Below, in pieces: positions 1 to 64,000 of a stretch of 64,000 bases of DNA. Below the pieces are notes generated by a model. The model had not been told where the DNA came from, searched no databases, and worked only from the letters and a program-made list of their open reading frames with translations. The stretch is from Deltaproteobacteria bacterium (GTDB lineage Bacteria; Desulfobacterota; DSM-4660; Desulfatiglandales; Desulfatiglandaceae): the NCBI GenBank assembly GCA_019308785.1, contig JAFDHL010000001.1:1-64000 (forward strand). Reading direction: 5' to 3'. Both the position numbers and the translations under genes were made by a program. The first letter of the stretch is position 1; each line of letters starts with the position of its first letter.

Positions 1-113
1 CAGAATTTACGGCACGCTTCTATAATCCATGATCTGATGATCGCAGTCGGTGCAAGGTTAAAAGCCGGAGCGATATTCGGCATGAACTCCAGCGGATCGA
101 TTGTAAGTGCCAT
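1..113 (-). CDS. Adaptor-like structural protein, 5' part only
   Basis: Only the first 37 codons are present; the gene continues beyond the left edge. The ATG is preceded by a good ribosome site (AAGGAGAAGTT). The N-terminus reads MALTIDPLEFMPNIAP and continues with APTAIIRSWIIEACRKF. From memory this resembles the start of head-tail adaptor proteins of short-tailed phages, which open with a helix carrying an xxEACRxFC-type motif. It lies downstream of the capsid genes on the same strand, as expected for an adaptor. The role is inferred from a short fragment only. Confidence 0.6.
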   Translation of the reverse strand, partial: MALTIDPLEFMPNIAPAFNLAPTAIIRSWIIEACRKF

Positions 114-123
114 AACTTCTCCT

Positions 124-948
124 TTAAACCAGGGTAATGCTTCTGACCTGCATGTTGGTTACGGTCGCATTGGCCTGAAGCTCGTCCACACCTAAACTGA
201 AAAATCCAGGTGAAAACAAATAATCATAATAACGATAGCCCCACGACCAATCAGCCGTAGACTGTTGCAGGATTGTTGTGTAGGTGCCATCTGTATAAAG
301 GGTTAGTGTAAATTGACCGTTGTCAAAGGTTAGCTCAATGAAAAGATCGACACCGGTAAAGAGACCGGTAATCTGACTCTGGATTGTCCCCCCAGCATAA
401 AGACCTAAGTCAATATCAGGGGTATCATTGATGCTGGCCTGAAGATAAATAGTCGGTGCGGATGGATTTGCCACTTCGTCAGTTAGACGTAAAAGGTCCA
501 TTAGGCCCGAAAGAGCCCCTCCGGCATGGGTGGCATTTAGTGTAATCCGGAAACCAAAACGGTCGGTAAAAAAGTCTTTTCCAAAATTTTTGAAAATCCT
601 GGCATCAGCATTTTGATTTAAGGCAAGGTCTACCTGGTTGGCAGCCACCGTCAGGCGGCTATTGGGATCGGTTTCAATATAGGTAGTCCAGTCCTGAACA
701 GTCCAGACTTCATTAGACAGCGTATCAAAATCGTCTATCGGCCTTGGACGACCATCATCTACCCACTGACGATCCAGACGATATGGTGGCGTTATATCCT
801 GTGGATGACGTGGTTCCCAGCAGCTGTTACAAACTAACCAGCCCTGCCATTCCTTACGGCATTGAGACCGGTAATGTTTGAATCCGCAACGGTCGCAGAT
901 AACCAGGTGGTCGCCAGGATAATACTCCCTGTCGGTGTGTCTTGTCAC
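124..948 (-). CDS. Virion-associated protein with N-terminal zinc ribbon
   Basis: 274 residues. Residues ~18-48 form a zinc-ribbon-like segment with CDRC and CNSC pairs, followed by a WEPRHPQD motif. I have seen this layout in phage structural operons next to adaptor genes. The remaining ~200 residues are rich in beta-strand-like, Asp/Thr/Gly patterns, possibly a jelly-roll or LamG-like lectin fold. The stop codon is about 11 bases from the next gene start, so it is co-transcribed with the capsid genes. A minor virion or appendage component is likely; the exact role is unknown. Confidence 0.75.
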   Translation of the reverse strand: MTRHTDREYYPGDHLVICDRCGFKHYRSQCRKEWQGWLVCNSCWEPRHPQDITPPYRLDRQWVDDGRPRPIDDFDTLSNEVWTVQDWTTYIETDPNSRLTVAANQVDLALNQNADARIFKNFGKDFFTDRFGFRITLNATHAGGALSGLMDLLRLTDEVANPSAPTIYLQASINDTPDIDLGLYAGGTIQSQITGLFTGVDLFIELTFDNGQFTLTLYTDGTYTTILQQSTADWSWGYRYYDYLFSPGFFSLGVDELQANATVTNMQVRSITLV

Positions 949-964
949 GGCTTACCCCCATAGG

Positions 965-1570
965 TTATACAGACTTTTGGTCACTATGCGAAAATACCGG
1001 CGCACCACTGGTATAAGCGGTTATCTCATATTTAAACGCTGTGATACCACCATCGTAATGCAATCCGGTTACACCAGTCTTGTCGGTTTGATCGGCTTCA
1101 GCCACCCAAACGGGTGTTTCTCCAGCCAGGATCTTTTGGTTTGACCAAAACACTGTGTAGGTGGCAACAAAAGTACCGCTGACCATTATCCGATTGCCGT
1201 GGCAATATGGGTCTACAGGATATATAAAACTCGCTATACCATTGATACCAGCCTCAACACTACTTGCACCTGTACCAGCGTCTCCATAGATAGAAGTAAT
1301 CGCAGTGTAATAAAGCGTGGACGCTACAGTATTACCATTTATACCAGTGATGTCCTCTGTTTGAGGTTCACCGTTTTGACCCAGACCAACAATAGTAAAT
1401 ACAACCGTTGCGATATTGCCAGCGGATGTAAGCGTGACCTTTTGCGGTATAAATTTTCCGGCTGCCGCAGGAAGCAGTGCAAGATAACCGGCAGCTGCTA
1501 ATTGCTGTGAGGATGCCAGGTAATCAGTATCATTGGCAAGCGTATCGAAATTTATTTGTTTCGGACGCAT
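965..1570 (-). CDS. Structural protein, capsid-decoration type (inferred)
   Basis: 201 residues, Ala/Thr/Gly-rich, with short beta-like repeats (AAAGYLALLPAAAGKF, then VTLTSAGNIATVVFTIVG). It begins MRPKQINFDTLAND and has no membrane segment. It lies directly downstream of the major capsid gene on the same strand, separated by a 131-base gap with an inverted repeat. Similar small Ig-like proteins follow capsid genes in many phages and decorate the head or join the connector. That function is inferred from position and composition. A ribosome site (GGAGAATACTC) precedes the ATG. Confidence 0.7.
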   Translation of the reverse strand: MRPKQINFDTLANDTDYLASSQQLAAAGYLALLPAAAGKFIPQKVTLTSAGNIATVVFTIVGLGQNGEPQTEDITGINGNTVASTLYYTAITSIYGDAGTGASSVEAGINGIASFIYPVDPYCHGNRIMVSGTFVATYTVFWSNQKILAGETPVWVAEADQTDKTGVTGLHYDGGITAFKYEITAYTSGAPVFSHSDQKSV

Positions 1571-1606
1571 GAGTATTCTCCGTTTTAAAAACAGTTATAG
1601 TGTAAG

Positions 1607-1653
1607 TGCCCAGGATGGGCAAGGAGCGCAAGAACCTAAACCTGTCCTGGGCA
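1607..1653 (-). other. Inverted repeat downstream of the major capsid gene
   Basis: A perfect 9-bp inverted repeat (TGCCCAGGA / TCCTGGGCA) with a 29-base loop lies in the 131-base gap after the capsid stop codon. No clear T-run follows on the minus strand, so a classical terminator is not supported. It may instead stabilise or process the abundant capsid mRNA. The rest of the gap shows nothing recognisable. Confidence 0.45.
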
Positions 1654-1701
1654 AGAGGTTGCAGCACAGGCCACAACCCCTATTTTAGCCACAGGCGGTT
1701 T

Positions 1702-2565
1702 TTAAGCGCCAGCAGATCCGTATATACCACGCTTGTCGGAAGCGCCCCAGGAAGCCCTGAATGTAGATTTGAAACGGGCGTTCTCGGTATCAAAATCATT
1801 ATCGGTATCAAACTCGTCGCTTCGACGGTTAAAATACTTCAAACCGTCTGGGCAATCTGTTTTGATATACCAACTATCCTGGTCGGTAAGATAATGATTA
1901 ATAACCACTTCTGGGATCATACCCAACGCACGAATTGCGTTGATGTCATTGTCTGCCGATGTCACACGCAGTTCAGATCTCAGGATTCTGGTGGACTCAA
2001 AAGTATTATCCACAGCCACGACCAACTTCATTGGCCGTACAGCAATCCGAAGACCTCGATCATTAGTGAAATTGGCAATATCAATGCACGCTTGCTCAAG
2101 TGCAGCTTCAGATAAATCAGCCGGTGTTTCCAATTCATTCGACCACACGCCTCCCGCTACATTGGGATGCAGGGTAGAAATCATCTCTACACCATCACCG
2201 AAAACATAATCCGAGTTAAAGGCGCGATTGAGGATATTCGCACCCAGTATTTCCTTGGTTTGGCGGATTGAAAACGCCAAAGCCCTGGCTCTTTTCAATG
2301 CCACAGTCCCCGCGATCCCATCTTCCCACATCTCTCGTGTGATGATGAAACCTAAACTGTAGGTCCCATGAACATATCTATCAATGAAACCCTGACGAGC
2401 GTCGTCGTAAGCTGTCCCTCGTCCTTCAGGTTTCTCTTGGGCCAGACCAAAAGACGAAATTCCTACGTCTTCCTCAAAGGCCAGTTGGGATTGCTCCTCG
2501 TCAAAGATCTCCGTAAATTCTGTCGGATACTCAGAATAGGCAAGCCCGTACCATTTGTTAACGCC
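1702..2565 (-). CDS. Major capsid protein, exon 2 (main body)
   Basis: Encodes residues 16-302 of the capsid subunit after splicing; exon 1 is at 3411-3455. The unspliced frame would begin at an ATG whose G is the last intron base. The spliced junction reads ...DLWP|GVNKWYGLAYSEYP, a tryptophan-rich N-terminal motif I know from HK97-fold capsid proteins of this phage type. The C-terminal part (YIKTDCPDGLKYFNRR, later FRASWGASDKRGIYGS) fits the strand-rich A domain. Its place after scaffold and decoration genes agrees. Family assignment is from pattern and context, not a search. Confidence 0.88.
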   Translation of the reverse strand, partial: GVNKWYGLAYSEYPTEFTEIFDEEQSQLAFEEDVGISSFGLAQEKPEGRGTAYDDARQGFIDRYVHGTYSLGFIITREMWEDGIAGTVALKRARALAFSIRQTKEILGANILNRAFNSDYVFGDGVEMISTLHPNVAGGVWSNELETPADLSEAALEQACIDIANFTNDRGLRIAVRPMKLVVAVDNTFESTRILRSELRVTSADNDINAIRALGMIPEVVINHYLTDQDSWYIKTDCPDGLKYFNRRSDEFDTDNDFDTENARFKSTFRASWGASDKRGIYGSAGA

Positions 2566-3410
2566 CATTGATAATGTTCAGGCAAATTCGCTCTAATCTT
2601 GCCCCGCCTTTCGGCAGCTGCATGTTTCCATGCAGATCAGACTATATCACAGCCCGTTTCAGGGCCTCCCCCGTTTCCAGCCACTTGGCCGTACTTCCTT
2701 GCGGAATAGTCGTTGCACGTTCATGATAACGGCATTTATAACCTTTATAATGGTTCCATCGACCCATCGCTACTTGCAATAGATTGTTGTGGAATAATTT
2801 GTCGCGTTTCCATCTCCGACAAAATTGCCTTAATCCCATTGCAACATGCTCAACGCCATTGGGATCAGTAATAATAAAGGTTTTGTGGCGGGGACTTTTT
2901 CGACCCGACATATTTCTGCCGGTTGGAACCCCTTTTTTAGATTTTGAAATTTTTTGTCCCCAGGTAATCTTGCGCCCAGTAAATATCTTTCTGAGCTTTT
3001 CCCTGGTTTCATCACTCACAAAATCTCCACCTATTGTCATATTATAACCGTTTTGATAGGTATCATACTCTTTGATCATCGCCGTTTCTGTAGTGTTTAA
3101 ACCGTCTTGGTCGAAACAACTACAAAACACTTGAAAATCAAATGCGTCCAGACCATATTTTTTAAAAGCTAAATATATCTTATGGTCACGCTCTTTGGAT
3201 TTAAAACGATAAATATGCTCACCTTTTCGGCGAGCTATACCCTGGGTAGTCTGGCCAAAATAAGATTTACCATTCACCCTGTTTTTAATCCTATATATGA
3301 TTCCGTATCGTTTCATGCTTCGCTCAGTATTGTCCTCGTCTTTACGTTAGGAGTTTCACTGAATTAAAGGGATTTGCTACAGATGTTGCCATCTGAAGGC
3401 CCAACGTTTT
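2566..3410 (-). ncRNA. Group I intron (IA2-like) in the major capsid gene
   Basis: An 845-base self-splicing intron. P1 is exon GGCCU with intron GGGCC. The adjacent AAACGUU can pair with exon 2 GGCGUU as a 6-bp P10. P7 is a perfect 6-bp helix, GACTAT (2706-2711) with ATAGTC (2640-2645). Downstream are a 7-bp CTGCATG/CATGCAG hairpin with a GAAA loop, a GCC-GAAA-GGC hairpin, and a terminal G. From memory, the 3' third (ATATAGTCTG, CTGCATGG, CTGAACAT) closely resembles the T4 td intron. It holds a GIY-YIG endonuclease gene. Splicing itself is inferred. Confidence 0.9.
2642..3316 (-). CDS. GIY-YIG homing endonuclease inside the capsid-gene intron
   Basis: 224 residues. The N-terminus has the GIY-YIG nuclease pattern (YGIIYRIKNRVNGKSYFGQTT, residues 4-24 region), then R29 and a downstream Glu region. 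Residues ~105-200 are basic and carry short DNA-binding repeats of the NUMOD type. Such enzymes cut intronless alleles and spread the intron. The last ~25 codons, including the TAG at 2642-2644, run through the ribozyme core (P7, P3, P8), so the same bases serve protein and RNA. The arrangement parallels T4 td and I-TevI. Confidence 0.9.
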   Translation of the reverse strand: MKRYGIIYRIKNRVNGKSYFGQTTQGIARRKGEHIYRFKSKERDHKIYLAFKKYGLDAFDFQVFCSCFDQDGLNTTETAMIKEYDTYQNGYNMTIGGDFVSDETREKLRKIFTGRKITWGQKISKSKKGVPTGRNMSGRKSPRHKTFIITDPNGVEHVAMGLRQFCRRWKRDKLFHNNLLQVAMGRWNHYKGYKCRYHERATTIPQGSTAKWLETGEALKRAVI

Positions 3411-3455
3411 AGGCCATAGGTCCTTGGCGAATGATCCAGTTGTAATAACAGGCAT
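3411..3455 (-). CDS. Major capsid protein, exon 1 (15 codons)
   Basis: Starts with ATG behind a strong ribosome site (AAGGGAGGTATGTT) and encodes MPVITTGSFAKDLWP. After the CCT proline codon the frame enters the group I intron. The exon end GGCCT pairs with GGGCC inside the intron (helix P1), leaving the U-G pair expected at a group I 5' splice site. Joining to GGC GTT AAC at 2565 gives ...WPGVNKW and a 302-residue protein. ORF callers that need about 60 codons would miss this exon. Confidence 0.85.
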
Positions 3456-3483
3456 AACATACCTCCCTTATCGGTTCGCCAGG

Positions 3484-4077
3484 TTAAACCCCAAGCTCCT
3501 GGTTAAATGCGTGTTCGTTAATAAATACCCACCACTTGGCATGTTCGCCCAGCTCATTATCCAAACCTGGTGCCAGGCGTAAGATTCTGATCTGTTCAGT
3601 GGCAGCTGTCTCTCCGACGTTATTCAGTTCTACGCCGGAAAGTCCCGTGTCAACGTTCCCACTGCCAACTACAATCGGTGCATTGTTCCCGATTTGGGCA
3701 GCGGTTAATGCCGTTCCTCCGGAGACCTCCTGGATCTCAAAAATAAGATCCATGTCGTCTGCCACAAAGACATACATATCTTCATTGGCAAGACGATAGC
3801 GCTTTTCAAGGCTGTTAACCATAGCTGCGATCTCTGGTGTGAGACCAAAGCCCATAACAACACCGGCGATCAGGTTGGTCGTACCCGCCACTGCTTGTTT
3901 TACAGTGGGGTATTTACCTGACGCATCGGCTGCTCCGGCAAGAGTTACCGGATCACCAATGAAAAGTGCTACTGCATCGGATGCTGGCACAAAGTAAGGA
4001 TTTATTTCGCCATTATAGGGATTTCCGTTCATATGCTTGACCGGACGTAGCCCTCTTGGACGATCAATATTAGCCAT
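3484..4077 (-). CDS. Capsid-associated structural protein (decoration or stabilising)
   Basis: 197 residues, starting MANIDRPRGLRPVKHMNG, a signature I recognise from a widespread phage structural family encoded beside the major capsid gene. It has small beta-rich segments with conserved FVPASDAVALFIGDPV and GVVMGFG patterns, and no signal peptide or membrane segment. It lies immediately upstream of the capsid gene in the operon. A head decoration or capsid-stabilising role is inferred from context. Confidence 0.75.
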   Translation of the reverse strand: MANIDRPRGLRPVKHMNGNPYNGEINPYFVPASDAVALFIGDPVTLAGAADASGKYPTVKQAVAGTTNLIAGVVMGFGLTPEIAAMVNSLEKRYRLANEDMYVFVADDMDLIFEIQEVSGGTALTAAQIGNNAPIVVGSGNVDTGLSGVELNNVGETAATEQIRILRLAPGLDNELGEHAKWWVFINEHAFNQELGV

Positions 4078-4123
4078 AATTTTTACCTCCTACTTCACGG
4101 CCAGCTGCAAAAGTATAAAACAA

Positions 4124-4765
4124 TCAAAAATGTCCCTGATCCATATCTATATCCGCCACATCTTTCGGCGGAGGGGTCATGGCTGATTCAGCTTTAACAC
4201 TCCCATAGTGGCCATTTTTTTTAGGTCTACGTTTAATTTGAGCTTCCATTTCGTCCAGGCGTCTTGCTTTTCTCGCCTGATCTTCATTGAACCAGTCTTC
4301 CCGTATCTCCATTAAAACAGCCTGTTGACCACCGCCAACTTCCTCTACAACCGCAGATCCAAGTGGTGTCGTTCCTCTCGGTTGGCTTCCGGCCTTTATT
4401 ACCCCGGGATTATCCGGATCATAAGTTTGGTCGGTAACCATCTGATATCCTGCATCCTCAAACATTTGGACTCTGCCTGGTTGAACATTCACAAATCTGC
4501 GTTTATAGCCTGGCCGTCTCGGCGCTGTTAGCCGATTCCTTTGTCCTACAGGGATCCTTTCTTTCCGACGCACTTCGGAATCAATACGCTCAAGAGCATA
4601 GCCCTCAACCGGTTTTCCGTCGTCCTGCGCCGTCCAGGGGATCCTCTGATAATCTTTACCCTGCTTGGCCATAGCAGCAATACGCAAATCCGCTGCCCTT
4701 GCTGTGGCAAATGGTAAGCCATTTGTACGAAGCACTATTTTGTGTTCTTGGTTTTCTTGGTCCAC
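4124..4765 (-). CDS. Head-module protein with a PGRVQMFEDAGY motif
   Basis: 213 residues, highly charged and probably partly disordered. The middle has KRRFVNVQPGRVQMFEDAGY, a short motif recurrent in phage genes between scaffold and capsid. The C-terminal third is rich in Lys/Arg then Pro/Asp (DEMEAQIKRRPKKNG, MTPPPKD). It overlaps no neighbour and is in the capsid operon. A head-assembly accessory role is likely, but no enzymatic motif is visible. Confidence 0.65.
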   Translation of the reverse strand: MDQENQEHKIVLRTNGLPFATARAADLRIAAMAKQGKDYQRIPWTAQDDGKPVEGYALERIDSEVRRKERIPVGQRNRLTAPRRPGYKRRFVNVQPGRVQMFEDAGYQMVTDQTYDPDNPGVIKAGSQPRGTTPLGSAVVEEVGGGQQAVLMEIREDWFNEDQARKARRLDEMEAQIKRRPKKNGHYGSVKAESAMTPPPKDVADIDMDQGHF

Positions 4766-4789
4766 AATTCCTCCTCGCCGTCTTTACGG

Positions 4790-5710
4790 CTACCTTCCTA
4801 TGATGTTACCTATTTTGACCTGTTCGTCCACATACTCCTGCACTGTCATCACCTTTTGTTTTTCATAAAACCTGGCAAACTTCTGCTGATCGGGCGACAG
4901 ATCATTAATGGTATATTTTTGTTTAGCTCCAGGACCGGTTTGGCGGGTCTGCCCACCAACTACAGTCTGTTGCTGATTTTGCTGGCCAGTAACTACCTTC
5001 TGGCCTGACAAAGCTTTTCCTTTAAATGCTTCTGGAAACATGGTTATGGCAACTTCGGACAGTTTCTCAAAATAAGTATCGTCCGGCAAACCTCTAAAGC
5101 GCTCACTTTGAGCATCTATATAGTTTGTCATCTCTGTATTTTTGCCGTACCAGGAGTTTTCAGCCATCCACTGTGCGGATTTTGCTTTAAAGTCTCCCGT
5201 TCCTGTCTGTTGCTGAGCTTGCTGCTGTGCAGCCGGCTCGTCCATGTCTTTTTTCGATTTTTGCAAATTTTCAATTTGGCCATCGACTTCTTTGACTTTC
5301 CCCTTGTCAGAATTTTCGATATGCACATCCCGCTTTTCCTTAAGATTTGCAATCTCGTTGTCGATTCTGGCCTGTTCTACTTTAGCAACTTTAGTATAGG
5401 TCGTCTTTAAGTTCTGCATACCAGCCACCAGTTCCTCGTTAGTGGCCTTTAAAGAATTGAGCGTCTTTACGGTAGTATCCTGGATCTGTTTTGAATCTAT
5501 GATATACTGATCAGCGCTCTTAAATGGTCTACCGGAGTTTTCGTCATGCTCCGGATTCCAACCCATCTTCATTGCCAGAACCTCGACTTCACCATACTGT
5601 TTCTCTCCACCCCCTGCTTCTTTTTGCACCCCAGTGCCGTCTCCGGCAAGGGGTTTGTCGCCGGTAGTAACTATAACCTCCGGCGCTGCTTCTCCTTGTA
5701 ATCCATCCAT
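4790..5710 (-). CDS. Scaffolding protein
   Basis: 306 residues, very rich in Lys, Glu and Gln, with a long predicted coiled coil (~70-165), glutamine tracts (AAQQQAQQQTG, QQNQQQTVVGGQ) and a helical C-terminus (SPDQQKFARFYEKQKVMT, then VQEYVDEQVKIGNIIGR). This composition and the place between portal and capsid genes are typical of phage scaffolds, which template procapsid assembly and then leave the head. No protease gene is apparent nearby. Confidence 0.78.
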   Translation of the reverse strand: MDGLQGEAAPEVIVTTGDKPLAGDGTGVQKEAGGGEKQYGEVEVLAMKMGWNPEHDENSGRPFKSADQYIIDSKQIQDTTVKTLNSLKATNEELVAGMQNLKTTYTKVAKVEQARIDNEIANLKEKRDVHIENSDKGKVKEVDGQIENLQKSKKDMDEPAAQQQAQQQTGTGDFKAKSAQWMAENSWYGKNTEMTNYIDAQSERFRGLPDDTYFEKLSEVAITMFPEAFKGKALSGQKVVTGQQNQQQTVVGGQTRQTGPGAKQKYTINDLSPDQQKFARFYEKQKVMTVQEYVDEQVKIGNIIGR

Positions 5711-5722
5711 AATTCCTCTCCT

Positions 5723-6073
5723 TTATTGTTTTAAGACAAGATCAACGGCTGGCGGTTCTTCCAGCATTTTGCCCACTACATCCTGGTCCTGAAGAAGTTG
5801 AAAAGTCTTCTTCCCCCAGTTAAACTGCGTGCCACCGTATCTGGCATAAATAACCCTATCGCCTATCTTTGCCGCTATCTCCTTGCCATCTCCGTTATTC
5901 CAACAGATTTCAGCTCTGGGGCCAATGGCCACCAGCGTACCCTGGGTAACAGCGTTTTGCTCCTGCTGCCGTGTACCTGATGGTACAATAATAAGCCCAC
6001 CGGCTGTCTTTTCCCCAACCTTGTCGGGCACAATCACTACCTTAGTTCCTTCCGGATCAATCGGACAATCCAT
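5723..6073 (-). CDS. GroES-like co-chaperonin
   Basis: 116 residues from the ATG behind AAGGAGGAACTT; a longer frame starting 30 bases upstream lacks such a site. Features of the GroES fold are visible: a mobile-loop segment EKTAGGLIIVPSG (21-33), QGTLVAIGP (44-52) and IGDRVIYARYGGTQF (70-84). Phage co-chaperonins such as T4 gp31 replace host GroES so that GroEL can fold the large capsid protein. Lying between portal and scaffold fits this use. The start overlaps the end of the small upstream gene by 17 bases. Confidence 0.85.
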   Translation of the reverse strand: MDCPIDPEGTKVVIVPDKVGEKTAGGLIIVPSGTRQQEQNAVTQGTLVAIGPRAEICWNNGDGKEIAAKIGDRVIYARYGGTQFNWGKKTFQLLQDQDVVGKMLEEPPAVDLVLKQ

Positions 6074-6278
6074 AAGTTCCTCCTTCCCCATCCTCATATT
6101 CAATATTTAACACTAAATCAATCCCCTTAATCATGCCGACTAACTCGGCTGTCTTTTCAGCTGTGGCTCCAGCGTCACCCAAAAGAGATTGGCCGGTACT
6201 AAGCGTTATCTGTAATAGACGCTTTTCTTCCCGAAGTCCTTTAAGAATCTCGTTTGTGATCGGCAGTGTTTTCCACAA
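6057..6278 (-). CDS. Small helical protein between portal and co-chaperonin
   Basis: 73 residues. The frame is open farther upstream inside the portal gene, but the likely start is the TTG at 6278, just after the portal stop and behind AAGGAAAG. The sequence is helical and polar (LREEKRLLQITLSTGQSL, then EKTAELVGMIKGIDLVLNI). It ends in TGA overlapping the co-chaperonin start, which suggests translational coupling. No family recognised; a head-assembly accessory is possible. Confidence 0.6.
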   Translation of the reverse strand: MWKTLPITNEILKGLREEKRLLQITLSTGQSLLGDAGATAEKTAELVGMIKGIDLVLNIEYEDGEGGTYGLSD

Positions 6279-6291
6279 ACCGAAACTTTCC

Positions 6292-8481
6292 TTAGATAGC
6301 TCCTCCTGGTTGGACTGCTGCACCTGCTCCTCCTTGCTGTGGCATGCCTCCTGGTGGCATCGGCTGTCCTTCTCCGGCACCCTGTTGGCCACCACCTTGC
6401 TGCGCTTCTCTGCGCTGTTGATCCTCGTATTGTTTCTTTTTAAGATCTGCTTCCAGATCCACCCTTTTAGCATTAATCACAGCGGCCAAATGACCGACCT
6501 GTGTTTTATATTCTTCTATCTGTGGCCCCATCTCTGCCGCTTCGGCCAGGGCCATAGCTTTAACTGCCTCTGCCTGAAGCTTGACCATTTTGTAAAAGGT
6601 CTCAGCATCTTTTATCATTACCTCTTTTTCCTCTAAGTCCAGCTTTCTTTCGGCCTGTTGAACCTTGGCCATTTCGATAGACATCTGCTGTTGGTGCATA
6701 ATTAAAGGAATATTGGGTGGCGGTTCTTCAGGTATTAACTCTTTCCAGTTATCTATCTGAATCGCGTCTAAATATCGATACAGGATTTTCTGGTCGTCCA
6801 GGCCCTTGCCCATAACCTGCATCAAGGCTTCAGCCTTTATAATTTTTTGAGTATCGGAAACATCAGCTGTGGAACTTACCGGTCCAATGTCCAGATCGGA
6901 AGGATCATAATCAATCCTGGGATCAAATTCCCCTTCGTCGTAAAGATCAAGAATCCGATTATATTCTTCAGGGGTGGTATAAAGCATGTTCAAGCGTTGA
7001 ATTTTAATAAATTCACTTTTCAGCGCTCGATGAATCCTTTTATAAATTGAAGAAAAAACCTTAAGCCCCTGCTCGATCAATGCCAGAGTAGTGGTAGCGG
7101 GCACATTCGGCTGACGCTGCTCTCCCGACAGAACTTCTGCTTGTGAGGCCAGGTCCTTGGCGGCCTCTAACATTAGTCCTAACAATTGAAACAGCGTAGC
7201 CGACGGCTCTTTGGTAGGCAGGGGGAAAATGCTTTTACGCAGGTCGTCTCCTGCGGATTTAATAAATTTCCATTCACCAGCTTTAAATTTAACCGATCCT
7301 GATCCACCGGCTTTCATTAAGCGGATTCCGCGATTAATAAAGCCGGACTGGCGATTTTGAATTGTACCAGAGTCAAGCAACTGGTTTATAATTGAATTAA
7401 CGGTTTCATTGACTGGAGAAAGCAGGATTCCGAAACCCAGACCATAAAAGTTAGCATCAAAGTCCGGAAAGAAAAGATAACGGGTAAAATACTGATCAGG
7501 TATAATCTTAATGATTTCATTGTTGGAATTGCGAAGAACAGAAGTCGCTCTAAAGCGCGGAACAATCCGCATCACTTCCTGTGACGCTTTATGAATTGTT
7601 ACAATATAGGGCTCTTTATAACCGTCACCGTCCAGATCCAGCCAACGGTGTTGCTCTAAAAATATATAGGTAGCTTCAGTATCCTGAACATTATCATTTT
7701 TATTTTTCTTTTCATCTTCAGAGGTATCCGGTTGTTTATTCTCAATGCCAGCGTCACGCCATAAACCGGATCGAGTATGCTCTAAATAGCTGTTTTTGGT
7801 CAACTCAACAACATGCGTAGCCCTGGGAGCCGTCTCCATAGACTTAGCCCAATAGTTAACTATCAGCTGTTCAGGATCCACATATTCGGAAATTGTAGTG
7901 TTATCGATAAAGTTTCGATAGGTTTTCTTGAAGGCACAGCCTAAAAGCGGCATGGAAATCAACAACTGGTCCATCTCGTCTTCCCATCCGGTAGTGGCAG
8001 CCGACAGCTGGGCGTTCATATGAACCCTCACGCGCTCTGCCCGTTTTTTCTTCTCTCCGCTTTCGTCAGCTCCGAACACATTAACCTTAACGTAATCTTC
8101 ACCCTTAACAATATTACCATAGGCTCTGGATGAAAACTGAATACAGGCTGTAGAAATTAACGGGTATTTAATATTTGAGGTTACTTCTCCGCCCCAGGTT
8201 TTTGTCGCTCTCAGCTGGCGTGCCAGCTTCAGGGCATCTACCATCCGTTTTTCCCAGTCGGATCTTGAGTCTTTGTCGATCTGATATTCGTCTTTCACTG
8301 TACGGCCAATGGTTAAAAGTTCAGTCTCGGTTAGCTCCTCGGCAACATTTTCCGCCTGAAGCATCATATCTAAAATATCAACACCTTCGTGTGAAGGCAG
8401 CTCGGCTTCTTCTATCGGCACATCTTCTGTTGGAAGCTGGCTTGTATCCATTGGATTCCTGGTGGTTGTTGCAGCTGGCAT
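6292..8481 (-). CDS. Portal protein
   Basis: 729 residues, the size of podoviral portals. The N-terminal third contains the aromatic core segment (KTWGGEVTSNIKYPLISTA) and the middle a long clip/stem-like helical region. The C-terminus is coiled coil (QQQMSIEMAKVQQAERKLD) followed by a Gly/Gln/Pro-rich tail. Twelve copies would form the ring through which DNA enters and leaves. It lies 2 bases from the large terminase, the usual pairing. The family is inferred from size, order and composition. Confidence 0.85.
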   Translation of the reverse strand: MPAATTTRNPMDTSQLPTEDVPIEEAELPSHEGVDILDMMLQAENVAEELTETELLTIGRTVKDEYQIDKDSRSDWEKRMVDALKLARQLRATKTWGGEVTSNIKYPLISTACIQFSSRAYGNIVKGEDYVKVNVFGADESGEKKKRAERVRVHMNAQLSAATTGWEDEMDQLLISMPLLGCAFKKTYRNFIDNTTISEYVDPEQLIVNYWAKSMETAPRATHVVELTKNSYLEHTRSGLWRDAGIENKQPDTSEDEKKNKNDNVQDTEATYIFLEQHRWLDLDGDGYKEPYIVTIHKASQEVMRIVPRFRATSVLRNSNNEIIKIIPDQYFTRYLFFPDFDANFYGLGFGILLSPVNETVNSIINQLLDSGTIQNRQSGFINRGIRLMKAGGSGSVKFKAGEWKFIKSAGDDLRKSIFPLPTKEPSATLFQLLGLMLEAAKDLASQAEVLSGEQRQPNVPATTTLALIEQGLKVFSSIYKRIHRALKSEFIKIQRLNMLYTTPEEYNRILDLYDEGEFDPRIDYDPSDLDIGPVSSTADVSDTQKIIKAEALMQVMGKGLDDQKILYRYLDAIQIDNWKELIPEEPPPNIPLIMHQQQMSIEMAKVQQAERKLDLEEKEVMIKDAETFYKMVKLQAEAVKAMALAEAAEMGPQIEEYKTQVGHLAAVINAKRVDLEADLKKKQYEDQQRREAQQGGGQQGAGEGQPMPPGGMPQQGGAGAAVQPGGAI

Positions 8482-8483
8482 TA

Positions 8484-9962
8484 TTAATACCCCGTTATTG
8501 GGTTAATAGTATCGTTATCTGCTTCTTCTTCGTCAACTTCATCTTCGGGTGGCACATACTCCGTATCCAACAAAAGCATCCGATACAGATTTTCCATAAA
8601 ATCGTCATCTTCTTTAACCGGCTTTCCGTCGTCACCATACATCCAACCCTCAATTTCGTCAATAGTGCGGATAAGCGTATTGAATATAAACAAACTGGGC
8701 ATTTTGTTTGGACCCAGCAAGTGGTCATTCATCTCGATAATTCCAGAGTCTTTATCCTTTGTAGCAGTTTCCAGAATAATATCATAGGGAAAAAGTTTTT
8801 CGGCAATTTTATCAAAGGTCGTATTGTCGTTATTGGGATCTCCCTTGGCAAGTGGATCACAGATAATTCGATTAATTCGCAGTACACGTCTTTTCATAAT
8901 CCTGACAATCCAGTCCCCGATATCGTGACCACTACCCGGATCCCAGATTTCATGAAACAGGTACCTGAAATTTCTTTCATCCGTAGCCATAAATAAAAGT
9001 GCCTGCGGTTTGCGCGGGTGAGTATCGATCCCAATATCAACCAACCAGTTCGTTGGGATGGTAAAAGGTTCAACCACATTGCGTTGGCGATTATAACTTT
9101 TGGCGATCAGCCCGGACATATAGCTCGGAATACCTTTTAGCCGAGCTTCTTTTTCTTCCGGATTAAGCTTTGACTCAAAATCAGCCACACCCTGGGAAGT
9201 TAATCCAAAACCCACATTGTCATAGATTTCACCATGCACATTAAACACAGTGGGATCTGGTCGTCCGTCCTCCAGCTTCTTTTTAATAACCTCTTTATCG
9301 ATCCATGCCTCTTTAAGAAGTGTGGCACAAAACAGCTCACGCCCCTGGCGATCAATCAATCCACGAGCATTGGCCACCCGAATATTACGCTTGGGCGGTT
9401 CATCGTAAACTATAAGATCTCCCTCCCAACCTTCGTGAAGTTCCACATCCTGCTTGTTGCTCATTACCTCCAGCGTAGACCCATTGTCCAGATCTTCCCA
9501 GTAAGCTTCAATTCCGTGCTGATTTTTGAGAACCTTAACGGGAACCCGACTGGGCCACCATTTTTTAAGCGCCGGTATAATAACGCTGCGAATATGCTTT
9601 TCCCAGTCCTGACCAACATATCTGATCTTCCTGATTTGATTGTGCATGAATGGCAGTTTCAGGTTGTTCCATGGCCAGCGACCTCTCATAGTTGCTATCG
9701 CAATAATCGTACCGATTGTCGTTTTCCCCAGACGATTGCCACCGGTAAACGTAAAAACCTTAAAGCTCGGATGGGTCCAGGCTTCCAGCAATTCCTCCTG
9801 GCGCGGATTGGGCCTGATAAAAAACTCGATCTCGTTTTCTTTGCGATACCGAATTTGTCCCTGCAATGCCAAAGCTTGTCGCGTCTTAGCCTTGGCAATT
9901 TTCTGTTCGATCCGCAGTTTTTTACGCTGCATTGGATCTATTTGGATAGCAGGTTCACCCAT
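8484..9962 (-). CDS. terL: Terminase large subunit
   Basis: 492 residues. The ATPase half has a Walker A-like GGNRLGKTT (74-82) and a Walker B DLIVYDE (182-188), followed by a coupling segment (ELFCATLL). The RNase H-like nuclease half begins near residue 305 with LVDIGIDTHPRKP, has ICDPLAKGDPNN, and a late acidic DDDFMENL segment. It powers DNA packaging at the portal and cuts concatemers. Its start overlaps the upstream stop as TAATG. Confidence 0.93.
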   Translation of the reverse strand: MGEPAIQIDPMQRKKLRIEQKIAKAKTRQALALQGQIRYRKENEIEFFIRPNPRQEELLEAWTHPSFKVFTFTGGNRLGKTTIGTIIAIATMRGRWPWNNLKLPFMHNQIRKIRYVGQDWEKHIRSVIIPALKKWWPSRVPVKVLKNQHGIEAYWEDLDNGSTLEVMSNKQDVELHEGWEGDLIVYDEPPKRNIRVANARGLIDRQGRELFCATLLKEAWIDKEVIKKKLEDGRPDPTVFNVHGEIYDNVGFGLTSQGVADFESKLNPEEKEARLKGIPSYMSGLIAKSYNRQRNVVEPFTIPTNWLVDIGIDTHPRKPQALLFMATDERNFRYLFHEIWDPGSGHDIGDWIVRIMKRRVLRINRIICDPLAKGDPNNDNTTFDKIAEKLFPYDIILETATKDKDSGIIEMNDHLLGPNKMPSLFIFNTLIRTIDEIEGWMYGDDGKPVKEDDDFMENLYRMLLLDTEYVPPEDEVDEEEADNDTINPITGY

Positions 9963-10228
9963 TATTCTTCGTCCATACTGTCAAAATCGATAGAAGCGTT
10001 GTCATCAACCGGAAACCGGTCTTCAACAACATCTCTTTTAAAGATTGCATTTAAAATCAACATTTCCCCTGGATTGCCATTCCAGTAAGTTCGGATACTG
10101 CCATCTTTGCGCCGGTACATAATGGCTATGGCCTCAAGATTGTCCGAATCATATTCCTTAACGAAATCCGCGACATTCTTTCTGAATCCGGTTTTATCAA
10201 AAATGTCAAGATGTTCTATTTTGCCCAT
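9962..10228 (-). CDS. Hypothetical acidic protein upstream of terL
   Basis: 88 residues with a compact N-terminal domain (AIAIMYRRKDGSIRTYWNGN) and a very acidic end (DNASIDFDSMDEE). I know similar MYRRKDGS-type small proteins from phage genomes but no defined function. The stop TAA overlaps the terL ATG by one base, so the two are likely co-translated. Confidence 0.7.
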   Translation of the reverse strand: MGKIEHLDIFDKTGFRKNVADFVKEYDSDNLEAIAIMYRRKDGSIRTYWNGNPGEMLILNAIFKRDVVEDRFPVDDNASIDFDSMDEE

Positions 10229-10229
10229 A

Positions 10230-10448
10230 TTACCACTTCCGTTTACGATGCCAGCCAGGCAAAGCTCCAGTCTGGCTACGTTTCGCCCTCGACTGTCGTT
10301 TTGGGGCCAGAGCTTTTCGACTGGCTAAACTTCCCGCTGGCGCTGACTTTTTTATTTCATACAGTCCAACAGCCGGTTTCAGGGATGCCGACACTCGTTG
10401 AAGCTGCCGCGGTTGCCCATTATGTAAATAAAGGCTAATCCCTCGCAT
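10230..10448 (-). CDS. Small basic hypothetical protein
   Basis: 72 residues, strongly basic, ending WHRKRKW. It begins at an ATG overlapping the preceding stop (TAATG) and ends 1 base before the next gene. An open frame also exists on the plus strand here, but strand, spacing and overlap favour this reading. No motif recognised; DNA or RNA binding is only suggested by charge. Confidence 0.5.
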   Translation of the reverse strand: MRGISLYLHNGQPRQLQRVSASLKPAVGLYEIKKSAPAGSLASRKALAPKRQSRAKRSQTGALPGWHRKRKW

Positions 10449-10675
10449 TAATCTTCGTCTTCATCCAGGTTGCGGTCTTCAGTGTATGTATCATAATCGC
10501 CATCAGTGTCGCCTCTGCGCGGAGGAGGCCCGCTAATATCGCCAGCCTCGTCCAACTTCCTTGTCACACCGGCCTTGGGCTTCATATACCCGGAAACACC
10601 CTCCTGGGGATCCTCGCCCCTTTCGCCGCCGCCAAAAATTTTATTCGACAGCCAGGCTTTTACGTCATAACCCAT
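10448..10675 (-). CDS. Small acidic hypothetical protein
   Basis: 75 residues; N-terminal MGYDVKAWLSNKIFGGGER, then a disordered Pro/Gly region and an acidic tail (TYTEDRNLDEDED). Start and stop fit the overlapping operon pattern. No function recognised. Confidence 0.6.
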   Translation of the reverse strand: MGYDVKAWLSNKIFGGGERGEDPQEGVSGYMKPKAGVTRKLDEAGDISGPPPRRGDTDGDYDTYTEDRNLDEDED

Positions 10676-10686
10676 AGGTTAATCTC

Positions 10687-10908
10687 CTATATTTTAGTTT
10701 CGTCCAATTTGTGCTGCCCACACCAGTCGGTAGCAAATAATACCGGCCATCCGCACATCGTTGGTGCCCCTTTGCGACAACGACCGATTTCTGCCCCGGT
10801 GGTAGGATTTTCAGAAAGAGAGCTTTTTTTAACCCACCACATACAAGTGCTGCAACGCATACGCTCTGATCGATGTTGCCAGTTATCATCTTTATCATTT
10901 ATATGCAT
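10687..10908 (-). CDS. Small cysteine-rich, probably zinc-binding protein
   Basis: 73 residues. Contains CSTCMWWV, GRCRKGAP, CGWP and WCGQH, a set of Cys/His residues common in small phage proteins that bind one zinc. A ribosome site (AAGGAGCGCATA) precedes the ATG. A second overlapping frame of similar length on the same strand is rejected because its start lacks a site. The role is unknown. Confidence 0.7.
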   Translation of the reverse strand: MHINDKDDNWQHRSERMRCSTCMWWVKKSSLSENPTTGAEIGRCRKGAPTMCGWPVLFATDWCGQHKLDETKI

Positions 10909-10919
10909 TATGCGCTCCT

Positions 10920-11258
10920 TTATTTTTTAATCTTATTGCGTATATCCCGCAGGGCAGCTCTTTCGTCGTCCAGATCCCGCTTCAGTTTTTCATAGTCAAG
11001 CTGGACCTCGGGATCAGAATACGGTGGTTTCCCGTACTTTCTATAATATTCCCTAAGATCCTGTTCCAACCATTTAATCTGCTGCTGGGTGCTGACCTGC
11101 TGTTGGAATAACGAAACACCGGCAATTTCCAGTTGTTGGGCCTGGTGATCTAAAACGTGGCGCTCTTTCGTCGTAAATTGAGTATAAGCGCCCACCACCA
11201 CGGATCCCAGGACAACCAGAGATCCTAAAATTGCCAGTATAGCCCCGTAACGCTTCAT
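10920..11258 (-). CDS. Membrane-anchored coiled-coil protein
   Basis: 112 residues. One N-terminal membrane segment (ILAILGSLVVLGSVVVGAY, ~6-24) is followed by a charged coiled coil to the end (QQQVSTQQQIKWLEQDLREY, DDERAALRDIRNKIKK). This topology resembles inner-membrane spanins (Rz) and other phage membrane proteins. It lies far from the holin and endolysin in this window, so a spanin role is only a possibility. Confidence 0.65.
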   Translation of the reverse strand: MKRYGAILAILGSLVVLGSVVVGAYTQFTTKERHVLDHQAQQLEIAGVSLFQQQVSTQQQIKWLEQDLREYYRKYGKPPYSDPEVQLDYEKLKRDLDDERAALRDIRNKIKK

Positions 11259-11259
11259 T

Positions 11260-11655
11260 TTAACTGAATGTCAGCGTCTGCGGATTAGCCACAACCAAAC
11301 ATTTGGTCGCAGAAACTGCAAACAATACCAGAATATCGTTTGCGGCCACAAAAGTCACCACATCGTTAGTCCCGTCCAACGTTACACCGGAAGAAGCCGT
11401 TAGTGTCGTCGCCTCAGTAGAGTTTGAGCATACAAAAACGTACGTCTTGCCGGGCGTCGGGGTAAATTCGGTAATCCCGACAGCAGCAAGAGTCCCATCC
11501 AGCTCAATATAATCGGTCGGAAAGTCCACATCGCCCAAAGCCACATTAGCAGCATATACCGTTGCTACCTTCTTCACACCTTCAGTTGCAAACAACCTCG
11601 CACCTTCTATTCCAGCCTCTACGAGCAGCGGTCCTGATAAATGAGTGTCACCCAT
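11260..11655 (-). CDS. Small beta-rich virion protein
   Basis: 131 residues from the ATG behind GGAGGGCATT; a TTG four codons upstream is a weaker start. The sequence is Ala/Thr/Val-rich with strand-turn patterns (TLTASSGVTLDGTNDVVTFV, NDILVLFAVSATKCLVV). This suggests a trimeric decoration or tail-tip type fold. It ends one base before the membrane protein gene. Function inferred from composition only. Confidence 0.6.
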   Translation of the reverse strand: MGDTHLSGPLLVEAGIEGARLFATEGVKKVATVYAANVALGDVDFPTDYIELDGTLAAVGITEFTPTPGKTYVFVCSNSTEATTLTASSGVTLDGTNDVVTFVAANDILVLFAVSATKCLVVANPQTLTFS

Positions 11656-11719
11656 AATGCCCTCCAATTAGAAAAAAAGTTATTAGAAAAAAGAAAAGCT
11701 CCGTAAAATAGAGCCGATA

Positions 11720-11878
11720 CTATAGTTTTTCGCGAATCTTTTTTAGGATCTCGCCCCATTTAGCCCTGGGATCCAAATTTAAAATATCCGTGACGTGCTT
11801 CTTGTTGTTTCGGGCGATCAGAAACCACACAACTGTAGCTGCTACCACGCCCACCAAAAAAGAAATTAAAATATCCAT
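11720..11878 (-). CDS. Small single-span membrane protein
   Basis: 52 residues, starting MDILISFLVGVVAATVVWFL, one membrane segment, then a basic amphipathic tail (RAKWGEILKKIREKL). The ATG follows GGGAGGATAGATT. Such small proteins can be holin-like or inhibit host membrane enzymes; nothing here decides. Confidence 0.65.
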   Translation of the reverse strand: MDILISFLVGVVAATVVWFLIARNNKKHVTDILNLDPRAKWGEILKKIREKL

Positions 11879-11881
11879 AAT

Positions 11882-12346
11882 CTATCCTCCCATCTCTTTA
11901 AAGTTTACATCCTTATAATTTGCGCTTTGAACAATCTTTAAATTCGAAATCCTAAACCTTGAATATACCGTCCAGCGCTGATAATTCCCCTCAAATGGTT
12001 CAAAAAACCTCATTTCCGGCATTTTTCGCCAGAAAACCGTCAATTTCCCGTTCAAACCGGAGATTATCTTCCGTATAGTGTTATCCCAGGCTACCAGCGC
12101 ACCAATCTCAGACTGGAATAACTCGGCCTTAGACCCTTCCCTCTTAATCCCGGCACTCATAACAGTCAAGTACGACTCTTTGGTGGGACAATATGCAAAA
12201 TTACCCACTTCCGGATAGAACTCAACCTTCTTTTCCTTAAAAATAGCCAGCAGATCATCCCTTTTTGGATCGATTATTATCGACCTTGACCACTGGCCCA
12301 GGGGCACAGAAGGCGGCTTAGGGTCAATTATCGTGGACTTGTCCAT
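11882..12346 (-). CDS. Hypothetical protein
   Basis: 154 residues, soluble, aromatic and basic (LTVFWRKMPEMRFFEPFEG, RWTVYSRFRISNLKIV). No known motif is visible. The N-terminus has a Pro-rich repeat-like IIDPKPPSVPLG / IIIDPKRDD. It overlaps the end of the upstream small gene by 23 bases. Confidence 0.65.
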   Translation of the reverse strand: MDKSTIIDPKPPSVPLGQWSRSIIIDPKRDDLLAIFKEKKVEFYPEVGNFAYCPTKESYLTVMSAGIKREGSKAELFQSEIGALVAWDNTIRKIISGLNGKLTVFWRKMPEMRFFEPFEGNYQRWTVYSRFRISNLKIVQSANYKDVNFKEMGG

Positions 12347-12500
12347 AGCTAACCTTTCTTTTTAATACAAGATACGTTCTACGAAGACCCGTGCAGATCA
12401 CACCTCCATGGCCAAGGGTATATTTACGGCGAGTACAAGGATCTTCTTCAACCCGATAGCCAAGCATACCCCTTATCTTTTTTGCTCTTTCACCATTCAT
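12324..12500 (-). CDS. Small basic hypothetical protein
   Basis: 58 residues from an ATG behind GGAGGTAAAAT. It begins MNGERAKKIRGMLGYRVEED and has two cysteines and a basic centre (GLRRTYLVLKRKV). The RAKKIRxxLGY opening recurs in small phage genes of unknown role. The strong ribosome site supports a real gene. Confidence 0.6.
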   Translation of the reverse strand: MNGERAKKIRGMLGYRVEEDPCTRRKYTLGHGGVICTGLRRTYLVLKRKVSYGQVHDN

Positions 12501-12554
12501 ATTTTACCTCCCATCCAACCTTAACTTAATTATGCCGTGGGTTTACCGATGCTC

Positions 12555-12717
12555 TTACCCAGCAGATGAAGTTTTAACGAGGAATCTTGCCCCGGCATCG
12601 CTGCATCTTTCGATCAGCATAATCATAACCACCTCAATTTGTTTCGTCTCGTACAACAAGTGCCCATTTTTGTGGGGCTTTAACTTTATCTTGTTGCGCT
12701 TGATGCAATTTTACCAA
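12555..12717 (-). other. Two minigene-sized frames in a 210-base gap
   Basis: After the GIY-YIG gene stop, a 27-codon frame from TTG at 12717 ends at 12634 (contains APQKWALVVRDETN). A 23-codon frame from ATG at 12626 (behind GAGGTGGTT) ends at 12555 (MIMLIERCSDAGARF). Either could be a tiny gene or chance. Nothing else is visible in the gap. Confidence 0.3.
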
Positions 12718-13220
12718 ACCGATACCCTTGATAATATATTTTCGATATATTGGCCGGTAAGTGCTGTGTGTATGTTATATACCGGATGATAATAATTTAT
12801 ATTCATCGCTTCAGTTATAGATAGTTCATCCTGTGTGACCTTAAACGTCGCAACCCTGTTAAATGTTTTGCTTTCTGAGTGCTTATTGATCCTACCGGCT
12901 ATCGACAAACTCTGTCCAATATAGACAATCACCTTCCCATCTAAAAGAAAATATACTCTCGGCATAGAATCAAACGGGATCTGGGTGGAAGCTGTTTCTT
13001 CTATCAGAACCTCGGAATATATAAGTTCCTGTAAATGATCGTTTATCTCCAGTAACTCCGCATGCAAGCTCTCGGGGATTACAAGATCTTCGCCCGAATA
13101 TGCAAGGACCTTCCGCTGGTTTAAATTTCCATAAGATAATAAAGCCTCGTAAACATCCCTGGCGGTCAACCCTAAATCTTTAGCGAGTGAAGATAATTTT
13201 ATACCAGTTCTTTCAGCCAC
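12711..13220 (-). CDS. Stand-alone GIY-YIG superfamily protein with N-terminal HTH-like region
   Basis: 169 residues, GTG start behind AAGGAAATTAA. Residues ~8-30 (KLSSLAKDLGLTARDVYEAL) look like a small helix-turn-helix. Residues ~87-150 carry a GIY-YIG-like fold: RVYFLLDGKVIVYIGQS, then RINKH and a Glu in SITEAMNINYYHP. The first motif is YFL rather than GIY, as in many divergent members. It is not inside an intron, so it may be a free-standing mobile endonuclease or a resident nuclease. It lies beside the small terminase gene, where nucleases sometimes act in packaging or intron spread. Confidence 0.7.
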   Translation of the reverse strand: MAERTGIKLSSLAKDLGLTARDVYEALLSYGNLNQRKVLAYSGEDLVIPESLHAELLEINDHLQELIYSEVLIEETASTQIPFDSMPRVYFLLDGKVIVYIGQSLSIAGRINKHSESKTFNRVATFKVTQDELSITEAMNINYYHPVYNIHTALTGQYIENILSRVSVW

Positions 13221-13657
13221 TTAATTTCCTTTTTAAAATTTGAAATAAATACAGCCGGTTAATCATTTTAGCCAACCTGAACATAACCCATAGGACGTTA
13301 TGTCCTGTTGTTTTATATTTATTGGAATCTATGGGATTAGGAGATATAGCTTCGCTCCACCGTATTTTGGGGGTCGGCCTTTCCAGGCCGCGGGCTGGGG
13401 CGGTTCCGGTTCCAGGGCAAACCATGCCGGGACCGGGCGCGATCAGACCAGGCCCACGAAAAGAACAGGCCCGACCAGGGCAGGCACACCATGCAGCGGC
13501 GCGTCTTATAAGATGTATTATGTTAACTATCAATATTATTATCAAGGGGATATCTCCATATTTCCCAGTAAATCAGAGCAAACAAGAGGTCACCAGGTAG
13601 CTGATAACCCAGACCAGGGCGCCGATCACGGCCAGGCTAATCCGACCAGGCCACCCG
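13221..13657. other. GC-rich intergenic stretch with clustered CCAGG motifs
   Basis: 437 bases between the GIY-YIG gene and the putative small terminase. About 13370-13510 is markedly GC-rich by eye compared with its surroundings. CCAGG occurs about eight times between 13380 and 13660, often as GACCAGG or GCCAGG. Several long frames exist but have low-complexity Gly/Pro/Arg content and no ribosome site. Position beside the terminase makes a packaging or small-terminase binding site possible. Confidence 0.4.
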
Positions 13658-14092
13658 TCACCCTCCCAGCTCGGCCAGTTCCATTTCTAACTGCTTGATT
13701 TCACTGTTAACGTCGTCAAGTTCACCCTGGAAGTCAGAATATTGGACGTAAACCCCAGGTTGACCACGTTCGATCCGTTCCTTATCGTACAGTTGACACA
13801 TGGCAAGCACCCGGGAACCGCCAGGCATCCGTTTTATATCCTTGTCCGTCAAAGAATAGAGCATCTTCTGCTGCATCAAGGCCAGAATATCGGCCCTCTT
13901 ATCCTTGAACACCGCCAGGCCCTTAAATTCAGCCTTAACAGCCTTTAACCGGGCGGAAACATTAGCCTTTGAACAACCGCACATATCACCAATTTCCTGG
14001 AGGTTCAGACCAGCGTCACGCAACTGGATCATCCTGGTGATAGGCACCGCTGGCTTGCGGCCTGGTTTTTTATTGGTTGATTCTTTAGGCAT
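13658..14092 (-). CDS. HTH protein, probable terminase small subunit
   Basis: 144 residues. The N-terminus is basic (KKPGRKPAVP), then a helix-turn-helix at ~18-52 (LRDAGLNLQEIGDMCGCSKA). A helical domain follows with GGSRVLAMCQLYDKERIERG, and a coiled coil at the end (SEIKQLEMELAELGG). Small terminases bind pac or cos DNA with such a domain and oligomerise through helices. As the first gene of the leftward late operon containing terL, this is the best small-terminase candidate. A transcriptional regulator is the alternative. Confidence 0.65.
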   Translation of the reverse strand: MPKESTNKKPGRKPAVPITRMIQLRDAGLNLQEIGDMCGCSKANVSARLKAVKAEFKGLAVFKDKRADILALMQQKMLYSLTDKDIKRMPGGSRVLAMCQLYDKERIERGQPGVYVQYSDFQGELDDVNSEIKQLEMELAELGG

Positions 14093-14158
14093 AGCTTAAC
14101 CGGACTTAAAACTATGGAGACGGGATATAATTGATTGATGGTAAAAAGATGGAAGGGT

Positions 14159-14187
14159 TTATAGTATGTTATGAAAGAAGATGTCAA
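14159..14187 (-). promoter_or_regulatory. Sigma70-like promoter for the head/terminase operon
   Basis: On the minus strand TTGACA (14182-14187), a 17-base spacer and CTATAA (14159-14164); with 18 bases TATAAA fits. It points into the small terminase gene ~70 bases downstream. It is the only good candidate upstream of the leftward head module. Confidence 0.6.
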
Positions 14188-14331
14188 GTGTTTATTTGTT
14201 ACTCAGTTTCTTTTCCCCGTTTCGGTATAGTTTTATTCTATTATAACAGAGTGTTGCAGACTAAGACACAACAGCCCACAGGGAGGGCAAATATATAATG
14301 ATTTCAGGATAAAAAAAAGATAAGATAAAGC

Positions 14332-14360
14332 TTGACAAGTAAGCTGTGATGTCCTATATT
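14332..14360 (+). promoter_or_regulatory. Sigma70-like promoter of the 14.4-17.3 kb operon
   Basis: TTGACA, exactly 17 bases, TATATT. The first gene begins 45 bases further on behind GGGAGGTATAA. The -35 flank and spacer closely match the promoter at 24930-24958, suggesting a shared, host-polymerase-dependent early class. Confidence 0.8.
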
Positions 14361-14405
14361 ATAAACGGGTAGATAAACTAATAACCCACAACCCGGGAGG
14401 TATAA

Positions 14406-14698
14406 ATGGAAATAATCCACAGATCAAGGGAAGGTTTTAAAACAAAGAAATATAATCTATTATTTACGAGGCACGACGGAGAAACCGACACGGCGGAGAT
14501 AATGATACAAAAAGAGCACGGCTGGTATGTTAGCTATATTAAAATTGGCTTAATCAGTGTGCAGGCAATAGCTGGCATGGAAACCGCAAGGCCAGATTCT
14601 TTACAACCATAGAAAAGGCAGAAAGAAACCGTTGTGTTGATAATGAAACCGTCATCAATGTAAACAATCTAACCGAGAAAGGAGACCGGACACCATGA
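14406..14698 (+). pseudogene. Early small gene with an apparent -1 frameshift
   Basis: Frame 0 gives a 68-residue product starting MEIIHRSREGFKTKKYN. At the A4 run (14541-14544) the sensible sequence continues in the -1 frame as NWLNQCAGNSWHGNRKARFF then TTIEKAERNR, and ends at TGA 14696-14698, which overlaps the next ATG (ATGA). The frame-0 tail after the run is atypical. One missing A would restore a 96-codon gene. No canonical slippery heptamer is present. Base-calling error, true decay or recoding are all possible. Confidence 0.6.
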
Positions 14699-14974
14699 GA
14701 AAACCATTTGACTTAATCACGGAAAGCACCCCAGAGGAAAAGCACTTAAGGAAGGCAGCGGCTTTTAATAATTAAAAAGCCCGCAACCGCTGAAAGGGAA
14801 AAAGTGTGGCGTATAAACTGGGAGATCACAGAAGAATATCTTAAAAACGCCTGGATATTCAGCGGACTAAAGGCCACCAGGGACGACGCAGAAAACAACC
14901 GCCGGTATATAGTTGATATTTACGAAAACGAGAATATTCTTGATTACATTATAGAACCACAAAGCAAGCAGTAA
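14695..14974 (+). pseudogene. Early small gene with an apparent +1 frameshift
   Basis: Frame 0 encodes MRKPFDLITESTPEEKHL then stops after 26 codons. At the T4 run (14763-14766), skipping one T opens a frame with LIIKKPATAEREKVWRINWE, then ENNRRYIVDIYENENILDYI, to TAA at 14972-14974. The joined protein would be ~92 residues and looks natural. This is the second consecutive gene broken at a four-base homopolymer. Confidence 0.6.
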
Positions 14975-14987
14975 GGAGGTAATAATA

Positions 14988-15146
14988 ATGGAAACGGTGG
15001 GACTTATTGCAAGCGGATATGAATGGACGTGTCCAGAGTGTGACACCCTTAACAAAGAGATAGAGATTTATAACCAGGTCACTTGTCAAAACTGTGAACG
15101 CACCTTTGAAGTAAACCAGGAAGACGTCAACCACGCCTTCCATTGA
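14988..15146 (+). CDS. Small zinc-ribbon protein
   Basis: 52 residues, start behind GGAGGTAATAATA. Two CxxC pairs (WTCPECD and CQNCERTF) separated by 16 residues form a rubredoxin-like zinc knuckle. Downstream of the two frameshifted genes in the same operon. Such early phage zinc ribbons may bind host RNA polymerase or nucleic acid; the partner is unknown. Confidence 0.7.
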   Translation: METVGLIASGYEWTCPECDTLNKEIEIYNQVTCQNCERTFEVNQEDVNHAFH

Positions 15147-15167
15147 ATAAAAAGGAAATTAAAGCCT

Positions 15168-15383
15168 ATGACCTATTCACACCTACACCCCGGCAATATA
15201 ACCCGATTTGATGGCCAGGTGTGGCTTGTATGCCAGGCCAGCAAGAAAACGGTTGATCTTGTCAGGTTTGACAGCAGCAAGGCGCATGTAAAAATAAACA
15301 GCGAGCAGTCAAAGGGCCCGCCGGTTTACCTTGCAGACAACCCGACCGACTATGTAATCGGACTGTTAACAGAAACTTATTAA
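15168..15383 (+). CDS. Small hypothetical protein
   Basis: 71 residues with a compact beta-like pattern (GNITRFDGQVWLVCQASKKT) and a hydrophobic C-terminus (YVIGLLTETY). A ribosome site (AAGGAAATTAAAGCCT) is present. No family recognised. Positions in the operon suggest an early host-interaction gene. Confidence 0.65.
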   Translation: MTYSHLHPGNITRFDGQVWLVCQASKKTVDLVRFDSSKAHVKINSEQSKGPPVYLADNPTDYVIGLLTETY

Positions 15384-15404
15384 ACATAAAGGAGACTAAA
15401 GGCC

Positions 15405-15782
15405 ATGAAATTAATAGATAAGGCCATAAAAAAAATGGGCGGTAAAAAGCTAAACCGCTACGAAATAGAAGAAATTAAAAGGCTATGGGAACCACTAAGA
15501 AGGCAGATTAGGCGGGGGGTTTATGCACAGGTTAACACCGTTGCAGCTTCCGGCATGAGTAGGACAATATCTGTTTACATTCTTTATAAAAAAGAAATGA
15601 TCAATCTAAACTATACGCCATTCTGGAAACTATATGGCGACAATAGAAAAAACGGAATTGTCAGAATTAGCGGGTGCGGCATGGATATGCTTTTTGAAGC
15701 ATCTTATAGGCTGTTTTGTTCGTGCTTTGATAGTAGTAATTTTCATTATCAAGACCACCTTGGAAGATATAAAGATATATAA
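15405..15782 (+). CDS. Hypothetical protein with a VNTVAASGMSRTISVYI motif
   Basis: 125 residues. The conserved-looking core (VYAQVNTVAASGMSRTISVY, then RISGCGMDMLFEASYRLF) is one I have seen in small phage and prophage proteins of unknown function. It is soluble with no catalytic signature I can assign. The start follows AAAGGAGACTAAAGGCC. Confidence 0.7.
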   Translation: MKLIDKAIKKMGGKKLNRYEIEEIKRLWEPLRRQIRRGVYAQVNTVAASGMSRTISVYILYKKEMINLNYTPFWKLYGDNRKNGIVRISGCGMDMLFEASYRLFCSCFDSSNFHYQDHLGRYKDI

Positions 15783-15809
15783 TTTAACAATAGAAGGGAG
15801 GATAAAACA

Positions 15810-16916
15810 ATGAGCAGATACGGCACGAATAACAACGTAATAGAGGCATTTTTTGACCAGGCCGCAGACGGCCCAACGGGAGCCGGGAACGTTTACTGGG
15901 AGGATAAAAAAACCCTTTACAGTTACGGGCGGCACTTTCCGCTTGCTTATAAACTCCGCAGCGGTTCATATTTATTTAATGGCGACAAGTACAGCAGCAG
16001 CACCGGCAGGCACCAAAGCGAAACCGCCGCATACCGCGATGAAGGGCGGGGAGATATAACCATTTCGTTTTCAGCCCTACAAGCTGCGGGCATAGAGTAC
16101 GACTCAGAAAGTTTGCATATTGTAAGCACACAACCCGACCAGCAAGAAGATTTTTATTTCGATCCTAAATTTTACGGGAAGGCGGCACGAGAAGACGCCG
16201 AGAAGTTTATTAAATCAGCCCCCAAAGGCGCAACGGTCAGATTTCAAAGCTGGAAAGATAAAGAGGGAGAAAGACAACAGGCCCCGAGCTATTGGCACAG
16301 GCCCGCCGCCGCCGTTCTTATGTGGGACGCCTGGACGGAAACCAAATTATTGTTTGAAAACCATCAAGACCCCTGGAAGTCTACGGGAGAGAGGAAGGTA
16401 AAGCACCCAGTAAAATATTTTATACTCGGCATGGATGAAGGAAGTTATTTCATATCACAACTGCCAGGCCCAGCGGCCAGCGTTGGCAAAGCATACGACA
16501 TCTTGAAACCCAAAGCGATCCGCCAGGCAGAGGCCAGAGGTGAAAAAATACAACGACAAGGGGAATGGTTTTTTTATCCGATCTTTGAAGGCAGCACGGC
16601 AAGGCAGATATATAAACAACTTGACCCCAAGTTTAACCTTACCGACGCCAGCAACCGGCCAGGGGCGGCGCACATTGCCACCAGGGGCGGGAGACTATCA
16701 CAGGTGGCCTTTTTAACGGCGGAAAAAACGGCCAAACATTTTAAACACGCTTTAAGGCACTGTGACGGCAGTCAAATAATAGTTTCCGGCCAAATACGCC
16801 ACAGCGAAGGCGACCACGCACAGTTGAAACTATCAACAATTGAAAATATTAAAATCTTTTCAGCTCACATCAACACAGCCCTTGCAAGTTGGTCATCAAG
16901 TGGCGGAGTTGATTAA
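15810..16916 (+). CDS. Large hypothetical early protein
   Basis: 368 residues. The N-terminus contains VYWEDKKTLYSYGRHFPLA and YLFNGDKYSSSTGRHQS, a pattern I have seen in uncharacterised proteins of phages and plasmids. Near the C-terminus are GEWFFYPI, HIATRGGRL and GQIRHSEGDHAQLKL. The His/Asp-rich end could hold metal ligands but no enzyme family is certain. It is the largest gene of this operon. Confidence 0.65.
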   Translation: MSRYGTNNNVIEAFFDQAADGPTGAGNVYWEDKKTLYSYGRHFPLAYKLRSGSYLFNGDKYSSSTGRHQSETAAYRDEGRGDITISFSALQAAGIEYDSESLHIVSTQPDQQEDFYFDPKFYGKAAREDAEKFIKSAPKGATVRFQSWKDKEGERQQAPSYWHRPAAAVLMWDAWTETKLLFENHQDPWKSTGERKVKHPVKYFILGMDEGSYFISQLPGPAASVGKAYDILKPKAIRQAEARGEKIQRQGEWFFYPIFEGSTARQIYKQLDPKFNLTDASNRPGAAHIATRGGRLSQVAFLTAEKTAKHFKHALRHCDGSQIIVSGQIRHSEGDHAQLKLSTIENIKIFSAHINTALASWSSSGGVD

Positions 16917-16932
16917 AAGGAGATTAAAGGCC

Positions 16933-17325
16933 ATGGAAAAAACACCCATAATCATAACAGTGGACGGCGGACTTGTTCAGAACGTGGACAGTCCGCAGGC
17001 CCTTGACGTCCTGGTGTTGGACTTTGACGGCGGATCAGACGAAGAACTTTGTTGCATAAAAGCAGACAACAACCCCGAAGACTGGCCCCAGGTAGTACAA
17101 AACGCCATAAAATCATTAGAAAAAGAGGGACTTGACCCCGGCGAATACAAAACCTTGAACTTAAGCAACGAAAAACCTTACAGCGTAACCGTAGCGTGGA
17201 GTCAAGAGGGCGCATTCACGCAAACCTATAGCTTTGAAACAAAGGCGGAACTAAGCGCCTTCTTGTATGGTTGTCATGAGGGCGACGGTTGGCTTGATTA
17301 TAATATTATTGAGAAAGGAGACTAA
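16933..17325 (+). CDS. Hypothetical protein, last gene of the operon
   Basis: 130 residues from the ATG behind AAGGAGATTAAAGGCC; the frame extends 31 codons upstream inside the previous gene, but the internal start has the ribosome site. Acidic, with VLDFDGGSDEELCC and YGCHEGDGWLDYN. No motif recognised. A bidirectional terminator follows. Confidence 0.65.
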   Translation: MEKTPIIITVDGGLVQNVDSPQALDVLVLDFDGGSDEELCCIKADNNPEDWPQVVQNAIKSLEKEGLDPGEYKTLNLSNEKPYSVTVAWSQEGAFTQTYSFETKAELSAFLYGCHEGDGWLDYNIIEKGD

Positions 17326-17356
17326 AAACAACAGAACACACCCCAGACAAAAAAAC

Positions 17357-17389
17357 GGCTCAGGGCTCAAACCCTGGGCCATTTTTTTT
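17357..17389. terminator. Bidirectional intrinsic terminator between convergent operons
   Basis: Stem GGCTCAGGG / CCCTGGGCC (9 pairs, one G-U) with a CTCAAA loop, followed by ATTTTTTTT on the plus strand. Read on the minus strand the same stem is followed by GTTTTTTTG. It sits between the plus operon ending at 17325 and the minus operon ending at 17604. A second CCGGGT/ACCCGG hairpin lies ~60 bases downstream. Confidence 0.85.
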
Positions 17390-17566
17390 GTTTTAAACCT
17401 GGCCAGAACTGAACTATGGCCCCCGATAGGCACCAGGAACACACCGGGTAAAGCACCCGGATAATCCAGCCCCTTTTCAGCCAGGCAACCCGGCAAAGGT
17501 TCCGGCAAAAACCCCCACCAGAATTTTTCTAAAAATTTCCAAAAATTTTTCAGATCCGATTTTTAA

Positions 17567-17610
17567 ACAGTCATGCAAGGGCTACTCGACAGTTATGCCA
17601 GGGCTACTTA
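17567..17610. repeat. Tandem 22-bp imperfect repeat
   Basis: Two adjacent 22-base copies of ACAGtyATGCmAGGGCTACT plus two bases, with 18 of 22 identical positions. The second copy overlaps the stop codon of the leftward gene. It lies in the convergent gap, next to AT-rich AAAAATTT repeats. It could bind a protein or be recombination debris. Confidence 0.6.
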
Positions 17611-18068
17611 ATAATACCCAGAGAAATAAATATTTTACGGAACGCCTCCATAGCCCTTAAAACTTCCTGATCCTCAACTTTATTTTCTTTAATTTTATTA
17701 AACAAACTCTGCCATTTCTCTTTGGGTGGACGGTGATCGCCGACAGAAGATATAGCTTCAATAAAATCTTTCCACTTTTCGGGTACCCGATAAAACCAAT
17801 CGGCATAAGTGCTGTCAAAATCATCATCCCTGTCAAAGATATAATGTTCATTCTTCAGGGTCTCGTTCAACTCTTGATAAGCCTCACGATTTCCACCACC
17901 GGTACGGGTGTGAATAACAATAACCTTGGCGAGCGGATCTCCATCGATATCTCTTTCACCTATATAGGCATCTCTAAACCGCGGAACATTTTTATGGTCC
18001 AACCCAATCATACCGACCAGCAGTGGCGCAAACTGGTTTACACCAAACATCATATTATACATGCTCAT
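17604..18068 (-). CDS. Conserved phage hypothetical protein
   Basis: 154 residues. Begins MSMYNMMFGVNQFAPLLVGM and has VPRFRDAY, VIVIHTRTGGGNREAYQ and DDDFDSTYADWFYRVP. I recognise this order from a common uncharacterised phage family. It is the last gene of the leftward early operon. No catalytic role can be assigned. Confidence 0.75.
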   Translation of the reverse strand: MSMYNMMFGVNQFAPLLVGMIGLDHKNVPRFRDAYIGERDIDGDPLAKVIVIHTRTGGGNREAYQELNETLKNEHYIFDRDDDFDSTYADWFYRVPEKWKDFIEAISSVGDHRPPKEKWQSLFNKIKENKVEDQEVLRAMEAFRKIFISLGIIK

Positions 18069-18080
18069 GGCGCCCTCCTT

Positions 18081-18296
18081 TCATTCATTACGGGCTATCG
18101 CAGCATTTGCCCAGAATACAACCTCCTCCAGACGACCAATTGCCAAAGACTGTTCCCTGGACTCCGGAGTAAACTCAAATAAAAACTCAGCGAAATTTAA
18201 GGCAGAGCGTCTGATTTCCTCGTATCTTTTAACCTGATTCTTTCCTGTCGGTTTGTGGTAAGTAAACCTGTTCTCTAATTCTCTAATCGTTAGCAT
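18081..18296 (-). CDS. acb2-like: Acb2-like cyclic-nucleotide sponge (anti-CBASS)
   Basis: 71 residues, matching the small helical hairpin family to which I assign Acb2 (T4 Vs.4): RFTYHKPTG, KRYEEIRRSALNFAE, TPESREQSLAIGRLEE, VFWANAAIARNE. The Tyr of FTYH and the basic residues before YEEIR correspond to the region that binds nucleotides in Acb2. Known members sequester cyclic di- and trinucleotides and so block CBASS effectors. The ATG follows GGGAGGAAAGTAC and overlaps the MazG-like gene. Family by recognition, function by homology. Confidence 0.8.
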   Translation of the reverse strand: MLTIRELENRFTYHKPTGKNQVKRYEEIRRSALNFAEFLFEFTPESREQSLAIGRLEEVVFWANAAIARNE

Positions 18297-18634
18297 GTAC
18301 TTTCCTCCCTTTTCAGCGAATCGATCAGCTCAACCATGGCCACAGCTACAGCTGACACCTGGATCAATTCTTTTCGGGCGTGTTTGATTGCAGCTTCGGC
18401 CTTTGTAATATATTTATCGCAAAGGCTGGCACTGGTGCAACTATCGGCCTCCATCTCGTTAACCCTTGTCTCAACCAGAGCAGCAGAAACCTCGCCCACT
18501 TCTTCGGCTAAAACTAACATCATGTTGTAAACAGTGTCATTAAAAGGGTTGTTGCCGTACCTTAAGTGTTGGTTTTCTCTCTCTCCCCTTACTTCAAGTA
18601 AAACGTCGGTTATTCTGTTAAAGTCCCAATCCAT
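18290..18634 (-). CDS. MazG-like nucleotide pyrophosphohydrolase
   Basis: 114 residues from the ATG behind GGAGGGATA (TAATG overlap with the upstream gene). All-helical, with the metal-binding EEVGEVSAAL segment (~43-52) and ARKELIQVSAVAVAMVELID near the end, the layout of MazG-type all-alpha NTP pyrophosphatases. Phage members may alter ppGpp or dNTP pools; the substrate is unknown. Next to the Acb2-like gene. Confidence 0.72.
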   Translation of the reverse strand: MDWDFNRITDVLLEVRGERENQHLRYGNNPFNDTVYNMMLVLAEEVGEVSAALVETRVNEMEADSCTSASLCDKYITKAEAAIKHARKELIQVSAVAVAMVELIDSLKREESTC

Positions 18635-18978
18635 TATCCCTCCAGACAGACCATGGCCCCACAACGGGTACAGTGATATAGATCTACGTTAGGAAAATGC
18701 TGCCTTGTCTTCTCGCGCAGCTTCTTCCGTTCACTTTCCACCTGACCTTTGGTTTTCGGATGCAGGTTCGGATATTTGTCGTCTGAACTGTTCGGTACCC
18801 GTTGCTCGACACCCATGTTGATGTTTTTCATAGACCGTGGAAGCATAACAGAAAGGTTCCCATCAACCTTTTCGGGTGGAATAAATCGATTTGGGGCCAT
18901 ATACACCTGGTCGTCCAGGACCTTTCCTTCCTTATACTGGCCGGGGCCTGTTATTTTACACATGCAATACAGTTTCAT
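18634..18978 (-). CDS. Hypothetical protein with a C-terminal zinc knuckle
   Basis: 114 residues. Two N-terminal cysteines (YCMCKI) and a C-terminal YHCTRCGAMVC pair that may bind zinc together. The middle is charged and probably flexible. Stop codon overlaps the start of the MazG-like gene. No family recognised. Confidence 0.65.
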   Translation of the reverse strand: MKLYCMCKITGPGQYKEGKVLDDQVYMAPNRFIPPEKVDGNLSVMLPRSMKNINMGVEQRVPNSSDDKYPNLHPKTKGQVESERKKLREKTRQHFPNVDLYHCTRCGAMVCLEG

Positions 18979-19008
18979 TTAGCGCTCCTTTGACTGGTAA
19001 AATAGTTT

Positions 19009-19290
19009 TTAACCAGCCGGTTCTAAATCTTGTTTGTCCTTAAATGGCAACTTCATCTGATCCAGATCTATAGTCTCTGTGATTCTGTCTTTTATCTTTT
19101 TGGCCGGATCAAAAGACATTTCCACTGTTATAACCTTGGTGTTGCCCTGTGACTCAATCTTGGCAGAAAGTGCAATCTTAAATACACCTTCGGTAGCCAG
19201 ATAGGCCGCCTCAATCTCTTTTTCATAGTCAACCATGAGCTGGTTTACCATGCCTGATATTTTTTCGCGTTCAGAAAAACTAACCTCCAT
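19009..19290 (-). CDS. Small hypothetical protein
   Basis: 93 residues, helix at the N-terminus (REKISGMVNQLMVDYEKEIE) then a short beta pattern (KVITVEMSFDPAKKIKDRI). Ribosome site GGGAGGTAGATC. No function recognised. Confidence 0.65.
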   Translation of the reverse strand: MEVSFSEREKISGMVNQLMVDYEKEIEAAYLATEGVFKIALSAKIESQGNTKVITVEMSFDPAKKIKDRITETIDLDQMKLPFKDKQDLEPAG

Positions 19291-19303
19291 GATCTACCTC
19301 CCT

Positions 19304-19771
19304 TTATTCTTTTTCAGCAGCCAGCTTTTTCCTGGCCATGGTGATTGCACGTTTGGTTTTTGCATCAGCGGCCTCATATTCCTCGTCGGTCTTGTTGGCT
19401 AATTCCAGGGTTTTAACTTCTTTCTCAAAAGCCCTTTCAGACAACTGCTTGTCGGTCGGTTCCAGGTCTTCGTCCGGGCTACCCTTGCGGATTATCGCAC
19501 CAGCTTTCTCGGCCAGCCACTCGTTAACCAGTTTTAATTTTTCTGCACGATAGAGGCCCTTGCCCCTTTTTACCTTAACTGTCTCCACTCCATCCTTTTC
19601 CAGTTTGTCAATAATCGGTTTCGGGTTTAAAATAGTCATTTTCATCTCCTTTACGGGTTTTGGTTGGCAACTACACTCCATTGTTGGCCGGATTACACCA
19701 CAGTCTGGACATATATATCCCAACCCAACCGTAATCCCACCAACCCCTATGGTTGTAAATTCCCAGTCCAT
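19304..19771 (-). CDS. Hypothetical protein with N-terminal zinc ribbon
   Basis: 155 residues starting at an ATG overlapping the resolvase stop (TAATG). N-terminal CPDCG and CSC residues suggest a zinc ribbon. From residue ~46 a charged helical region begins. An internal ATG behind AAAGGAGATGAAA (MTILNPKPIIDKL) could start a separate protein, so two products are possible. No family recognised. Confidence 0.6.
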   Translation of the reverse strand: MDWEFTTIGVGGITVGLGYICPDCGVIRPTMECSCQPKPVKEMKMTILNPKPIIDKLEKDGVETVKVKRGKGLYRAEKLKLVNEWLAEKAGAIIRKGSPDEDLEPTDKQLSERAFEKEVKTLELANKTDEEYEAADAKTKRAITMARKKLAAEKE

Positions 19772-20241
19772 TAGGTTATGCCAATTTCATATTTGGCGTA
19801 TTCCAGCATTAAGAAAGCGTCAGCCTCGTCGTCGTTCTGGGGGCTTTGCCCTTTAGCTTTAGCTGCTTCTATCATCGTTTCTTTGCCGGCAGCACCGTTG
19901 CCGGTTGAAAACTTCTTAAGCGTCGCTGTATGGACAGTCATACACTCAATCTCATACTTGGCGCAGAACTCCATCACTTTTGTTTGTAAACCCACACCAA
20001 CCTGGGTAGCGGCGCCACCACGGTGGTGGGCCTGTTCATAAATCACCATCCCCAGTTGTTGCATCATAATGTCATACATCTTTTCCAGCCACCCACCAAA
20101 GCGCAAATAAAGCATACCTGGCGATTCTCCCCTGACAAGCGGAAAGTTCTCTGTTCCCAGAGTAATAACTTCATTCTGTAGAACAGACCATCCGGTCTGA
20201 CGCCCAAGATCAAGTGCCATTATTGTTATTGATTTACTCAT
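19771..20241 (-). CDS. RuvC-like Holliday junction resolvase
   Basis: 156 residues with an RNase H-like fold. Acidic catalytic candidates are D11 (MALDLGRQTGW), E69 (VIYEQAHHRG), and D137-D141 (QNDDEADAF). It resolves branched DNA before packaging or during recombination. The gene lies downstream of the replicative helicase in the same operon. The motif order fits the phage RuvC group. Confidence 0.85.
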   Translation of the reverse strand: MSKSITIMALDLGRQTGWSVLQNEVITLGTENFPLVRGESPGMLYLRFGGWLEKMYDIMMQQLGMVIYEQAHHRGGAATQVGVGLQTKVMEFCAKYEIECMTVHTATLKKFSTGNGAAGKETMIEAAKAKGQSPQNDDEADAFLMLEYAKYEIGIT

Positions 20242-20593
20242 TGATCCCCCTTTTTTGTGGTTTTAATCGGTTCACTACAGCTTTCGGAACAATCGACTTC
20301 CCAGGCACCAGTATTGGCACCATGGCGATATGATATTCCGACGTTATCATAACGGTTCTGACTTTAGCAATCTCGTTACGGTTGACATATATATCCCTAC
20401 GGTTTTCCCAAACCTCTAAAAATAGATCTGCTTTCCGCACATTAAATGTGAGCAATGTGTGGTTGACGCTATCTTTAAGGTTTTGAATCTCTTTCAGCTC
20501 CCTACCAAGCTGTACGTTTAAAAGATATACCCAAATCAACATGTATAATAATATGCCCAGCACGGCAATCATATTTATTGTCTGTTTTCTCAT
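20234..20593 (-). CDS. Membrane-anchored hypothetical protein
   Basis: 119 residues. One N-terminal membrane span (INMIAVLGILLYMLIWVYLL, ~6-25), then a helical and soluble C-terminal domain. Overlaps the resolvase gene by 8 bases. It may tether a replication function to the membrane or be a spanin-like protein; nothing decides. Confidence 0.65.
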   Translation of the reverse strand: MRKQTINMIAVLGILLYMLIWVYLLNVQLGRELKEIQNLKDSVNHTLLTFNVRKADLFLEVWENRRDIYVNRNEIAKVRTVMITSEYHIAMVPILVPGKSIVPKAVVNRLKPQKRGINE

Positions 20594-20612
20594 TTTATGC
20601 TCCTTGGTCCAA

Positions 20613-20846
20613 TTAATGTAATAGTTCAGGGTTTAATTTTGCAACCTTTTCCCAGTCAATCGAGTCGTTGTTTGGTTTTGATTTTGTTATTTTTTTATTA
20701 ACTGGAGACGGGCACCATTCTGGTATTCTTTCATATGGATCCACAGTAATGGCTCGCAGTATTGCATTAAAACCACACGACCCCCGGTAATGGGTTTCGA
20801 TCCAGTCTTGACAATTACAACATTTTTTAATCGGATATGGCCACAT
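20613..20846 (-). CDS. Small cysteine-containing protein
   Basis: 77 residues from an ATG overlapping the helicase stop (TGATG). KKCCNCQDWIE and SCGFNAIL plus WCPSP provide Cys ligands, likely for zinc. The C-terminus is helical. No function recognised. Confidence 0.65.
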   Translation of the reverse strand: MWPYPIKKCCNCQDWIETHYRGSCGFNAILRAITVDPYERIPEWCPSPVNKKITKSKPNNDSIDWEKVAKLNPELLH

Positions 20847-22174
20847 CAATATTGCTCCTTGTGGTATTGTTCAAATCGGGTACACTTGGCCAGCCACGAT
20901 AAATAAATAGTACAAACCGGCCCCTGGCGCTGTTTTGCAATGATTAATTCAGCTTTGCCCTTATTTGGATTATTTTCGTCGGTGTCATAAACTTCATCAC
21001 GATAAATAAACATGACCACATCTGCATCCTGTTCTACGTTCCCGCTGTCTCTAAGATCAGACAACTGTGGCCGCTTATTGGAACGCTCCTCAACCTTCCT
21101 GGATAGTTGCGACAAGGCCACAACCGGTATTCGCAACTCTTTAGCTAAAGCTTTAAAATACCTGGTATAAATACCAATTTCATCATTTCTGCTTTTATGG
21201 GCGGCTCCGGTCACCAGTCCCAGGTGATCAATAATAATAAGATTAACCCCATGCTTTTTGTGAACGATCCTGGCCGTTTTACAGATGTCCCGGTAGCTCT
21301 GACCACCACGGTCATCGATACCGATATTAACTCCAGTAAGCTCACCAGCCCCCTCCGCTATTTGTTTCCAGTCATCATTACTCCAAAACCCAGACCTAAA
21401 TACCGTTGTGGGCATCCTTGTCTGGGCCGCAAATAGCCGATCCATTAACTGGTCTTGTGGTTGTTCTAAAGAAAAAATAAAAGGTTTATATCCTGCATCA
21501 GACGCACCCTTGGAAAACTGTAGGGCCAGGGCGGTCTTTCCCATAGATGGACGACCGGCCAAAATTAACAAATCAGAGGTCTGCATCCCACATAAAACTC
21601 GATCTAAATCACCAAAACCAGTCGGCACCCCAGTTACCAAAGTCTTCTCTTTATGGATCTCCTCATAACGGTCTATCGTTTCCACTACCAGATCATTGGT
21701 AAAAACATATTCCGGATTCGAATATGTATTTATTCTTAAAACCCTTTTTTGAGCGTTTTCCACCACATCTTCAATATCCTTACTTGTATCAAAGGCTACG
21801 GCTTGTATCCTGGCAGACTCATAAACTAACTGTCTACGGACAGCCAGGTTGTTGATTTTTTGGGCATAATATATTGCATTAACAGCCAGTGGAGCTTCGG
21901 ACATTCTAATTAAATATGGCATACCCCCAACCTTGTCTAAGTCTCCGTTTTCTTCCAGCTTATTCTTAACTGTTAAATAGTCTATCGGCTCCTCAAGCTT
22001 AAACAACTGGAGAATCGATTTAAAAATTAGGCCGTTAGCGGTTTTATAAAAATGGCGCGGACTTAAAATATCAGCTACTTCTCCCAGTATGGAACTGTCC
22101 ACAAGTGTAGCAGATAATAAAGATTCTTCAATTTCGGTATCGTGTGGAAGTGCTTTTATATCGATAGTGTTCAT
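20846..22174 (-). CDS. dnaB: DnaB-type replicative DNA helicase
   Basis: 442 residues. The N-terminal domain (1-~120) has the DnaB pattern (EIEESLLSATLVD, FYKTANGLIF). The RecA-like domain carries Walker A GRPSMGKT (207-214), Walker B NLIIIDH (311-317) and later SQLSRKVE and SDLRDSGNVEQDADVV. It unwinds DNA at the fork as a hexamer. Upstream of it is the probable initiator/loader gene, 2 bases away. No primase or polymerase gene is in the window, so host enzymes or genes outside may be used. Confidence 0.94.
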   Translation of the reverse strand: MNTIDIKALPHDTEIEESLLSATLVDSSILGEVADILSPRHFYKTANGLIFKSILQLFKLEEPIDYLTVKNKLEENGDLDKVGGMPYLIRMSEAPLAVNAIYYAQKINNLAVRRQLVYESARIQAVAFDTSKDIEDVVENAQKRVLRINTYSNPEYVFTNDLVVETIDRYEEIHKEKTLVTGVPTGFGDLDRVLCGMQTSDLLILAGRPSMGKTALALQFSKGASDAGYKPFIFSLEQPQDQLMDRLFAAQTRMPTTVFRSGFWSNDDWKQIAEGAGELTGVNIGIDDRGGQSYRDICKTARIVHKKHGVNLIIIDHLGLVTGAAHKSRNDEIGIYTRYFKALAKELRIPVVALSQLSRKVEERSNKRPQLSDLRDSGNVEQDADVVMFIYRDEVYDTDENNPNKGKAELIIAKQRQGPVCTIYLSWLAKCTRFEQYHKEQY

Positions 22175-22176
22175 TT

Positions 22177-22971
22177 TTACTCCAACATTTTAGGATTAAA
22201 GGCTGGTGGTTGTGGGCGTGCCATACTATCTTTATCTTTTTTATATTGGATGCTGGCCTGTTTTCGTTTCTCGCGGATTCCTCTCATAGATTTTTTAAAA
22301 TATTCGAAACCGCGCCACTTGTTTTCGGTGGCCATTTCTAAAATATGAGTTAGCCCGGTATATCCATCCACTTTTATTTCATCAATAAATTCCGCCAGAC
22401 TTAAAAAAGTTTTAATTGCGCTCTGCCTATTTTTATCATTCCATTTTTTACGACCATCTTTTTTACCGTTCATTCTTGCGATTTCGTATTCGATAAATTG
22501 GTTTAATGGAAAATTTTTAGGAAGTTTGATTTCCAAGTACTTCTTCTTTATGTTTCTTATAAATGGTACAACACCCACCGTGTCGGCTTCATAGTCGTCT
22601 TCGCTGTCGGCTTCATAACTTTCTGACCTCTGGTATTCATTATATTTTAAGATGGTTACCTTCAACCCCCTTGTCGTCTTCGCTGTCGTCACCATGTCGG
22701 CTTCTTTAAAAAACCTAAAAGCACGGTCAACGTGGTGTTTTTTATACCTTTCTGATCTATTTCCTACATCCCAGGCTAAATCGTCCAAGATTTCATTGTA
22801 ACTGGTCAGCAGCTCCCCACGTTTCAACTTAAGACCCTTTCGGACACAATCTTTCCATACAGCATTACGAAGAAACCACAACCAAATTTCACGAAAATGT
22901 GGTGGTTTATTCATAATGTCAGAATTATCCAAAGCTCTGGCCAATAATATATATCCACCTTCTTTTGACAT
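22177..22971 (-). CDS. Replication initiator or helicase loader-like protein
   Basis: 264 residues. The N-terminal 115 look like a winged-helix region (FREIWLWFLRNAVWKD, ELLTSYNEILDDLAW, VDRAFRFFKEADMVTTAKT). The C-terminal ~100 are basic and helical with WRGFEYFKKSMRG. I know this arrangement from phage replisome organisers that bind the origin or load DnaB. Its position directly upstream of dnaB supports this. The exact role is inferred. Confidence 0.7.
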   Translation of the reverse strand: MSKEGGYILLARALDNSDIMNKPPHFREIWLWFLRNAVWKDCVRKGLKLKRGELLTSYNEILDDLAWDVGNRSERYKKHHVDRAFRFFKEADMVTTAKTTRGLKVTILKYNEYQRSESYEADSEDDYEADTVGVVPFIRNIKKKYLEIKLPKNFPLNQFIEYEIARMNGKKDGRKKWNDKNRQSAIKTFLSLAEFIDEIKVDGYTGLTHILEMATENKWRGFEYFKKSMRGIREKRKQASIQYKKDKDSMARPQPPAFNPKMLE

Positions 22972-22990
22972 ACTTTGGTCCTAAAATCTG

Positions 22991-23200
22991 CTACATCTCT
23001 TTATTTAGTTTACTTAGGCCCAACACATAGCCAATAGCTTGGTAGACTTTTTCTAAATCGTCTTCCTCAATTAAAACCCTGTTAGTTTTATTTCCAAAAC
23101 CCGCTTTAATAATACACTCAACGCCGCCAGCGCCCCCATTGCAAAATATTAAATTAAAGCCAGGTGTTATACATGTCTCAATATCAATTTTAGGTGCCAT
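22991..23200 (-). CDS. Small hypothetical protein
   Basis: 69 residues from the ATG behind AAGGGGGAAAAAC; the frame extends upstream but the internal start has the ribosome site. Two cysteines (FCNGGAGGVEC) and an acidic middle (IEEDDLEKVYQ). Begins MAPKIDIETCITPG. No family recognised. Confidence 0.6.
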   Translation of the reverse strand: MAPKIDIETCITPGFNLIFCNGGAGGVECIIKAGFGNKTNRVLIEEDDLEKVYQAIGYVLGLSKLNKEM

Positions 23201-23327
23201 GTTTTTCCCCCTTTTCCTTTCTTTCTTTATCCCAATAGGCTGTACGGCATTTTGGGCATAAGATTGGCTTTTCGGGTTGTCGCCTATACCATTCATGCCC
23301 ACATCTTTTACATTTGTCTTTTTTCAT
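23190..23327 (-). CDS. Tiny zinc-ribbon protein
   Basis: 45 residues, MKKDKCKRCGHEWYRR, with a CxxC and a CPKC pair, a typical small phage zinc ribbon. The ATG lies ~15 bases after the -10 of a leftward promoter, with AGGGA as ribosome site. Its end overlaps the next start. Confidence 0.65.
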   Translation of the reverse strand: MKKDKCKRCGHEWYRRQPEKPILCPKCRTAYWDKERKEKGEKHGT

Positions 23328-23343
23328 AATATTAGTTTCCCTA

Positions 23344-23372
23344 TATGTATTACATATAATTCAACCTGTCAA
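23344..23372 (-). promoter_or_regulatory. Leftward sigma70-like promoter upstream of replication genes
   Basis: Minus strand TTGACA (23367-23372), 17 bases, TACATA (23344-23349). It lies in a 53-base gap and would drive the zinc-ribbon, initiator and dnaB genes. The -35 is perfect; the -10 is weaker. Confidence 0.55.
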
Positions 23373-23380
23373 GTATTTTT

Positions 23381-23776
23381 TTATGGATGAAACCGTGGCA
23401 CGCTCTGTGGCACGTTCTGTCCTTGATATTCCATCCGCAGCCAGGTTAAAAAAGACCTGTAGGTGCCAATAATTTCTCTCATGGCATGTAATGCTTCCCT
23501 ACATGCCAGATATTCAGCCTCTGAAACATCTACATCAAACTTTAACATTGAAATTTTAACATGACCCAGGGTTTGGGATTTAAGGATACTTATGGCCATT
23601 CCTTTGTTTTTAAACAGTAACTGTTGTTTGGCAAATTCGATATTAAAAATTCTTGTCTTATCGGCCCTGGTTCTTCCCAAGGATTTATATTCGTCATTTT
23701 TGTCTTCAATTTTTTGAATTAAATCCTGAAGCTGTTGGATTATTTCATTAGGATCCAGATCATAATTTTCATCCAT
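23381..23776 (-). CDS. Hypothetical helical protein
   Basis: 131 residues, N-terminus acidic coiled coil (DPNEIIQQLQDLIQKIEDKN), then mostly helical with EAEYLACREALHAMREIIG. No motif known. Upstream of the secondary promoter. Confidence 0.65.
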   Translation of the reverse strand: MDENYDLDPNEIIQQLQDLIQKIEDKNDEYKSLGRTRADKTRIFNIEFAKQQLLFKNKGMAISILKSQTLGHVKISMLKFDVDVSEAEYLACREALHAMREIIGTYRSFLTWLRMEYQGQNVPQSVPRFHP

Positions 23777-23779
23777 AAT

Positions 23780-23959
23780 TTAACCCTCGTTATCTCTGTC
23801 GTTGTAGCCTACATCATATCCGCTATCATAGCCCTCACTTGCAGCTATCTCCATACACTTTTCACATGGTTCAATAACGATACCACCCCTTTTATCGGTA
23901 CATTGGCCACAAAGGCCGTTACCACACGAACACCAAACCTCAAATTCTATTGACGGCAT
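23780..23959 (-). CDS. Small zinc-binding protein
   Basis: 59 residues. WCSCGNGLCGQC and EPCEKCMEIA supply metal ligands, and the C-terminus is repetitive acidic (YDSGYDVGYNDRDNEG). I have seen this pattern in many phages without a known function. Just downstream of a Cys-rich paralog gene. Confidence 0.65.
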   Translation of the reverse strand: MPSIEFEVWCSCGNGLCGQCTDKRGGIVIEPCEKCMEIAASEGYDSGYDVGYNDRDNEG

Positions 23960-23962
23960 TAT

Positions 23963-24163
23963 TCAACTTTCCACCCTAAGCCTTCTAAGCGGAACGATTG
24001 ATGCAATCACACACCGACCACATTCTTTTTCAGTTCCCTCATAATATGTTTGCCACCATACACACTGTTTTTCACAGCAAGCATATGGGCCGTTAGGATT
24101 TGGGAGCGTAAGGGGACAGATTGTTTTTATTTGTTTATCACATGGTAAATTTTTAATATCCAT
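23963..24163 (-). CDS. Small cysteine-rich protein (paralog of 33552-33743)
   Basis: 66 residues from the ATG behind GGAGGCATTG. Core ICPLTLPNPNGPYACCEKQC then WWQTYYEGTEKECGRC. The plus-strand gene at 33552-33743 has nearly the same core. The cysteines probably bind metal. Two divergent copies at opposite ends of the early region suggest duplication and diversification. Confidence 0.7.
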   Translation of the reverse strand: MDIKNLPCDKQIKTICPLTLPNPNGPYACCEKQCVWWQTYYEGTEKECGRCVIASIVPLRRLRVES

Positions 24164-24459
24164 CAATGCCTCCAAAGATATAACGTCAAACATTTAATTA
24201 TTGCCATCTTCCTATCAAATCCCTTCCAGAATGTTTTGGCTCCATGGTGTTCTCTGTCGTGACATTCAGTGCAAAGAGGCAGGGCCAGGTTGTCATTATT
24301 TTTCGTGGCCATTCCAGGATCGTATCCAAAACCCTGATGTGCCGGTACTATATCTAAATATTCAGATTTGACCCGATTACAACGAGTACATGGAAGCGTG
24401 GTAAGAAATTCCAGATATCGTGGTAATCGGATAGGTTTTGGCTTTGGATATCCTACCAC
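24163..24459 (-). CDS. HNH-like zinc protein (DUF968-type)
   Basis: 98 residues. LPCTRCNR, AHQGFGYDPGMATKNNDN and LPLCTECHDREHHG give the Cys/His layout of a small HNH endonuclease-like family seen in lambdoid phages near recombination genes. Nuclease activity is inferred from this layout. Confidence 0.65.
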   Translation of the reverse strand: MVGYPKPKPIRLPRYLEFLTTLPCTRCNRVKSEYLDIVPAHQGFGYDPGMATKNNDNLALPLCTECHDREHHGAKTFWKGFDRKMAIIKCLTLYLWRH

Positions 24460-24740
24460 AACACTCTGATCTTACGCTTAGTCAGATGGTCACTGGTCCA
24501 TTCTCTAACCAGTTCTCTCTTATGATTACGAAAGGGCTTGTGTGTGCGACTCAAACGGATGATCTTACAATAAATCCGCATCAGTATCATGGTTTGAATT
24601 GATTTATCTTTGGCTTGTTCTATGGTACGCAACCTTAGATAATGTCGTACCGTTAAACCCAAAGCCCTGGCAACGTGACTGTGTGACCCAAGATCTTCTC
24701 GTAGAATTTCAACCATTTCTTCAAAACTGTGAATTGGCAT
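24453..24740 (-). CDS. HTH protein, first gene of the leftward early operon
   Basis: 95 residues from the ATG behind AAAGGAGTGTTAC. SHSHVARALGLTVRHYLRLR (~20-39) looks like a lambda-repressor-type or Cro-like helix-turn-helix, followed by a basic region. First in an operon beside divergent promoters, a regulator role is plausible. Confidence 0.65.
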   Translation of the reverse strand: MPIHSFEEMVEILREDLGSHSHVARALGLTVRHYLRLRTIEQAKDKSIQTMILMRIYCKIIRLSRTHKPFRNHKRELVREWTSDHLTKRKIRVLW

Positions 24741-24793
24741 GTAACACTCCTTTATTGTCATGGAAATTAATGGGATAAATAACTTTTAGAATC

Positions 24794-24822
24794 ATTATGA
24801 GTCATTGTAGCACACCTGTCAA
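24794..24822 (-). promoter_or_regulatory. Main leftward early promoter
   Basis: Minus strand TTGACA (24817-24822), 17 bases, CATAAT (24794-24799). It faces the HTH gene at 24740. It forms a divergent pair with the rightward promoter at 24930, ~110 bases away. Confidence 0.7.
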
Positions 24823-24929
24823 GCAGCAGGTTGATACAAAAATCAGCAAAAATCGATGAAAATAATTGATTTGACATTAAATATTTGGGCAGATCATACA
24901 TCAGTGCCTATAACCTACCATAATCAAGC

Positions 24930-24958
24930 TTGACAAATAGGTTGTGGTGTCATAGATT
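24930..24958 (+). promoter_or_regulatory. Main rightward early promoter
   Basis: TTGACA, 17 bases, TAGATT, ~37 bases before the first gene at 24995. The 33-base stretch 24926-24958 matches 14328-14360 at 27 positions, including the spacer (TGTGrTGTC), more than two random sigma70 promoters would. Confidence 0.75.
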
Positions 24959-24994
24959 GTTGGCAACTCAAAATTAATACAAAAGAGGCAATCT

Positions 24995-25231
24995 ATGAGG
25001 AAAAGATATCGGACAGAATTAAGAGATGCATTAACCCAGTACGAAAAAGATGTTGATTTTTTTATTCCATATGCTGAAATAGAAGCAATGAAAAGGGTTG
25101 AAGCTCTTGGAGTGCCTGGAGAACTAAGGGCTGGAGCAGGTGGAGGAACCTATCTACATTCTTTTAAGACAGAATTTTTCCACCAAGCAATGAACCGAAT
25201 GACAAAAGAGGCTGGGCTAAGAAATATTTAA
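24995..25231 (+). CDS. Hypothetical first gene of the rightward operon
   Basis: 78 residues, begins MRKRYRTELRDALTQYEKDV, with IEAMKRVEALGVPGELRAG and FFHQAMNRMTKEAGLRN. Recurs in phages, function unknown. Preceded by AAAAGAGGCAATCT and the strong promoter. Confidence 0.7.
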   Translation: MRKRYRTELRDALTQYEKDVDFFIPYAEIEAMKRVEALGVPGELRAGAGGGTYLHSFKTEFFHQAMNRMTKEAGLRNI

Positions 25232-25246
25232 AGGAGAAAGAAAATT

Positions 25247-25417
25247 ATGAGTGGATTTGGATTGGCTCACATAAAAGGCGAGGGCGCACCGATTCATCCG
25301 GATGATACAGATTGCAACTGGTCGGACCATAAAGCGTATATGCGCCAGGCAAAAGCTTACTACGATCACTATGGTTTAACCGACGAATGGAAAGAGTTTA
25401 AAAAAGATAATGAGTGA
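25247..25417 (+). CDS. Small hypothetical protein
   Basis: 56 residues (MSGFGLAHIKGEGAPIHPDD), start behind AAAGGAGAAAGAAAATT. His/Asp-rich with AKAYYDHYGLTDEW. No family recognised. Confidence 0.6.
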   Translation: MSGFGLAHIKGEGAPIHPDDTDCNWSDHKAYMRQAKAYYDHYGLTDEWKEFKKDNE

Positions 25418-25439
25418 AAATATTACAACGGGAGAAACC

Positions 25440-25637
25440 ATGGAAACCAGGCAACCACTATTTAATTTAAGCAAAACAGCCAAGGACCTGATTTTGTCCA
25501 ACAACCATGTGGACTGGTCGGCTTCTAATATTTCGTTTCCACAAAAACAAAAACCTTTGGATGTTAAAAAACAGGATCCAACATCCAACTGGTTTGTGGA
25601 CTCTTTTATGGATGTATTGATAAAGCATTTGACATAA
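25440..25637 (+). CDS. Small hypothetical protein
   Basis: 65 residues from the ATG behind GGGAGAAACC; an ATG ten codons earlier overlaps the previous stop and is the alternative. Polar, no motif (METRQPLFNLSKTAKDL). Confidence 0.55.
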   Translation: METRQPLFNLSKTAKDLILSNNHVDWSASNISFPQKQKPLDVKKQDPTSNWFVDSFMDVLIKHLT

Positions 25638-25795
25638 AAAATAAATTACCACCAAACCTTGTAAAGTAAACGGGAGGCTACCGTTTGGCTGCGGGAATTA
25701 AGCCACTACAGGGCGTGGGTATGAACAGTGTTAATCTTAAACCTGACAAGAAGCTGTAAATTTAGTTTCCGTAGCCAAATAAAAAAGGTTTTAAA
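25638..25795 (+). other. Non-coding gap with predicted stem-loops
   Basis: Just upstream of the first paralogous membrane-protein gene. Short adjacent stems are visible: AACGG-GAGGCTA-CCGTT, GGCT...AGCC and CCAC...GTGG. A stretch CTGACAAGAAGCTGT resembles the early promoter spacer without a good -10. No frame is convincing. An RNA element or degenerate promoter is possible. Confidence 0.35.
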
Positions 25796-25951
25796 ATGAT
25801 ACCAATTTTACTTTTAGGAATTTTAATCGGCAGCATGCTAACTGCTATATCTCTTTTCTTGTGGGGAGAAATTAATAATAAGATTGATGAAATATCAGAG
25901 GTGAACGGGCAAGCAAAAAATTCCTGGTCTTTGACCCGCATCAAAGAATAA
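25796..25951 (+). CDS. Small membrane protein, paralog A
   Basis: 51 residues, one N-terminal membrane segment (IPILLLGILIGSMLTAISLF), WGEINNK after it, and ending SWSLTRIKE. A near-copy at 31335-31487 shares ILIGSM, FLWGEINN and SWSLTRIKE. The 3' end of the gene and 32 bases beyond are identical in both copies. Function unknown; possibly superinfection exclusion or holin-like. Confidence 0.7.
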   Translation: MIPILLLGILIGSMLTAISLFLWGEINNKIDEISEVNGQAKNSWSLTRIKE

Positions 25952-25983
25952 TCCCGGATAGATTAACAGGATGAAGGCACCTT
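25922..25983 (+). repeat. 62-bp direct repeat, copy 1
   Basis: Identical over 62 bases to 31458-31519. It covers the last codons of the membrane protein gene and extends past the stop through ATCCCGGATAGATTAACAGG. Conservation past the stop, stronger than in the upstream part of the paralogs, suggests recent conversion or a functional RNA or DNA element. Confidence 0.85.
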
Positions 25984-26008
25984 CTTTTTCTTTAAGGGAA
26001 ATCGATAA

Positions 26009-26221
26009 ATGACACCAAAAGCAAACAACCCAACAGAAACCAATGAATTTACATTAACCTTTACCGGAGAACAACTGCGCACATTGTCTGACATGACCAA
26101 TTTAATTATAGAAGATAGGCTTATTTGGTGGAACTGCTTGGAAGCAGACCAACAGAAAGACTTGGTTGAAGCTAGAAACCTGATGCAAAAACAACTGGAT
26201 TTTCCAGATTTAAAATTTTAA
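26009..26221 (+). CDS. Small hypothetical protein
   Basis: 70 residues, acidic, MTPKANNPTETNEFTLTFTG, mostly helical after residue 20. AAGGGAAATCGATAA precedes the ATG. No motif. Confidence 0.6.
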   Translation: MTPKANNPTETNEFTLTFTGEQLRTLSDMTNLIIEDRLIWWNCLEADQQKDLVEARNLMQKQLDFPDLKF

Positions 26222-26277
26222 ACAGAAATATGCGGCTTTCTGTGCGCCCATTTCTTTATTATACACTTGGAGGCAAA

Positions 26278-26427
26278 ATGGATACAATGGAATTAATACA
26301 AGAAGCATATACAAAAGTCGCCGACGGCATGAAGCGTATTGACCTTAAAAACGACAAGGGGGTTTCGGTCAAAGCATATTGGGCTGGTACGATCGTTCGT
26401 ATAGACATTAAAGAAGATCGCGTATAA
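26278..26427 (+). CDS. Small hypothetical protein
   Basis: 49 residues from the ATG behind TTGGAGGCAAA; the longer frame upstream lacks a site. MDTMELIQEAYTKVADGMK then a short beta hairpin (VSVKAYWAGTIVRIDI). Unknown role. Confidence 0.55.
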   Translation: MDTMELIQEAYTKVADGMKRIDLKNDKGVSVKAYWAGTIVRIDIKEDRV

Positions 26428-26453
26428 TCAGTCATTAAAAAAGGAAAAGTAAA

Positions 26454-26696
26454 ATGCACCGGATAACTAAAACAGAAAAACCAAGCTATACACAGATAGA
26501 ATATATGGAAGACAACTTATGCGAAAAGTTTAAAATGGATGTTTCTATCCAGGCCATTTCGTTTAAATTTTTTCCTGACAGAAGGATAGCCAAGTTCTGG
26601 CTTAACGTTAAGTACGTCTTTTCCGGCTATCTTGACACATGGGACGAATTATTGGCAAAATATAAGGAACTGATGGAAAAAAGTGAACGACCATGA
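26454..26696 (+). CDS. Small hypothetical protein
   Basis: 80 residues. KFFPDRRIAKFWLNVKYVF suggests a compact alpha/beta fold. AAAAAGGAAAAGTAAA precedes the ATG. Its stop overlaps the next gene as ATGA. Confidence 0.6.
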   Translation: MHRITKTEKPSYTQIEYMEDNLCEKFKMDVSIQAISFKFFPDRRIAKFWLNVKYVFSGYLDTWDELLAKYKELMEKSERP

Positions 26697-27049
26697 AAAA
26701 CAAATTACCATCAAACCTTGAAAAATTACGAGTAGATCATCCTTTTTACGAAAAACAAATCCCCGGAAATATCGAAGGGTGCTTTAGGATACCGTATAGA
26801 TATCATAAGTTATTGGTAATTTGTGGCTGTGGTGAGGGCTGGGATCACGTTTCAGTATCATTAAAACACCGTTGCCCCAAATGGGAAGAAATGTGTTTTA
26901 TTAAAAACCTGTTTTTTAAAAGTGACGAGCTGGCCATCCAATTTCACCCACCCGAAAAAGATTATATTAATGTCGGAAAAACGGTTTTACACTTATGGCG
27001 ACCATGGGACCAGGAAGTTCAGCTTCCACCAAAATGGATGTTGGCATAA
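26693..27049 (+). CDS. Conserved phage hypothetical protein (DUF7694-like)
   Basis: 118 residues. GEGWDHVSVSLKHRCPKWEE, FFKSDELAIQFHPPEKDYIN and LHLWRPWD match a widespread phage family I know without function. ATG overlaps the preceding TGA. Confidence 0.75.
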   Translation: MKNKLPSNLEKLRVDHPFYEKQIPGNIEGCFRIPYRYHKLLVICGCGEGWDHVSVSLKHRCPKWEEMCFIKNLFFKSDELAIQFHPPEKDYINVGKTVLHLWRPWDQEVQLPPKWMLA

Positions 27050-27074
27050 ATAAATAAACTATAAGGAGAATATT

Positions 27075-28013
27075 ATGAGCTTAACACATTTTATCTGTCC
27101 GGATTCCAAAAGAATATCAATAGGCCAATGCCTGACACCCAAAGGATGTCGTATGAATGAACGCTGCTGTCCCTTACCCTTTCTAAGAAAGATTGGTTAT
27201 GATCGAAAGTACACCGGTGTAACCCCCTCAGCTGCCGGTAATGGCCCAAGGTTGATCTGGGGAAAGGCTGTATTTGATTATGCAGCTGATCCGGATGGTC
27301 GCGTATTTGCAGTCCTGGGCTCTACGGTTCACAGCCGCTTGGCAGACAGAGGTATTACCCATAATGTGCTTAGCGAGGAACCGTTGTCCGACAAAGATTC
27401 TAAGGGGATTGCAGACCTGTTAGAAGACGACGAGTGGATCCCAAACCAATATATTCTTACCGACCACAAAACATCCGGGTCTTATGCTGTAGCTAAGTGG
27501 ATGGGTATCCAGATTGAAAAAAACGATGTGGCGGTTTTGGATAAAGATGGTAAACAGGTCTATCTAAAATCCGGGCCAAACAAAGGGCAGGCCAAAACCA
27601 AAAAAGAATCTAAAATCATCTATGTGGATCCAAAAAAAGACCTTTTTGGGGTATCCTTACAGGTTAACCGTTATCGTATTTTTTATGAAACTTATGGCTT
27701 TAAAATCAGTCGAATGAGGATATTTGCCATACCGAGAGATGGTGGGACCTTTATTGCCAAAAATCGCGGCATTACCAGCAATAAGTACCTGATCGAGTTG
27801 CCTAAGATACAGGACACTGAAGTCTTGGGGTTCTATGCCAAACTCCAGGCTGAGGTTAACCAGGCTTTTGATGACGAATATGCCAGGGTGTGTTTGCCGT
27901 GGGAGTGTTGGGATGGTAATCGTTGTGCAAATTATTGCGAGATCAAAGAAGACTGCAAACAGCTTTGCTGGGAGTTTAATGAAAAATGGCCGGGACAAGG
28001 GAAGGAAAGATAA
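27075..28013 (+). CDS. RecB/Cas4-like nuclease with flanking cysteine clusters
   Basis: 312 residues. N-terminal Cys cluster (FICPDSKRISIGQC, CRMNERCCP). The PD-(D/E)XK nuclease candidate is the ILTDHKTSG segment (~133-141; D-x-K), after an acidic LLEDDEW. The C-terminus has CLPWECWDGNRC then CEIKEDCKQLC, which could hold an Fe-S cluster as in Cas4/AddB nucleases. It precedes the SSB gene, so a recombination or end-processing exonuclease is likely. Confidence 0.75.
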   Translation: MSLTHFICPDSKRISIGQCLTPKGCRMNERCCPLPFLRKIGYDRKYTGVTPSAAGNGPRLIWGKAVFDYAADPDGRVFAVLGSTVHSRLADRGITHNVLSEEPLSDKDSKGIADLLEDDEWIPNQYILTDHKTSGSYAVAKWMGIQIEKNDVAVLDKDGKQVYLKSGPNKGQAKTKKESKIIYVDPKKDLFGVSLQVNRYRIFYETYGFKISRMRIFAIPRDGGTFIAKNRGITSNKYLIELPKIQDTEVLGFYAKLQAEVNQAFDDEYARVCLPWECWDGNRCANYCEIKEDCKQLCWEFNEKWPGQGKER

Positions 28014-28318
28014 TTAAAATCGCCACGATGCTCTTTGGTAGCTTTGTTAAAGAAGTCCTTATCTTAAAAGATGATAAGGGGCATCCGGTCATGCGGTTGA
28101 TTTATAAACATGGCCATGAGGTGCATATTTTACAAACCTTCCCGCTGGATCGAATTATGGCTAACAAGTGGCCAGAACAAATCTATTTTGTTAATATAAT
28201 AGCCCCAGAGGCAGGAATGGGAGTTCAATCAAAATTTTTAACGGCCAAGATGGTAAAAATGGCCATACTTAAAACCAAAAAACTTGATATGTTGAAAGGA
28301 GTAAAATTATGGGCTTAA
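27986..28318 (+). CDS. Hypothetical protein
   Basis: 110 residues overlapping the nuclease end; the start is uncertain because an internal ATG (MLFGSFVKEVLILKDD) is possible. Basic C-terminus. Between nuclease and SSB genes; no motif. Confidence 0.55.
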   Translation: MAGTREGKIIKIATMLFGSFVKEVLILKDDKGHPVMRLIYKHGHEVHILQTFPLDRIMANKWPEQIYFVNIIAPEAGMGVQSKFLTAKMVKMAILKTKKLDMLKGVKLWA

Positions 28319-28983
28319 CAGCAAAAGACCCGGGTGGGTCAGATAATTTCGAACCGGTACCGGCAGGAGCCTGGCAAGCGGTGTGTATAGCGGTTGTGGA
28401 CATAGGTACCCAAATAAACCCACTGTTCAATAAGGAAATTTATAAAGTTCTTATTATGTGGGAGTTTCCAGAACATCGAATCGATATATCCAAAGAAGGA
28501 GAGCCGGAAAACGATATGCCAATGGTGATATCCAAATTGTACCGGTTATCCCTACACCAAAAAGCCAACCTTAGACAAGATCTTGAAGCGTGGCGGCAGA
28601 AACCTTTTTCCGAAGAAGAATTACAGGGGTTTGATCTTTCTAAGCTGCTGGGCGTTAATGCCAACATCCAGGTTGTGCATGTAACGAAAAAAACCAGCTC
28701 TGGAGACAAAACCTATGCTAACATAAATGCGATTATGGGCCTGATGAAAAACCAGACAAAACTGGAACCGGATCACGATATAGTCATATATGAAATCGAT
28801 AGTGGGGATATGGTCCCGGACAGTATTCCAGACTGGATTGCCAACTTGGTCCGGACATCTCCAGAGTATCAAAAGCTACATCCGGACCAGGGCCAGTATC
28901 AAGGGTCGCAACAGTCATCCGATATACCACCCGGCGCGGAAACTGGAGATCCTGGGTATGACGACGACACTATACCTTTTTGA
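28309..28983 (+). CDS. SSB-like protein with acidic tip
   Basis: 224 residues. The N-terminal ~150 form a beta-rich, OB-like domain (PAGAWQAVCIAVVDIG, KEIYKVLIMWEF, NANIQVVHVTKK). The tail is flexible (Gln/Pro/Gly) and ends DDDTIPF, the acidic-hydrophobic tip typical of bacterial SSB that recruits partners. The neighbouring nuclease gene supports replication/recombination use. Distance from canonical SSB is large; call rests on tip and context. Confidence 0.75.
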   Translation: MGLTAKDPGGSDNFEPVPAGAWQAVCIAVVDIGTQINPLFNKEIYKVLIMWEFPEHRIDISKEGEPENDMPMVISKLYRLSLHQKANLRQDLEAWRQKPFSEEELQGFDLSKLLGVNANIQVVHVTKKTSSGDKTYANINAIMGLMKNQTKLEPDHDIVIYEIDSGDMVPDSIPDWIANLVRTSPEYQKLHPDQGQYQGSQQSSDIPPGAETGDPGYDDDTIPF

Positions 28984-28995
28984 TAGGATGTTAAT

Positions 28996-29403
28996 ATGAT
29001 TGCAAAAGTATGTAGAAGGTGCGGTAAAACAAAAACCGCCAAGGAATTTTATCGACACAAAGAAATGGCCGACGGATATTTGAATTTCTGTAAAACTTGC
29101 ACCCGTAAAAGAGTGGCAAAACACAGAAATAAGAATATTGATCAAATCCGTGAATATGATCGGAACCGCGCCAAAAAACCACACCGGAGGCAACACATCA
29201 CGGAGAACACCCGCGTTTGGCGTGCTAAAAACCCCAAAGGATACAGGGCACAAAATAAACTAAACAATGCCATCCGTGATGGTAAGATCCAGCGCCAACC
29301 TTGTCGAATATGTGGAAAGGTAGCACACGGCCACCATCCAGACTATGACAAACCCTTAGATGTAGATTGGTTGTGTGCAAAACATCACAAACAGTACGCT
29401 TAA
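28996..29403 (+). CDS. HNH-like zinc-finger nuclease candidate
   Basis: 135 residues. N-terminal CRRCGKTK...CKTCTRK zinc knuckle, basic linker, and C-terminal CRICGKVAHGHHPDYDKP with LCAKHHKQYA, an HNH-type layout. Could be a free-standing homing endonuclease. It lies after the SSB gene, preceded by a weak site. Confidence 0.7.
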   Translation: MIAKVCRRCGKTKTAKEFYRHKEMADGYLNFCKTCTRKRVAKHRNKNIDQIREYDRNRAKKPHRRQHITENTRVWRAKNPKGYRAQNKLNNAIRDGKIQRQPCRICGKVAHGHHPDYDKPLDVDWLCAKHHKQYA

Positions 29404-29428
29404 AGGAGCGCAAAAGGAGACTGGGCTA

Positions 29429-29662
29429 ATGGGTGAAGCTAAAAAAAGGGGGACCTTTGAAGAACGTAAGGCAGCAGCCATGAAACGAGATGCTAAAATA
29501 TTCTTTGATCGGAAGGTTGCAGAAATAAAAAATCATCAGACAATGACCCCCTATGAAAAAGAAAGGGCAACGGCGCAGGCAAAACTGCTTGCAACACTGA
29601 TGGGCATAGCGAGCCCAGAAACGCTGGAAGATTTAAAAGGGGGGTTATGTCTGTTGGCCTAA
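29429..29662 (+). CDS. Small conserved phage protein
   Basis: 77 residues from the ATG behind AAGGAGACTGGGCTA. Starts MGEAKKRGTFEERKAAAMKR, a familiar phage opening with unknown function. Helical throughout. Overlaps the next gene. Confidence 0.65.
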   Translation: MGEAKKRGTFEERKAAAMKRDAKIFFDRKVAEIKNHQTMTPYEKERATAQAKLLATLMGIASPETLEDLKGGLCLLA

Positions 29663-30555
29663 ACAATTACGATTTTAACGAAAAAGAAAAATGGCGTGTT
29701 TGGACCTGGAACAGAATTAGGGAAAAGACACATAAACCAATAAAGGATTCGCTGGGCTTATATTTTGCTGCGGCCCAAGATTTAGACCGACCGGTTGCAA
29801 TAAAAAAGGGGTTTTCGGATCACAATTTATTGGCAGTTGAAAGGGACCTTAAATCTGTAAAAATATTACGCAAAAATGGCGTTAATGTCATACACAGCGA
29901 CCTAACATCTGTCATTAATGACTGGAAGGGCAGAAATGAAATAGACTTTATAAATGCCGATTTTACCTGTGGAATAACCGATGATATTATAGCTTTTTTA
30001 TATATGGCTTATCTTTGCCACAGCGTTTCCAGCGGATGTATTGTTGCTATTAATTTGCTTAGAGGCAGGGATATAGGGCTGAGAGAAATAGCCGAAACCG
30101 TCGGTCGCAAAGACACTTTAGGATCATACGTTCTTAAGAAATCTCTTTCCAAAAAAAAACAGAGAGGCAAGCATCGGGGCCAAAGAATTTTTATCTGTGG
30201 GCTTCTTTGGGTTTATATAAACCTTGCAGACTCCGCACGGGTTTTTGGGAAAAACAAGGGATCGAAATATTCTAAAGGGGAAAATAGAGCCTCTATCGAC
30301 CATCTTATCAGATTTATTAAAAAAGCTGGGCCATCTTTTTATTCTTATAAAAGCAGCAACGGGCGAAATGTTATGGATGCCTGTGTTTTTGAAGTAAACA
30401 AAAACTTTTTCCAAAAAGTAAATAATCATTCTGATAGCAAAACATTCATACCCCGTGTTTTCAAAAAATTGGACATAAATATAAACCCGAAAAGCGCACG
30501 GATGAAAGTGGCCGCTGCGAAAGCTGTTAGGACTATGAGAAAAGGAGCAACCTAA
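29647..30555 (+). CDS. Rossmann-like protein, possible methyltransferase
   Basis: 302 residues. NLLAVERDLKSVKILRKNG (~58-77), NVIHSDLTSVINDW and EIDFINADFTCGI resemble the SAM-binding half of class I methyltransferases, but the first glycine-rich loop (AIKKGFSDH) is unclear. The C-terminus is very basic. The target, if any, cannot be named. The start follows a G6 run. Confidence 0.45.
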   Translation: MSVGLNNYDFNEKEKWRVWTWNRIREKTHKPIKDSLGLYFAAAQDLDRPVAIKKGFSDHNLLAVERDLKSVKILRKNGVNVIHSDLTSVINDWKGRNEIDFINADFTCGITDDIIAFLYMAYLCHSVSSGCIVAINLLRGRDIGLREIAETVGRKDTLGSYVLKKSLSKKKQRGKHRGQRIFICGLLWVYINLADSARVFGKNKGSKYSKGENRASIDHLIRFIKKAGPSFYSYKSSNGRNVMDACVFEVNKNFFQKVNNHSDSKTFIPRVFKKLDININPKSARMKVAAAKAVRTMRKGAT

Positions 30556-30557
30556 AC

Positions 30558-30600
30558 GGGTAAACGCTTTTTGTAAATTTGAACCAATTTGCGTTTTCCC
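30558..30600 (+). other. Hairpin in the gap before the next membrane gene
   Basis: GGGTAAACGC can pair with GCGTTTTCCC (bulged) around a T-rich loop. Not followed by a T-run, so a weak terminator or mRNA-processing element at most. It lies in the 92-base gap. Confidence 0.35.
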
Positions 30601-30647
30601 AAAACAAGTTTGGATAGATATCAGGCACACAGGAGCGTTGTAAACTT

Positions 30648-30893
30648 ATGAAACAATTTTTAAAAAGAAACTGGGCTGTCCTTGGCAGGTCTATTGTTTT
30701 TGTGGCTATATGCTGGCTTGTAGTTGGCGGCAGTTTTAATATCATAGCTATTTGTTTATTTTTTATCTTTATTGGAACAGAACTGGATGCGATTGTTCAA
30801 AGGCATCATACCGAAAGGCTGGACTTGCTGGAAGAAAAAAGTAAACTGTTGTCAGATACGCTGCACTTGATCCGCCGAAGGCTCAAGCAATGA
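30648..30893 (+). CDS. Membrane protein with coiled-coil end
   Basis: 81 residues. Two hydrophobic segments (VFVAICWLVVGGSFNIIAIC, LFFIFIGTEL) then a charged helix (RLDLLEEKSKLLSDTLHLI). Overlaps the next gene as ATGA. Role unknown, perhaps membrane modification. Confidence 0.65.
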   Translation: MKQFLKRNWAVLGRSIVFVAICWLVVGGSFNIIAICLFFIFIGTELDAIVQRHHTERLDLLEEKSKLLSDTLHLIRRRLKQ

Positions 30894-31237
30894 AACAAAA
30901 CGAAGACGAAAAGTTTATTCATATTAATGACAACTGGGCTTTCCAGGGAGACCAGCTGGCAATCACCCTGTTTGAAAAGAAGGTTAACAAAAAGGGCAAA
31001 CTGGGTTTTTATGCCAGAGGCCATTTTAATAATTTACAACAGGTGTATAGTCGATTAATTGACATGGAGATTAATTCGGCAAGAACCCTTGAGCTTATGG
31101 TAGACCAAATTGCCAGCCTCAAACAGGACATATTTACCTCGTTAGACTCTCTCAGAGCGAAATCTGACGACGATCAGGTCGCAAGGGACCTGTTGGATAG
31201 GCCGGGGATTATACCCCCGAAAAAGGACGGCACATAA
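30890..31237 (+). CDS. Hypothetical protein; target of a nearby insertion
   Basis: 115 residues; compact N-terminal domain (IHINDNWAFQGDQLAITLF) then coiled coil and a Pro-rich end. Its last six codons (AAAAAGGACGGCACATAA) are repeated 98 bases downstream, where the second copy carries the ribosome site of the next gene. No function recognised. Confidence 0.65.
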   Translation: MKQNEDEKFIHINDNWAFQGDQLAITLFEKKVNKKGKLGFYARGHFNNLQQVYSRLIDMEINSARTLELMVDQIASLKQDIFTSLDSLRAKSDDDQVARDLLDRPGIIPPKKDGT

Positions 31238-31335
31238 CTGCCGCGTCTTGGGTTCGACACCCATTTGATGGTCGCACCATCATAGCCACCAGGTAAGAGG
31301 GTTCGGCGCGGCAACACAAAAAGGACGGCACATAA
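31220..31335 (+). repeat. 18-bp direct repeat flanking the 80-base insert
   Basis: AAAAAGGACGGCACATAA at 31220-31237 and again at 31318-31335. In a version without the insert, the stop of the upstream gene and the ATG of the next would overlap as TAATG, the arrangement used throughout this genome. This suggests a later insertion with duplication of the site. Confidence 0.75.
31238..31317 (+). ncRNA. tRNA-sized structured insert between 18-bp direct repeats
   Basis: 80 bases that begin CTGCCGC and end GCGGCAACAC, so the ends can pair. Inside are a T-arm-like GGGTTCGACACCC, a TGATGGT-CGC-ACCATCA hairpin and then TAGCCACCAGGTAAGAG, which resembles a tRNA D-arm start. The order is T-arm, acceptor-like hairpin, D-arm: a circularly permuted tRNA order. 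The canonical T at loop position 33 is missing. Function and true structure are inference. Confidence 0.4.
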
Positions 31336-31487
31336 TGATACCAGTTTTATTGCTTGGGATATTAATTGGCAGCATGGCAACCCTTATTGTTCTTTTCCTG
31401 TGGGGAGAAATCAACAATAAATACGATGAAATTAAAGGTGATCGGGCAAGCAAAACCTCCTGGTCTTTGACCCGCATCAAAGAATAA
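31335..31487 (+). CDS. Small membrane protein, paralog B
   Basis: 50 residues, membrane segment IPVLLLGILIGSMATLIVLF, then WGEINNKYDEIKGDRASK and the shared end SWSLTRIKE. Ribosome site in the duplicated AAAAAGGAC. Paralog of 25796-25951, lying ~5.5 kb away in the same operon; the copies have diverged in the middle but share 62 bases at the 3' end. Confidence 0.7.
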   Translation: MIPVLLLGILIGSMATLIVLFLWGEINNKYDEIKGDRASKTSWSLTRIKE

Positions 31488-31519
31488 TCCCGGATAGATT
31501 AACAGGATGAAGGCACCTT
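31458..31519 (+). repeat. 62-bp direct repeat, copy 2
   Basis: Identical to 25922-25983 across the gene end and 32 bases of 3' untranslated sequence (ATCCCGGATAGATTAACAGG and beyond). Could serve as site for recombination between copies and loss of the intervening 5.5 kb. Confidence 0.85.
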
Positions 31520-31550
31520 AATAAACAAAAAACGAAATTTAAAAAGGATA

Positions 31551-31706
31551 ATGGTAATGGACCTGATAGCGAAAATGGAAGACCTGCTGAAACAGACGGA
31601 AACTGAAAAAAGCCATTATTATGTTGCCAGCACTTTAAGGGAAGCGATCCGTGAGATTCTAACCCTTCGGGCGGAGTTAATCCGCATACTACTAAAAAAA
31701 GTTTGA
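31551..31706 (+). CDS. Small helical protein
   Basis: 51 residues from ATG 31551 (or ATG 31557), behind AAAAAGG. Coiled-coil-like: MEDLLKQTETEKSHYYVAST and LRAELIRILLKKV. No family. Confidence 0.5.
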   Translation: MVMDLIAKMEDLLKQTETEKSHYYVASTLREAIREILTLRAELIRILLKKV

Positions 31707-31734
31707 GGAATCAAAATGAATAGAGATCTCAACA

Positions 31735-31998
31735 GTGATTAATCTTCAAAAACTTATCGAAGAAACAGAGAAAGATCCAGAACCAGGTCCTGACATTGCC
31801 ATATGTCAAGAGTGTGATTGGCGTGGTAGTCTATCCGAATGTGGAACCGAACAAGACGGTGATTGGGAAACAGGATATTATCTAATACATACTTGCCCAA
31901 AGTGTGATGATTGCGGCATGATTGAATATGATATGTCCGAAAAAAGAGCCTTAGAGTGGAACGCATGGAAGGAAAGAAGAAAAGGAGACAAGAAATGA
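31735..31998 (+). CDS. Zinc-ribbon protein
   Basis: 87 residues, GTG start with a weak site. ICQECDWRGSLSECG and TCPKCDDCGMIEYDMSEKRA show two Cys pairs. This pattern recurs in phage early genes. ATGA overlap with the next gene. Confidence 0.6.
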   Translation: MINLQKLIEETEKDPEPGPDIAICQECDWRGSLSECGTEQDGDWETGYYLIHTCPKCDDCGMIEYDMSEKRALEWNAWKERRKGDKK

Positions 31999-32309
31999 AT
32001 AAACGGGCTAAGTGTAAAGGGTGTGGGCGACCTATTGTTTGGGTTAAAACATCCAAAGGGAAAAATATGCCGGTAGATCCGGAAGAAGTAACGATCATCA
32101 CCATGGGTGGAGTGACATTTAAGGGTCGGGTCGTTCACTGGTCAACCTGTCCCGAGTCTGATCGGTTCAAAAAAGGAACCGAGCCAACCCAGGGCCTTGG
32201 TCCCATGCAATGGCGATGCCCTAAATGTGGAAACTATAATTTAAAGGGCCACCTGTGCAATTGTGGCACCAGCGAAGACGGCACCGGCGCGGCTGAACGC
32301 GACCGTTGA
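31995..32309 (+). CDS. Double zinc-ribbon protein
   Basis: 104 residues from the ATG overlapping the previous stop, behind AAAGGAGACAAGAA. KCKGCGRPIVWVKTSKGKNM then PVDPEE, a motif common in phages, and a C-terminal WRCPKCGNYNLKGHLCNCG. Two metal sites are likely. Function unknown. Confidence 0.7.
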   Translation: MNKRAKCKGCGRPIVWVKTSKGKNMPVDPEEVTIITMGGVTFKGRVVHWSTCPESDRFKKGTEPTQGLGPMQWRCPKCGNYNLKGHLCNCGTSEDGTGAAERDR

Positions 32310-32330
32310 AATTTTAACAAGGAGAAAAAA

Positions 32331-32606
32331 ATGAAAATCACAGCAAAAACCCAAGATGGCTTTTTGATAAAGGCAACCCTGCATGAGGTCAAAAATATTT
32401 TAACTTCGGTAAACGGGAAAACTCCAAGCACGATAGAAATAGGTCAGAAAATTCCAGCAATCGATTACGCAACAACGATAACAAAAATAAAGGAATTACA
32501 AAATACCTACGAGTTTAAGAACCTTTACTCTTTTGTTGACAAATTTTTCAAAGCTGCAAAGGATTTAGAGACGGCGGTTTTAGAAGCTAACAATATTGAA
32601 GCATAG
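32331..32606 (+). CDS. Hypothetical protein
   Basis: 91 residues. Starts MKITAKTQDGFLIKATLHEV; helical C-terminus (NLYSFVDKFFKAAKDLETAV). Ribosome site AAGGAGAAAAAA. No motif. Confidence 0.65.
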   Translation: MKITAKTQDGFLIKATLHEVKNILTSVNGKTPSTIEIGQKIPAIDYATTITKIKELQNTYEFKNLYSFVDKFFKAAKDLETAVLEANNIEA

Positions 32607-32661
32607 TAAATTACTGTACGCCAAAACCAAAAAGTTGCACGCAACGAAAGGAATAATGCTA

Positions 32662-32967
32662 ATGCCAAAACATGAAGCAACGCTTATGGGTCGTCCGTAT
32701 TACATCCCAGACTATATGGGTGACGGCATCGACCTCTATGTCAACGAAGGAATTAAGCCTGGTGGGTTTCTCCAGGCTGTTATCTGCAATGATCTTAAAG
32801 AGGCTTTTGCCAAAGCCGACGATGTAAACTTCCATAACATCGCAGCCTATGCAGATTATTTTTATAACCACACCCCGGCAATATGCTGGGGGTCCAGGGA
32901 AAAAATGGAAGCCTGGGTTAAAACGCACAGCGAAAGGAGAAAAAAAGATGTTGAACAATCTACTTAA
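32662..32967 (+). CDS. Conserved small phage protein (PGGFLQAV family)
   Basis: 101 residues from ATG 32662 behind AAAGGAATAATGCTA. IPDYMGDGIDLYVNEGIKPG, FLQAVICNDLKEAFAKADD and YNHTPAICWGSREKM fit a very common phage protein of unknown function. The longer upstream frame lacks a site. Confidence 0.7.
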   Translation: MPKHEATLMGRPYYIPDYMGDGIDLYVNEGIKPGGFLQAVICNDLKEAFAKADDVNFHNIAAYADYFYNHTPAICWGSREKMEAWVKTHSERRKKDVEQST

Positions 32968-33286
32968 CACACTGTCCTTTGGATCCGTGGTTCAACAAAA
33001 CGGAAAATCGTACCTTGTCATTATGCGACTGACCGACCGGTTGTTTGTAGCCAAGGAACAAAACGCAGTACTCCCGGCTCCACTCATGTTGGTACAGGTG
33101 GATATTCAAATGAATCAGCCACAACCGGGTAGTGAGCAAGGCCAAGCAGTACCAGTACCAGGGCCAGCTCCAGCTTCAGTTCCAGCTCCAAAGCCAGCTC
33201 CAGCTTCAGTTCCAGCTCCAAAGCCAGCTCCGGAATCAGTACAGGCCGAAACAAAGGACAAAAACGAGGAAATAAAAAAAGAATAA
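32948..33286 (+). CDS. Hypothetical protein with Pro/Ala repeat linker
   Basis: 112 residues from the ATG behind AAAGGAGAAAAAAAG. Compact N-terminal part (LNNLLNTLSFGSVVQQNGKS) followed by tandem PAPASVPAPK repeats (about residues 70-97) and a charged tail. The linker may separate a tethered and a binding part. Confidence 0.65.
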   Translation: MLNNLLNTLSFGSVVQQNGKSYLVIMRLTDRLFVAKEQNAVLPAPLMLVQVDIQMNQPQPGSEQGQAVPVPGPAPASVPAPKPAPASVPAPKPAPESVQAETKDKNEEIKKE

Positions 33287-33358
33287 ACGAAAGATAACGG
33301 GTGGGTGGACGGACTTTTCCATCTATCCGCCCGTTATATTTTTAAGAGGCAAAGTAAA

Positions 33359-33538
33359 ATGGGACATAAAGACAAAATAAAAGTTTTGGAAATGATAGCA
33401 GCAGACATGAAGAATGATGCAGAGAAGTTTGACGGTCAACCCTTCAATGGAAAGACCGTTGCTGAATATTTTGGAAATCAAGGAGCAGCCATAGCAGCGT
33501 TGGCTAATGTTGTGAAATCAATTATAAAACAAGACTAA
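33359..33538 (+). CDS. Small hypothetical protein
   Basis: 59 residues from ATG 33359 behind AAGAGGCAAAGTAAA. MGHKDKIKVLEMIAADMKND, helical, FNGKTVAEYFGNQGAAIAAL. Unknown. Confidence 0.6.
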   Translation: MGHKDKIKVLEMIAADMKNDAEKFDGQPFNGKTVAEYFGNQGAAIAALANVVKSIIKQD

Positions 33539-33551
33539 AGGATAAAACAAA

Positions 33552-33743
33552 ATGAGCATTAAAGACTCACCTGACAACGAACCGGTTGAAAAGATTTGCC
33601 CAATGACATTACCAAACCCAGAGGGTCCTTATCCGTGTTGTGAAGACCAGTGTGCATGGTGGCAAACATATTATAAGGGAGATGAAAAAGAGTATAGCGA
33701 ATGTTGTATCGTATCGATTACCAGTTTGCGAGACATGGTATAA
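33552..33743 (+). CDS. Small cysteine-rich protein (paralog of 23963-24163)
   Basis: 63 residues. ICPMTLPNPEGPYPCCEDQC then AWWQTYYKGDEKEYSECC, nearly the same core as the minus-strand gene at 23963-24163. Last gene of the rightward operon, 7 bases before the convergent holin-like gene. Confidence 0.7.
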   Translation: MSIKDSPDNEPVEKICPMTLPNPEGPYPCCEDQCAWWQTYYKGDEKEYSECCIVSITSLRDMV

Positions 33744-33750
33744 CCAGTTG

Positions 33751-34206
33751 TCATGATTTTTTTTTCTTTCCGCTGACATAGGTACCCCAACCATATGTGC
33801 CAAAGAAATACGCCATGACAGAAACCGTGCCACCCACCATTAACCAACTAAGTGTAATCTGAAGCATCATGTCAAACATAGGCTTGCCTTGCTCAGGAAA
33901 CAGCACAGCTAAGGGAACACAGATAACGTTTATCAACACTAAATGCAGCTGAACCTTTATCCACAATACAGCAAGCTCCCTTCTTGCCTTGCTTTTTTCT
34001 GTATTCTCTCCAAGGGTAGCCTTTACAAATTCTGTAACACCTTGTCCCATCTTAATATTATGTTCTAACTTTTCAGATTCAGAAAGATGAAGACCGTTGA
34101 AAAACCCTCCGACCTTTACAAGCAGCCCATCATTCTTATCGAATATATCCGTTGTAATTTGTGGGGCACCCAATGCAAAATTTTTTATCGCTGTAAGCCA
34201 ACTCAT
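33751..34206 (-). CDS. Probable holin
   Basis: 151 residues. Two membrane segments near the C-terminus (VQLHLVLINVICVPLAVLF; ITLSWLMVGGTVSVMAYFFG), a charged N-terminal half and a lysine end (GKKKKS). Adjacent to the endolysin gene on the same strand. Holins set the time of lysis and let the endolysin reach the wall. The family is inferred from topology and neighbour. Confidence 0.65.
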   Translation of the reverse strand: MSWLTAIKNFALGAPQITTDIFDKNDGLLVKVGGFFNGLHLSESEKLEHNIKMGQGVTEFVKATLGENTEKSKARRELAVLWIKVQLHLVLINVICVPLAVLFPEQGKPMFDMMLQITLSWLMVGGTVSVMAYFFGTYGWGTYVSGKKKKS

Positions 34207-34224
34207 ATTTCCTCTCCTTTTTTA

Positions 34225-34653
34225 TTAAATATATGGATTAAAAAACCCTTTTATATAGGGCCGGGTTTTAAATGGCCTTATTTTAATAAAAGCGTTATCC
34301 CTGATAGCATCCTGCCTTGTTTTTGTTCTGCTTCCACCACCAGACGCACCGATTGAAAGTTCACTGTTTAGAATAATCTCGACATGAACGATATCGTTTT
34401 TGGTTTTGTTTTCCCAGAACACAACATCTCCAGCTTTCGGAATGGTTACTTCATTACCTATCCACCGGGCATAAAGCCCTCTTGCCGGCCAATCACCCCT
34501 CCTTGGCAAAACCCCGATAGATTTTCCACATTCGACGAGCAGGCCGCTGCAATCAAAACTGTCAGGATCGTCGCCACCCCAGGAATAAAAAGTACCATGA
34601 TAGCTCATAGCCACTTGAATCATAACGCTTCGTTTTTCATCTTCTGTCATCAT
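34225..34653 (-). CDS. Endolysin, NlpC/P60 type
   Basis: 142 residues from ATG 34653 behind AAGGATAGACC. NlpC/P60 cysteine peptidase pattern: SFDCSGLL (C35), KAGDVVFW and VHVEIIL (H90). It cuts peptide bonds in peptidoglycan. No signal peptide, so release depends on the holin. The frame extends upstream but that start would overlap the previous gene. Confidence 0.85.
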   Translation of the reverse strand: MMTEDEKRSVMIQVAMSYHGTFYSWGGDDPDSFDCSGLLVECGKSIGVLPRRGDWPARGLYARWIGNEVTIPKAGDVVFWENKTKNDIVHVEIILNSELSIGASGGGSRTKTRQDAIRDNAFIKIRPFKTRPYIKGFFNPYI

Positions 34654-34657
34654 TGGT

Positions 34658-34891
34658 CTATCCTTGTTTGTATGCTTCTTTAAATTGAGAAGTCTCAATA
34701 AGCTTTCCGTGTTCCCTCAACACTATTGTCATGAGTAACATTAAGGGTTTCACACACTCATTATATTCTTTTTCGGTTAATGGTTTTCCCCTAAGACTTC
34801 CTGGAGTTAAATCAAAAGTTCTTGAATGAGTTTTTCCCTTTATCGTTACCGATAAGGTAGTATAAAAATCTGGTCTTTTTGTCGCTGACAT
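34658..34891 (-). CDS. Small hypothetical protein before the endolysin
   Basis: 77 residues, start behind GGAGGTGCATC. Begins MSATKRPDFYTTLSVTIKGK; helical C-terminus (NECVKPLMLLMTIVLREHG). Unknown role; in the lysis region. Confidence 0.6.
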   Translation of the reverse strand: MSATKRPDFYTTLSVTIKGKTHSRTFDLTPGSLRGKPLTEKEYNECVKPLMLLMTIVLREHGKLIETSQFKEAYKQG

Positions 34892-34919
34892 GATGCACCT
34901 CCATTATTATTATGAATAA

Positions 34920-37900
34920 TTAATACGTCCTCCTTAACCGTTCACGTCTGGATGGCCTAAAGGCACGCCTCAGATTATTCTTGATAGACTTGTGCGTGAT
35001 AACCGGGAAGGGTTTTCCGGATCGCTGAACTAAGACGTTATAAACTCGAATTTCCTCTAAAATATCCATATAACGAGACTTTGATCGCTTCTCTTTGGGT
35101 CGATTGTAAAAGGCTTTAATCCTGGCATAAATGTCATGCCGTAAATCAGCCATGTTTTGTTCGACCTTGCGTTCTTTCCACTGGCGTTCACGAATCTTAG
35201 CTATCCTGGCAGGATTAAAAGTAAGACCTCTTATTATGGTCTCCATCCCATCCAATTTAACCACCTCACGTCCATAAAACAGTGGCGCATTGGAGCTTGT
35301 TGTCACACCCTGAGTAGATTCACGGTAAGCTTTGATCCCAGACCCGATAAAATTGGGTGATATGCGCTCAATTCCCTTTGCAAAATCACCGCGCAGGATC
35401 GACTTCCCACCGACCACTACGTCAGATACCAGAGACCCAGGTGCTCCCATCAAATCTTTCAAGGTGGTGGGGACATCAAAGATTGAAATATCCAAAGATC
35501 CCTTCAACGATACACCATGACCACCCAAACCAAAAGCACCCAACCGGACGATCTGTTCCGTTGTTTCGCCCCAGTTGGCTTCCAGCCATTCATACATAGC
35601 TTCTTCCGGTTCATCCGGAGCACCCGGTAGCAATCCAAAGGCTTCGATCACAGCCTTGATTAATAAAGATGATGTTGCCCCACCAATAACAGCTGGGGCT
35701 AATGCCATATAGAGTAAAGCAGTCCTATCTTTTGTTTTAAAACCTAAATCATACATCGTCTGCAAATAGTTATGGCTGAATGTTTTAAATACATAAAACA
35801 TTTGCGCCGTCCGTGCCAACGGATTGGCACCCCTGGCATAATGTGGTCGGTTTGCCTTAGAATAAACCCCATGAGCCATATCAGAAGCCTTTTTGGAATT
35901 TGCCATCCATTCTTTGTGCAACACTTTCTTTTGTTCGGCACCGGCGCTATCCCATTTTTTTTGGTTTATTTTACGTTGTCCGATATAAGACCCTGCTATA
36001 GTAGCCATACGATTTATCTGCTCAGAAACACCAAAACCCATCATTAAAACCTCAAGCATGGTATCATAACCATTGCCGACCTTAGATTTAAGTAACGATA
36101 AGGCTTCTTTGTTGTACTGGGCAGCATGCCACCCGCTATCCTCGATTTCTTCAAACAGATCATTCATCCATCCTGGGATGTTTGGATCTCTATCAGATCT
36201 TCCTGCACGATAGTATTCCAGGTATCCCTTCATGGCATCAACTAAAAATCCAGGGGTCTTTCGCATAGGGATGTTGGCAAAAGCTCGCATTGTTGCTGGT
36301 ACAGCCATACCAAGGTTGGTAAGGTTGACCGCTACAGCTGCTGGCCGACCGGCCAGAAATTTCAACACAGCCAGGCCCTTGACCGTACCAATTATTCTGT
36401 CCACAGCTTCGTCGTTTCGACCCATATCTTCCATATAGGTTAAAGCATCGTGAAAAATGTTTCGCTGTTTAACAGGATCAATACGCCGATTTTTAACAAA
36501 TTCCAGATAATCCTTATAGGTGGTATCCAGACCCGCCTTGGTATGTTCGGCTTGATATTCCTGCCATGAAATATCGGTACCGGTCATGTGTCGCAGCATG
36601 TCCAGCATCATTTTCTTTTTAGCTTCACCGGCAGCTACGCCCCTCACATATTTAGCCATGCGTTGTACTGAATCTTCTTCATAACCCTTCCACACCCCAA
36701 CACCGACAGCATCATTTCGCATAATCATATGCGTTCTAACACCACGACCCTTAAAGAGATTAGCCACACCTTCAGCCAGCTGCTTACCCATCTCCAACTG
36801 TGCCTTTTCCAGCTCTGCCATAACGTCGGCGGCTACGCCCTTCTTCATCTCACCAGAGACCTGCTCCAGCGCCTTGTTCATTATCTCCTGAAACGCCACG
36901 ACCTGTCCGGCTATTTTAAAAATATCTTCCGGCATCTTATTAATCTTCTCAATATCAACAATATAATTATCATACTTTTTCCTGCTGGCTTCTTCAGCAG
37001 CGAAAAGCTCTGACTCAAAATGCTTAAGGATTGGATGGAGTTTGTTCTCATAACCCTTCTTGGGTTTTGCATACATGCTGAAACGTCCGGGCTTGCGGAT
37101 TCGTGGCATAAAGTATCCACGCATATTACCCATTTTAGCCAGTGCTACCTTCAGGTCTACTTCCACCCGTGCGCCATCTACCCAGGTGGCAACACTGGGA
37201 AGACTCATTCCCTTAGCAGCGTATCGTTTAGTTAGATCGTTGATCGCTCCACGCAAAATGTTAAAAACATTATGAGACATTTCTCTGGTGCCCTGGACCC
37301 AATCCTGAGCCAATTCAGAGTATCCCAGCTCGGCCAATTTGGCTACTTCCAGCCGTGTCGCTTCAGCCCAACCATCATCATAACTATTGGCAGTACCAAC
37401 AACCTTTCCGTCCGGATCTTTTATCTCGAAGGTCTTGCCCACTGATTCCTCGATGCCCTCTTTCATCTTTACCGTATAGCCATATTTATTCATATCGTTG
37501 TCGTCCAGGTACTTATTGATGGCTCGATATTCTTTTTTGTTTGTTTTTTTCAGCTTTTTCCCGATTTGTAGCCTGGATTTTTTGTTAGAATCTTTTTCTA
37601 TAAAGTTCAGCCCTTTGAAATAATTGTCTGAACGATTAGTTCCGTCCTCAACCATGGCTCCGGCAGCTGGCACCTTACCGAAATAATGAATAGGCGTAAA
37701 CAACAGGCGTTCCCATGCGGTAGTATCTTCAAGTTCGCCAATTCCTATCTCTCTCTTTTTAAGCATCCACCGACCGATCTTGCCCCAACTCGTCATGGCA
37801 TAATCACGCAGGGATCTACTCACATTTTCAGCAGCTGCGCTGTTGCCATGCTCTCGCATAAATTCTTCGTCCTGGGGAGTGGCTGTGGTATACTGTTCAA

Positions 37901-40900
37901 CAGCCTCGATATCAACAGCACTTTCGTCAAAGACCGTATAGTTAAAATGCGGCGAATCTTTAATACCGGATAGAGTGCCGGACGGAAATTTGATACCATC
38001 TATACCTGCTCTTAAAAGGAACAGGGAAGCTTCTTTGTCTCCACCCAAAGCAGTAGATATTTCTTCATAAGCATTTTGCCCAACTCCAAGGTTTGTATAA
38101 TCATAACTATCTAAATCTTTATCGAACCAATGTTTTAATCTACCAAATGTTTTCATTCTATATTGAGCTATATCCTTTTTTTCAGATTGATTTATAATTT
38201 TTCCCAAGATCTCTTTCGACAAAGCTTTGTCCCAATCCAACCAATCATATTCGCTGGGATCCTTACCCTTATGTAGGGTAACTTTATAAACCGCCTTGGT
38301 TTTTGGCCGCTTCATTGTCAGCTGACTGATAGAATCGGGACGGATAGCCCTTAGATAATCAATAGAATCCTGCCCGTCCTGACGATCCTTGCCCTCAGCG
38401 CTCTGACGGTCGAGTTCGTAGCCTGCAATAAGATTATCAACAACATCCTGGATGGCTGCTACCACACCCGCCTCGCCGGTATTATGGTAGGCTGCGTGCA
38501 TAGCATAGTCTTCAATCATCAAATCTTCAACCAGCGTAGCTTTGGTAATAGCCAGTGTGTTTGCGTGACTGTCATCACGCGCCTTCTTCATCATTTCCGT
38601 TTTAAACATAGTCGGGCTGTAACTGGTTGGTTGACGACTTTCCCAAATTGCAACCGTTCCGCCAGCTGCTTTCCAGGAAAGGTCTATCCATTCATCCGCA
38701 CCTAAGCGATCAGCATAGTCTTTGGCAATGCTCTTTTCGTCAGTAAAATACAGACCCCACCCAAAGGCTTGTGCCCCTTCTCCAGATCCAATAAACCTGG
38801 TGCGAAAACGCTTAAAGAAAGAAGGGGATCCATGATAAGCAGTTGTCTGATATTGCGGAGCCAAAAACTTTCGGGCAAACGGTTTCTGTTTCGGACCCTG
38901 ATAAATCTTGCCGGTCTCAATATCCCTGACAATGCTCTGGGGAGTAAGCTTAAATATACCCACGAACCCATTAATCAGGTCTTTGATCTTTTGTATGATC
39001 TTCTCAATAATCCCTGTCTGTTTAGCTCGATTATTAATGGACCAGGAAATATAATTTGCCCTGTCTTCAGCGCCGCCCACATCTTTAATGTTTCTTGATT
39101 CCCACATGTTGTTGGCATGTAGTTCCTGGATGTGATCTCGCAGGATGTCTGATTCTTTAGATGTAATAAAGCCTACATCTTCCAGCCAGTGGTACGACTC
39201 GTGAGCTAAAACCCAGTTGTCAGCCAGATCTTTATGTAATTCAATCTTGCCGTCAGCATATTTTCCTATGGCGGTTTCACCTTTTACAGGAACCCGACCC
39301 ATGTTCACATAAAAGTTGGCGTTATTAACATCCACCGAATCTACCGACTTGATTATTAGCTGCTGTCCATTAGGCGTGGTTACAGCTACAGATCCGTCAG
39401 CTTTTTTAATCACGTTAGTGCCCTTAAATAAGCGCTTGATATCGTCCAAGGTGACACCCTGGTCACGCATATAGCGCTTAGCGTAGGCTTCTTTAGCTTG
39501 ACGTGTGGCCATATATTGCTCAATCGGTCCGGAAATCCGTACCGGCATTTCATTATAAAATACCTGACGGATGATTGATTCATTTTTAATCGGTGCCGTT
39601 TGGTCTCGATACTGGTCAGCCAACTTGCTCATACCGTTCTTCTCGCCGGCAAAAGCAGCCATAAAATCACTGGCGGTTGCTAAAGTAGTCTCGGTTTCCA
39701 TGAGCATCATCTGAAGATCAGTATCTGACTCTGCGGCTGCCTGCTTAGATAGGTTGCTGAGCTTATCAGAGGCCGACTTTAAGGCTTTCTTGATAGAGGG
39801 GTACTCTATACCCAGAATCCCGAGTTGCGTCCCAAGATCGCGTTGTCTTGTAATGTCAAACCCGGTTTGTCGAAGGGCTTTAATCATCTGGGGAGAGTCT
39901 ATTTTACTAACCAGATCAGCAACATCCACAGTAGAAACACCCTTCTTGCCAACCTGACCATAATACACGCCATCAATCTTAACCAATGCGGCACGCTCAA
40001 CTTCAGGCAAGCCTTCCGGATTTTGTGTTTTATAAAGTAAGAAATCCTGGCGCAATCTATCTTTAATCATTCGGTCGAAGCGCCGTTTATCCAGCTTGGG
40101 ATCCGCCTGCTTCAAAGCATCAAACAGTTCACCGGTAGAAACCAGACCACCACGCTCAAAATTTGGATTAAGAGACACTGCAACTTCCGGAAGTTTTACC
40201 GTCAGTGCATCACCCCAGGCTTTATGGTACAAGTCCTGAGTTTCAATCCATGTTTCGGCAACATCTTTAGGTATCTCTTTTTTGGTATCTTCATGAAACT
40301 GGATGTAGCCCTTAATGGTATGGTAACGATCTTGGATATATTTGCGCCACACCCTATCGGCGACTTCCAGCTTTTTGCCTACCGGATTAACACCAAGGAA
40401 ACTGGCAAAGAGCTGAAGGTCTGCCAGCTTATATTTATTATCCATTTCCAGTACGGGCCGATCTGTAGAGGCAAAACTGTCCAAACTATCTGCCACATTC
40501 AGATTGTTTATCACCCGTTCAAGCAACTCAGCCTTTGTGCCGGTTTCACTTGTTGAAACCAGTCTGGCCATACCGCGCAGCTCGTTAACGGTAAACTGTT
40601 CCGGTTTCATTGTAGAAATGTCCAGATCACCCGAAAGCACTTTGTATGGTGTAGATCCTTTGGGGATACCCCAGTATTGATATTCAATACCATTAGTGAG
40701 TATCCGGAGTGCATCCGTGTGGGCTTCTCTGGTTACTGCTGCTTCGGCCCCTGTAAAATCTGCACGGTCAAATGCGCCGTCTCTTTTGCCAGCTTCGATA
40801 ATCTCTTGTGGAGTGGGGAGTTGATCGCTGCCCCTGCCTCCCTCACGTTCTGCCGGACTAACTCGTCCAGGGCTGCGTCCAACCACTCGTTGGTTGAATA

Positions 40901-43328
40901 ACCTAAGCTGCCTTGGGAGTCCTTTAGCGCGGCTGGGGTAATAGAGTTTGATGTCATTAGGTGTATCTCCTGTAGGTTCGTTGATTAATGTTTGGGCATC
41001 GAACAACTTGCCCTGCCTCATTGGTAAGGGCTTATATTCGGTGAGGATCGTTTCAACTGGGACCATGATTTCTTTCACGATCTCTTTGATTTTTTCCTTC
41101 TCGACCACACTTTCACGGGTCAACTCTTTGTCCGGTACCTGCAAGACAGCTTCCGCAATTCTTAAAGTCTGGGGAAACAGGTGGGCAGTTTTTTTGTGCA
41201 TTGCTTCACGGGCAACAGCAAACTTTTCGTCGTGTGCGCCTTGGAAAGCATGGGTAAATTCGTGATCGATCAAACCTTTAAGATATGTGGCATAGTGTAG
41301 CGGAGACTTGGCAGCGTCTTTATCCAGAGATAACGGATTCATACCCATCTCTCCCAAGCCAGCATTATACTCACCCTCAACAGCTCCACCATCTATCACC
41401 ACAGATAGCATCGGATAAAATTTTTCAAGTTTACCGCCAGCTGCTCCGGCATACATCCTGGCCACCGTTTCAAAGGCTAATATATGTTTGGCATGAAACA
41501 TCGACCCACCCTTGTAACCTTTAACCCCCGTGTCAACCTTTTGATTCAGTTGTTCTATGGGTGTGTAAGGAATGGTCTGGTTCAGATATGGTCGGCGCAG
41601 CTGCTCCTCGATAGTGAGTTTTTCAATTGGCTTCTGTGATTCGTTCCAAATACCAGTAACGGTTTTTATCAGGTCGTTGTAACCTTTATCCGTTTTGGTT
41701 TTTTCGATAGTTTTCTTCCACTCGCCTCGATCTTTTAGGTTCTGCCAGGTAAATTCCACTGTAGTCCGTTTAGCCGACAGCGGATCCACAGCAAATTTAG
41801 CAACAATCTTTTCAGCCAACTGCTTGCCGTCCCACTTCAACTCCATGCGTGAATCGGTCAGTGGATAATAGTTTCCCCCAGGAGTTTGGCTGGTAGCAAC
41901 ATCAATTATCAGCGCACCAGGGAAACCTTCATTATAAATATTAGTAATGCCCTGAGTAAGCTTTGCTCCAGTCTGTTTGTCCACCAGGCGGATTATCATC
42001 TTTTGGTTATACCCGGATGGAGCCTTGGGATAGTATTTCATCGAAAGTTCTGACTGATGATCGCCCTTATTTACAACATCTGTAAATTCTTTAAACTTCT
42101 TCCCACCAAACGGATTCTTAATCTTAGCATTGTTTAAAGAAACGGAAACATTCTTGGGCAACTCGGTGGTCTCCACATAACGCTTGGAGTCGTTATCAAT
42201 AATTTGACTTTCGGCCTCTACGCGAATGGACGTGCCCTGCCTTGGCTTAGACAGTGTACCAACCTGGTCAGCATTTTGTGCCCGGACCCCATCGTGTTGA
42301 TTGTCTCTGGTTTCAAGCACCCAGGTGGATGACTCGTGTGGCCCCAGAATAACAGCCTTGGCAATACCGAACCCACCAAATCGCCCAACCTTATCTTTGC
42401 CAGTACCGTGCAGGGCCAGAAACTTATCTCTAATATCAGTGTCCGACATACCGACACCGTTATCAATAATTTCAAAACTGTTGTGGTAATAATCTTTACC
42501 GGCCTTGGCTATTCTTTTGTCATCAAGCTTACGACCCCGTACAGGATAATCTTCATCAGAAGATTCGTGCCCTGAAGACAGATATGTTCGGATATCAATC
42601 GTTCCCTTTTTGATTTCGCCGGTTTCCAAACTTTCCAGCACCGCATCCAATGAATTTTGTAAACCTTCGCGCACGCTAACGTTTCCCAAATTAGACGTGT
42701 AAGGATACTTGCTTTTAGCTTCATTGTTCCAGGCTCTGGCCACATTAACACCATAGCCAGCCGACACTTTTTCTATGCTGTAACTGACACCAAACTGACC
42801 AGCTGGATCCGGATTACCCATCAGAACCATACGGGTATGATTGGCTCCAATCAGGTTCTCCTGGATTCCCTTAATCGCACCCTCCACCTTGCGTTTGTAC
42901 TTTGGATCCTTGGCATACTTTTTGGTCCGACGTGCTGCAATAATGCCACCCTCAACAGGAATAGGATAGGTGCCATCGTAAACGTCACTTTTGGCAAAGG
43001 TCTTGGAATCCCAAAACATTTTCTGTAATTCGGTGATCCTGGCTTTTAGTTTGGGCAAATTGTTCCGGACAAATTCAAAGTTAAACCACCGGCCAGGCGT
43101 GGTATCGATCTTCAAGATCTGATCTTTCATCTGGCCATGCAGCTGATCAATGATGCTGTCATATTCTTTGTCCAGCGTGTCCAGCACGTCCTGAACCGCC
43201 TGGATCTCAGCTTCACCTTTGGCCATGTCCATATCTTTATAGTCGTCAGTCAGATCTCTCAAGCGCTTTGCTGTTCCAGGATCAAAACGCTTACCCATTT
43301 TTTTAAGACAATATGCAAGTGTTGCCAT
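34920..43328 (-). CDS. Giant polyvalent protein: GHKL ATPase, two zincin motifs, SAP-like motifs, ADP-ribosyltransferase
   Basis: 2802 residues. In order: GHKL/HSP90-like ATPase with LQNSLDA (223-229), DNGVGM (289-294) and GRFGGFGIAKA (315-325); metallopeptidase motif HEFTH (689-693); SAP-like segments near 905-945 and 968-1000; second HExxH, HESYH (1376-1380); ADP-ribosyltransferase from ~1495 with AYHGS, GWGLYF (1523-1528) and FDES (1800-1803), an H-Y-E type set. The remaining ~970 residues are helical, with PLARTAQMFYVF. Long phage polyvalent proteins are thought to be packaged and injected to modify host targets. Catalysis is inferred from motifs only. Confidence 0.88.
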   Translation of the reverse strand: MATLAYCLKKMGKRFDPGTAKRLRDLTDDYKDMDMAKGEAEIQAVQDVLDTLDKEYDSIIDQLHGQMKDQILKIDTTPGRWFNFEFVRNNLPKLKARITELQKMFWDSKTFAKSDVYDGTYPIPVEGGIIAARRTKKYAKDPKYKRKVEGAIKGIQENLIGANHTRMVLMGNPDPAGQFGVSYSIEKVSAGYGVNVARAWNNEAKSKYPYTSNLGNVSVREGLQNSLDAVLESLETGEIKKGTIDIRTYLSSGHESSDEDYPVRGRKLDDKRIAKAGKDYYHNSFEIIDNGVGMSDTDIRDKFLALHGTGKDKVGRFGGFGIAKAVILGPHESSTWVLETRDNQHDGVRAQNADQVGTLSKPRQGTSIRVEAESQIIDNDSKRYVETTELPKNVSVSLNNAKIKNPFGGKKFKEFTDVVNKGDHQSELSMKYYPKAPSGYNQKMIIRLVDKQTGAKLTQGITNIYNEGFPGALIIDVATSQTPGGNYYPLTDSRMELKWDGKQLAEKIVAKFAVDPLSAKRTTVEFTWQNLKDRGEWKKTIEKTKTDKGYNDLIKTVTGIWNESQKPIEKLTIEEQLRRPYLNQTIPYTPIEQLNQKVDTGVKGYKGGSMFHAKHILAFETVARMYAGAAGGKLEKFYPMLSVVIDGGAVEGEYNAGLGEMGMNPLSLDKDAAKSPLHYATYLKGLIDHEFTHAFQGAHDEKFAVAREAMHKKTAHLFPQTLRIAEAVLQVPDKELTRESVVEKEKIKEIVKEIMVPVETILTEYKPLPMRQGKLFDAQTLINEPTGDTPNDIKLYYPSRAKGLPRQLRLFNQRVVGRSPGRVSPAEREGGRGSDQLPTPQEIIEAGKRDGAFDRADFTGAEAAVTREAHTDALRILTNGIEYQYWGIPKGSTPYKVLSGDLDISTMKPEQFTVNELRGMARLVSTSETGTKAELLERVINNLNVADSLDSFASTDRPVLEMDNKYKLADLQLFASFLGVNPVGKKLEVADRVWRKYIQDRYHTIKGYIQFHEDTKKEIPKDVAETWIETQDLYHKAWGDALTVKLPEVAVSLNPNFERGGLVSTGELFDALKQADPKLDKRRFDRMIKDRLRQDFLLYKTQNPEGLPEVERAALVKIDGVYYGQVGKKGVSTVDVADLVSKIDSPQMIKALRQTGFDITRQRDLGTQLGILGIEYPSIKKALKSASDKLSNLSKQAAAESDTDLQMMLMETETTLATASDFMAAFAGEKNGMSKLADQYRDQTAPIKNESIIRQVFYNEMPVRISGPIEQYMATRQAKEAYAKRYMRDQGVTLDDIKRLFKGTNVIKKADGSVAVTTPNGQQLIIKSVDSVDVNNANFYVNMGRVPVKGETAIGKYADGKIELHKDLADNWVLAHESYHWLEDVGFITSKESDILRDHIQELHANNMWESRNIKDVGGAEDRANYISWSINNRAKQTGIIEKIIQKIKDLINGFVGIFKLTPQSIVRDIETGKIYQGPKQKPFARKFLAPQYQTTAYHGSPSFFKRFRTRFIGSGEGAQAFGWGLYFTDEKSIAKDYADRLGADEWIDLSWKAAGGTVAIWESRQPTSYSPTMFKTEMMKKARDDSHANTLAITKATLVEDLMIEDYAMHAAYHNTGEAGVVAAIQDVVDNLIAGYELDRQSAEGKDRQDGQDSIDYLRAIRPDSISQLTMKRPKTKAVYKVTLHKGKDPSEYDWLDWDKALSKEILGKIINQSEKKDIAQYRMKTFGRLKHWFDKDLDSYDYTNLGVGQNAYEEISTALGGDKEASLFLLRAGIDGIKFPSGTLSGIKDSPHFNYTVFDESAVDIEAVEQYTTATPQDEEFMREHGNSAAAENVSRSLRDYAMTSWGKIGRWMLKKREIGIGELEDTTAWERLLFTPIHYFGKVPAAGAMVEDGTNRSDNYFKGLNFIEKDSNKKSRLQIGKKLKKTNKKEYRAINKYLDDNDMNKYGYTVKMKEGIEESVGKTFEIKDPDGKVVGTANSYDDGWAEATRLEVAKLAELGYSELAQDWVQGTREMSHNVFNILRGAINDLTKRYAAKGMSLPSVATWVDGARVEVDLKVALAKMGNMRGYFMPRIRKPGRFSMYAKPKKGYENKLHPILKHFESELFAAEEASRKKYDNYIVDIEKINKMPEDIFKIAGQVVAFQEIMNKALEQVSGEMKKGVAADVMAELEKAQLEMGKQLAEGVANLFKGRGVRTHMIMRNDAVGVGVWKGYEEDSVQRMAKYVRGVAAGEAKKKMMLDMLRHMTGTDISWQEYQAEHTKAGLDTTYKDYLEFVKNRRIDPVKQRNIFHDALTYMEDMGRNDEAVDRIIGTVKGLAVLKFLAGRPAAVAVNLTNLGMAVPATMRAFANIPMRKTPGFLVDAMKGYLEYYRAGRSDRDPNIPGWMNDLFEEIEDSGWHAAQYNKEALSLLKSKVGNGYDTMLEVLMMGFGVSEQINRMATIAGSYIGQRKINQKKWDSAGAEQKKVLHKEWMANSKKASDMAHGVYSKANRPHYARGANPLARTAQMFYVFKTFSHNYLQTMYDLGFKTKDRTALLYMALAPAVIGGATSSLLIKAVIEAFGLLPGAPDEPEEAMYEWLEANWGETTEQIVRLGAFGLGGHGVSLKGSLDISIFDVPTTLKDLMGAPGSLVSDVVVGGKSILRGDFAKGIERISPNFIGSGIKAYRESTQGVTTSSNAPLFYGREVVKLDGMETIIRGLTFNPARIAKIRERQWKERKVEQNMADLRHDIYARIKAFYNRPKEKRSKSRYMDILEEIRVYNVLVQRSGKPFPVITHKSIKNNLRRAFRPSRRERLRRTY

Positions 43329-43353
43329 CAGTTAAATAATCCTGTTTCAATTA

Positions 43354-43797
43354 TTAGGGTCCATATTGATCAAAAATCAGAGGACCAACTGGTCTAAGTT
43401 TTATTTTAATTTGCCATGGAGTAACTACTTCATCAACTATACCATGTGTTAATGAAGTAGCCCACTCACTGTACTGAATTGTTGTTCCATCTTCCTTAAA
43501 GTTCCAAGCTCTACAATAGAAGACATACGTTCCTGCACTTTGGATATTCGCTGACATTTCCAGCTCTATTGTAGCATCCTGGGCAATTACGAAATTGTCA
43601 TCAACTCTTTCAATATACCAGTAGTACCCAAGAGCTAAAGTTGAAGCGTCCCACCTAACTCCAAACTGTTCCCCGGTAAAGAACTCATGCTCATACTGAG
43701 CTTCTGCCTTATTTACTAAGACCAATGAAGCAAAGAAAGTTATCCATAACAAGATAAGTGCTACATTAATCCAAGCTTTTCTTTTATCCACAACCAT
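43354..43797 (-). CDS. Signal-peptide-like, Ig/FN3-like protein
   Basis: 147 residues. Basic N-terminus, hydrophobic stretch (VALILLWITFFASLVLVNKA) and a possible signal peptidase site after AEA, then a beta-sandwich-like domain with TYVFYCRAWNF. Its fold pattern echoes the next gene. A secreted or membrane-displayed product would be odd among virion genes. Confidence 0.6.
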   Translation of the reverse strand: MVVDKRKAWINVALILLWITFFASLVLVNKAEAQYEHEFFTGEQFGVRWDASTLALGYYWYIERVDDNFVIAQDATIELEMSANIQSAGTYVFYCRAWNFKEDGTTIQYSEWATSLTHGIVDEVVTPWQIKIKLRPVGPLIFDQYGP

Positions 43798-43807
43798 AGA
43801 CTCCCTA

Positions 43808-44158
43808 TTAAGAATCTGAGATAACTAAGGCTCCAACCGGGTCGGGAGCCTCGAAATCTAAAGGGACATTATCTAACAAAGTCGGACTCGCTTCGTTCCC
43901 CCTGTCATCAACACAAGCCACTCCAATGTTATACCTTCCATCAAGAGTGGTCATTCCAGGAATTTCAGCAAGATTGACTTCCCCATGCAGGGTGTCGTTA
44001 TAGGTTACTATGGTGTTTCCGATTTCCACAGACGGTGATGGGTTGGCTGGGTCTGTAACAACCAATCCAGGAGCTTCTTCATAATACATTTTATGGTTTA
44101 CCACATCCGGTGAAGTTGATACCGGCCACCTCAGCCATGTTTCTTTTAAAATTGACAT
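43808..44158 (-). CDS. FN3/Ig-like structural protein
   Basis: 116 residues, beta-rich: LRWPVSTSPDVVNHKMYYEE, then GMTTLDGRYNIGVACVDDRG and EAPDPVGALVI, an FN3-like pattern. Such domains occur on phage appendages and heads as weak carbohydrate-binding or bridging modules. Ribosome site AAGGAGACTGTGAA. Confidence 0.65.
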   Translation of the reverse strand: MSILKETWLRWPVSTSPDVVNHKMYYEEAPGLVVTDPANPSPSVEIGNTIVTYNDTLHGEVNLAEIPGMTTLDGRYNIGVACVDDRGNEASPTLLDNVPLDFEAPDPVGALVISDS

Positions 44159-44159
44159 T

Positions 44160-44330
44160 TCACAGTCTCCTTGTTAAAAATAAAGTTATTAATATCACAT
44201 ACAGTACCACTACAATTAAGACACAAAGCAGTCTTTCGGGGTTAAAATTATCTTCTGCCCTTCCCCTTGCTTTTAGTAGTAGAGCAACCACCGCGGCCCC
44301 TATTGGCCCTTTTGCCTTTTCCGCCCCCAT
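44160..44330 (-). CDS. Small membrane protein overlapping the basic protein gene
   Basis: 56 residues in a frame partly overlapping 44248-44355. It starts MGAEKAKGPIGAAVVALLLK and ends with a strong membrane segment (LLCVLIVVVLYVILITLFL, then TRRL*). The upstream site (AAGGATTCCGAAAAGAA) is distant, so the start is uncertain. The hydrophobic end covers 88 bases otherwise unexplained. Confidence 0.45.
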   Translation of the reverse strand: MGAEKAKGPIGAAVVALLLKARGRAEDNFNPERLLCVLIVVVLYVILITLFLTRRL

Positions 44331-44355
44331 TTCTTTTCGGAATCCTTTTTGGCAT
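44248..44355 (-). CDS. Tiny very basic Gly/Lys/Arg-rich protein
   Basis: 35 residues: MPKRIPKRNGGGKGKRANRG then RGGCSTTKSKGKGRR. ATG behind GGGGGTAAT. I have seen similar tiny basic proteins with GGC in phage late regions; a role in DNA condensation is possible but unproven. Confidence 0.6.
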   Translation of the reverse strand: MPKRIPKRNGGGKGKRANRGRGGCSTTKSKGKGRR

Positions 44356-44373
44356 ATTACCCCCTTTATGTTA

Positions 44374-44592
44374 TTAATCGAAAATTCCTGCTTCAGCCAT
44401 AATAATTATCAACTCTAAAAAATCTTTGTCATCTTTTAAAGCTGCTTGCATCTCAAGATCATCAGACATAAACTGATATTTTCTTTGGCCGGAAACAACA
44501 ATAATGGCTGCGATTAAAAACGTTCCCAAGCCAAAAGCTATTTGCTTGCTTCCGGTGAAACCCAAGCCCTGTCCTGGTTGAATATTAAACAC
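44374..44592 (-). CDS. Small membrane protein
   Basis: 72 residues from GTG 44592 behind CAGGAGC; a TTG three codons earlier is an alternative. One membrane segment (IAFGLGTFLIAAIIVVSG) then an acidic helical tail (DDKDFLELIIIMAEAG). It overlaps the stop of the upstream gene. Could be a holin-like accessory. Confidence 0.6.
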   Translation of the reverse strand: MFNIQPGQGLGFTGSKQIAFGLGTFLIAAIIVVSGQRKYQFMSDDLEMQAALKDDKDFLELIIIMAEAGIFD

Positions 44593-45202
44593 TATTGGCA
44601 AGCTCCTGAGCTAAAATGCCAGCCGTTAAATCAGTGATGTCGTTCCCGTCCTTATCCTTCATTTCTTTATTTAAAATTGGCGTTACGCCATCGGTTGGAT
44701 CGTAAATAATTAATTCCCAGGTTAAGCCATTTTTCACCAACACCTTCTTGCCGTCTATTACATCTTTAAGGTAGTCTGTATCTAAAGCCATTAATTGATC
44801 GTGTTCAGGTGTGGTTAGCCCAGAACCTATTGACTTTACGATTAACCCAGCCGCATTTCCGGGTATAACCTGCACTTGATTCTGATTAAGTATTCCATTT
44901 TCAACGTCAAAGATATTATTATTAGATCCCGCCAATCTTACCGTGTATTGCCCATCTTCAAAAGTCACAGAGTACCCGTTAATGATTTCTATAAATCTTG
45001 CATATGTTATTCCTGCAACTGTAACCTCAGTGTTGTGTATATGAGTATCAGGAAACGGCATCCCTTCTACATCATCTTCAAGAGCTTTTAAGTCCCTTCT
45101 AAACTGATCGGTGTCTAACTCATATAAAGTACCCGAAATAGGAGTTAAATCAGCCTGTAAAACGTTTATTACTTTCGTTCCCCACGAAACCGAAAGAGCC
45201 AT
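44585..45202 (-). CDS. Conserved phage structural protein (appendage or head fibre)
   Basis: 205 residues. MALSVSWGTKVINVLQADLT, YELDTDQFRRDLKALEDDVE, and FPDTHIHNTEVTVAGITYAR belong to a family seen in many phages, beside fibre-like genes. C-terminal ends ILAQELANSV. Probably a virion surface or appendage base component. Confidence 0.75.
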   Translation of the reverse strand: MALSVSWGTKVINVLQADLTPISGTLYELDTDQFRRDLKALEDDVEGMPFPDTHIHNTEVTVAGITYARFIEIINGYSVTFEDGQYTVRLAGSNNNIFDVENGILNQNQVQVIPGNAAGLIVKSIGSGLTTPEHDQLMALDTDYLKDVIDGKKVLVKNGLTWELIIYDPTDGVTPILNKEMKDKDGNDITDLTAGILAQELANSV

Positions 45203-45471
45203 TATTGTTCCTTTAATTTATCTTTCAATGCTTGTATTTCAGTTCTTAAAAAATCACATTTTTCTTGATTTGCTTTTACGGTATTGACCACTATTTGTTT
45301 TTGTATAGATACGAACTTATTAGCATTTAAGAGCTGGGCTCCAAGAAAACTATTATTCTCTTTTAATGCTTCGTTTTCTTCAATAAGTTTATCAACAGCC
45401 AACACCAAAGCATTGTGCTGACGTGACAAGTTCTTATGTTTAATTTTTAATTCTGGTAAAGTTATATCCAT
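45202..45471 (-). CDS. Coiled-coil protein
   Basis: 89 residues, nearly all heptad-like (KNLSRQHNALVLAVDKLIEE, EIQALKDKLKEQ). Touches both neighbours (overlap of 1 base and a 1-base gap). Possibly links or trimerises the adjacent structural proteins. Confidence 0.65.
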   Translation of the reverse strand: MDITLPELKIKHKNLSRQHNALVLAVDKLIEENEALKENNSFLGAQLLNANKFVSIQKQIVVNTVKANQEKCDFLRTEIQALKDKLKEQ

Positions 45472-45472
45472 A

Positions 45473-47263
45473 TTAATCCGGTATCAAAAGTACATTAAGA
45501 GTTAACCCATTGTCTTTATCTATAGTTTCTATTATGGGTTGAGTTTTATAAAAAGGAGATATAGAGCTTTTTCTGGCTCTACCAACCATATTTTGATTTG
45601 AAGCTAAAGAGCGTGTATCTGTAACAATTCCACTTACATTGGTTAGCTTATTAAACATAACTTCTGTTGAAACAATAGTTCCAGTTGCCGGAGTTACAGG
45701 GGTATTTTCAACAGCATAATTATATGCGTCAGCCGTGGTTACTGTTATTTGAGCACATATATTATAATCGTCTTGATTTGCTCCAGCTATTCTTACCCAA
45801 TCGTTAGTAACCATCCCATGTCCATTATGAACTACATAGGCTACATCCCCTATTCTCGATACAGTAACTGATTCCTGATAATTAAGAGGCCCCAAAGCGT
45901 CCGCAGCTTCAAAAACAACTCTTGCATTTTCTATAACGACACTATCTTTAACATTTTTGACTGTGATTTGAGTGGTAACTGAAGTCCCCAAAAAGGTTAC
46001 GGAGCTCCCTTCATATGTTGTAGGATCTGCCCCATTGTTCTTATTAATTGAAATGGCAGAACCAGACGAATTGAGAACATCATAGGTGTTTCCGGAAAAG
46101 AATAAAGCATTATAAGCGTAGGGAGTTCCAACATCACTGGGCATTTCAATACCAGCTCCCACTGTATTACCAATAAAACTACAATCAATCATATCAATGC
46201 TTTCATTCCATAATACCGCAGCATCAACATTTGAAGTATTAATAAAAAAGCAGCTTTCAACACTCGCATCGTCAGGATCAACTTGACCGCAAGCCTCAAA
46301 ACTACATCCCAAAATTTCAACATCTGTAGTTGCCCCAGGGAAAGTTATAGCGCCAGACCCATAAACAGTGCAGCCGTATAGTTTAAAGTTATCAACATCT
46401 ACGTCAGACCCATCTATAATAAATTTTGGAGTCTGTGCTGATGATTGAACCCGGATAATACAGCCTTTAATTCCAGCAGTTCCAACCTTTTCACCTAATA
46501 TAAACTCCGTTAATCCTGTACCATTATCAACTACTGTAAATCCATATAACGATGTATTAACCGGCCTGTCTTCAAACACTAACACCTGAGACAAATCTTC
46601 AAATTCACAAGCGTTTACGCCTGCTGCATCACCAAATATTATGGAGCCATTGAGATAAAAAATACCTCCGATTTTTCGTATAATACCCCAGCCGTTTGTA
46701 GTATCTTCGTCTTCAGCTAAAATGTCGTCAAAATCAATAGCTCCACCAGCACCATTATCCCCATAAACTATTAATCCATCACCGGCATAAATATGGTCAA
46801 TCCAGGTGTTTTGTGCTTTTTTAGAGCCGGTTGTCAGGTTGACTCTGATGCCAAGGGTTGTAATAGTTGTCATGGTGGGCTTAGTCCCAGAAGAGACAGC
46901 AGCCGATAAATCAACAACAAGATTATACCACCCCCCAAGATAAGTTGTGCTTCCACTAACATTCCAATAACCCGTATTTGCCCCATCACTCAAATATACC
47001 TGGATACCACCATTAGCGTCTGTATCCAACTCTTTGAGTGCTGAACACATAAACCACATTCTAAGATGCGTGGTTCCAGACAAATCCTCGGTAACGGATA
47101 TTTCAGAATCATTGGCTCCGGAATCTATAAATTCAAACCCTATACATTGCAGGCCCTCTTTAAAAAAATCAGTTACATCTGACGGGGTACTGCCTGTCCA
47201 ATCATTTTCATTCTCACAAAGATTGATTGCATTATATCCGCTAAGACTTACTGATAGTGCCAT
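45473..47263 (-). CDS. Beta-helix-like fibre or spike protein
   Basis: 596 residues. Opens MALSVSLSGYNAINLCENEN, sharing the MALSVS start with the gene at 44585-45202. The middle has repeated short strands (FKLYGCTVYGSGAITFPGAT, VEILGCSFEACG, CSFIGNTVG), which suggests a parallel beta helix. Rich in Asp/Asn/Thr. Likely surface binding. Stop overlaps at TAATG with the upstream gene. Confidence 0.7.
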   Translation of the reverse strand: MALSVSLSGYNAINLCENENDWTGSTPSDVTDFFKEGLQCIGFEFIDSGANDSEISVTEDLSGTTHLRMWFMCSALKELDTDANGGIQVYLSDGANTGYWNVSGSTTYLGGWYNLVVDLSAAVSSGTKPTMTTITTLGIRVNLTTGSKKAQNTWIDHIYAGDGLIVYGDNGAGGAIDFDDILAEDEDTTNGWGIIRKIGGIFYLNGSIIFGDAAGVNACEFEDLSQVLVFEDRPVNTSLYGFTVVDNGTGLTEFILGEKVGTAGIKGCIIRVQSSAQTPKFIIDGSDVDVDNFKLYGCTVYGSGAITFPGATTDVEILGCSFEACGQVDPDDASVESCFFINTSNVDAAVLWNESIDMIDCSFIGNTVGAGIEMPSDVGTPYAYNALFFSGNTYDVLNSSGSAISINKNNGADPTTYEGSSVTFLGTSVTTQITVKNVKDSVVIENARVVFEAADALGPLNYQESVTVSRIGDVAYVVHNGHGMVTNDWVRIAGANQDDYNICAQITVTTADAYNYAVENTPVTPATGTIVSTEVMFNKLTNVSGIVTDTRSLASNQNMVGRARKSSISPFYKTQPIIETIDKDNGLTLNVLLIPD

Positions 47264-47529
47264 TATAAATCCTTACCATGTTTAACAATTCTGTTATTTT
47301 CCCAAGTATCAAGAAAATAGAAACCGCAATGTGGATACAGTATAGGCGGAGCTTGTGGAAACCTATCACATACTCCAGGTTTGTTTTTATAAATAGCGCA
47401 GACCGCCATCCCCTCTTTAGTATATGATAAATGCTCTGGACATACTCGTGATTCACAGCACCATCCGCACCTATTGCATTGACCTTGCCTTACATACCTT
47501 AGTTTATGCGTCTGAGATTCTTGAAGCAA
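47263..47529 (-). CDS. YkgJ-like CxxCxxCC metal-binding protein
   Basis: 88 residues from a TTG behind GGAGGAAGTGC, overlapping the end of the fibre gene. QCNRCGWCCESRVCPEHL, MAVCAIYKNKPGVCDRFP and LYPHCGFYF carry the cysteines of the YkgJ/UPF0153 zinc- or iron-chelating family. Its placement between fibre genes is common in phages though the role is unknown. Confidence 0.75.
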   Translation of the reverse strand: MLQESQTHKLRYVRQGQCNRCGWCCESRVCPEHLSYTKEGMAVCAIYKNKPGVCDRFPQAPPILYPHCGFYFLDTWENNRIVKHGKDL

Positions 47530-49435
47530 CAGCACTTCCTCCAGTTGTATTAAGGGTACCGTTTGATTCATATGTTTTAATAGGAGTTGCACCGCCATCC
47601 CTTACTCGGATTCTAAGTGACCGAATAGCGTCAAATTGTAATGTGAAATCTTCCGTATCGGAACCGGCCACCTTATCTATAAAAGCAAGAACTACTCCAT
47701 TAGCAATGGAAGCATCCGCAGGAGAAAGAAAACTTGTTGAGCCTATTGTAAATTCATCATCACTATCATGAGATGTATAGGGTACATACTTAATTACACC
47801 GTTATCTAATGTAATTCTAAGAGTCCCTGTTGCGGGAGCATCTGCTGGAATATTCCCTGCCCCAACATCAACAGTAGTTTCAGATGCCGTTGTCAAAGCA
47901 ACAGCAAGGGTCATTTCATCCCAATCAAAAGCATCTCCGGTATCTTTCTTGCATATTAAAATTCTATCTTCACCAGAAACAAGACCAGAAAGAGTAAAAG
48001 TTACATTATTAGGAGGTGTGCGCTCAGTATTCGTTAAGTCAAATACTCGGTCTGTTGAAGCTAAATCATCAGCATCGATACCAATTCCATAAGCCCCAAT
48101 CAACGAACCCGTATAAGAACCAAGGAAAGTTTTTGGTACTGTGCGAGCCGTAACTGACCCTGCTACATCGCAAGTCTGACCTGATGTTCTTCCTCTTAGT
48201 TCTAAGTTATCAACGGGTGCAACACCCTGTATAACCTGTATATATTGATTATCACTTGCGGCATCCTCGCCTAAAAGTATTCCCTGGCCTCCACCAATAT
48301 CATCCTTAACAATAGTGGTAGCAATGTCTGCATAGACACCAGATGGGTCGGAAGCTTTTTGGATCACATCGTCATCAGCCAATGCGGTGGTTATATCTTC
48401 AAGGGCTACTTTCATTTGTGTAGAACCGTTATCATAACCGATTTTGCCACCGTTTATAATAACCCCTGCTCGTCTAAAGACAACATAGTCATCAGCGGCA
48501 AAAGCTCCGTTTAAACCATCATATGTGATATCAGTTCCCCATACAAGTATTTCATCTTCCGTAAACGCACCAGATCCAGCATCATATCCGTAACTATGGG
48601 TAATGCCTAAAAAGAGTTCGCCATCAATTCCATGGACACTTGCCGCCGGAGAATCGTTACCACAGATTTCCTTAATCCAATTCCAAAGAGCTTTCATTCC
48701 AAGAGTGTTCGTATTGTATGTCCACTTAGAATAATATGGCTGCGCTCCGTCACCATTATTAATATCTATTGTTTGCCAACCTTCAGCATTGGTAGGTATG
48801 TCACCGCCCGCCCATGCCTGAACAGTCCCGATAGCAATATTATTCTGAGCGTCAGGAGTCGTACCTAAAGCCCCGGTTGCTTCGCCCTGACTCAAGGTAA
48901 CATTAAAGAAATCGTAGGAGTCCCCCCAAGAACGAGCTTGAACAACACACTTCTTTTGATTAATATCGGCTCCGGCCACCCTGGATTTAACAAGAATACG
49001 CATAAGGATACCATCTACAGCACTCCCATTATATCCACCACCAGATTGATCCCCCCAGAAAGGAGACGATCCATCATACAGGATTCCGTCCTGAATCACT
49101 TGAATTTGAGTAGTGGAGTTATTAACCGCGCCCCAAATAATTAAACCAGAATAAAGAGTATCCCCACCATCCTGTTTAACAGAACCTCCATAAAAATACT
49201 CAGCAGCATCATCGTCGATATTATAATTATTAATCAGTTCAATGATAGTATCAAACGATTTTTCTGAGGGCGTGTCACTTGTAATATCCACATAATCATC
49301 CGCAGTTGCCGGATTTTCGTCATCTGCAAGGTCTTGTAAAAACCGATGTAGTTCTAAAACAGTATAATGGTTTGCATTAGCTGAGTGTCTAATATCTCCA
49401 TTAACTGCTACTGTAAAATCGTCAGCGATTGCCAT
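47504..49435 (-). CDS. Large structural protein, capsid- or tail-surface type
   Basis: 643 residues, Asp/Gly/Thr-rich, beta-like, no enzymatic motif. MAIADDFTVAVNGDIRHSAN then HYTVLELHRFLQDLADD is an opening I know from phage structural genes. Domains include VWGTDITYDGL and the tail ending GTLNTTGGSAVASRISDA. Likely part of an appendage or fibre assembly with the neighbouring genes. Confidence 0.75.
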   Translation of the reverse strand: MAIADDFTVAVNGDIRHSANANHYTVLELHRFLQDLADDENPATADDYVDITSDTPSEKSFDTIIELINNYNIDDDAAEYFYGGSVKQDGGDTLYSGLIIWGAVNNSTTQIQVIQDGILYDGSSPFWGDQSGGGYNGSAVDGILMRILVKSRVAGADINQKKCVVQARSWGDSYDFFNVTLSQGEATGALGTTPDAQNNIAIGTVQAWAGGDIPTNAEGWQTIDINNGDGAQPYYSKWTYNTNTLGMKALWNWIKEICGNDSPAASVHGIDGELFLGITHSYGYDAGSGAFTEDEILVWGTDITYDGLNGAFAADDYVVFRRAGVIINGGKIGYDNGSTQMKVALEDITTALADDDVIQKASDPSGVYADIATTIVKDDIGGGQGILLGEDAASDNQYIQVIQGVAPVDNLELRGRTSGQTCDVAGSVTARTVPKTFLGSYTGSLIGAYGIGIDADDLASTDRVFDLTNTERTPPNNVTFTLSGLVSGEDRILICKKDTGDAFDWDEMTLAVALTTASETTVDVGAGNIPADAPATGTLRITLDNGVIKYVPYTSHDSDDEFTIGSTSFLSPADASIANGVVLAFIDKVAGSDTEDFTLQFDAIRSLRIRVRDGGATPIKTYESNGTLNTTGGSAVASRISDA

Positions 49436-49453
49436 GATAAATCTCCCTTGTAA

Positions 49454-49909
49454 TTATTTATTTTTATTTGTTTTTTTCACGATCATTTCTGCCAGCGTTT
49501 GCAATTCTTGTGTCCTGTCCTTTTGTATCATACCCTCAACCCGTGTCATTGTTGCAACCAAATCCTTTTCGGCCCTTATCCTGGCTTTATCCATTCCTTT
49601 TAGTTGGGTATTTATATTTCCGACTTCTATTTTCATTTCATCAATCTTTTTGCAATAAGTAGCCTGAAACCTTCTACAATCATCCACATGTTGATAGCGG
49701 GCAGTACCATCCCTACTGTATATTTCATGCTTTTTAACGGTGCTGGCTATATCTACGGCTGTAACCTCTTGTTTGTGAGATTGCTTTTCTACTTTCGACA
49801 TCCTTTTTGCCAGCGCAGGAATCTTATATTTTATAGTTACAGCTACGGCTAAAACAAAAGCTCCAGCCGCCAAAGCTGCCGGTGTCCAATGGGCAATCGT
49901 TCCTTGCAT
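49454..49909 (-). CDS. Membrane-anchored coiled-coil protein
   Basis: 151 residues. N-terminal membrane segment (PAALAAGAFVLAVAVTI), then long charged helices. A middle RYQHVDDCRRFQATYCKKID has cysteines I associate with a common phage membrane protein often called holin-like. Position after the virion proteins gives no lysis context. Confidence 0.6.
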   Translation of the reverse strand: MQGTIAHWTPAALAAGAFVLAVAVTIKYKIPALAKRMSKVEKQSHKQEVTAVDIASTVKKHEIYSRDGTARYQHVDDCRRFQATYCKKIDEMKIEVGNINTQLKGMDKARIRAEKDLVATMTRVEGMIQKDRTQELQTLAEMIVKKTNKNK

Positions 49910-50244
49910 TATTTAATCCTCTTTAGGGTTGCATTTTTAATCAAATCTTTTGCGTCCCTGCTGGTGACAGTAACCTCCCATTCCATAGGTGGCTCCACTT
50001 CTGGATAAGGTGGTATGGTAATCACCGGTGCCTCCATTGTAACAACCGGCATTGGAGTGCTGCGGGACAAATGCAAAATAACACTATCTACCAGCTTTCC
50101 GGTTTGTTCGTTTGCCTCAGATAGCTGGCTGACCGCGTTCTGTACTGTTATAATTAATGGATCTATAGCCTTTTTTGTTTTCTTGGCAGCTTTGGGTTGA
50201 ACCGCACCAGATTCTTTCCCATTATCTTTTAAAAAGAGTTTCAT
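49909..50244 (-). CDS. Hypothetical protein after the GGDEF virion protein
   Basis: 111 residues from the ATG overlapping the stop of the 1338-residue gene (ATGA). Basic N-terminus (KAAKKTKKAIDPL), Pro-rich middle (PVITIPPYPEVEPPMEWE). Unknown. Translational coupling suggests similar dosage to the large protein. Confidence 0.6.
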   Translation of the reverse strand: MKLFLKDNGKESGAVQPKAAKKTKKAIDPLIITVQNAVSQLSEANEQTGKLVDSVILHLSRSTPMPVVTMEAPVITIPPYPEVEPPMEWEVTVTSRDAKDLIKNATLKRIK

Positions 50245-53200
50245 GTTTTCAGGCACTCCATTAACGAATAAAATTCGTTGACATTTTCTTCCATATCAGA
50301 GAAAGCTTCCCGCGCTGGCTCCTCTGTTTCGGTCATCTCTCCAGTCTCAGGATCCATATATCGCACCGTAGCCGTTTCGTCCATGGGCATAAATTCCATA
50401 TTCTCACGAACAAATTTAGCTTTGCGCGATTTAACCGTAGGGGCCTCCTCTGGCGACGGAAGGGTCTCAGCCAGAACCACATCAGGGGTTACAAGTTTGG
50501 GCGGTGGTGCTGGCAACTGAGGGCGCACAGGAGCCTTTTTGGGGGTTGGCACAACCTTGAGCTTTACAGGTTTGACAGCTTCTCCTCTTTTCGAGGCTAC
50601 CGCAGGGATTATTTCAGCTTCAACAGCCAAAGGTACTGGTGCAACTCCAGCCTCGGTCGCTGGCACCACCCCCAACTGCTCATTGGGCAGGTACTCTTGA
50701 GCTTGCTGGAGCGCACCAGAACTTACGGCAAAGGCCAACGTACTGGGTGACATCCCGATATCTTCAGCCTCATAGGCTAATTCTTCCAAAATGAAATTCC
50801 AGGCATTTGTATCAGGTAGGGCCGGGCTTTTAGACAAACGATGAACCTGAGCCATAGTCCAAACAACAGCGTCTTCAACAGTGTCTTCAGGTGTCCACTG
50901 AGGGTTGACTCCAGTCAACCCGACATCAACAACCTGTTCATCTATTGAGACAGGTTTGGCTTGGCCAAGACTCCTGCCCACTTGTTCATTCTCTCTGGCT
51001 TGGGAAGCCAGAAGGCCCTCGCCTTTTTGACTCCACCCGACTGGGAGATAATTGACTTCAACTCTTGTCCCAGGGATCCTTGCTCTGGTGGGTTTCTCTT
51101 TACCTTCCTCAACGATGGTTGCGTATTCCGCTGGGAGTCCATCTTTGATTTTTTCGGCAGCTGATATCGCATTAGATACTGTACCTCCCGTGGCTGACGT
51201 AAAAGCCAGTCCATTAAGTTGATAATGTATGTTGTCGTCTTTTCCTAAGAAATCAAAAATTATTTGAGATGCTGAATCTTTAACAGCAAGACGTAAAGTT
51301 TCAAGTTCGTCCCTGCTGACAGAATCCCTGTCAATTCCGCTGACTCCGTATTCGTCACCACCCATACGGTACAGCTTAACCCTATCGGTAATTCCAGTGG
51401 TTTCAGCTGCTTCAGTCATAGCCTGGCCCATCAGAGCCAATGCCTGATCACCCATGGCATGTCCACCGACAACCCTTTCGCCGGTCGGCAGCATACCTTC
51501 CTTGGTCATGTCGTTATAATATTTAAGCCCATCCACATCGATAGATACAAAAGGAACGTCCGCACCAAATTCTTCTTTATGCAACTCCAGAGCGTTTCTG
51601 TTTAATAATCCGGTAAGAACGTCTACGGTGGCAAACTTTCTGGTAAATTCCAGAGCCTCAGTTCTTTCAGCCGGAGTCATCTTGTCAATGTCGGCTGTCA
51701 TTTGCCAGTTTTCACGACGCTCAAGACCGCTACGATTGTCTTCTTCAACCGGCACTTCCGTTTGACGACGATCATCCCCTTCTCGAATCGCATCCGGATT
51801 TTCGAAAAACTCCGCCAGCTCAGGAAGCTTATTGGCAAAATCTTCTTCCATTTGGGCATTGGAATAAACATTCGTTAATTGATGCAACGGCTCAATATCT
51901 TCAATACCTGGCAGCGTCCTGGGTGCGTCTGTAATCCCTTGCGGGCCACCAATATCATACATAGTCTGCCAGTAGTTGTTACGTTTAACACCCACAACAT
52001 TAAGTTCGTCTGAAGGTGGAATCTGGATCCGGTCGGTTAACGAATCTAAAACCATGTTGCCGGCTCCATCGTCTTCCGATACCACAGTATATTTATCCCA
52101 GCTGTATCCATCACCCTCAATCGCTGCCTGATCACCCAGCTCCAAAGAATCAGCCTGGACAGCAGTCCCAAGGATCTCATATCCATCTGATTCCAGTTGG
52201 GCAATCTCGCCACCCAGAAACAACTCGGGATCCGACGCTTTCATAGCCTGGGCAATTCCCATGATATGGTCAGATATAGCTAACTGACGTGCGGTTAATA
52301 GTTTGCCGGTGTCCAGCTTATCGGTCAGGTCGAAAAAATCTTTTCGGTTAAGGCCGTATTTAAACTCCTCTTTCTTTTCCTGCATCTCGCGCACGGGAAT
52401 CTTCTTGTCCGGTTCCATAACCGTCTTGCCGCTTTTATCTTTTTTAATTCGTGAATCCCGATACCTGATAGTAAACGGTTCTTTAAACCATCCAGGATAA
52501 CTGGATCCATATCCGTGCGCCATACCTTCTGCAAGATTTAGATTTCCAGCTTCATCTATAAAGGTTACACCCTTCGGTTCGGCAGATCCAAGTTGTTCGG
52601 CCATCATGCTATAGGCAGCCCGCAAATCCGGTGGAATCTGGCTGCGATCAACAAAGTAAAAATCAGACAAGGTTCCCAGCAAATTAGCCCGCCGGTCATA
52701 TTCTTCACGGGTTAAACCAATTGGCTCTATACCACTGAAAGCAGGACGGTCAGGGATACCGTTGCCCCTAATGATACCGATCTGTTCCATTGCTCCTTCG
52801 TATTGATCTTGCGTTTGGACCAATCCCAGATCCTGGAGTATGCGCTCTTTTTGGATGTCGTCTAAGTTGGGCTGGCGTGTAAAAACGTCGTTGCCGACTA
52901 TGCGAAGCGTTTTTGCAAATTCATCAGCAGCTTCCAGCGCTCGCTCTTGCCGGTTTTCAATTTCAACAGGATTATCCGGCATAGCAGCATTTATCTCAGC
53001 AAACCGTTCTCGGAAATTGGACTTCAAAAAAACCTGCTGTTGTTCCGGGGTCATCATATCCAGATGGGCTTGAGTCACTGAAGACGCCTTTCTGTTTGGC
53101 ACACGTCTGGAAATAATATCGTTATCAGAAAAAGGTACAAAGTCACCTTCGTCTGCTGCCTCCATAGCCGGACCTTTGCCAAGCTTATCTTCTTCCATTC

Positions 53201-54257
53201 GAAGTCGGTGATATCTTTCGTCTTCCTCTTTCTTCGTAGCCCTATCTGTTTTCCTCTGCTTCCTGGCAGCAACTGCACCAAAGGGAGCAAAAAGCAACGA
53301 CCATGGAGCTGTTAGTGTGCCTTCATACATGCCCTGCTTGGTGGTTTCCCATAAGCTATCTTTAAATAGTTCCGCCCGTTTCCACAGGTCTTTGTCTGGA
53401 TTAGTAGCAAAGATATTAATAAAGGAATCAGGATAGGCTTGTGCCCATTCAGTCAGGAACTCTGTACCAACAACCTGGCCAAGAGATTTAAGACCTTCAA
53501 GCATCGGCATCCGGAGCTTAAACTTATTCATGGCATGTAAAAACGGCACCATCTCTAAAGCGCCCTGGACAACAGCATTGCCAAGTGACCAATAATAAGC
53601 ATCTTCCGGCGGTGTGCCTTCCTGAATCAAACCGTCATAAGTGCCACCCAGGATCTGCATACCGATCATTCCAAAACCAGCCCATGGTCCACCAACTGCT
53701 GAAGCCAGTATCATAGATCCAATCTGGGGCCCTACCGATACCAACCCCTCAAACCAGTTATGGGTTTCCAGCCCTCTGGGATCTGCCTTAAGATATTCAG
53801 ACTCAGCCAGCATAGACAAAGCCATCTCGTGGTTTTCATCCATGGCCATAATGCCGGGACCAAATTTGGTAATTGTATCTGCCAGAGCTTTAACCGCTGT
53901 GCTTTCGGTATAATAAGGAACATACTTTTGTTTCATCCGGTTGAGCCATTCAGAAGTTGATAATGCACCAATGGCCATGTTGCGACCAACATCTTTGGTA
54001 TGGGCACCCAGGATTTCTCCCAGCCGTTGTGTATGTTCAGAACCCCATTCCTTACTGGTAGTCATAATCTCCCAGGGGTTTAACTCAACAGGAGGATGTT
54101 TTTCGGGCCTGTCTTCATCGTAAGAATCAATACCCTTGTAAAATTCCTCTATTGGCCGCGGTGTCTCTCCGGACAACAAACGCGAAAACATCGGGTCGTC
54201 ATCATCTTCGTAAAGACCACTACCGGCATAAGCTAAAATATCGTCGTTAATTCCCAT
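50241..54257 (-). CDS. Large internal virion protein containing a GGDEF domain
   Basis: 1338 residues. Hydrophobic, ejection-protein-like segment at ~173-246 (GPQIGSMILASAVGGPWAG). A GGDEF nucleotidyl cyclase domain at ~870-1030: DVLTGLLNR (879-887), the metal segment SIDVDGLKYYND (905-916), GGHAMGDQAL (931-940) and RMGGDEY (964-970). No RxxD inhibitory site at the usual place before GGDEY. The C-terminal ~200 residues are Pro/Ala-rich. In known enzymes this fold makes c-di-GMP or other cyclic nucleotides. Situated with internal virion genes, it is probably injected. Product unknown. Confidence 0.88.
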   Translation of the reverse strand: MGINDDILAYAGSGLYEDDDDPMFSRLLSGETPRPIEEFYKGIDSYDEDRPEKHPPVELNPWEIMTTSKEWGSEHTQRLGEILGAHTKDVGRNMAIGALSTSEWLNRMKQKYVPYYTESTAVKALADTITKFGPGIMAMDENHEMALSMLAESEYLKADPRGLETHNWFEGLVSVGPQIGSMILASAVGGPWAGFGMIGMQILGGTYDGLIQEGTPPEDAYYWSLGNAVVQGALEMVPFLHAMNKFKLRMPMLEGLKSLGQVVGTEFLTEWAQAYPDSFINIFATNPDKDLWKRAELFKDSLWETTKQGMYEGTLTAPWSLLFAPFGAVAARKQRKTDRATKKEEDERYHRLRMEEDKLGKGPAMEAADEGDFVPFSDNDIISRRVPNRKASSVTQAHLDMMTPEQQQVFLKSNFRERFAEINAAMPDNPVEIENRQERALEAADEFAKTLRIVGNDVFTRQPNLDDIQKERILQDLGLVQTQDQYEGAMEQIGIIRGNGIPDRPAFSGIEPIGLTREEYDRRANLLGTLSDFYFVDRSQIPPDLRAAYSMMAEQLGSAEPKGVTFIDEAGNLNLAEGMAHGYGSSYPGWFKEPFTIRYRDSRIKKDKSGKTVMEPDKKIPVREMQEKKEEFKYGLNRKDFFDLTDKLDTGKLLTARQLAISDHIMGIAQAMKASDPELFLGGEIAQLESDGYEILGTAVQADSLELGDQAAIEGDGYSWDKYTVVSEDDGAGNMVLDSLTDRIQIPPSDELNVVGVKRNNYWQTMYDIGGPQGITDAPRTLPGIEDIEPLHQLTNVYSNAQMEEDFANKLPELAEFFENPDAIREGDDRRQTEVPVEEDNRSGLERRENWQMTADIDKMTPAERTEALEFTRKFATVDVLTGLLNRNALELHKEEFGADVPFVSIDVDGLKYYNDMTKEGMLPTGERVVGGHAMGDQALALMGQAMTEAAETTGITDRVKLYRMGGDEYGVSGIDRDSVSRDELETLRLAVKDSASQIIFDFLGKDDNIHYQLNGLAFTSATGGTVSNAISAAEKIKDGLPAEYATIVEEGKEKPTRARIPGTRVEVNYLPVGWSQKGEGLLASQARENEQVGRSLGQAKPVSIDEQVVDVGLTGVNPQWTPEDTVEDAVVWTMAQVHRLSKSPALPDTNAWNFILEELAYEAEDIGMSPSTLAFAVSSGALQQAQEYLPNEQLGVVPATEAGVAPVPLAVEAEIIPAVASKRGEAVKPVKLKVVPTPKKAPVRPQLPAPPPKLVTPDVVLAETLPSPEEAPTVKSRKAKFVRENMEFMPMDETATVRYMDPETGEMTETEEPAREAFSDMEENVNEFYSLMECLKT

Positions 54258-54270
54258 ATTATTGTCCCGT

Positions 54271-56097
54271 TCAGTAAGGTCTTTCTCTTAGGAACGCTCC
54301 TTCATCTCGTTCCCTTTTTCGATTCATCACCATTTCCTTTTCTTCCTGGGGTAGATTTCTTTGTTCCTCTAAAAATCTTGAAGCGGGTGAAGTTCTGTTA
54401 CTCATTGCTTTACTTATTTCTTCTGGAGTCATTTGGTTTGCAGGTTTATCCTCTAACCTCATAGCGTCGGAGATAGCAGATCTTGGTTTTAAATCTGCAT
54501 CACCAATTGGTTTAAGAAGGTCCGAAGAACTATACGGTGTCATACGCTCTGCTTCCAACAACTGTATAACTTCCTGAGCCTTGCTGTCACCATCTTTAGC
54601 CTTTATTTGAAGCATATTATAATAGGCTTTCAGTGTTGACGGCTCCATTGCGGTCCACGTTTTTTTATTTTTATCCCAACGCATAGGTCGCTTTAGATCT
54701 TTATCGATAGCAAAGCCAAACCCGTCTTTTCCAATATCTTCATCAAAAATGCTGATAACATTTTCTTCACCCCTACCAAAATTCGGTGCCTTTTTGGGAC
54801 TATCAGCCTCGAAGTCCAATTCGCCAGGTGTCAGTTCTGCCTTAAATTCTTTGGCCATATGGTAGGCAAAAGCAGGGCCATACTCCTTTAAACCACTCTG
54901 CATTATCATCCGGAGGTCGGGTCTCTTACCCGCTTGGCCATCAAACATTTCCCTGACTCTGCTGGCAGCGACCTTGGCTGCCTGTGGAGTTAAGAAATTT
55001 TTACCTGTTAGTCCATACCGGTTTGCAAGTTTGTTCGACTTGCTGCCACCGACCATTTCTTGAAAAATCTTCATACCCTTAAGAAAATCTTTCTGGTGTT
55101 GTTCAGCAGTTTTTGGCTTTGGGTTTATCAAATCACGTTCTTCGCCTTTTGCAAGTTCTACTGGGATCCCTTCGGCATATTGCAAGGCAGCTTCCATAGC
55201 AGATTTACCTGCTGTAATATTGTTTTTCATAATCACAGACTGGTCTTTAGCTGATATTTTTTCTCCGGTTGCAAGTCCGGCAGAGCCTCCACCGCCAACT
55301 GGTTGCATCATACTCTGATGGATAGACGTATGGATTTGTCGCAATCGGTTTGACCCTATCGGCACAGGAGTGTTGTCCCCAAATTGCATAGACACTACAC
55401 CACCATCGGTTCGATGTTTAGGGTAGCCCATTTGTCTGGCCTGCTGCTGTTCTTCAGTAACCGGATTGCCCTGGGCATCATACTGTTGCTTCATTTCTCC
55501 CAAGACCGGATTGCCCTGCTCGTCTAATACAGGATTACCCTGGGCATCTTTCAGTGGTTGGTTTTGCCTGGTAACACTCGTCTTGCTATTTGCACCCATG
55601 CCCGGATAGATCCCCCTGAAATGTTTGTCGGCAGCCGTAGCATCTCCACGATAGATCGCATCTGAATAAGCCTTATAGTGACGCATCTGTTCCTGATAAG
55701 CCAGTGCATCTTCATCTACACCTTTACGGATCCTGTCAGATCTTATGCCTTCAACTTCCGCTATAATTCGATCCTGGGTTTTGTAAGCCACAGCATTTTC
55801 TTTTTCAGTTTTAGCCTGATTTAAAATATCGGTTTCTAACTCAGCAACCTCCATAGCCTTGGCGTGGGTTTCTTCCAGCCTTCTTTCTTTGCCTTCAGCT
55901 CTTTCTTCAGTTGCTTTGCGCTTATCTTCATCTGCAAAGCTTTCTATTGCAGAACGGTTGCCACCCGGTATGCCTACCCGTGAACCAGGCGCCCTTCTCA
56001 TTGGTCGCTGGATAAGGGCATTTAATACACCCAGCTTTTGATTTTGCGCTTGAGTTGCTACTCGCTGCCCCGCTAAAAAAGCACTTGATATTGACAT
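54271..56097 (-). CDS. Internal virion protein with DAQGNPV repeats
   Basis: 608 residues, helical and charged, with Gln/Met-rich areas. Around residues 182-220 are repeats built on DAQGNPVLDEQGNPVLG and DAQGNPVTEE. C-terminus is polar. Between two other ejection-type genes, it is likely part of the internal core or DNA-ejection apparatus. No enzymatic signature. Confidence 0.7.
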   Translation of the reverse strand: MSISSAFLAGQRVATQAQNQKLGVLNALIQRPMRRAPGSRVGIPGGNRSAIESFADEDKRKATEERAEGKERRLEETHAKAMEVAELETDILNQAKTEKENAVAYKTQDRIIAEVEGIRSDRIRKGVDEDALAYQEQMRHYKAYSDAIYRGDATAADKHFRGIYPGMGANSKTSVTRQNQPLKDAQGNPVLDEQGNPVLGEMKQQYDAQGNPVTEEQQQARQMGYPKHRTDGGVVSMQFGDNTPVPIGSNRLRQIHTSIHQSMMQPVGGGGSAGLATGEKISAKDQSVIMKNNITAGKSAMEAALQYAEGIPVELAKGEERDLINPKPKTAEQHQKDFLKGMKIFQEMVGGSKSNKLANRYGLTGKNFLTPQAAKVAASRVREMFDGQAGKRPDLRMIMQSGLKEYGPAFAYHMAKEFKAELTPGELDFEADSPKKAPNFGRGEENVISIFDEDIGKDGFGFAIDKDLKRPMRWDKNKKTWTAMEPSTLKAYYNMLQIKAKDGDSKAQEVIQLLEAERMTPYSSSDLLKPIGDADLKPRSAISDAMRLEDKPANQMTPEEISKAMSNRTSPASRFLEEQRNLPQEEKEMVMNRKRERDEGAFLRERPY

Positions 56098-56135
56098 GAT
56101 TATACCTCCGTTATTTCATACATTACCATCAGTAA

Positions 56136-57179
56136 TTATGTTAAACTGAAGGGAGAACTTGCCGGTTGCCCATAAGAAGGCATGCTCCCCATAAAGTTCA
56201 TAGCATTTTGCTGTGCGCCATACTGTAAGCCCATCTGCAAGCCACCCATGTCACCATATTGACCGGCAATGTTCGTAGCCATACCACCGGCAATATTTGC
56301 CTGCCCCTGAGCAATTTGTGTCTGCTGACCAGCAAGACCTGCCAACGTAGAAGCGTGCTGACCTCTCATTTGTGCAGATTGCCCCAACATGCTGGCACCA
56401 GCACTCCTAATGCCCATAGCCGATTGCATCATTCTTGTTGGATCTAACAGCTGCATAGCCATAGCTGTTGCTCCAGTCGCTCGCTCTTTTTCACCACGCC
56501 TTGCCTGAGTGGACGCCATTGCTTTTCCGGTAGCTTCCTGCCCGGATATACGGTCCATAGACGCCCGACCCTGCGTGGTGGTTGGATCCATACCCAGTCT
56601 CTGCAATCGTCTGGCATCCGCCTGCCTGGCCAGATTACCCTGGGAGCTAACATCCGCCATAGCCCGACCAGACACACCTTCATAATCAGCCTGGGTCGCT
56701 TGCATCAACTGCTCCCTGGCCACACCCCTGGCTTCCAGTTCTTCTTGAGCTGCCAGTCGGAAGTTTTCGTCAAGACCGGCAAAGTCTTCACGAAATCGTG
56801 TATACTCACCTTCCATCTGTTCAGCCAAATTACCCAAACGGCTTGCAGATTCTCCAGCACTTGTCATCCATTCGTAGGTTCCCTCAAAAGACTGCAAAGC
56901 TTGATTATAAACACCCTTAGACTCCTGAAGCGTTTGGTTCCATTGGTCTAACCATTGATTCATACCGGCATTTGCCCCACCACCCTGGCCTAATCCCAGG
57001 GCTTGCTGTGCCGCCATATATTGCATTTCGCGCATATTAATCTCATGCGATCTGTCTTGACCCATCATTTGTCTTTGTACTTGGAAAAACCGGGAAGTCC
57101 CCATAGTAGGCCCATAATTACCTCCGATTCCACCTGTCCCGGAATAAGCCCCCCTTGATGCCATAGTGTTTGTATACAT
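56136..57179 (-). CDS. Internal virion (ejection) protein, Ala/Gln/Gly/Met-rich
   Basis: 347 residues. Low complexity, with MGTSRFFQVQRQMMGQDRS, NLARQADARRLQRLGMDPTT and GQQTQIAQGQANIAGGMATN. The DARRLQRLGMDP motif recurs in phage ejection proteins I know. Followed by the larger core proteins. It may form part of the trans-envelope channel. Confidence 0.72.
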   Translation of the reverse strand: MYTNTMASRGAYSGTGGIGGNYGPTMGTSRFFQVQRQMMGQDRSHEINMREMQYMAAQQALGLGQGGGANAGMNQWLDQWNQTLQESKGVYNQALQSFEGTYEWMTSAGESASRLGNLAEQMEGEYTRFREDFAGLDENFRLAAQEELEARGVAREQLMQATQADYEGVSGRAMADVSSQGNLARQADARRLQRLGMDPTTTQGRASMDRISGQEATGKAMASTQARRGEKERATGATAMAMQLLDPTRMMQSAMGIRSAGASMLGQSAQMRGQHASTLAGLAGQQTQIAQGQANIAGGMATNIAGQYGDMGGLQMGLQYGAQQNAMNFMGSMPSYGQPASSPFSLT

Positions 57180-57185
57180 TATTAA

Positions 57186-57710
57186 CTACCCCCCTTGCTG
57201 TGATTGCATAAGCTCTACTACTGATGGTGCAAATTCTATACGTTTAACATTTTCCACATTACCCTCCAGCTCAAATTCCCATCGATTAGCTCTAAGCTGG
57301 GCGTCCAGCCTGAAAGGAAGCTGGGTAAATATTTGTGTAGTTGATATTAATGTTCCGTCAGCATAAATTTTGAGTAACAATTCCTTCATCCCCGTATAAG
57401 TTGGCATTGCTCCAGTGTCCCGAATCACAGATCCGGCCAACGGCAACCCACCAACTGGCCAGCCCTGGTGCGGTGCATTTACATATATCACATAGCCACC
57501 GGATAAATACCCCAGATTCTGGTTAATCAAAAGGTTGTAAGCATCCAAAGCTGCGAGATAAGCGTCAAAGTCGCCTTCGTCAAAATAGATTCGACCAAAG
57601 CCAAAGCGCATCCGATCTTCAAGGTTATACAGCTTTGTCTTCCAGTTGAAGGTTCCGAAGGGCTGGGTGTCGTCACCTTCCCATTCATATATTTCTGTTA
57701 TATAGGCCAT
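57186..57710 (-). CDS. Tail-associated structural protein
   Basis: 174 residues, MAYITEIYEWEGDDTQPFGT, aromatic and beta-rich (WKTKLYNLEDRMRFGFGRI, SGGYVIYVNAPHQGW). TAATG overlap with the upstream gene. Likely a tail or adaptor component by position. Confidence 0.65.
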   Translation of the reverse strand: MAYITEIYEWEGDDTQPFGTFNWKTKLYNLEDRMRFGFGRIYFDEGDFDAYLAALDAYNLLINQNLGYLSGGYVIYVNAPHQGWPVGGLPLAGSVIRDTGAMPTYTGMKELLLKIYADGTLISTTQIFTQLPFRLDAQLRANRWEFELEGNVENVKRIEFAPSVVELMQSQQGG

Positions 57711-58489
57711 TAGCCAAACTCCAAGGTTACGGTTAATCCATTCGGTGCTGTGCCGCTGTGAATAGCGCTAATGTTGATATTTATTATGTCGCCGGTTGCA
57801 ACATCATCGTTTGCTGTATCAATAACTCCGTCTTGTGCATACCACTCGTCACCAATAGTGACTTCCGTAGAAAGCATGGCTGCTTCCGATCCGGCCCTAC
57901 TACGATGGACTCCGATACTGGTTGCTCCCGTTACACCTTTATCCCAAACTCCACAGATCACACCGATTAAATCCAGGCCATTATACTGTGCCGGGATAAC
58001 AATAATTCCTTTTTCTCCAGCAACAACAGCTTCTGCGGCACCATAGACCGGAATAGTCACAGAATAGTTAAGCGTTCCACCATTTACTACATTGGAATGA
58101 TCGTGGTTCATATTGGTCAAATCACCAATCGTGGGTGTAGTCAAAGTCTTATTGGTAAGCGTCTGGGTACCATCTATGGTGGTAATATCTCCAGCCGCAG
58201 AACCTCCAACCGACACGCCATCCAACTGGTTCAGCTCTGTAGAGGTAGCTAACAGATGGACAGCTTCGTTAAGATGAACGGTACCTGCCGAAAGATCAAG
58301 CGTAGCAGCAGCATTTAGGACGATATCACTCTGGTATCCACCATCAAGATACTGAAACAGGTTTTCAATCTCAATATGTTTATTCTGATCGGCAAGAACC
58401 ACCTCTGAAACGTCTCCAAGGTAAACAACATCGTCTGCTGCCGGAGCTACCGACAATTGGGTCATTTGGGTAATGTCAAGATCTGCCAT
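57710..58489 (-). CDS. Tail appendage/fibre-like protein
   Basis: 259 residues. IDGTQTLTNKTLTTPTIGDL is a signature of phage tail fibre and head-fibre regions; AQYNGLDLIGVICGV and IGVHRSRAGSEAAML are a compact C-terminal domain. Probably trimeric and on the tail. Confidence 0.72.
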   Translation of the reverse strand: MADLDITQMTQLSVAPAADDVVYLGDVSEVVLADQNKHIEIENLFQYLDGGYQSDIVLNAAATLDLSAGTVHLNEAVHLLATSTELNQLDGVSVGGSAAGDITTIDGTQTLTNKTLTTPTIGDLTNMNHDHSNVVNGGTLNYSVTIPVYGAAEAVVAGEKGIIVIPAQYNGLDLIGVICGVWDKGVTGATSIGVHRSRAGSEAAMLSTEVTIGDEWYAQDGVIDTANDDVATGDIININISAIHSGTAPNGLTVTLEFG

Positions 58490-58498
58490 AACGGTCTC

Positions 58499-60097
58499 CT
58501 ATAAGTCTGCAATTAAAAATATATTATCCCCAGATCCGATCTGCACAATCTGATCAGCCCTGTTAGGATAACTGGTTCCGCCCATCTGCAATAAAACCTC
58601 AGCGGTTTGTTTCACAAAATAAAGCGTATCGGTGCGTGGATCTACATGCACAGCCGGAGCATAATTCGTATTAGGTTCAGCGCCTAAAAGCAAGGTTGTA
58701 ATCTTTTTTTGGTCAAAATCTATGACCAGAACGCGACCCTCAAAGTCACCCTGATCATAAAATCCATAGTACCGTCCATTCTGATAGGCCCCTATAAAGG
58801 TATCTGGTTCGTAATCTTCCCATTCGTTTTTAGTAAAAAACCCCTCGGTGGCATTAACAGCTCGGCCTCCCGAAACCAGGACAAGGCCATCACTGGTAGC
58901 ATAAAGAACACCAAACTTATATTCAGCCAAAGACCGTTTGGATATACATGGTTGCGATTCCGGCATTTTGTTTGGCGTCATAGAGTATGGCGTAGTGCCT
59001 GTAACGATATACGGATTTTGATCTGTAGCTACCACCAGGTTGTTCTCCATCACGCCCAGGGACACAATGGAAAATTCCAAAGTAAGCACATATTCTTCCG
59101 GCCATGCGTGCGGCTGGAACGGCTCGGAAAAATAAAGATCCTTTCCGACAAAACCCGCCAATATCCCACCGGGTAATGCCACAATTCCAAGCAGATTGTC
59201 CGGTGGTGGCAACCATCGTGGAGGCGAAAGCCCTGTCTGTAAAACCTCTCCCAATTCAGTATCTTCTTTGCTGTCGGAATAAACCGTAGCTGTCGCTGTA
59301 ATCTGATCTACATACTGATACTGAGCTGCTGTTTCACCCTGATTCAATCTGTAAATAAACTTGGACAATATCGTGTTTTCATAAGCTCTCCAGATAACCG
59401 TATTGTCGGTTGTGTCACCATCTACAACGGTTCCCCAAGCAGGCTCTGGGCCACCTGTTGTGCCAGCCTGAACACATTTATAAACATACCCATTGGGAGT
59501 GCTGGGAATTACAAAATCAGTTAAATCATAACCCTGTCCAGTAAGCCAGGTCATGTCCATATTGGTAAGATCGATCTGGTCTCCCGGTAATGCTCCGACC
59601 ACTACATCAGAAACCGGTGACGGGGCGGACTCCTCACCCCAGGTTGTCATTACAGTCCACGCGTAAACCAGATCTCTGGCATCACCGGAACCCCCACCCA
59701 CATTATTGGTTGTTGGCTTTATCCATGGCTGTGGGCTGGCCATGGAATAAAAATTAATCGGCAGCGCACCGCCACCGGTAGTGGCCTCAGCCTCGTTTGA
59801 TTTCTTGGGAATCCCATCCCCAGTATAATAAAACTTAAAATCAGTATCTCCGGATACCGGCCCTAAAACAACATCCACGTCAGCTGACCACTCCAACCAA
59901 AACTGAGACCGATATAGATAAATCGTTCTAACCAGTACGCCAAGCTTTGCATCGGCATCTTTCAGCTCATTATCCCAGGGCCGTATCTCCCCGGAAACAA
60001 GCTTAACGTTGCTGGCCACCTGCGCTTCATTGGCTTCCAGAAGCTGCCTGGCCCTGACCGGCCTGAGACCACTGAATAATGGGATGCTTATTTTCAT
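58499..60097 (-). CDS. Tail hub or nozzle-like protein
   Basis: 532 residues. Opens MKISIPLFSGLRPVRARQLL followed by EANEAQVASNVKLVSGEIRP, the start of a widespread tail protein family of short-tailed phages. Blade-like repeats (YATSDGLVLVSGGR, RYYGFYDQGDFEGRVLVIDF) suggest a beta-propeller. Probably forms the tail nozzle or hub. Identity inferred. Confidence 0.7.
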   Translation of the reverse strand: MKISIPLFSGLRPVRARQLLEANEAQVASNVKLVSGEIRPWDNELKDADAKLGVLVRTIYLYRSQFWLEWSADVDVVLGPVSGDTDFKFYYTGDGIPKKSNEAEATTGGGALPINFYSMASPQPWIKPTTNNVGGGSGDARDLVYAWTVMTTWGEESAPSPVSDVVVGALPGDQIDLTNMDMTWLTGQGYDLTDFVIPSTPNGYVYKCVQAGTTGGPEPAWGTVVDGDTTDNTVIWRAYENTILSKFIYRLNQGETAAQYQYVDQITATATVYSDSKEDTELGEVLQTGLSPPRWLPPPDNLLGIVALPGGILAGFVGKDLYFSEPFQPHAWPEEYVLTLEFSIVSLGVMENNLVVATDQNPYIVTGTTPYSMTPNKMPESQPCISKRSLAEYKFGVLYATSDGLVLVSGGRAVNATEGFFTKNEWEDYEPDTFIGAYQNGRYYGFYDQGDFEGRVLVIDFDQKKITTLLLGAEPNTNYAPAVHVDPRTDTLYFVKQTAEVLLQMGGTSYPNRADQIVQIGSGDNIFLIADL

Positions 60098-60210
60098 ATT
60101 CTATCCTTGATTGGAGATACGCCCAGCCGCAGGCATTTTAAAAACCCTTTCCCGACCGTCTCCACAGTTGTTATAAAAGTTTTTTGTCGCCTTGCGGCTG
60201 AGCGCATCAT
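60094..60210 (-). CDS. Tiny basic protein overlapping the tail hub start
   Basis: 38 residues (MMRSAARRQKTFITTVETVG, ends LGVSPIKDRI*). Its TGA overlaps the next ATG as ATGA, as in many gene pairs here. AGGACC is a weak ribosome site. Fills an otherwise empty 116-base gap. Confidence 0.5.
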   Translation of the reverse strand: MMRSAARRQKTFITTVETVGKGFLKCLRLGVSPIKDRI

Positions 60211-60213
60211 AAT

Positions 60214-61566
60214 TTATGGTCCTATCCAGTTAATAATGCTTATTCCTACCTTATCAAAGTATGCTGTGTATTCATGGAAGGTTTCACTACCGTCTATTGC
60301 ACCAAGATCTAAATGGTTAAATTCAATCGTTGTACTCCACGAACCACTATCTATAGTTACCCCGTTTACCTTCCACTCCCAACCCGACTGGTCGTGATGG
60401 ATCTCAATCCTATAAACTGTGTCAAGGCTAATGGCATCGCTTAATGCTGGTTGATTCTGAATCTTGAACTTATATACGCCCACTGATTCTCGATACACAG
60501 AGATGGAATTAGCCCACGAATTAGAAGGGGTAAGAAGCCTAAATATATCTGTTTCATCATATGAATCTGTTAACGATAAAGAAGTGAACACAATCTCAAA
60601 CCTTATATACAGGGCAGCCTGAGACGTAAAGAGTGGAGAAATCGTACCGTTAGATCCCCCTTCAAGGCTGGGAGTAAAAATCTTTAGACATTCTGTTCCC
60701 CAACCAGGCGGACTACCAACTATTGAACTTAAAGCATCTGCATCAACTATTCCATTGGCGGTTGTAGCTTCACTCCAGCCAACATTATCATAACCATCAT
60801 AAAGTGGTCCGGGGCGTTCAAAATATTCTGCAAATACTCCAACAAAAGGTTCGATCTCATAGACACCGCTGGTAATGTTTACACTTGGGCTTTGCCAACG
60901 CTCTGCCCCAAAAGCCCTGGCTTTATAAGTTGTAGGTCCTGGCTCCGGCAACGTGATAGGAGCAGTATAAAGCGTATCGGTTTCGTCAGGATCTGTGCCA
61001 TCATCGGTATAATAGATAGACACACCAGACGTAATGCAAGACATTGTTAATGTGTAGCCCGGTGGATACGTTCCCGATGACGGATCGAAGTCTACATCAG
61101 CAACAAAAATCTCACCTGCAATCAAGCGCCATTCGGTAGAAGCAGCAGCAATAGCCTTCCACCACATTTGTGTATCCGACTGATAAACCTTCTCACCGAT
61201 ATAGTCAGAAACCAACGCACCATCAGGGATATAAGCCACTTGCCTGGAAATTGATTTCTGCCCAACCGCATCCCAGGAGGTTTCGGATAAAACCTGCCAT
61301 ATAATCGTTCCTCCACCCCAGGCCCTGGCAACAGTCGATTCCACCCCACGCGTGACGGATAAGCCCTGAACCGCATCAGAATTTTCAACATCTACCAGTA
61401 CGATTTCCCGGTCCCCTTCAACATTAATCATCTGGGCATAAAAACTATCACCGACACCACCTTTATTCAAAAATGTATCGTAGCTGGTTAAAAGTATCCT
61501 GGTGTCAACAGCGGCAATGTTAGCCGCCAGCCTTGCCTGAGATCCCATATTGAAGACCAGAGCCAT
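60214..61566 (-). CDS. Tail appendage protein with chitobiase-like and lectin-like domains
   Basis: 450 residues from the ATG overlapping the upstream stop (TAATG). The N-terminal ~110 match the neighbour's fold (AANIAAVDTRILLTSYDTF). Residues ~185-245 (GVSIYYTDDGTDPDETDTLY, TTYKARAFG) resemble the chitobiase/hexosaminidase C-terminal (CHB_HEX_C) module. The last ~200 residues are ConA-like (WKVNGVTIDSGSWSTTIEF). Likely binds surface sugars. Confidence 0.7.
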   Translation of the reverse strand: MALVFNMGSQARLAANIAAVDTRILLTSYDTFLNKGGVGDSFYAQMINVEGDREIVLVDVENSDAVQGLSVTRGVESTVARAWGGGTIIWQVLSETSWDAVGQKSISRQVAYIPDGALVSDYIGEKVYQSDTQMWWKAIAAASTEWRLIAGEIFVADVDFDPSSGTYPPGYTLTMSCITSGVSIYYTDDGTDPDETDTLYTAPITLPEPGPTTYKARAFGAERWQSPSVNITSGVYEIEPFVGVFAEYFERPGPLYDGYDNVGWSEATTANGIVDADALSSIVGSPPGWGTECLKIFTPSLEGGSNGTISPLFTSQAALYIRFEIVFTSLSLTDSYDETDIFRLLTPSNSWANSISVYRESVGVYKFKIQNQPALSDAISLDTVYRIEIHHDQSGWEWKVNGVTIDSGSWSTTIEFNHLDLGAIDGSETFHEYTAYFDKVGISIINWIGP

Positions 61567-62003
61567 TAGATATTCATCTCCTTCCATTCGGTACCAGTCG
61601 TGTGCTTAAACCATACACCAGTAACGCTCTGATAAACTTCTTCCCCAAAGTACGATGCCGCCAAAGATCCATCCGGATCTGATGTTACTATGCGATCAGT
61701 GCCTTTTTGTAAAAAATTCTCCAAGGCTTCATCGTCTATCCGATGTTCCACGGATGCCCCAATATTAAAAGAAAGCGGGCTCGCACTTCGCGTAACCGTT
61801 AAAGAGTCGCCGGACACCCCAGTGCAGGTCATCCACTCAAAAACAGAAGCGCTTTCGAAAACAATAAGCCGGAAAGCTTCGCCAGCCCCAGGAGATGGAA
61901 ACAGTGCCCCGTCTCCAGATTCAAGCACAAGCAACGTGTCACCGGTACCGATAGCTGTATTTAATGCACCAGCAGCATTATTTGCAAATAAATATTCTGT
62001 CAT
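61566..62003 (-). CDS. Tail appendage N-terminal-type protein
   Basis: 145 residues. NNAAGALNTAIGTGDTLLVL, FPSPGAGEAFRLIVFE and SGDSLTVTRSASPLSF belong to a beta module at the N-terminus of many phage tail fibres. Overlaps the adaptor start and the next gene. It probably anchors an appendage. Confidence 0.72.
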   Translation of the reverse strand: MTEYLFANNAAGALNTAIGTGDTLLVLESGDGALFPSPGAGEAFRLIVFESASVFEWMTCTGVSGDSLTVTRSASPLSFNIGASVEHRIDDEALENFLQKGTDRIVTSDPDGSLAASYFGEEVYQSVTGVWFKHTTGTEWKEMNI

Positions 62004-62665
62004 TGTGGTTGACCTCCTTCTTGCTGCAAGCCCAGAGCCATTATGAACCGTTGGTAATATAACTGAGACCTGGGCGTATTCCCGGGAATATCTGTATCAT
62101 CATCATAGGCTTGAAACAAGATCCCGTTAATATATCCATCTAAATAATAGTCACTGGTAGGAATTGCCAGTGATCTCCAGGCCCCGGGTGCATCATAGAC
62201 AATATCGGGTGGAGTCTCGGCCTGCTCAAGTTCTATATAACCGGTACCATCAGACTTTGGATGCACATAAAACTGTTCCGGATATTCAGGAAGGGGCCAC
62301 CAGTCCCAGATACTGGCATCAGCATTAACCGGATCCGTGGAAAATGCAGGCACATAGCGTGTGATAAAACTCCTGTCTGTCTGACGAATGGCGCGCCCTG
62401 GCGTTAATCCATCAGTGCCCATATTGCGAATTACGTCAATAAGCTCTAAGCCAACAGGTGGCGTAGCTGACAGAATCTGTTTGTTTCCGGGTTGCATTTT
62501 TAATGTCCGGATCCTGGTATGCACCTTTGGATTTAGCATTACCATCTTGCGACCGGTCAAATTAAACAAATTCAGCATCTCCGGATCATCAAAATCGATA
62601 CTGGATTCATCCAGGATACGCTTTCTGCAAACATCGATTACCGATCCGACTGTGTAGGTAGACAT
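62000..62665 (-). CDS. Head-tail adaptor-like protein (DUF6682-type)
   Basis: 221 residues. YTVGSVIDVCRKRILDESSI, DDPEMLNLFNLTGRKMVMLN and DVIRNMGTDG resemble a phage adaptor family (DUF6682) that binds below the portal. C-terminal residues include YDAPGAWRSLAIP and YLDGYINGILFQAYD. Together with the partial gene at the left edge, two connector-type genes are present. Confidence 0.75.
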   Translation of the reverse strand: MSTYTVGSVIDVCRKRILDESSIDFDDPEMLNLFNLTGRKMVMLNPKVHTRIRTLKMQPGNKQILSATPPVGLELIDVIRNMGTDGLTPGRAIRQTDRSFITRYVPAFSTDPVNADASIWDWWPLPEYPEQFYVHPKSDGTGYIELEQAETPPDIVYDAPGAWRSLAIPTSDYYLDGYINGILFQAYDDDTDIPGNTPRSQLYYQRFIMALGLQQEGGQPQ

Positions 62666-62681
62666 ATTTTTAACTCCCTGA

Positions 62682-62867
62682 TTATTGTTCTATAACTTCA
62701 AGTTTTTCCGGTGTATTTTTTCCCGTTCCTAAATCTTTGCCATCTACATCCAGCCCCTTAAGCCAATTTTGATATTCCCGCCAATCATTATTCCTTTCAT
62801 CGTTAGGAATAAAAGCTGTTGTTTCTGTGTTTTGTACTCCGCCTTCTGTTAATTTATATTTTACCAC
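62682..62867 (-). CDS. Small protein following the fibre gene
   Basis: 61 residues from GTG behind AGGAGAAATT. VKYKLTEGGVQNTETTAFIP then NDERNNDWREYQNWLKG is a common short phage protein next to fibre genes, perhaps an assembly helper. The longer frame upstream overlaps the fibre gene. Confidence 0.65.
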   Translation of the reverse strand: MVKYKLTEGGVQNTETTAFIPNDERNNDWREYQNWLKGLDVDGKDLGTGKNTPEKLEVIEQ

Positions 62868-62875
62868 AATTTCTC

Positions 62876-64000
62876 CTATATCCTTGAAACTGCCACCCAC
62901 TGAAACGTCAATTTCCTGTCTGTCGCAACAGCTCCATTTGTAGCTGTCACAAGAAAACAAGAGTCTGATATTCCTGTAGCAGAACCAATGATATCGTCTC
63001 CTGCCGACATCGTAACCTTGCCGGAGTTACCAGCAACATCCCAAATGGTTACAGTTGGAGCAGCCTTCATAACAGAAAACAGCCGAACATTAAAATACAT
63101 TGAATAATTTGAACTTGCCACACCCGTTAAATAAGTATGTGTGGAGCCAACAGTTGTTGCTGCCCCAACGGCAGTCGCTTGTAAATAACTTTTCTGGTAA
63201 TATCTCTGACAAAGCCTTAAATCCTCACCTGTATTTCTTGGAATTAAAGCTGTAGCAACTGAACCAAGTTCGAGTTTCATCCACTGGACGTATATTGACC
63301 CCGTTGTGGAGATTGTACCTGTTAAAGCAATAACATCAAAACCTCGCAATTCTAATCCAGTTGCATTATTATCTACGGTTAAGGTTGTTGAATATGTTAC
63401 CCAGGAAGTTGTTACAGATGATATAGTGGTGCTACTTGCGCTCACCCCATCCCACATTAATATTCTGGCGACAGTTAAGGCTATCGCAGTTGACGCTTTA
63501 ATCCTAATTGAAAAAGTTACAGTCTTCCCCCGATATTTTTCAAAATCTTCAATTTTTTGTCTGTATGACCAAGATCGTGTTGTCCCCGCTGAACCAACAT
63601 TTGTAATTTCCCATTCACAACATTGAGCAAACCCTGTTTCCATAGCAGAGGTATTTTTCTTTACATTTATAGTTGGGATAGTTCCCCCACCAGCAGTACT
63701 ATTAACATAATATCCATCAGCCGTATAGACACCATTTGCAGGATTAGTAAAAGTTGTATTCTCTTGCCAGATAGAAAAGTTTTGATTGATAAGAATATTG
63801 GGCAAGTCTCCACCAGCAGCTCCATCTACATAGGTTTTAACTGCCTTTTCAGTTGGAACCGCATCATCTGAATCACCAGCTAATGTTCCGTCTGTTGAAA
63901 ATTCGTTTATTCCTGTTCCGGCAGGAAACGAAGCTAAACCTGTAGCGTCAATACTGAAAGCAGGATCAGGGGCACCGTCACTTGCAACAAGTTCAGAATG
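62876..64000 (-). CDS. Tail fibre-like protein, 5' end beyond the window
   Basis: At least 374 residues; a TTG-initiated frame at 63805 is only a false start, because the frame is open to the right edge. Upstream residues read GINEFSTDGTLAGDSDDAVP then TEKAVKTYVDGAAGGD, a classical fibre motif. The rest contains IKASTAIALTVARILMWDG and YIQVQ-like strands and ends KLTFQWVAVSRI, typical of receptor-binding beta folds. Likely host recognition. Confidence 0.8.
   Translation of the reverse strand, partial: HSELVASDGAPDPAFSIDATGLASFPAGTGINEFSTDGTLAGDSDDAVPTEKAVKTYVDGAAGGDLPNILINQNFSIWQENTTFTNPANGVYTADGYYVNSTAGGGTIPTINVKKNTSAMETGFAQCCEWEITNVGSAGTTRSWSYRQKIEDFEKYRGKTVTFSIRIKASTAIALTVARILMWDGVSASSTTISSVTTSWVTYSTTLTVDNNATGLELRGFDVIALTGTISTTGSIYVQWMKLELGSVATALIPRNTGEDLRLCQRYYQKSYLQATAVGAATTVGSTHTYLTGVASSNYSMYFNVRLFSVMKAAPTVTIWDVAGNSGKVTMSAGDDIIGSATGISDSCFLVTATNGAVATDRKLTFQWVAVSRI

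What the first reader, a model, noticed from the sequence alone, without database searches (positions are those of the whole stretch)
50241..54257. GGDEF nucleotidyl-cyclase domain inside a probable injected virion protein
Residues ~870-1030 carry DVLTGLLNR, SIDVDGLKYYND, GGHAMGDQAL and RMGGDEY, the full motif order of GGDEF domains, with a ~13-residue insertion between the ND and GH elements. The protein lies among internal virion proteins and has an ejection-type hydrophobic region. If active, the phage could deliver an enzyme making c-di-GMP or another cyclic nucleotide at the start of infection. GGDEF with GGDEY instead of GGDEF and no inhibitory RxxD suggests an unrestrained or altered enzyme.
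Basis: partly seen in the sequence, partly recalled or inferred. Interest (0 to 1): 0.9.

Follow-up and report, generated by a model that had tools for sequence, protein, structure and literature searches.

The report
Cyclase domain in phage ejection protein
A complete bacterial virus genome encodes, in its particle-protein operon, a large protein with an apparently intact signalling-enzyme (diguanylate cyclase) domain that is probably carried in the particle and injected into the host; this type of phage protein was predicted in 2017, but the variant here, with a conserved extra hairpin and no product-inhibition site, has not to my knowledge been described or tested.

Summary
ORF 50241-54257 (minus strand, 1338 aa) contains a GGDEF domain at residues ~865-1060. 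All motifs are present, and every catalytic residue shared by 46 aligned GGDEF domains is kept. AlphaFold2 gives a confident fold whose 50 listed PDB matches are all GGDEF-domain proteins, mostly diguanylate cyclases, with no Cas10 or mCpol. The domain is under strong purifying selection. The contig is a complete ~66.4 kb phage genome, and the gene sits in the virion operon downstream of an internal virion protein gene, where T7 has gp16. It shares its GGDEF and a second domain with giant phage polyvalent proteins that also carry ART, LPD38 or InPase domains. GGDEF-bearing phage polyvalent proteins, presumed injected, were already predicted by Iyer et al. 2017 (PMC5512222). What is new is a phage-only GGDEF clade with a conserved 15-residue hairpin beside the guanine-binding residues, without the RxxD inhibitory site, in a separate gp16-sized protein next to an ART/zincin/GHKL giant protein. 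Best reading: an injected, feedback-free diguanylate cyclase. Virion presence, injection and activity remain inferred. GGDEY instead of GGDEF is an ordinary variation.

The parts
50241..54257 (-). Whole ORF, 1338 aa; candidate ejected polyvalent protein with GGDEF domain
   Evidence: domain sharing; synteny
51078..51665 (-). GGDEF (diguanylate cyclase) domain, residues ~865-1060
51597..51623 (-). DVLTGLLNR motif, residues 879-887
51510..51545 (-). SIDVDGLKYYND, residues 905-916; metal-binding D907, guanine-binding N915
51465..51509 (-). 15-residue spacer between ND and GH (13 more than canonical), predicted beta-hairpin; conserved TK...P...G in L018 and L019
51438..51467 (-). GGHAMGDQAL, residues 931-940; D937 = purine-specificity Asp
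51348..51368 (-). RMGGDEY, residues 964-970, the active-site loop; no RxxD upstream
51144..51146 (-). K1038, invariant lysine of the C-terminal GGDEF helix
51981..52352 (-). Second shared domain, residues ~636-759 (helices plus small beta-barrel), also in giant phage proteins L065 and L066
53277..53810 (-). Glycine-rich hydrophobic N-terminal region, residues ~150-327, shared with the giant protein of archaeal virus vir555
54271..56097 (-). 608-aa ORF just upstream, position of T7 gp15
   Evidence: position only; no sequence match
56136..57179 (-). 347-aa ORF, weak PHROG virion structural protein match, position of T7 gp14
58499..60097 (-). phrog_511 internal virion protein family (E 8e-110); its C-terminal part is matched by 57186-57710
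34920..43328 (-). 2802-aa companion polyvalent protein: GHKL ATPase-like, two HExxH zincin-like motifs, SAP, ART-PolyVal

Best explanation
The protein is an internal (ejection) protein of a tailed phage with a short-tail-type virion module, and it carries a working diguanylate cyclase as one of several effector domains. Shown here: GGDEF fold, all substrate- and metal-binding residues, strong selective constraint, virion-operon position, and shared domains with phage polyvalent proteins. Inferred: it is packaged, passes into the host with the DNA through its hydrophobic N-terminal part, and converts host GTP to c-di-GMP at the start of infection. Lacking the RxxD inhibitory site, it would not be shut off by its product. 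The raised c-di-GMP would push the host towards a sessile, surface-attached state, or would interfere with host signalling that uses cyclic dinucleotides. The companion ART/zincin/GHKL giant protein would act alongside it.
For: GGDEF fold at core pLDDT >90; all 50 listed PDB matches are GGDEF-domain proteins, mostly diguanylate cyclases. Invariant D879, D907, N915, D937, D968, E969 and K1038 shared with 45 other GGDEFs. dN/dS 0.031 over residues 860-985 against 0.118 for the protein. Complete phage genome with 114-bp terminal repeat, with portal, terminase and head-gene matches. Gene order internal virion protein - 347 aa - 608 aa - 1338 aa resembles T7 gp12-gp14-gp15-gp16 and is conserved in an 83% identical relative. 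GGDEF and a second domain shared with L065/L066 proteins that carry ART-PolyVal, LPD38 or InPase. N-terminal region shared with the giant protein of vir555, encoded beside an internal virion protein. RxxD in 0 of 11 phage polyvalent-type GGDEFs against 14 of 24 bacterial ones.
Against: No proteomic or biochemical evidence. A GGDEF domain needs to dimerise to make c-di-GMP; whether a protein present in few copies can do so is unknown. The insertion lies next to the guanine pocket and might alter or block activity. The C-terminal GGDEF helix is divergent (lacks the usual ADxALYxAKxxGRN except for K1038). Sequence comparisons of the 347-aa and 608-aa neighbours with vir555 equivalents found nothing, so the ejectosome assignment rests on position.
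Confidence: 0.55

Rival explanations
1. The GGDEF domain binds GTP or c-di-GMP but does not make it: a sensor or sink that soaks up host nucleotide signals, or ties ejection to the host's state.
For: Many GGDEF domains serve as receptors (established knowledge). The insertion beside the guanine pocket and the divergent C-terminal helix could change catalysis.
Against: Receptor-type GGDEFs usually lose GGDEF-motif residues or rely on the RxxD site; here the motif is intact and RxxD is absent, and the catalytic residues are kept in distant relatives.
Confidence: 0.17
2. The domain is an active cyclase but works inside the producing cell late in infection, not after injection; the protein is a late non-virion or assembly protein.
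For: Standalone GGDEF genes in Yuavirus and Vojvodinavirus phages lie outside the virion module, and Bordetella phage LK3 lysogens show hyperbiofilm (PMC8471281). Virion location here is by gene order only.
Against: The gene is in the virion operon at the gp16 position, has a hydrophobic N-terminal region shared with another phage's giant protein, and shares domains with polyvalent proteins.
Confidence: 0.13
3. The domain makes a different cyclic nucleotide (cGAMP, c-di-AMP or an oligonucleotide), serving as a decoy against host nucleotide-based defence.
For: The conserved insertion sits between the two guanine-contacting residues N915 and D937. Phages and hosts compete over such signals (PMC12657218).
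Against: The Hypr signature (Ser/Thr at the D937 position) is absent, and Asp there drives GTP specificity (PMC6456294). N915 and D937 are invariant in the subfamily. No Cas10/mCpol match.
Confidence: 0.1
4. The domain is a structural remnant with no nucleotide function.
For: Pfam score under the curated cut-off.
Against: Strongest constraint in the protein; catalytic residues kept across deep divergence (27-29% identity).
Confidence: 0.05

Closest known systems
GGDEF-containing polyvalent proteins of (pro)phages (Iyer et al. 2017, PMC5512222; e.g. Acetonema longum prophage protein WP_004096050.1)
   Same: GGDEF in a large multidomain phage protein near virion genes, predicted to be injected; related proteins carry ART, zincin, LPD38 and InPase domains.
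   Different: Here the effector set is split over two genes (GGDEF in a gp16-sized protein, ART/zincin/GHKL in a 2802-aa protein); the GGDEF has a conserved hairpin insertion. The paper says nothing of an insertion or of I-site loss in the passages read.
Giant phage proteins L066 (3250 aa) and L065 (>=2372 aa) from IMG/VR
   Same: Same inserted GGDEF with GGDEY and no RxxD, plus a second shared domain; one clade with support 97/91.
   Different: Single giant proteins with LPD38, ART-PolyVal or InPase; only 27-29% identical in the GGDEF region.
T7 gp16 ejection protein
   Same: Gene position after gp14/gp15-like slots and length (1338 against 1318 aa).
   Different: No sequence homology shown (not tested beyond order and length); no transglycosylase domain detected; GGDEF instead.
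Canonical bacterial diguanylate cyclases (SiaD, DgcB, WspR, PleD)
   Same: Fold and active-site residues.
   Different: 13-residue insertion, no RxxD, phage multidomain context, about 20% identity.
Standalone GGDEF proteins of Yuavirus/Vojvodinavirus, Bacillus phages SP-15 and G
   Same: Phage-encoded GGDEF domain.
   Different: In Yuavirus and Vojvodinavirus, small single-domain genes outside the virion module, without the insertion; the Bacillus phage genes' context was not examined.

Membership tests
GGDEF domain / diguanylate cyclase | GGDEF fold | tested here: met
   AlphaFold2 pLDDT 82, pTM 0.78; all 50 listed PDB matches are GGDEF-domain proteins
GGDEF domain / diguanylate cyclase | GG[DE]EF active-site loop and DxD metal/guanine residues | tested here: met
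   D907, N915, D937, D968, E969, K1038 invariant in 46 sequences; Y in place of F
GGDEF domain / diguanylate cyclase | Pfam PF00990 gathering score | tested here: inconclusive
   19.2 bits against 23.8 in hmmscan; counted over the cut-off in the six-frame search (25.6 with neighbours in the frame)
GGDEF domain / diguanylate cyclase | c-di-GMP synthesis from GTP | not testable with these tools
   needs a biochemical assay
Hypr (cGAMP) GGDEF | Ser/Thr at the purine-specificity position | tested here: not met
   Asp (D937) in all inserted members (criterion from PMC6456294)
mCpol / Cas10 palm | Closest structural matches among Cas10/mCpol; GG[DE][DE]F nearly absent | tested here: not met
   criterion from PMC12657218
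Phage polyvalent protein (Iyer 2017) | Several unrelated effector domains in one polypeptide | tested here: inconclusive
   One recognised enzyme domain plus a shared unknown domain and an N-terminal region; close domain relatives do combine several
Phage polyvalent protein (Iyer 2017) | Encoded among virion genes | tested here: met
Phage polyvalent protein (Iyer 2017) | Packaged in the virion and injected | not testable with these tools
   no proteomics
T7-type ejection protein (gp16) | Sequence homology to gp16 | not tested
   only order and length compared; no Pfam lytic transglycosylase hit

The most novel reading that the evidence does not exclude
A phage-specific subfamily of injected diguanylate cyclases has evolved a hairpin at the guanine pocket and lost product inhibition, so that a few virion-delivered molecules change a host second messenger before any phage gene is expressed, possibly as a decoy or antagonist of cyclic-dinucleotide defence.
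Probability: 0.25. Interest if true: 0.85.

Novelty: new variant of a known kind. Interest (0 to 1): 0.58.

Why it matters
No virion-delivered second-messenger synthase appeared in my literature searches. If the domain is active and injected, it would make a 2017 prediction testable with one purified domain and one virion preparation, and would add nucleotide signalling to the activities that phages inject. The shared absence of the RxxD site in phage polyvalent-type GGDEFs is a simple, testable sign of selection for unrestrained output.

Tried and rejected
Cas10/mCpol: rejected by structure search and motif. Hypr/cGAMP: rejected by Asp at the specificity position. Host-derived recent acquisition: no match to the inserted subfamily in 296 sampled other genomes of the phylum, no full-protein match in 196 relatives, domain GC close to the rest of the gene. 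The first scan of genome contigs found no relative; the second, with L018/L019, returned GGDEF proteins at 24-41% identity, taken as ordinary bacterial cyclases and not checked one by one for the insertion. H1 and H3 'phage' hits look like bacterial GGDEF proteins in unannotated fecal contigs, not phage proteins. c-di-GMP riboswitch in the window: no Rfam match. Fold of residues 540-862: low confidence (pLDDT 55), no usable PDB match. Neighbours against vir555 equivalents: no BLAST similarity. The MAG to which the contig is binned has 2 other GGDEF and 5 PilZ matches, but that it is the host is not shown.

Full report
Observation. The ORF at 50241-54257 lies on the minus strand and encodes 1338 aa. 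Pfam GGDEF matches residues 876-972 at E 0.001, below its curated cut-off; NCBIfam DgcJ matches at 1e-5. A generous estimate puts the chance of the four-motif pattern in this protein at about 1e-16.

Fold and active site. In an alignment of 46 GGDEF domains from viral contigs and bacterial genomes, D879, D907, N915, G932, H933, G936, D937, G967, D968, E969 and K1038 are invariant, this protein included. AlphaFold2 with that alignment gives pLDDT 82 and pTM 0.78, with most core blocks above 90; the extra residues form a beta-hairpin. The 50 best PDB matches are all GGDEF-domain proteins, most of them diguanylate cyclases (SiaD, DgcB, WspR, PleD and others), with no Cas10 or mCpol. By the established roles of these residues, metal and guanine binding are intact. 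Asp at the specificity position (D937) points to GTP and c-di-GMP, not to cGAMP (criterion from PMC6456294). GGDE[F/Y] is a natural variation in the same paper, so the tyrosine is unremarkable.

Selection. Against an 83% identical relative (L003), dN/dS is 0.031 over residues 860-985 and 0.118 over the whole protein. This is the signature of a working domain, not a remnant.

The insertion. A pattern scan of IMG/VR found the same 15-residue ND-GH spacer, with a similar TK...P...GG sequence, in two other phage giant proteins, L018/L066 and L019/L065. These form one supported clade with the window's domain (97/91), with L067 beside it at weaker support. The subfamily was not found in 296 sampled other genomes of the phylum. 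The RxxD product-inhibition site is absent from all 11 phage polyvalent-type GGDEFs and present in 14 of 24 bacterial ones (Fisher p 0.0009). The rows are related by descent, so this p-value overstates the evidence; also, many active bacterial cyclases lack RxxD.

The phage. The contig has 66,499 bases with a 114-base terminal direct repeat, so it is a complete genome of about 66.4 kb. PHROG matches give a portal (6292-8481), large terminase (8484-9962, weak), major head/protease (1702-2568, weak) and DnaB helicase (20846-22174). The virion operon runs on the minus strand: phrog_511 internal virion protein (58499-60097), 57710-58489, 57186-57710, then ORFs of 347, 608 and 1338 aa. T7 has gp12, then gp13, gp14 (196 aa), gp15 (747) and gp16 (1318). 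The order is conserved in the 83% relative. Direct comparisons with vir555 neighbours found no similarity, so the ejection-protein assignment is positional.

Domain sharing. The GGDEF region matches L065 (E 2e-22) and L066/L018 (E 4e-20), and residues ~568-759 match the same two proteins in a separate place. L018 carries LPD38 and ART-PolyVal; L019 carries InPase and ART-PolyVal. InPase would remove the pyrophosphate made by a cyclase, which is a plausible partnership (inference; Iyer et al. propose clearing of PPi in general). Residues ~150-327 match the giant protein of vir555, a virus of Methanomicrobiales, where that gene lies just downstream of an internal virion protein gene. The window's own 2802-aa ORF (34920-43328) has ART-PolyVal, SAP, GHKL ATPase-like and two HExxH motifs (the Pfam scores are below the curated cut-offs) and shares its ART region with L018 and vir555.

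Prior knowledge. Iyer et al. 2017 (PMC5512222) described polyvalent proteins, presumed to be injected with the DNA, and listed GGDEF among their rarer domains, suggesting interference with host nucleotide signalling. The finding is therefore a new variant of a known kind that, as far as I found, has not been tested experimentally. Searches for papers joining GGDEF with internal virion proteins, or for 'phage-encoded diguanylate cyclase', returned none; the library is limited to open-licence papers.

Mechanism. Best supported: the protein is packaged, ejected with the DNA, and makes c-di-GMP early without feedback control. Fold, residues, selection and gene context are shown; packaging, injection and activity are inferred. 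Main rivals are a non-catalytic nucleotide-binding domain and a cyclase acting late in the producing cell.

Noticed in passing
window 34920-43328, minus strand: 2802-aa ORF with GHKL ATPase-like region (~280-371), two HExxH zincin-like motifs (689, 1376), SAP and ART-PolyVal: a second polyvalent protein of the same phage.
   Followed up: partly
L019:3-4868 (minus) / L065:7196-14311: InPase domain lies just before the inserted GGDEF in one polypeptide; a pyrophosphatase could pull the cyclase reaction forward.
   Followed up: partly
L017, L021, L029, L032, L048, L060: A second family of GGDEF domains in viral contigs, several in large ORFs ('DPM.PGLGNK' type, no insertion, no RxxD where checked), distinct from the inserted clade.
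   Followed up: partly
L067:7703-17182: 3159-aa phage protein with GGDEF (HISGDEF) and a histidine-glutamate peptidase-like stretch (LQHEIIAHKG); the arginine-rich linker before its GGDEF resembles the one in the window protein.
   Followed up: no
window 57186-57710 and 58499-60097: The phrog_511 family appears split over two ORFs, with 57710-58489 between them.
   Followed up: no
window 2642-3316, minus strand: GIY-YIG type homing endonuclease match within the head-gene region.
   Followed up: no
window 51714-51773 (residues ~829-848 of the ORF): Arginine-rich linker (DRRQTE...RSGLERRE) just before the GGDEF domain; could be a processing site for a companion peptidase.
   Followed up: no
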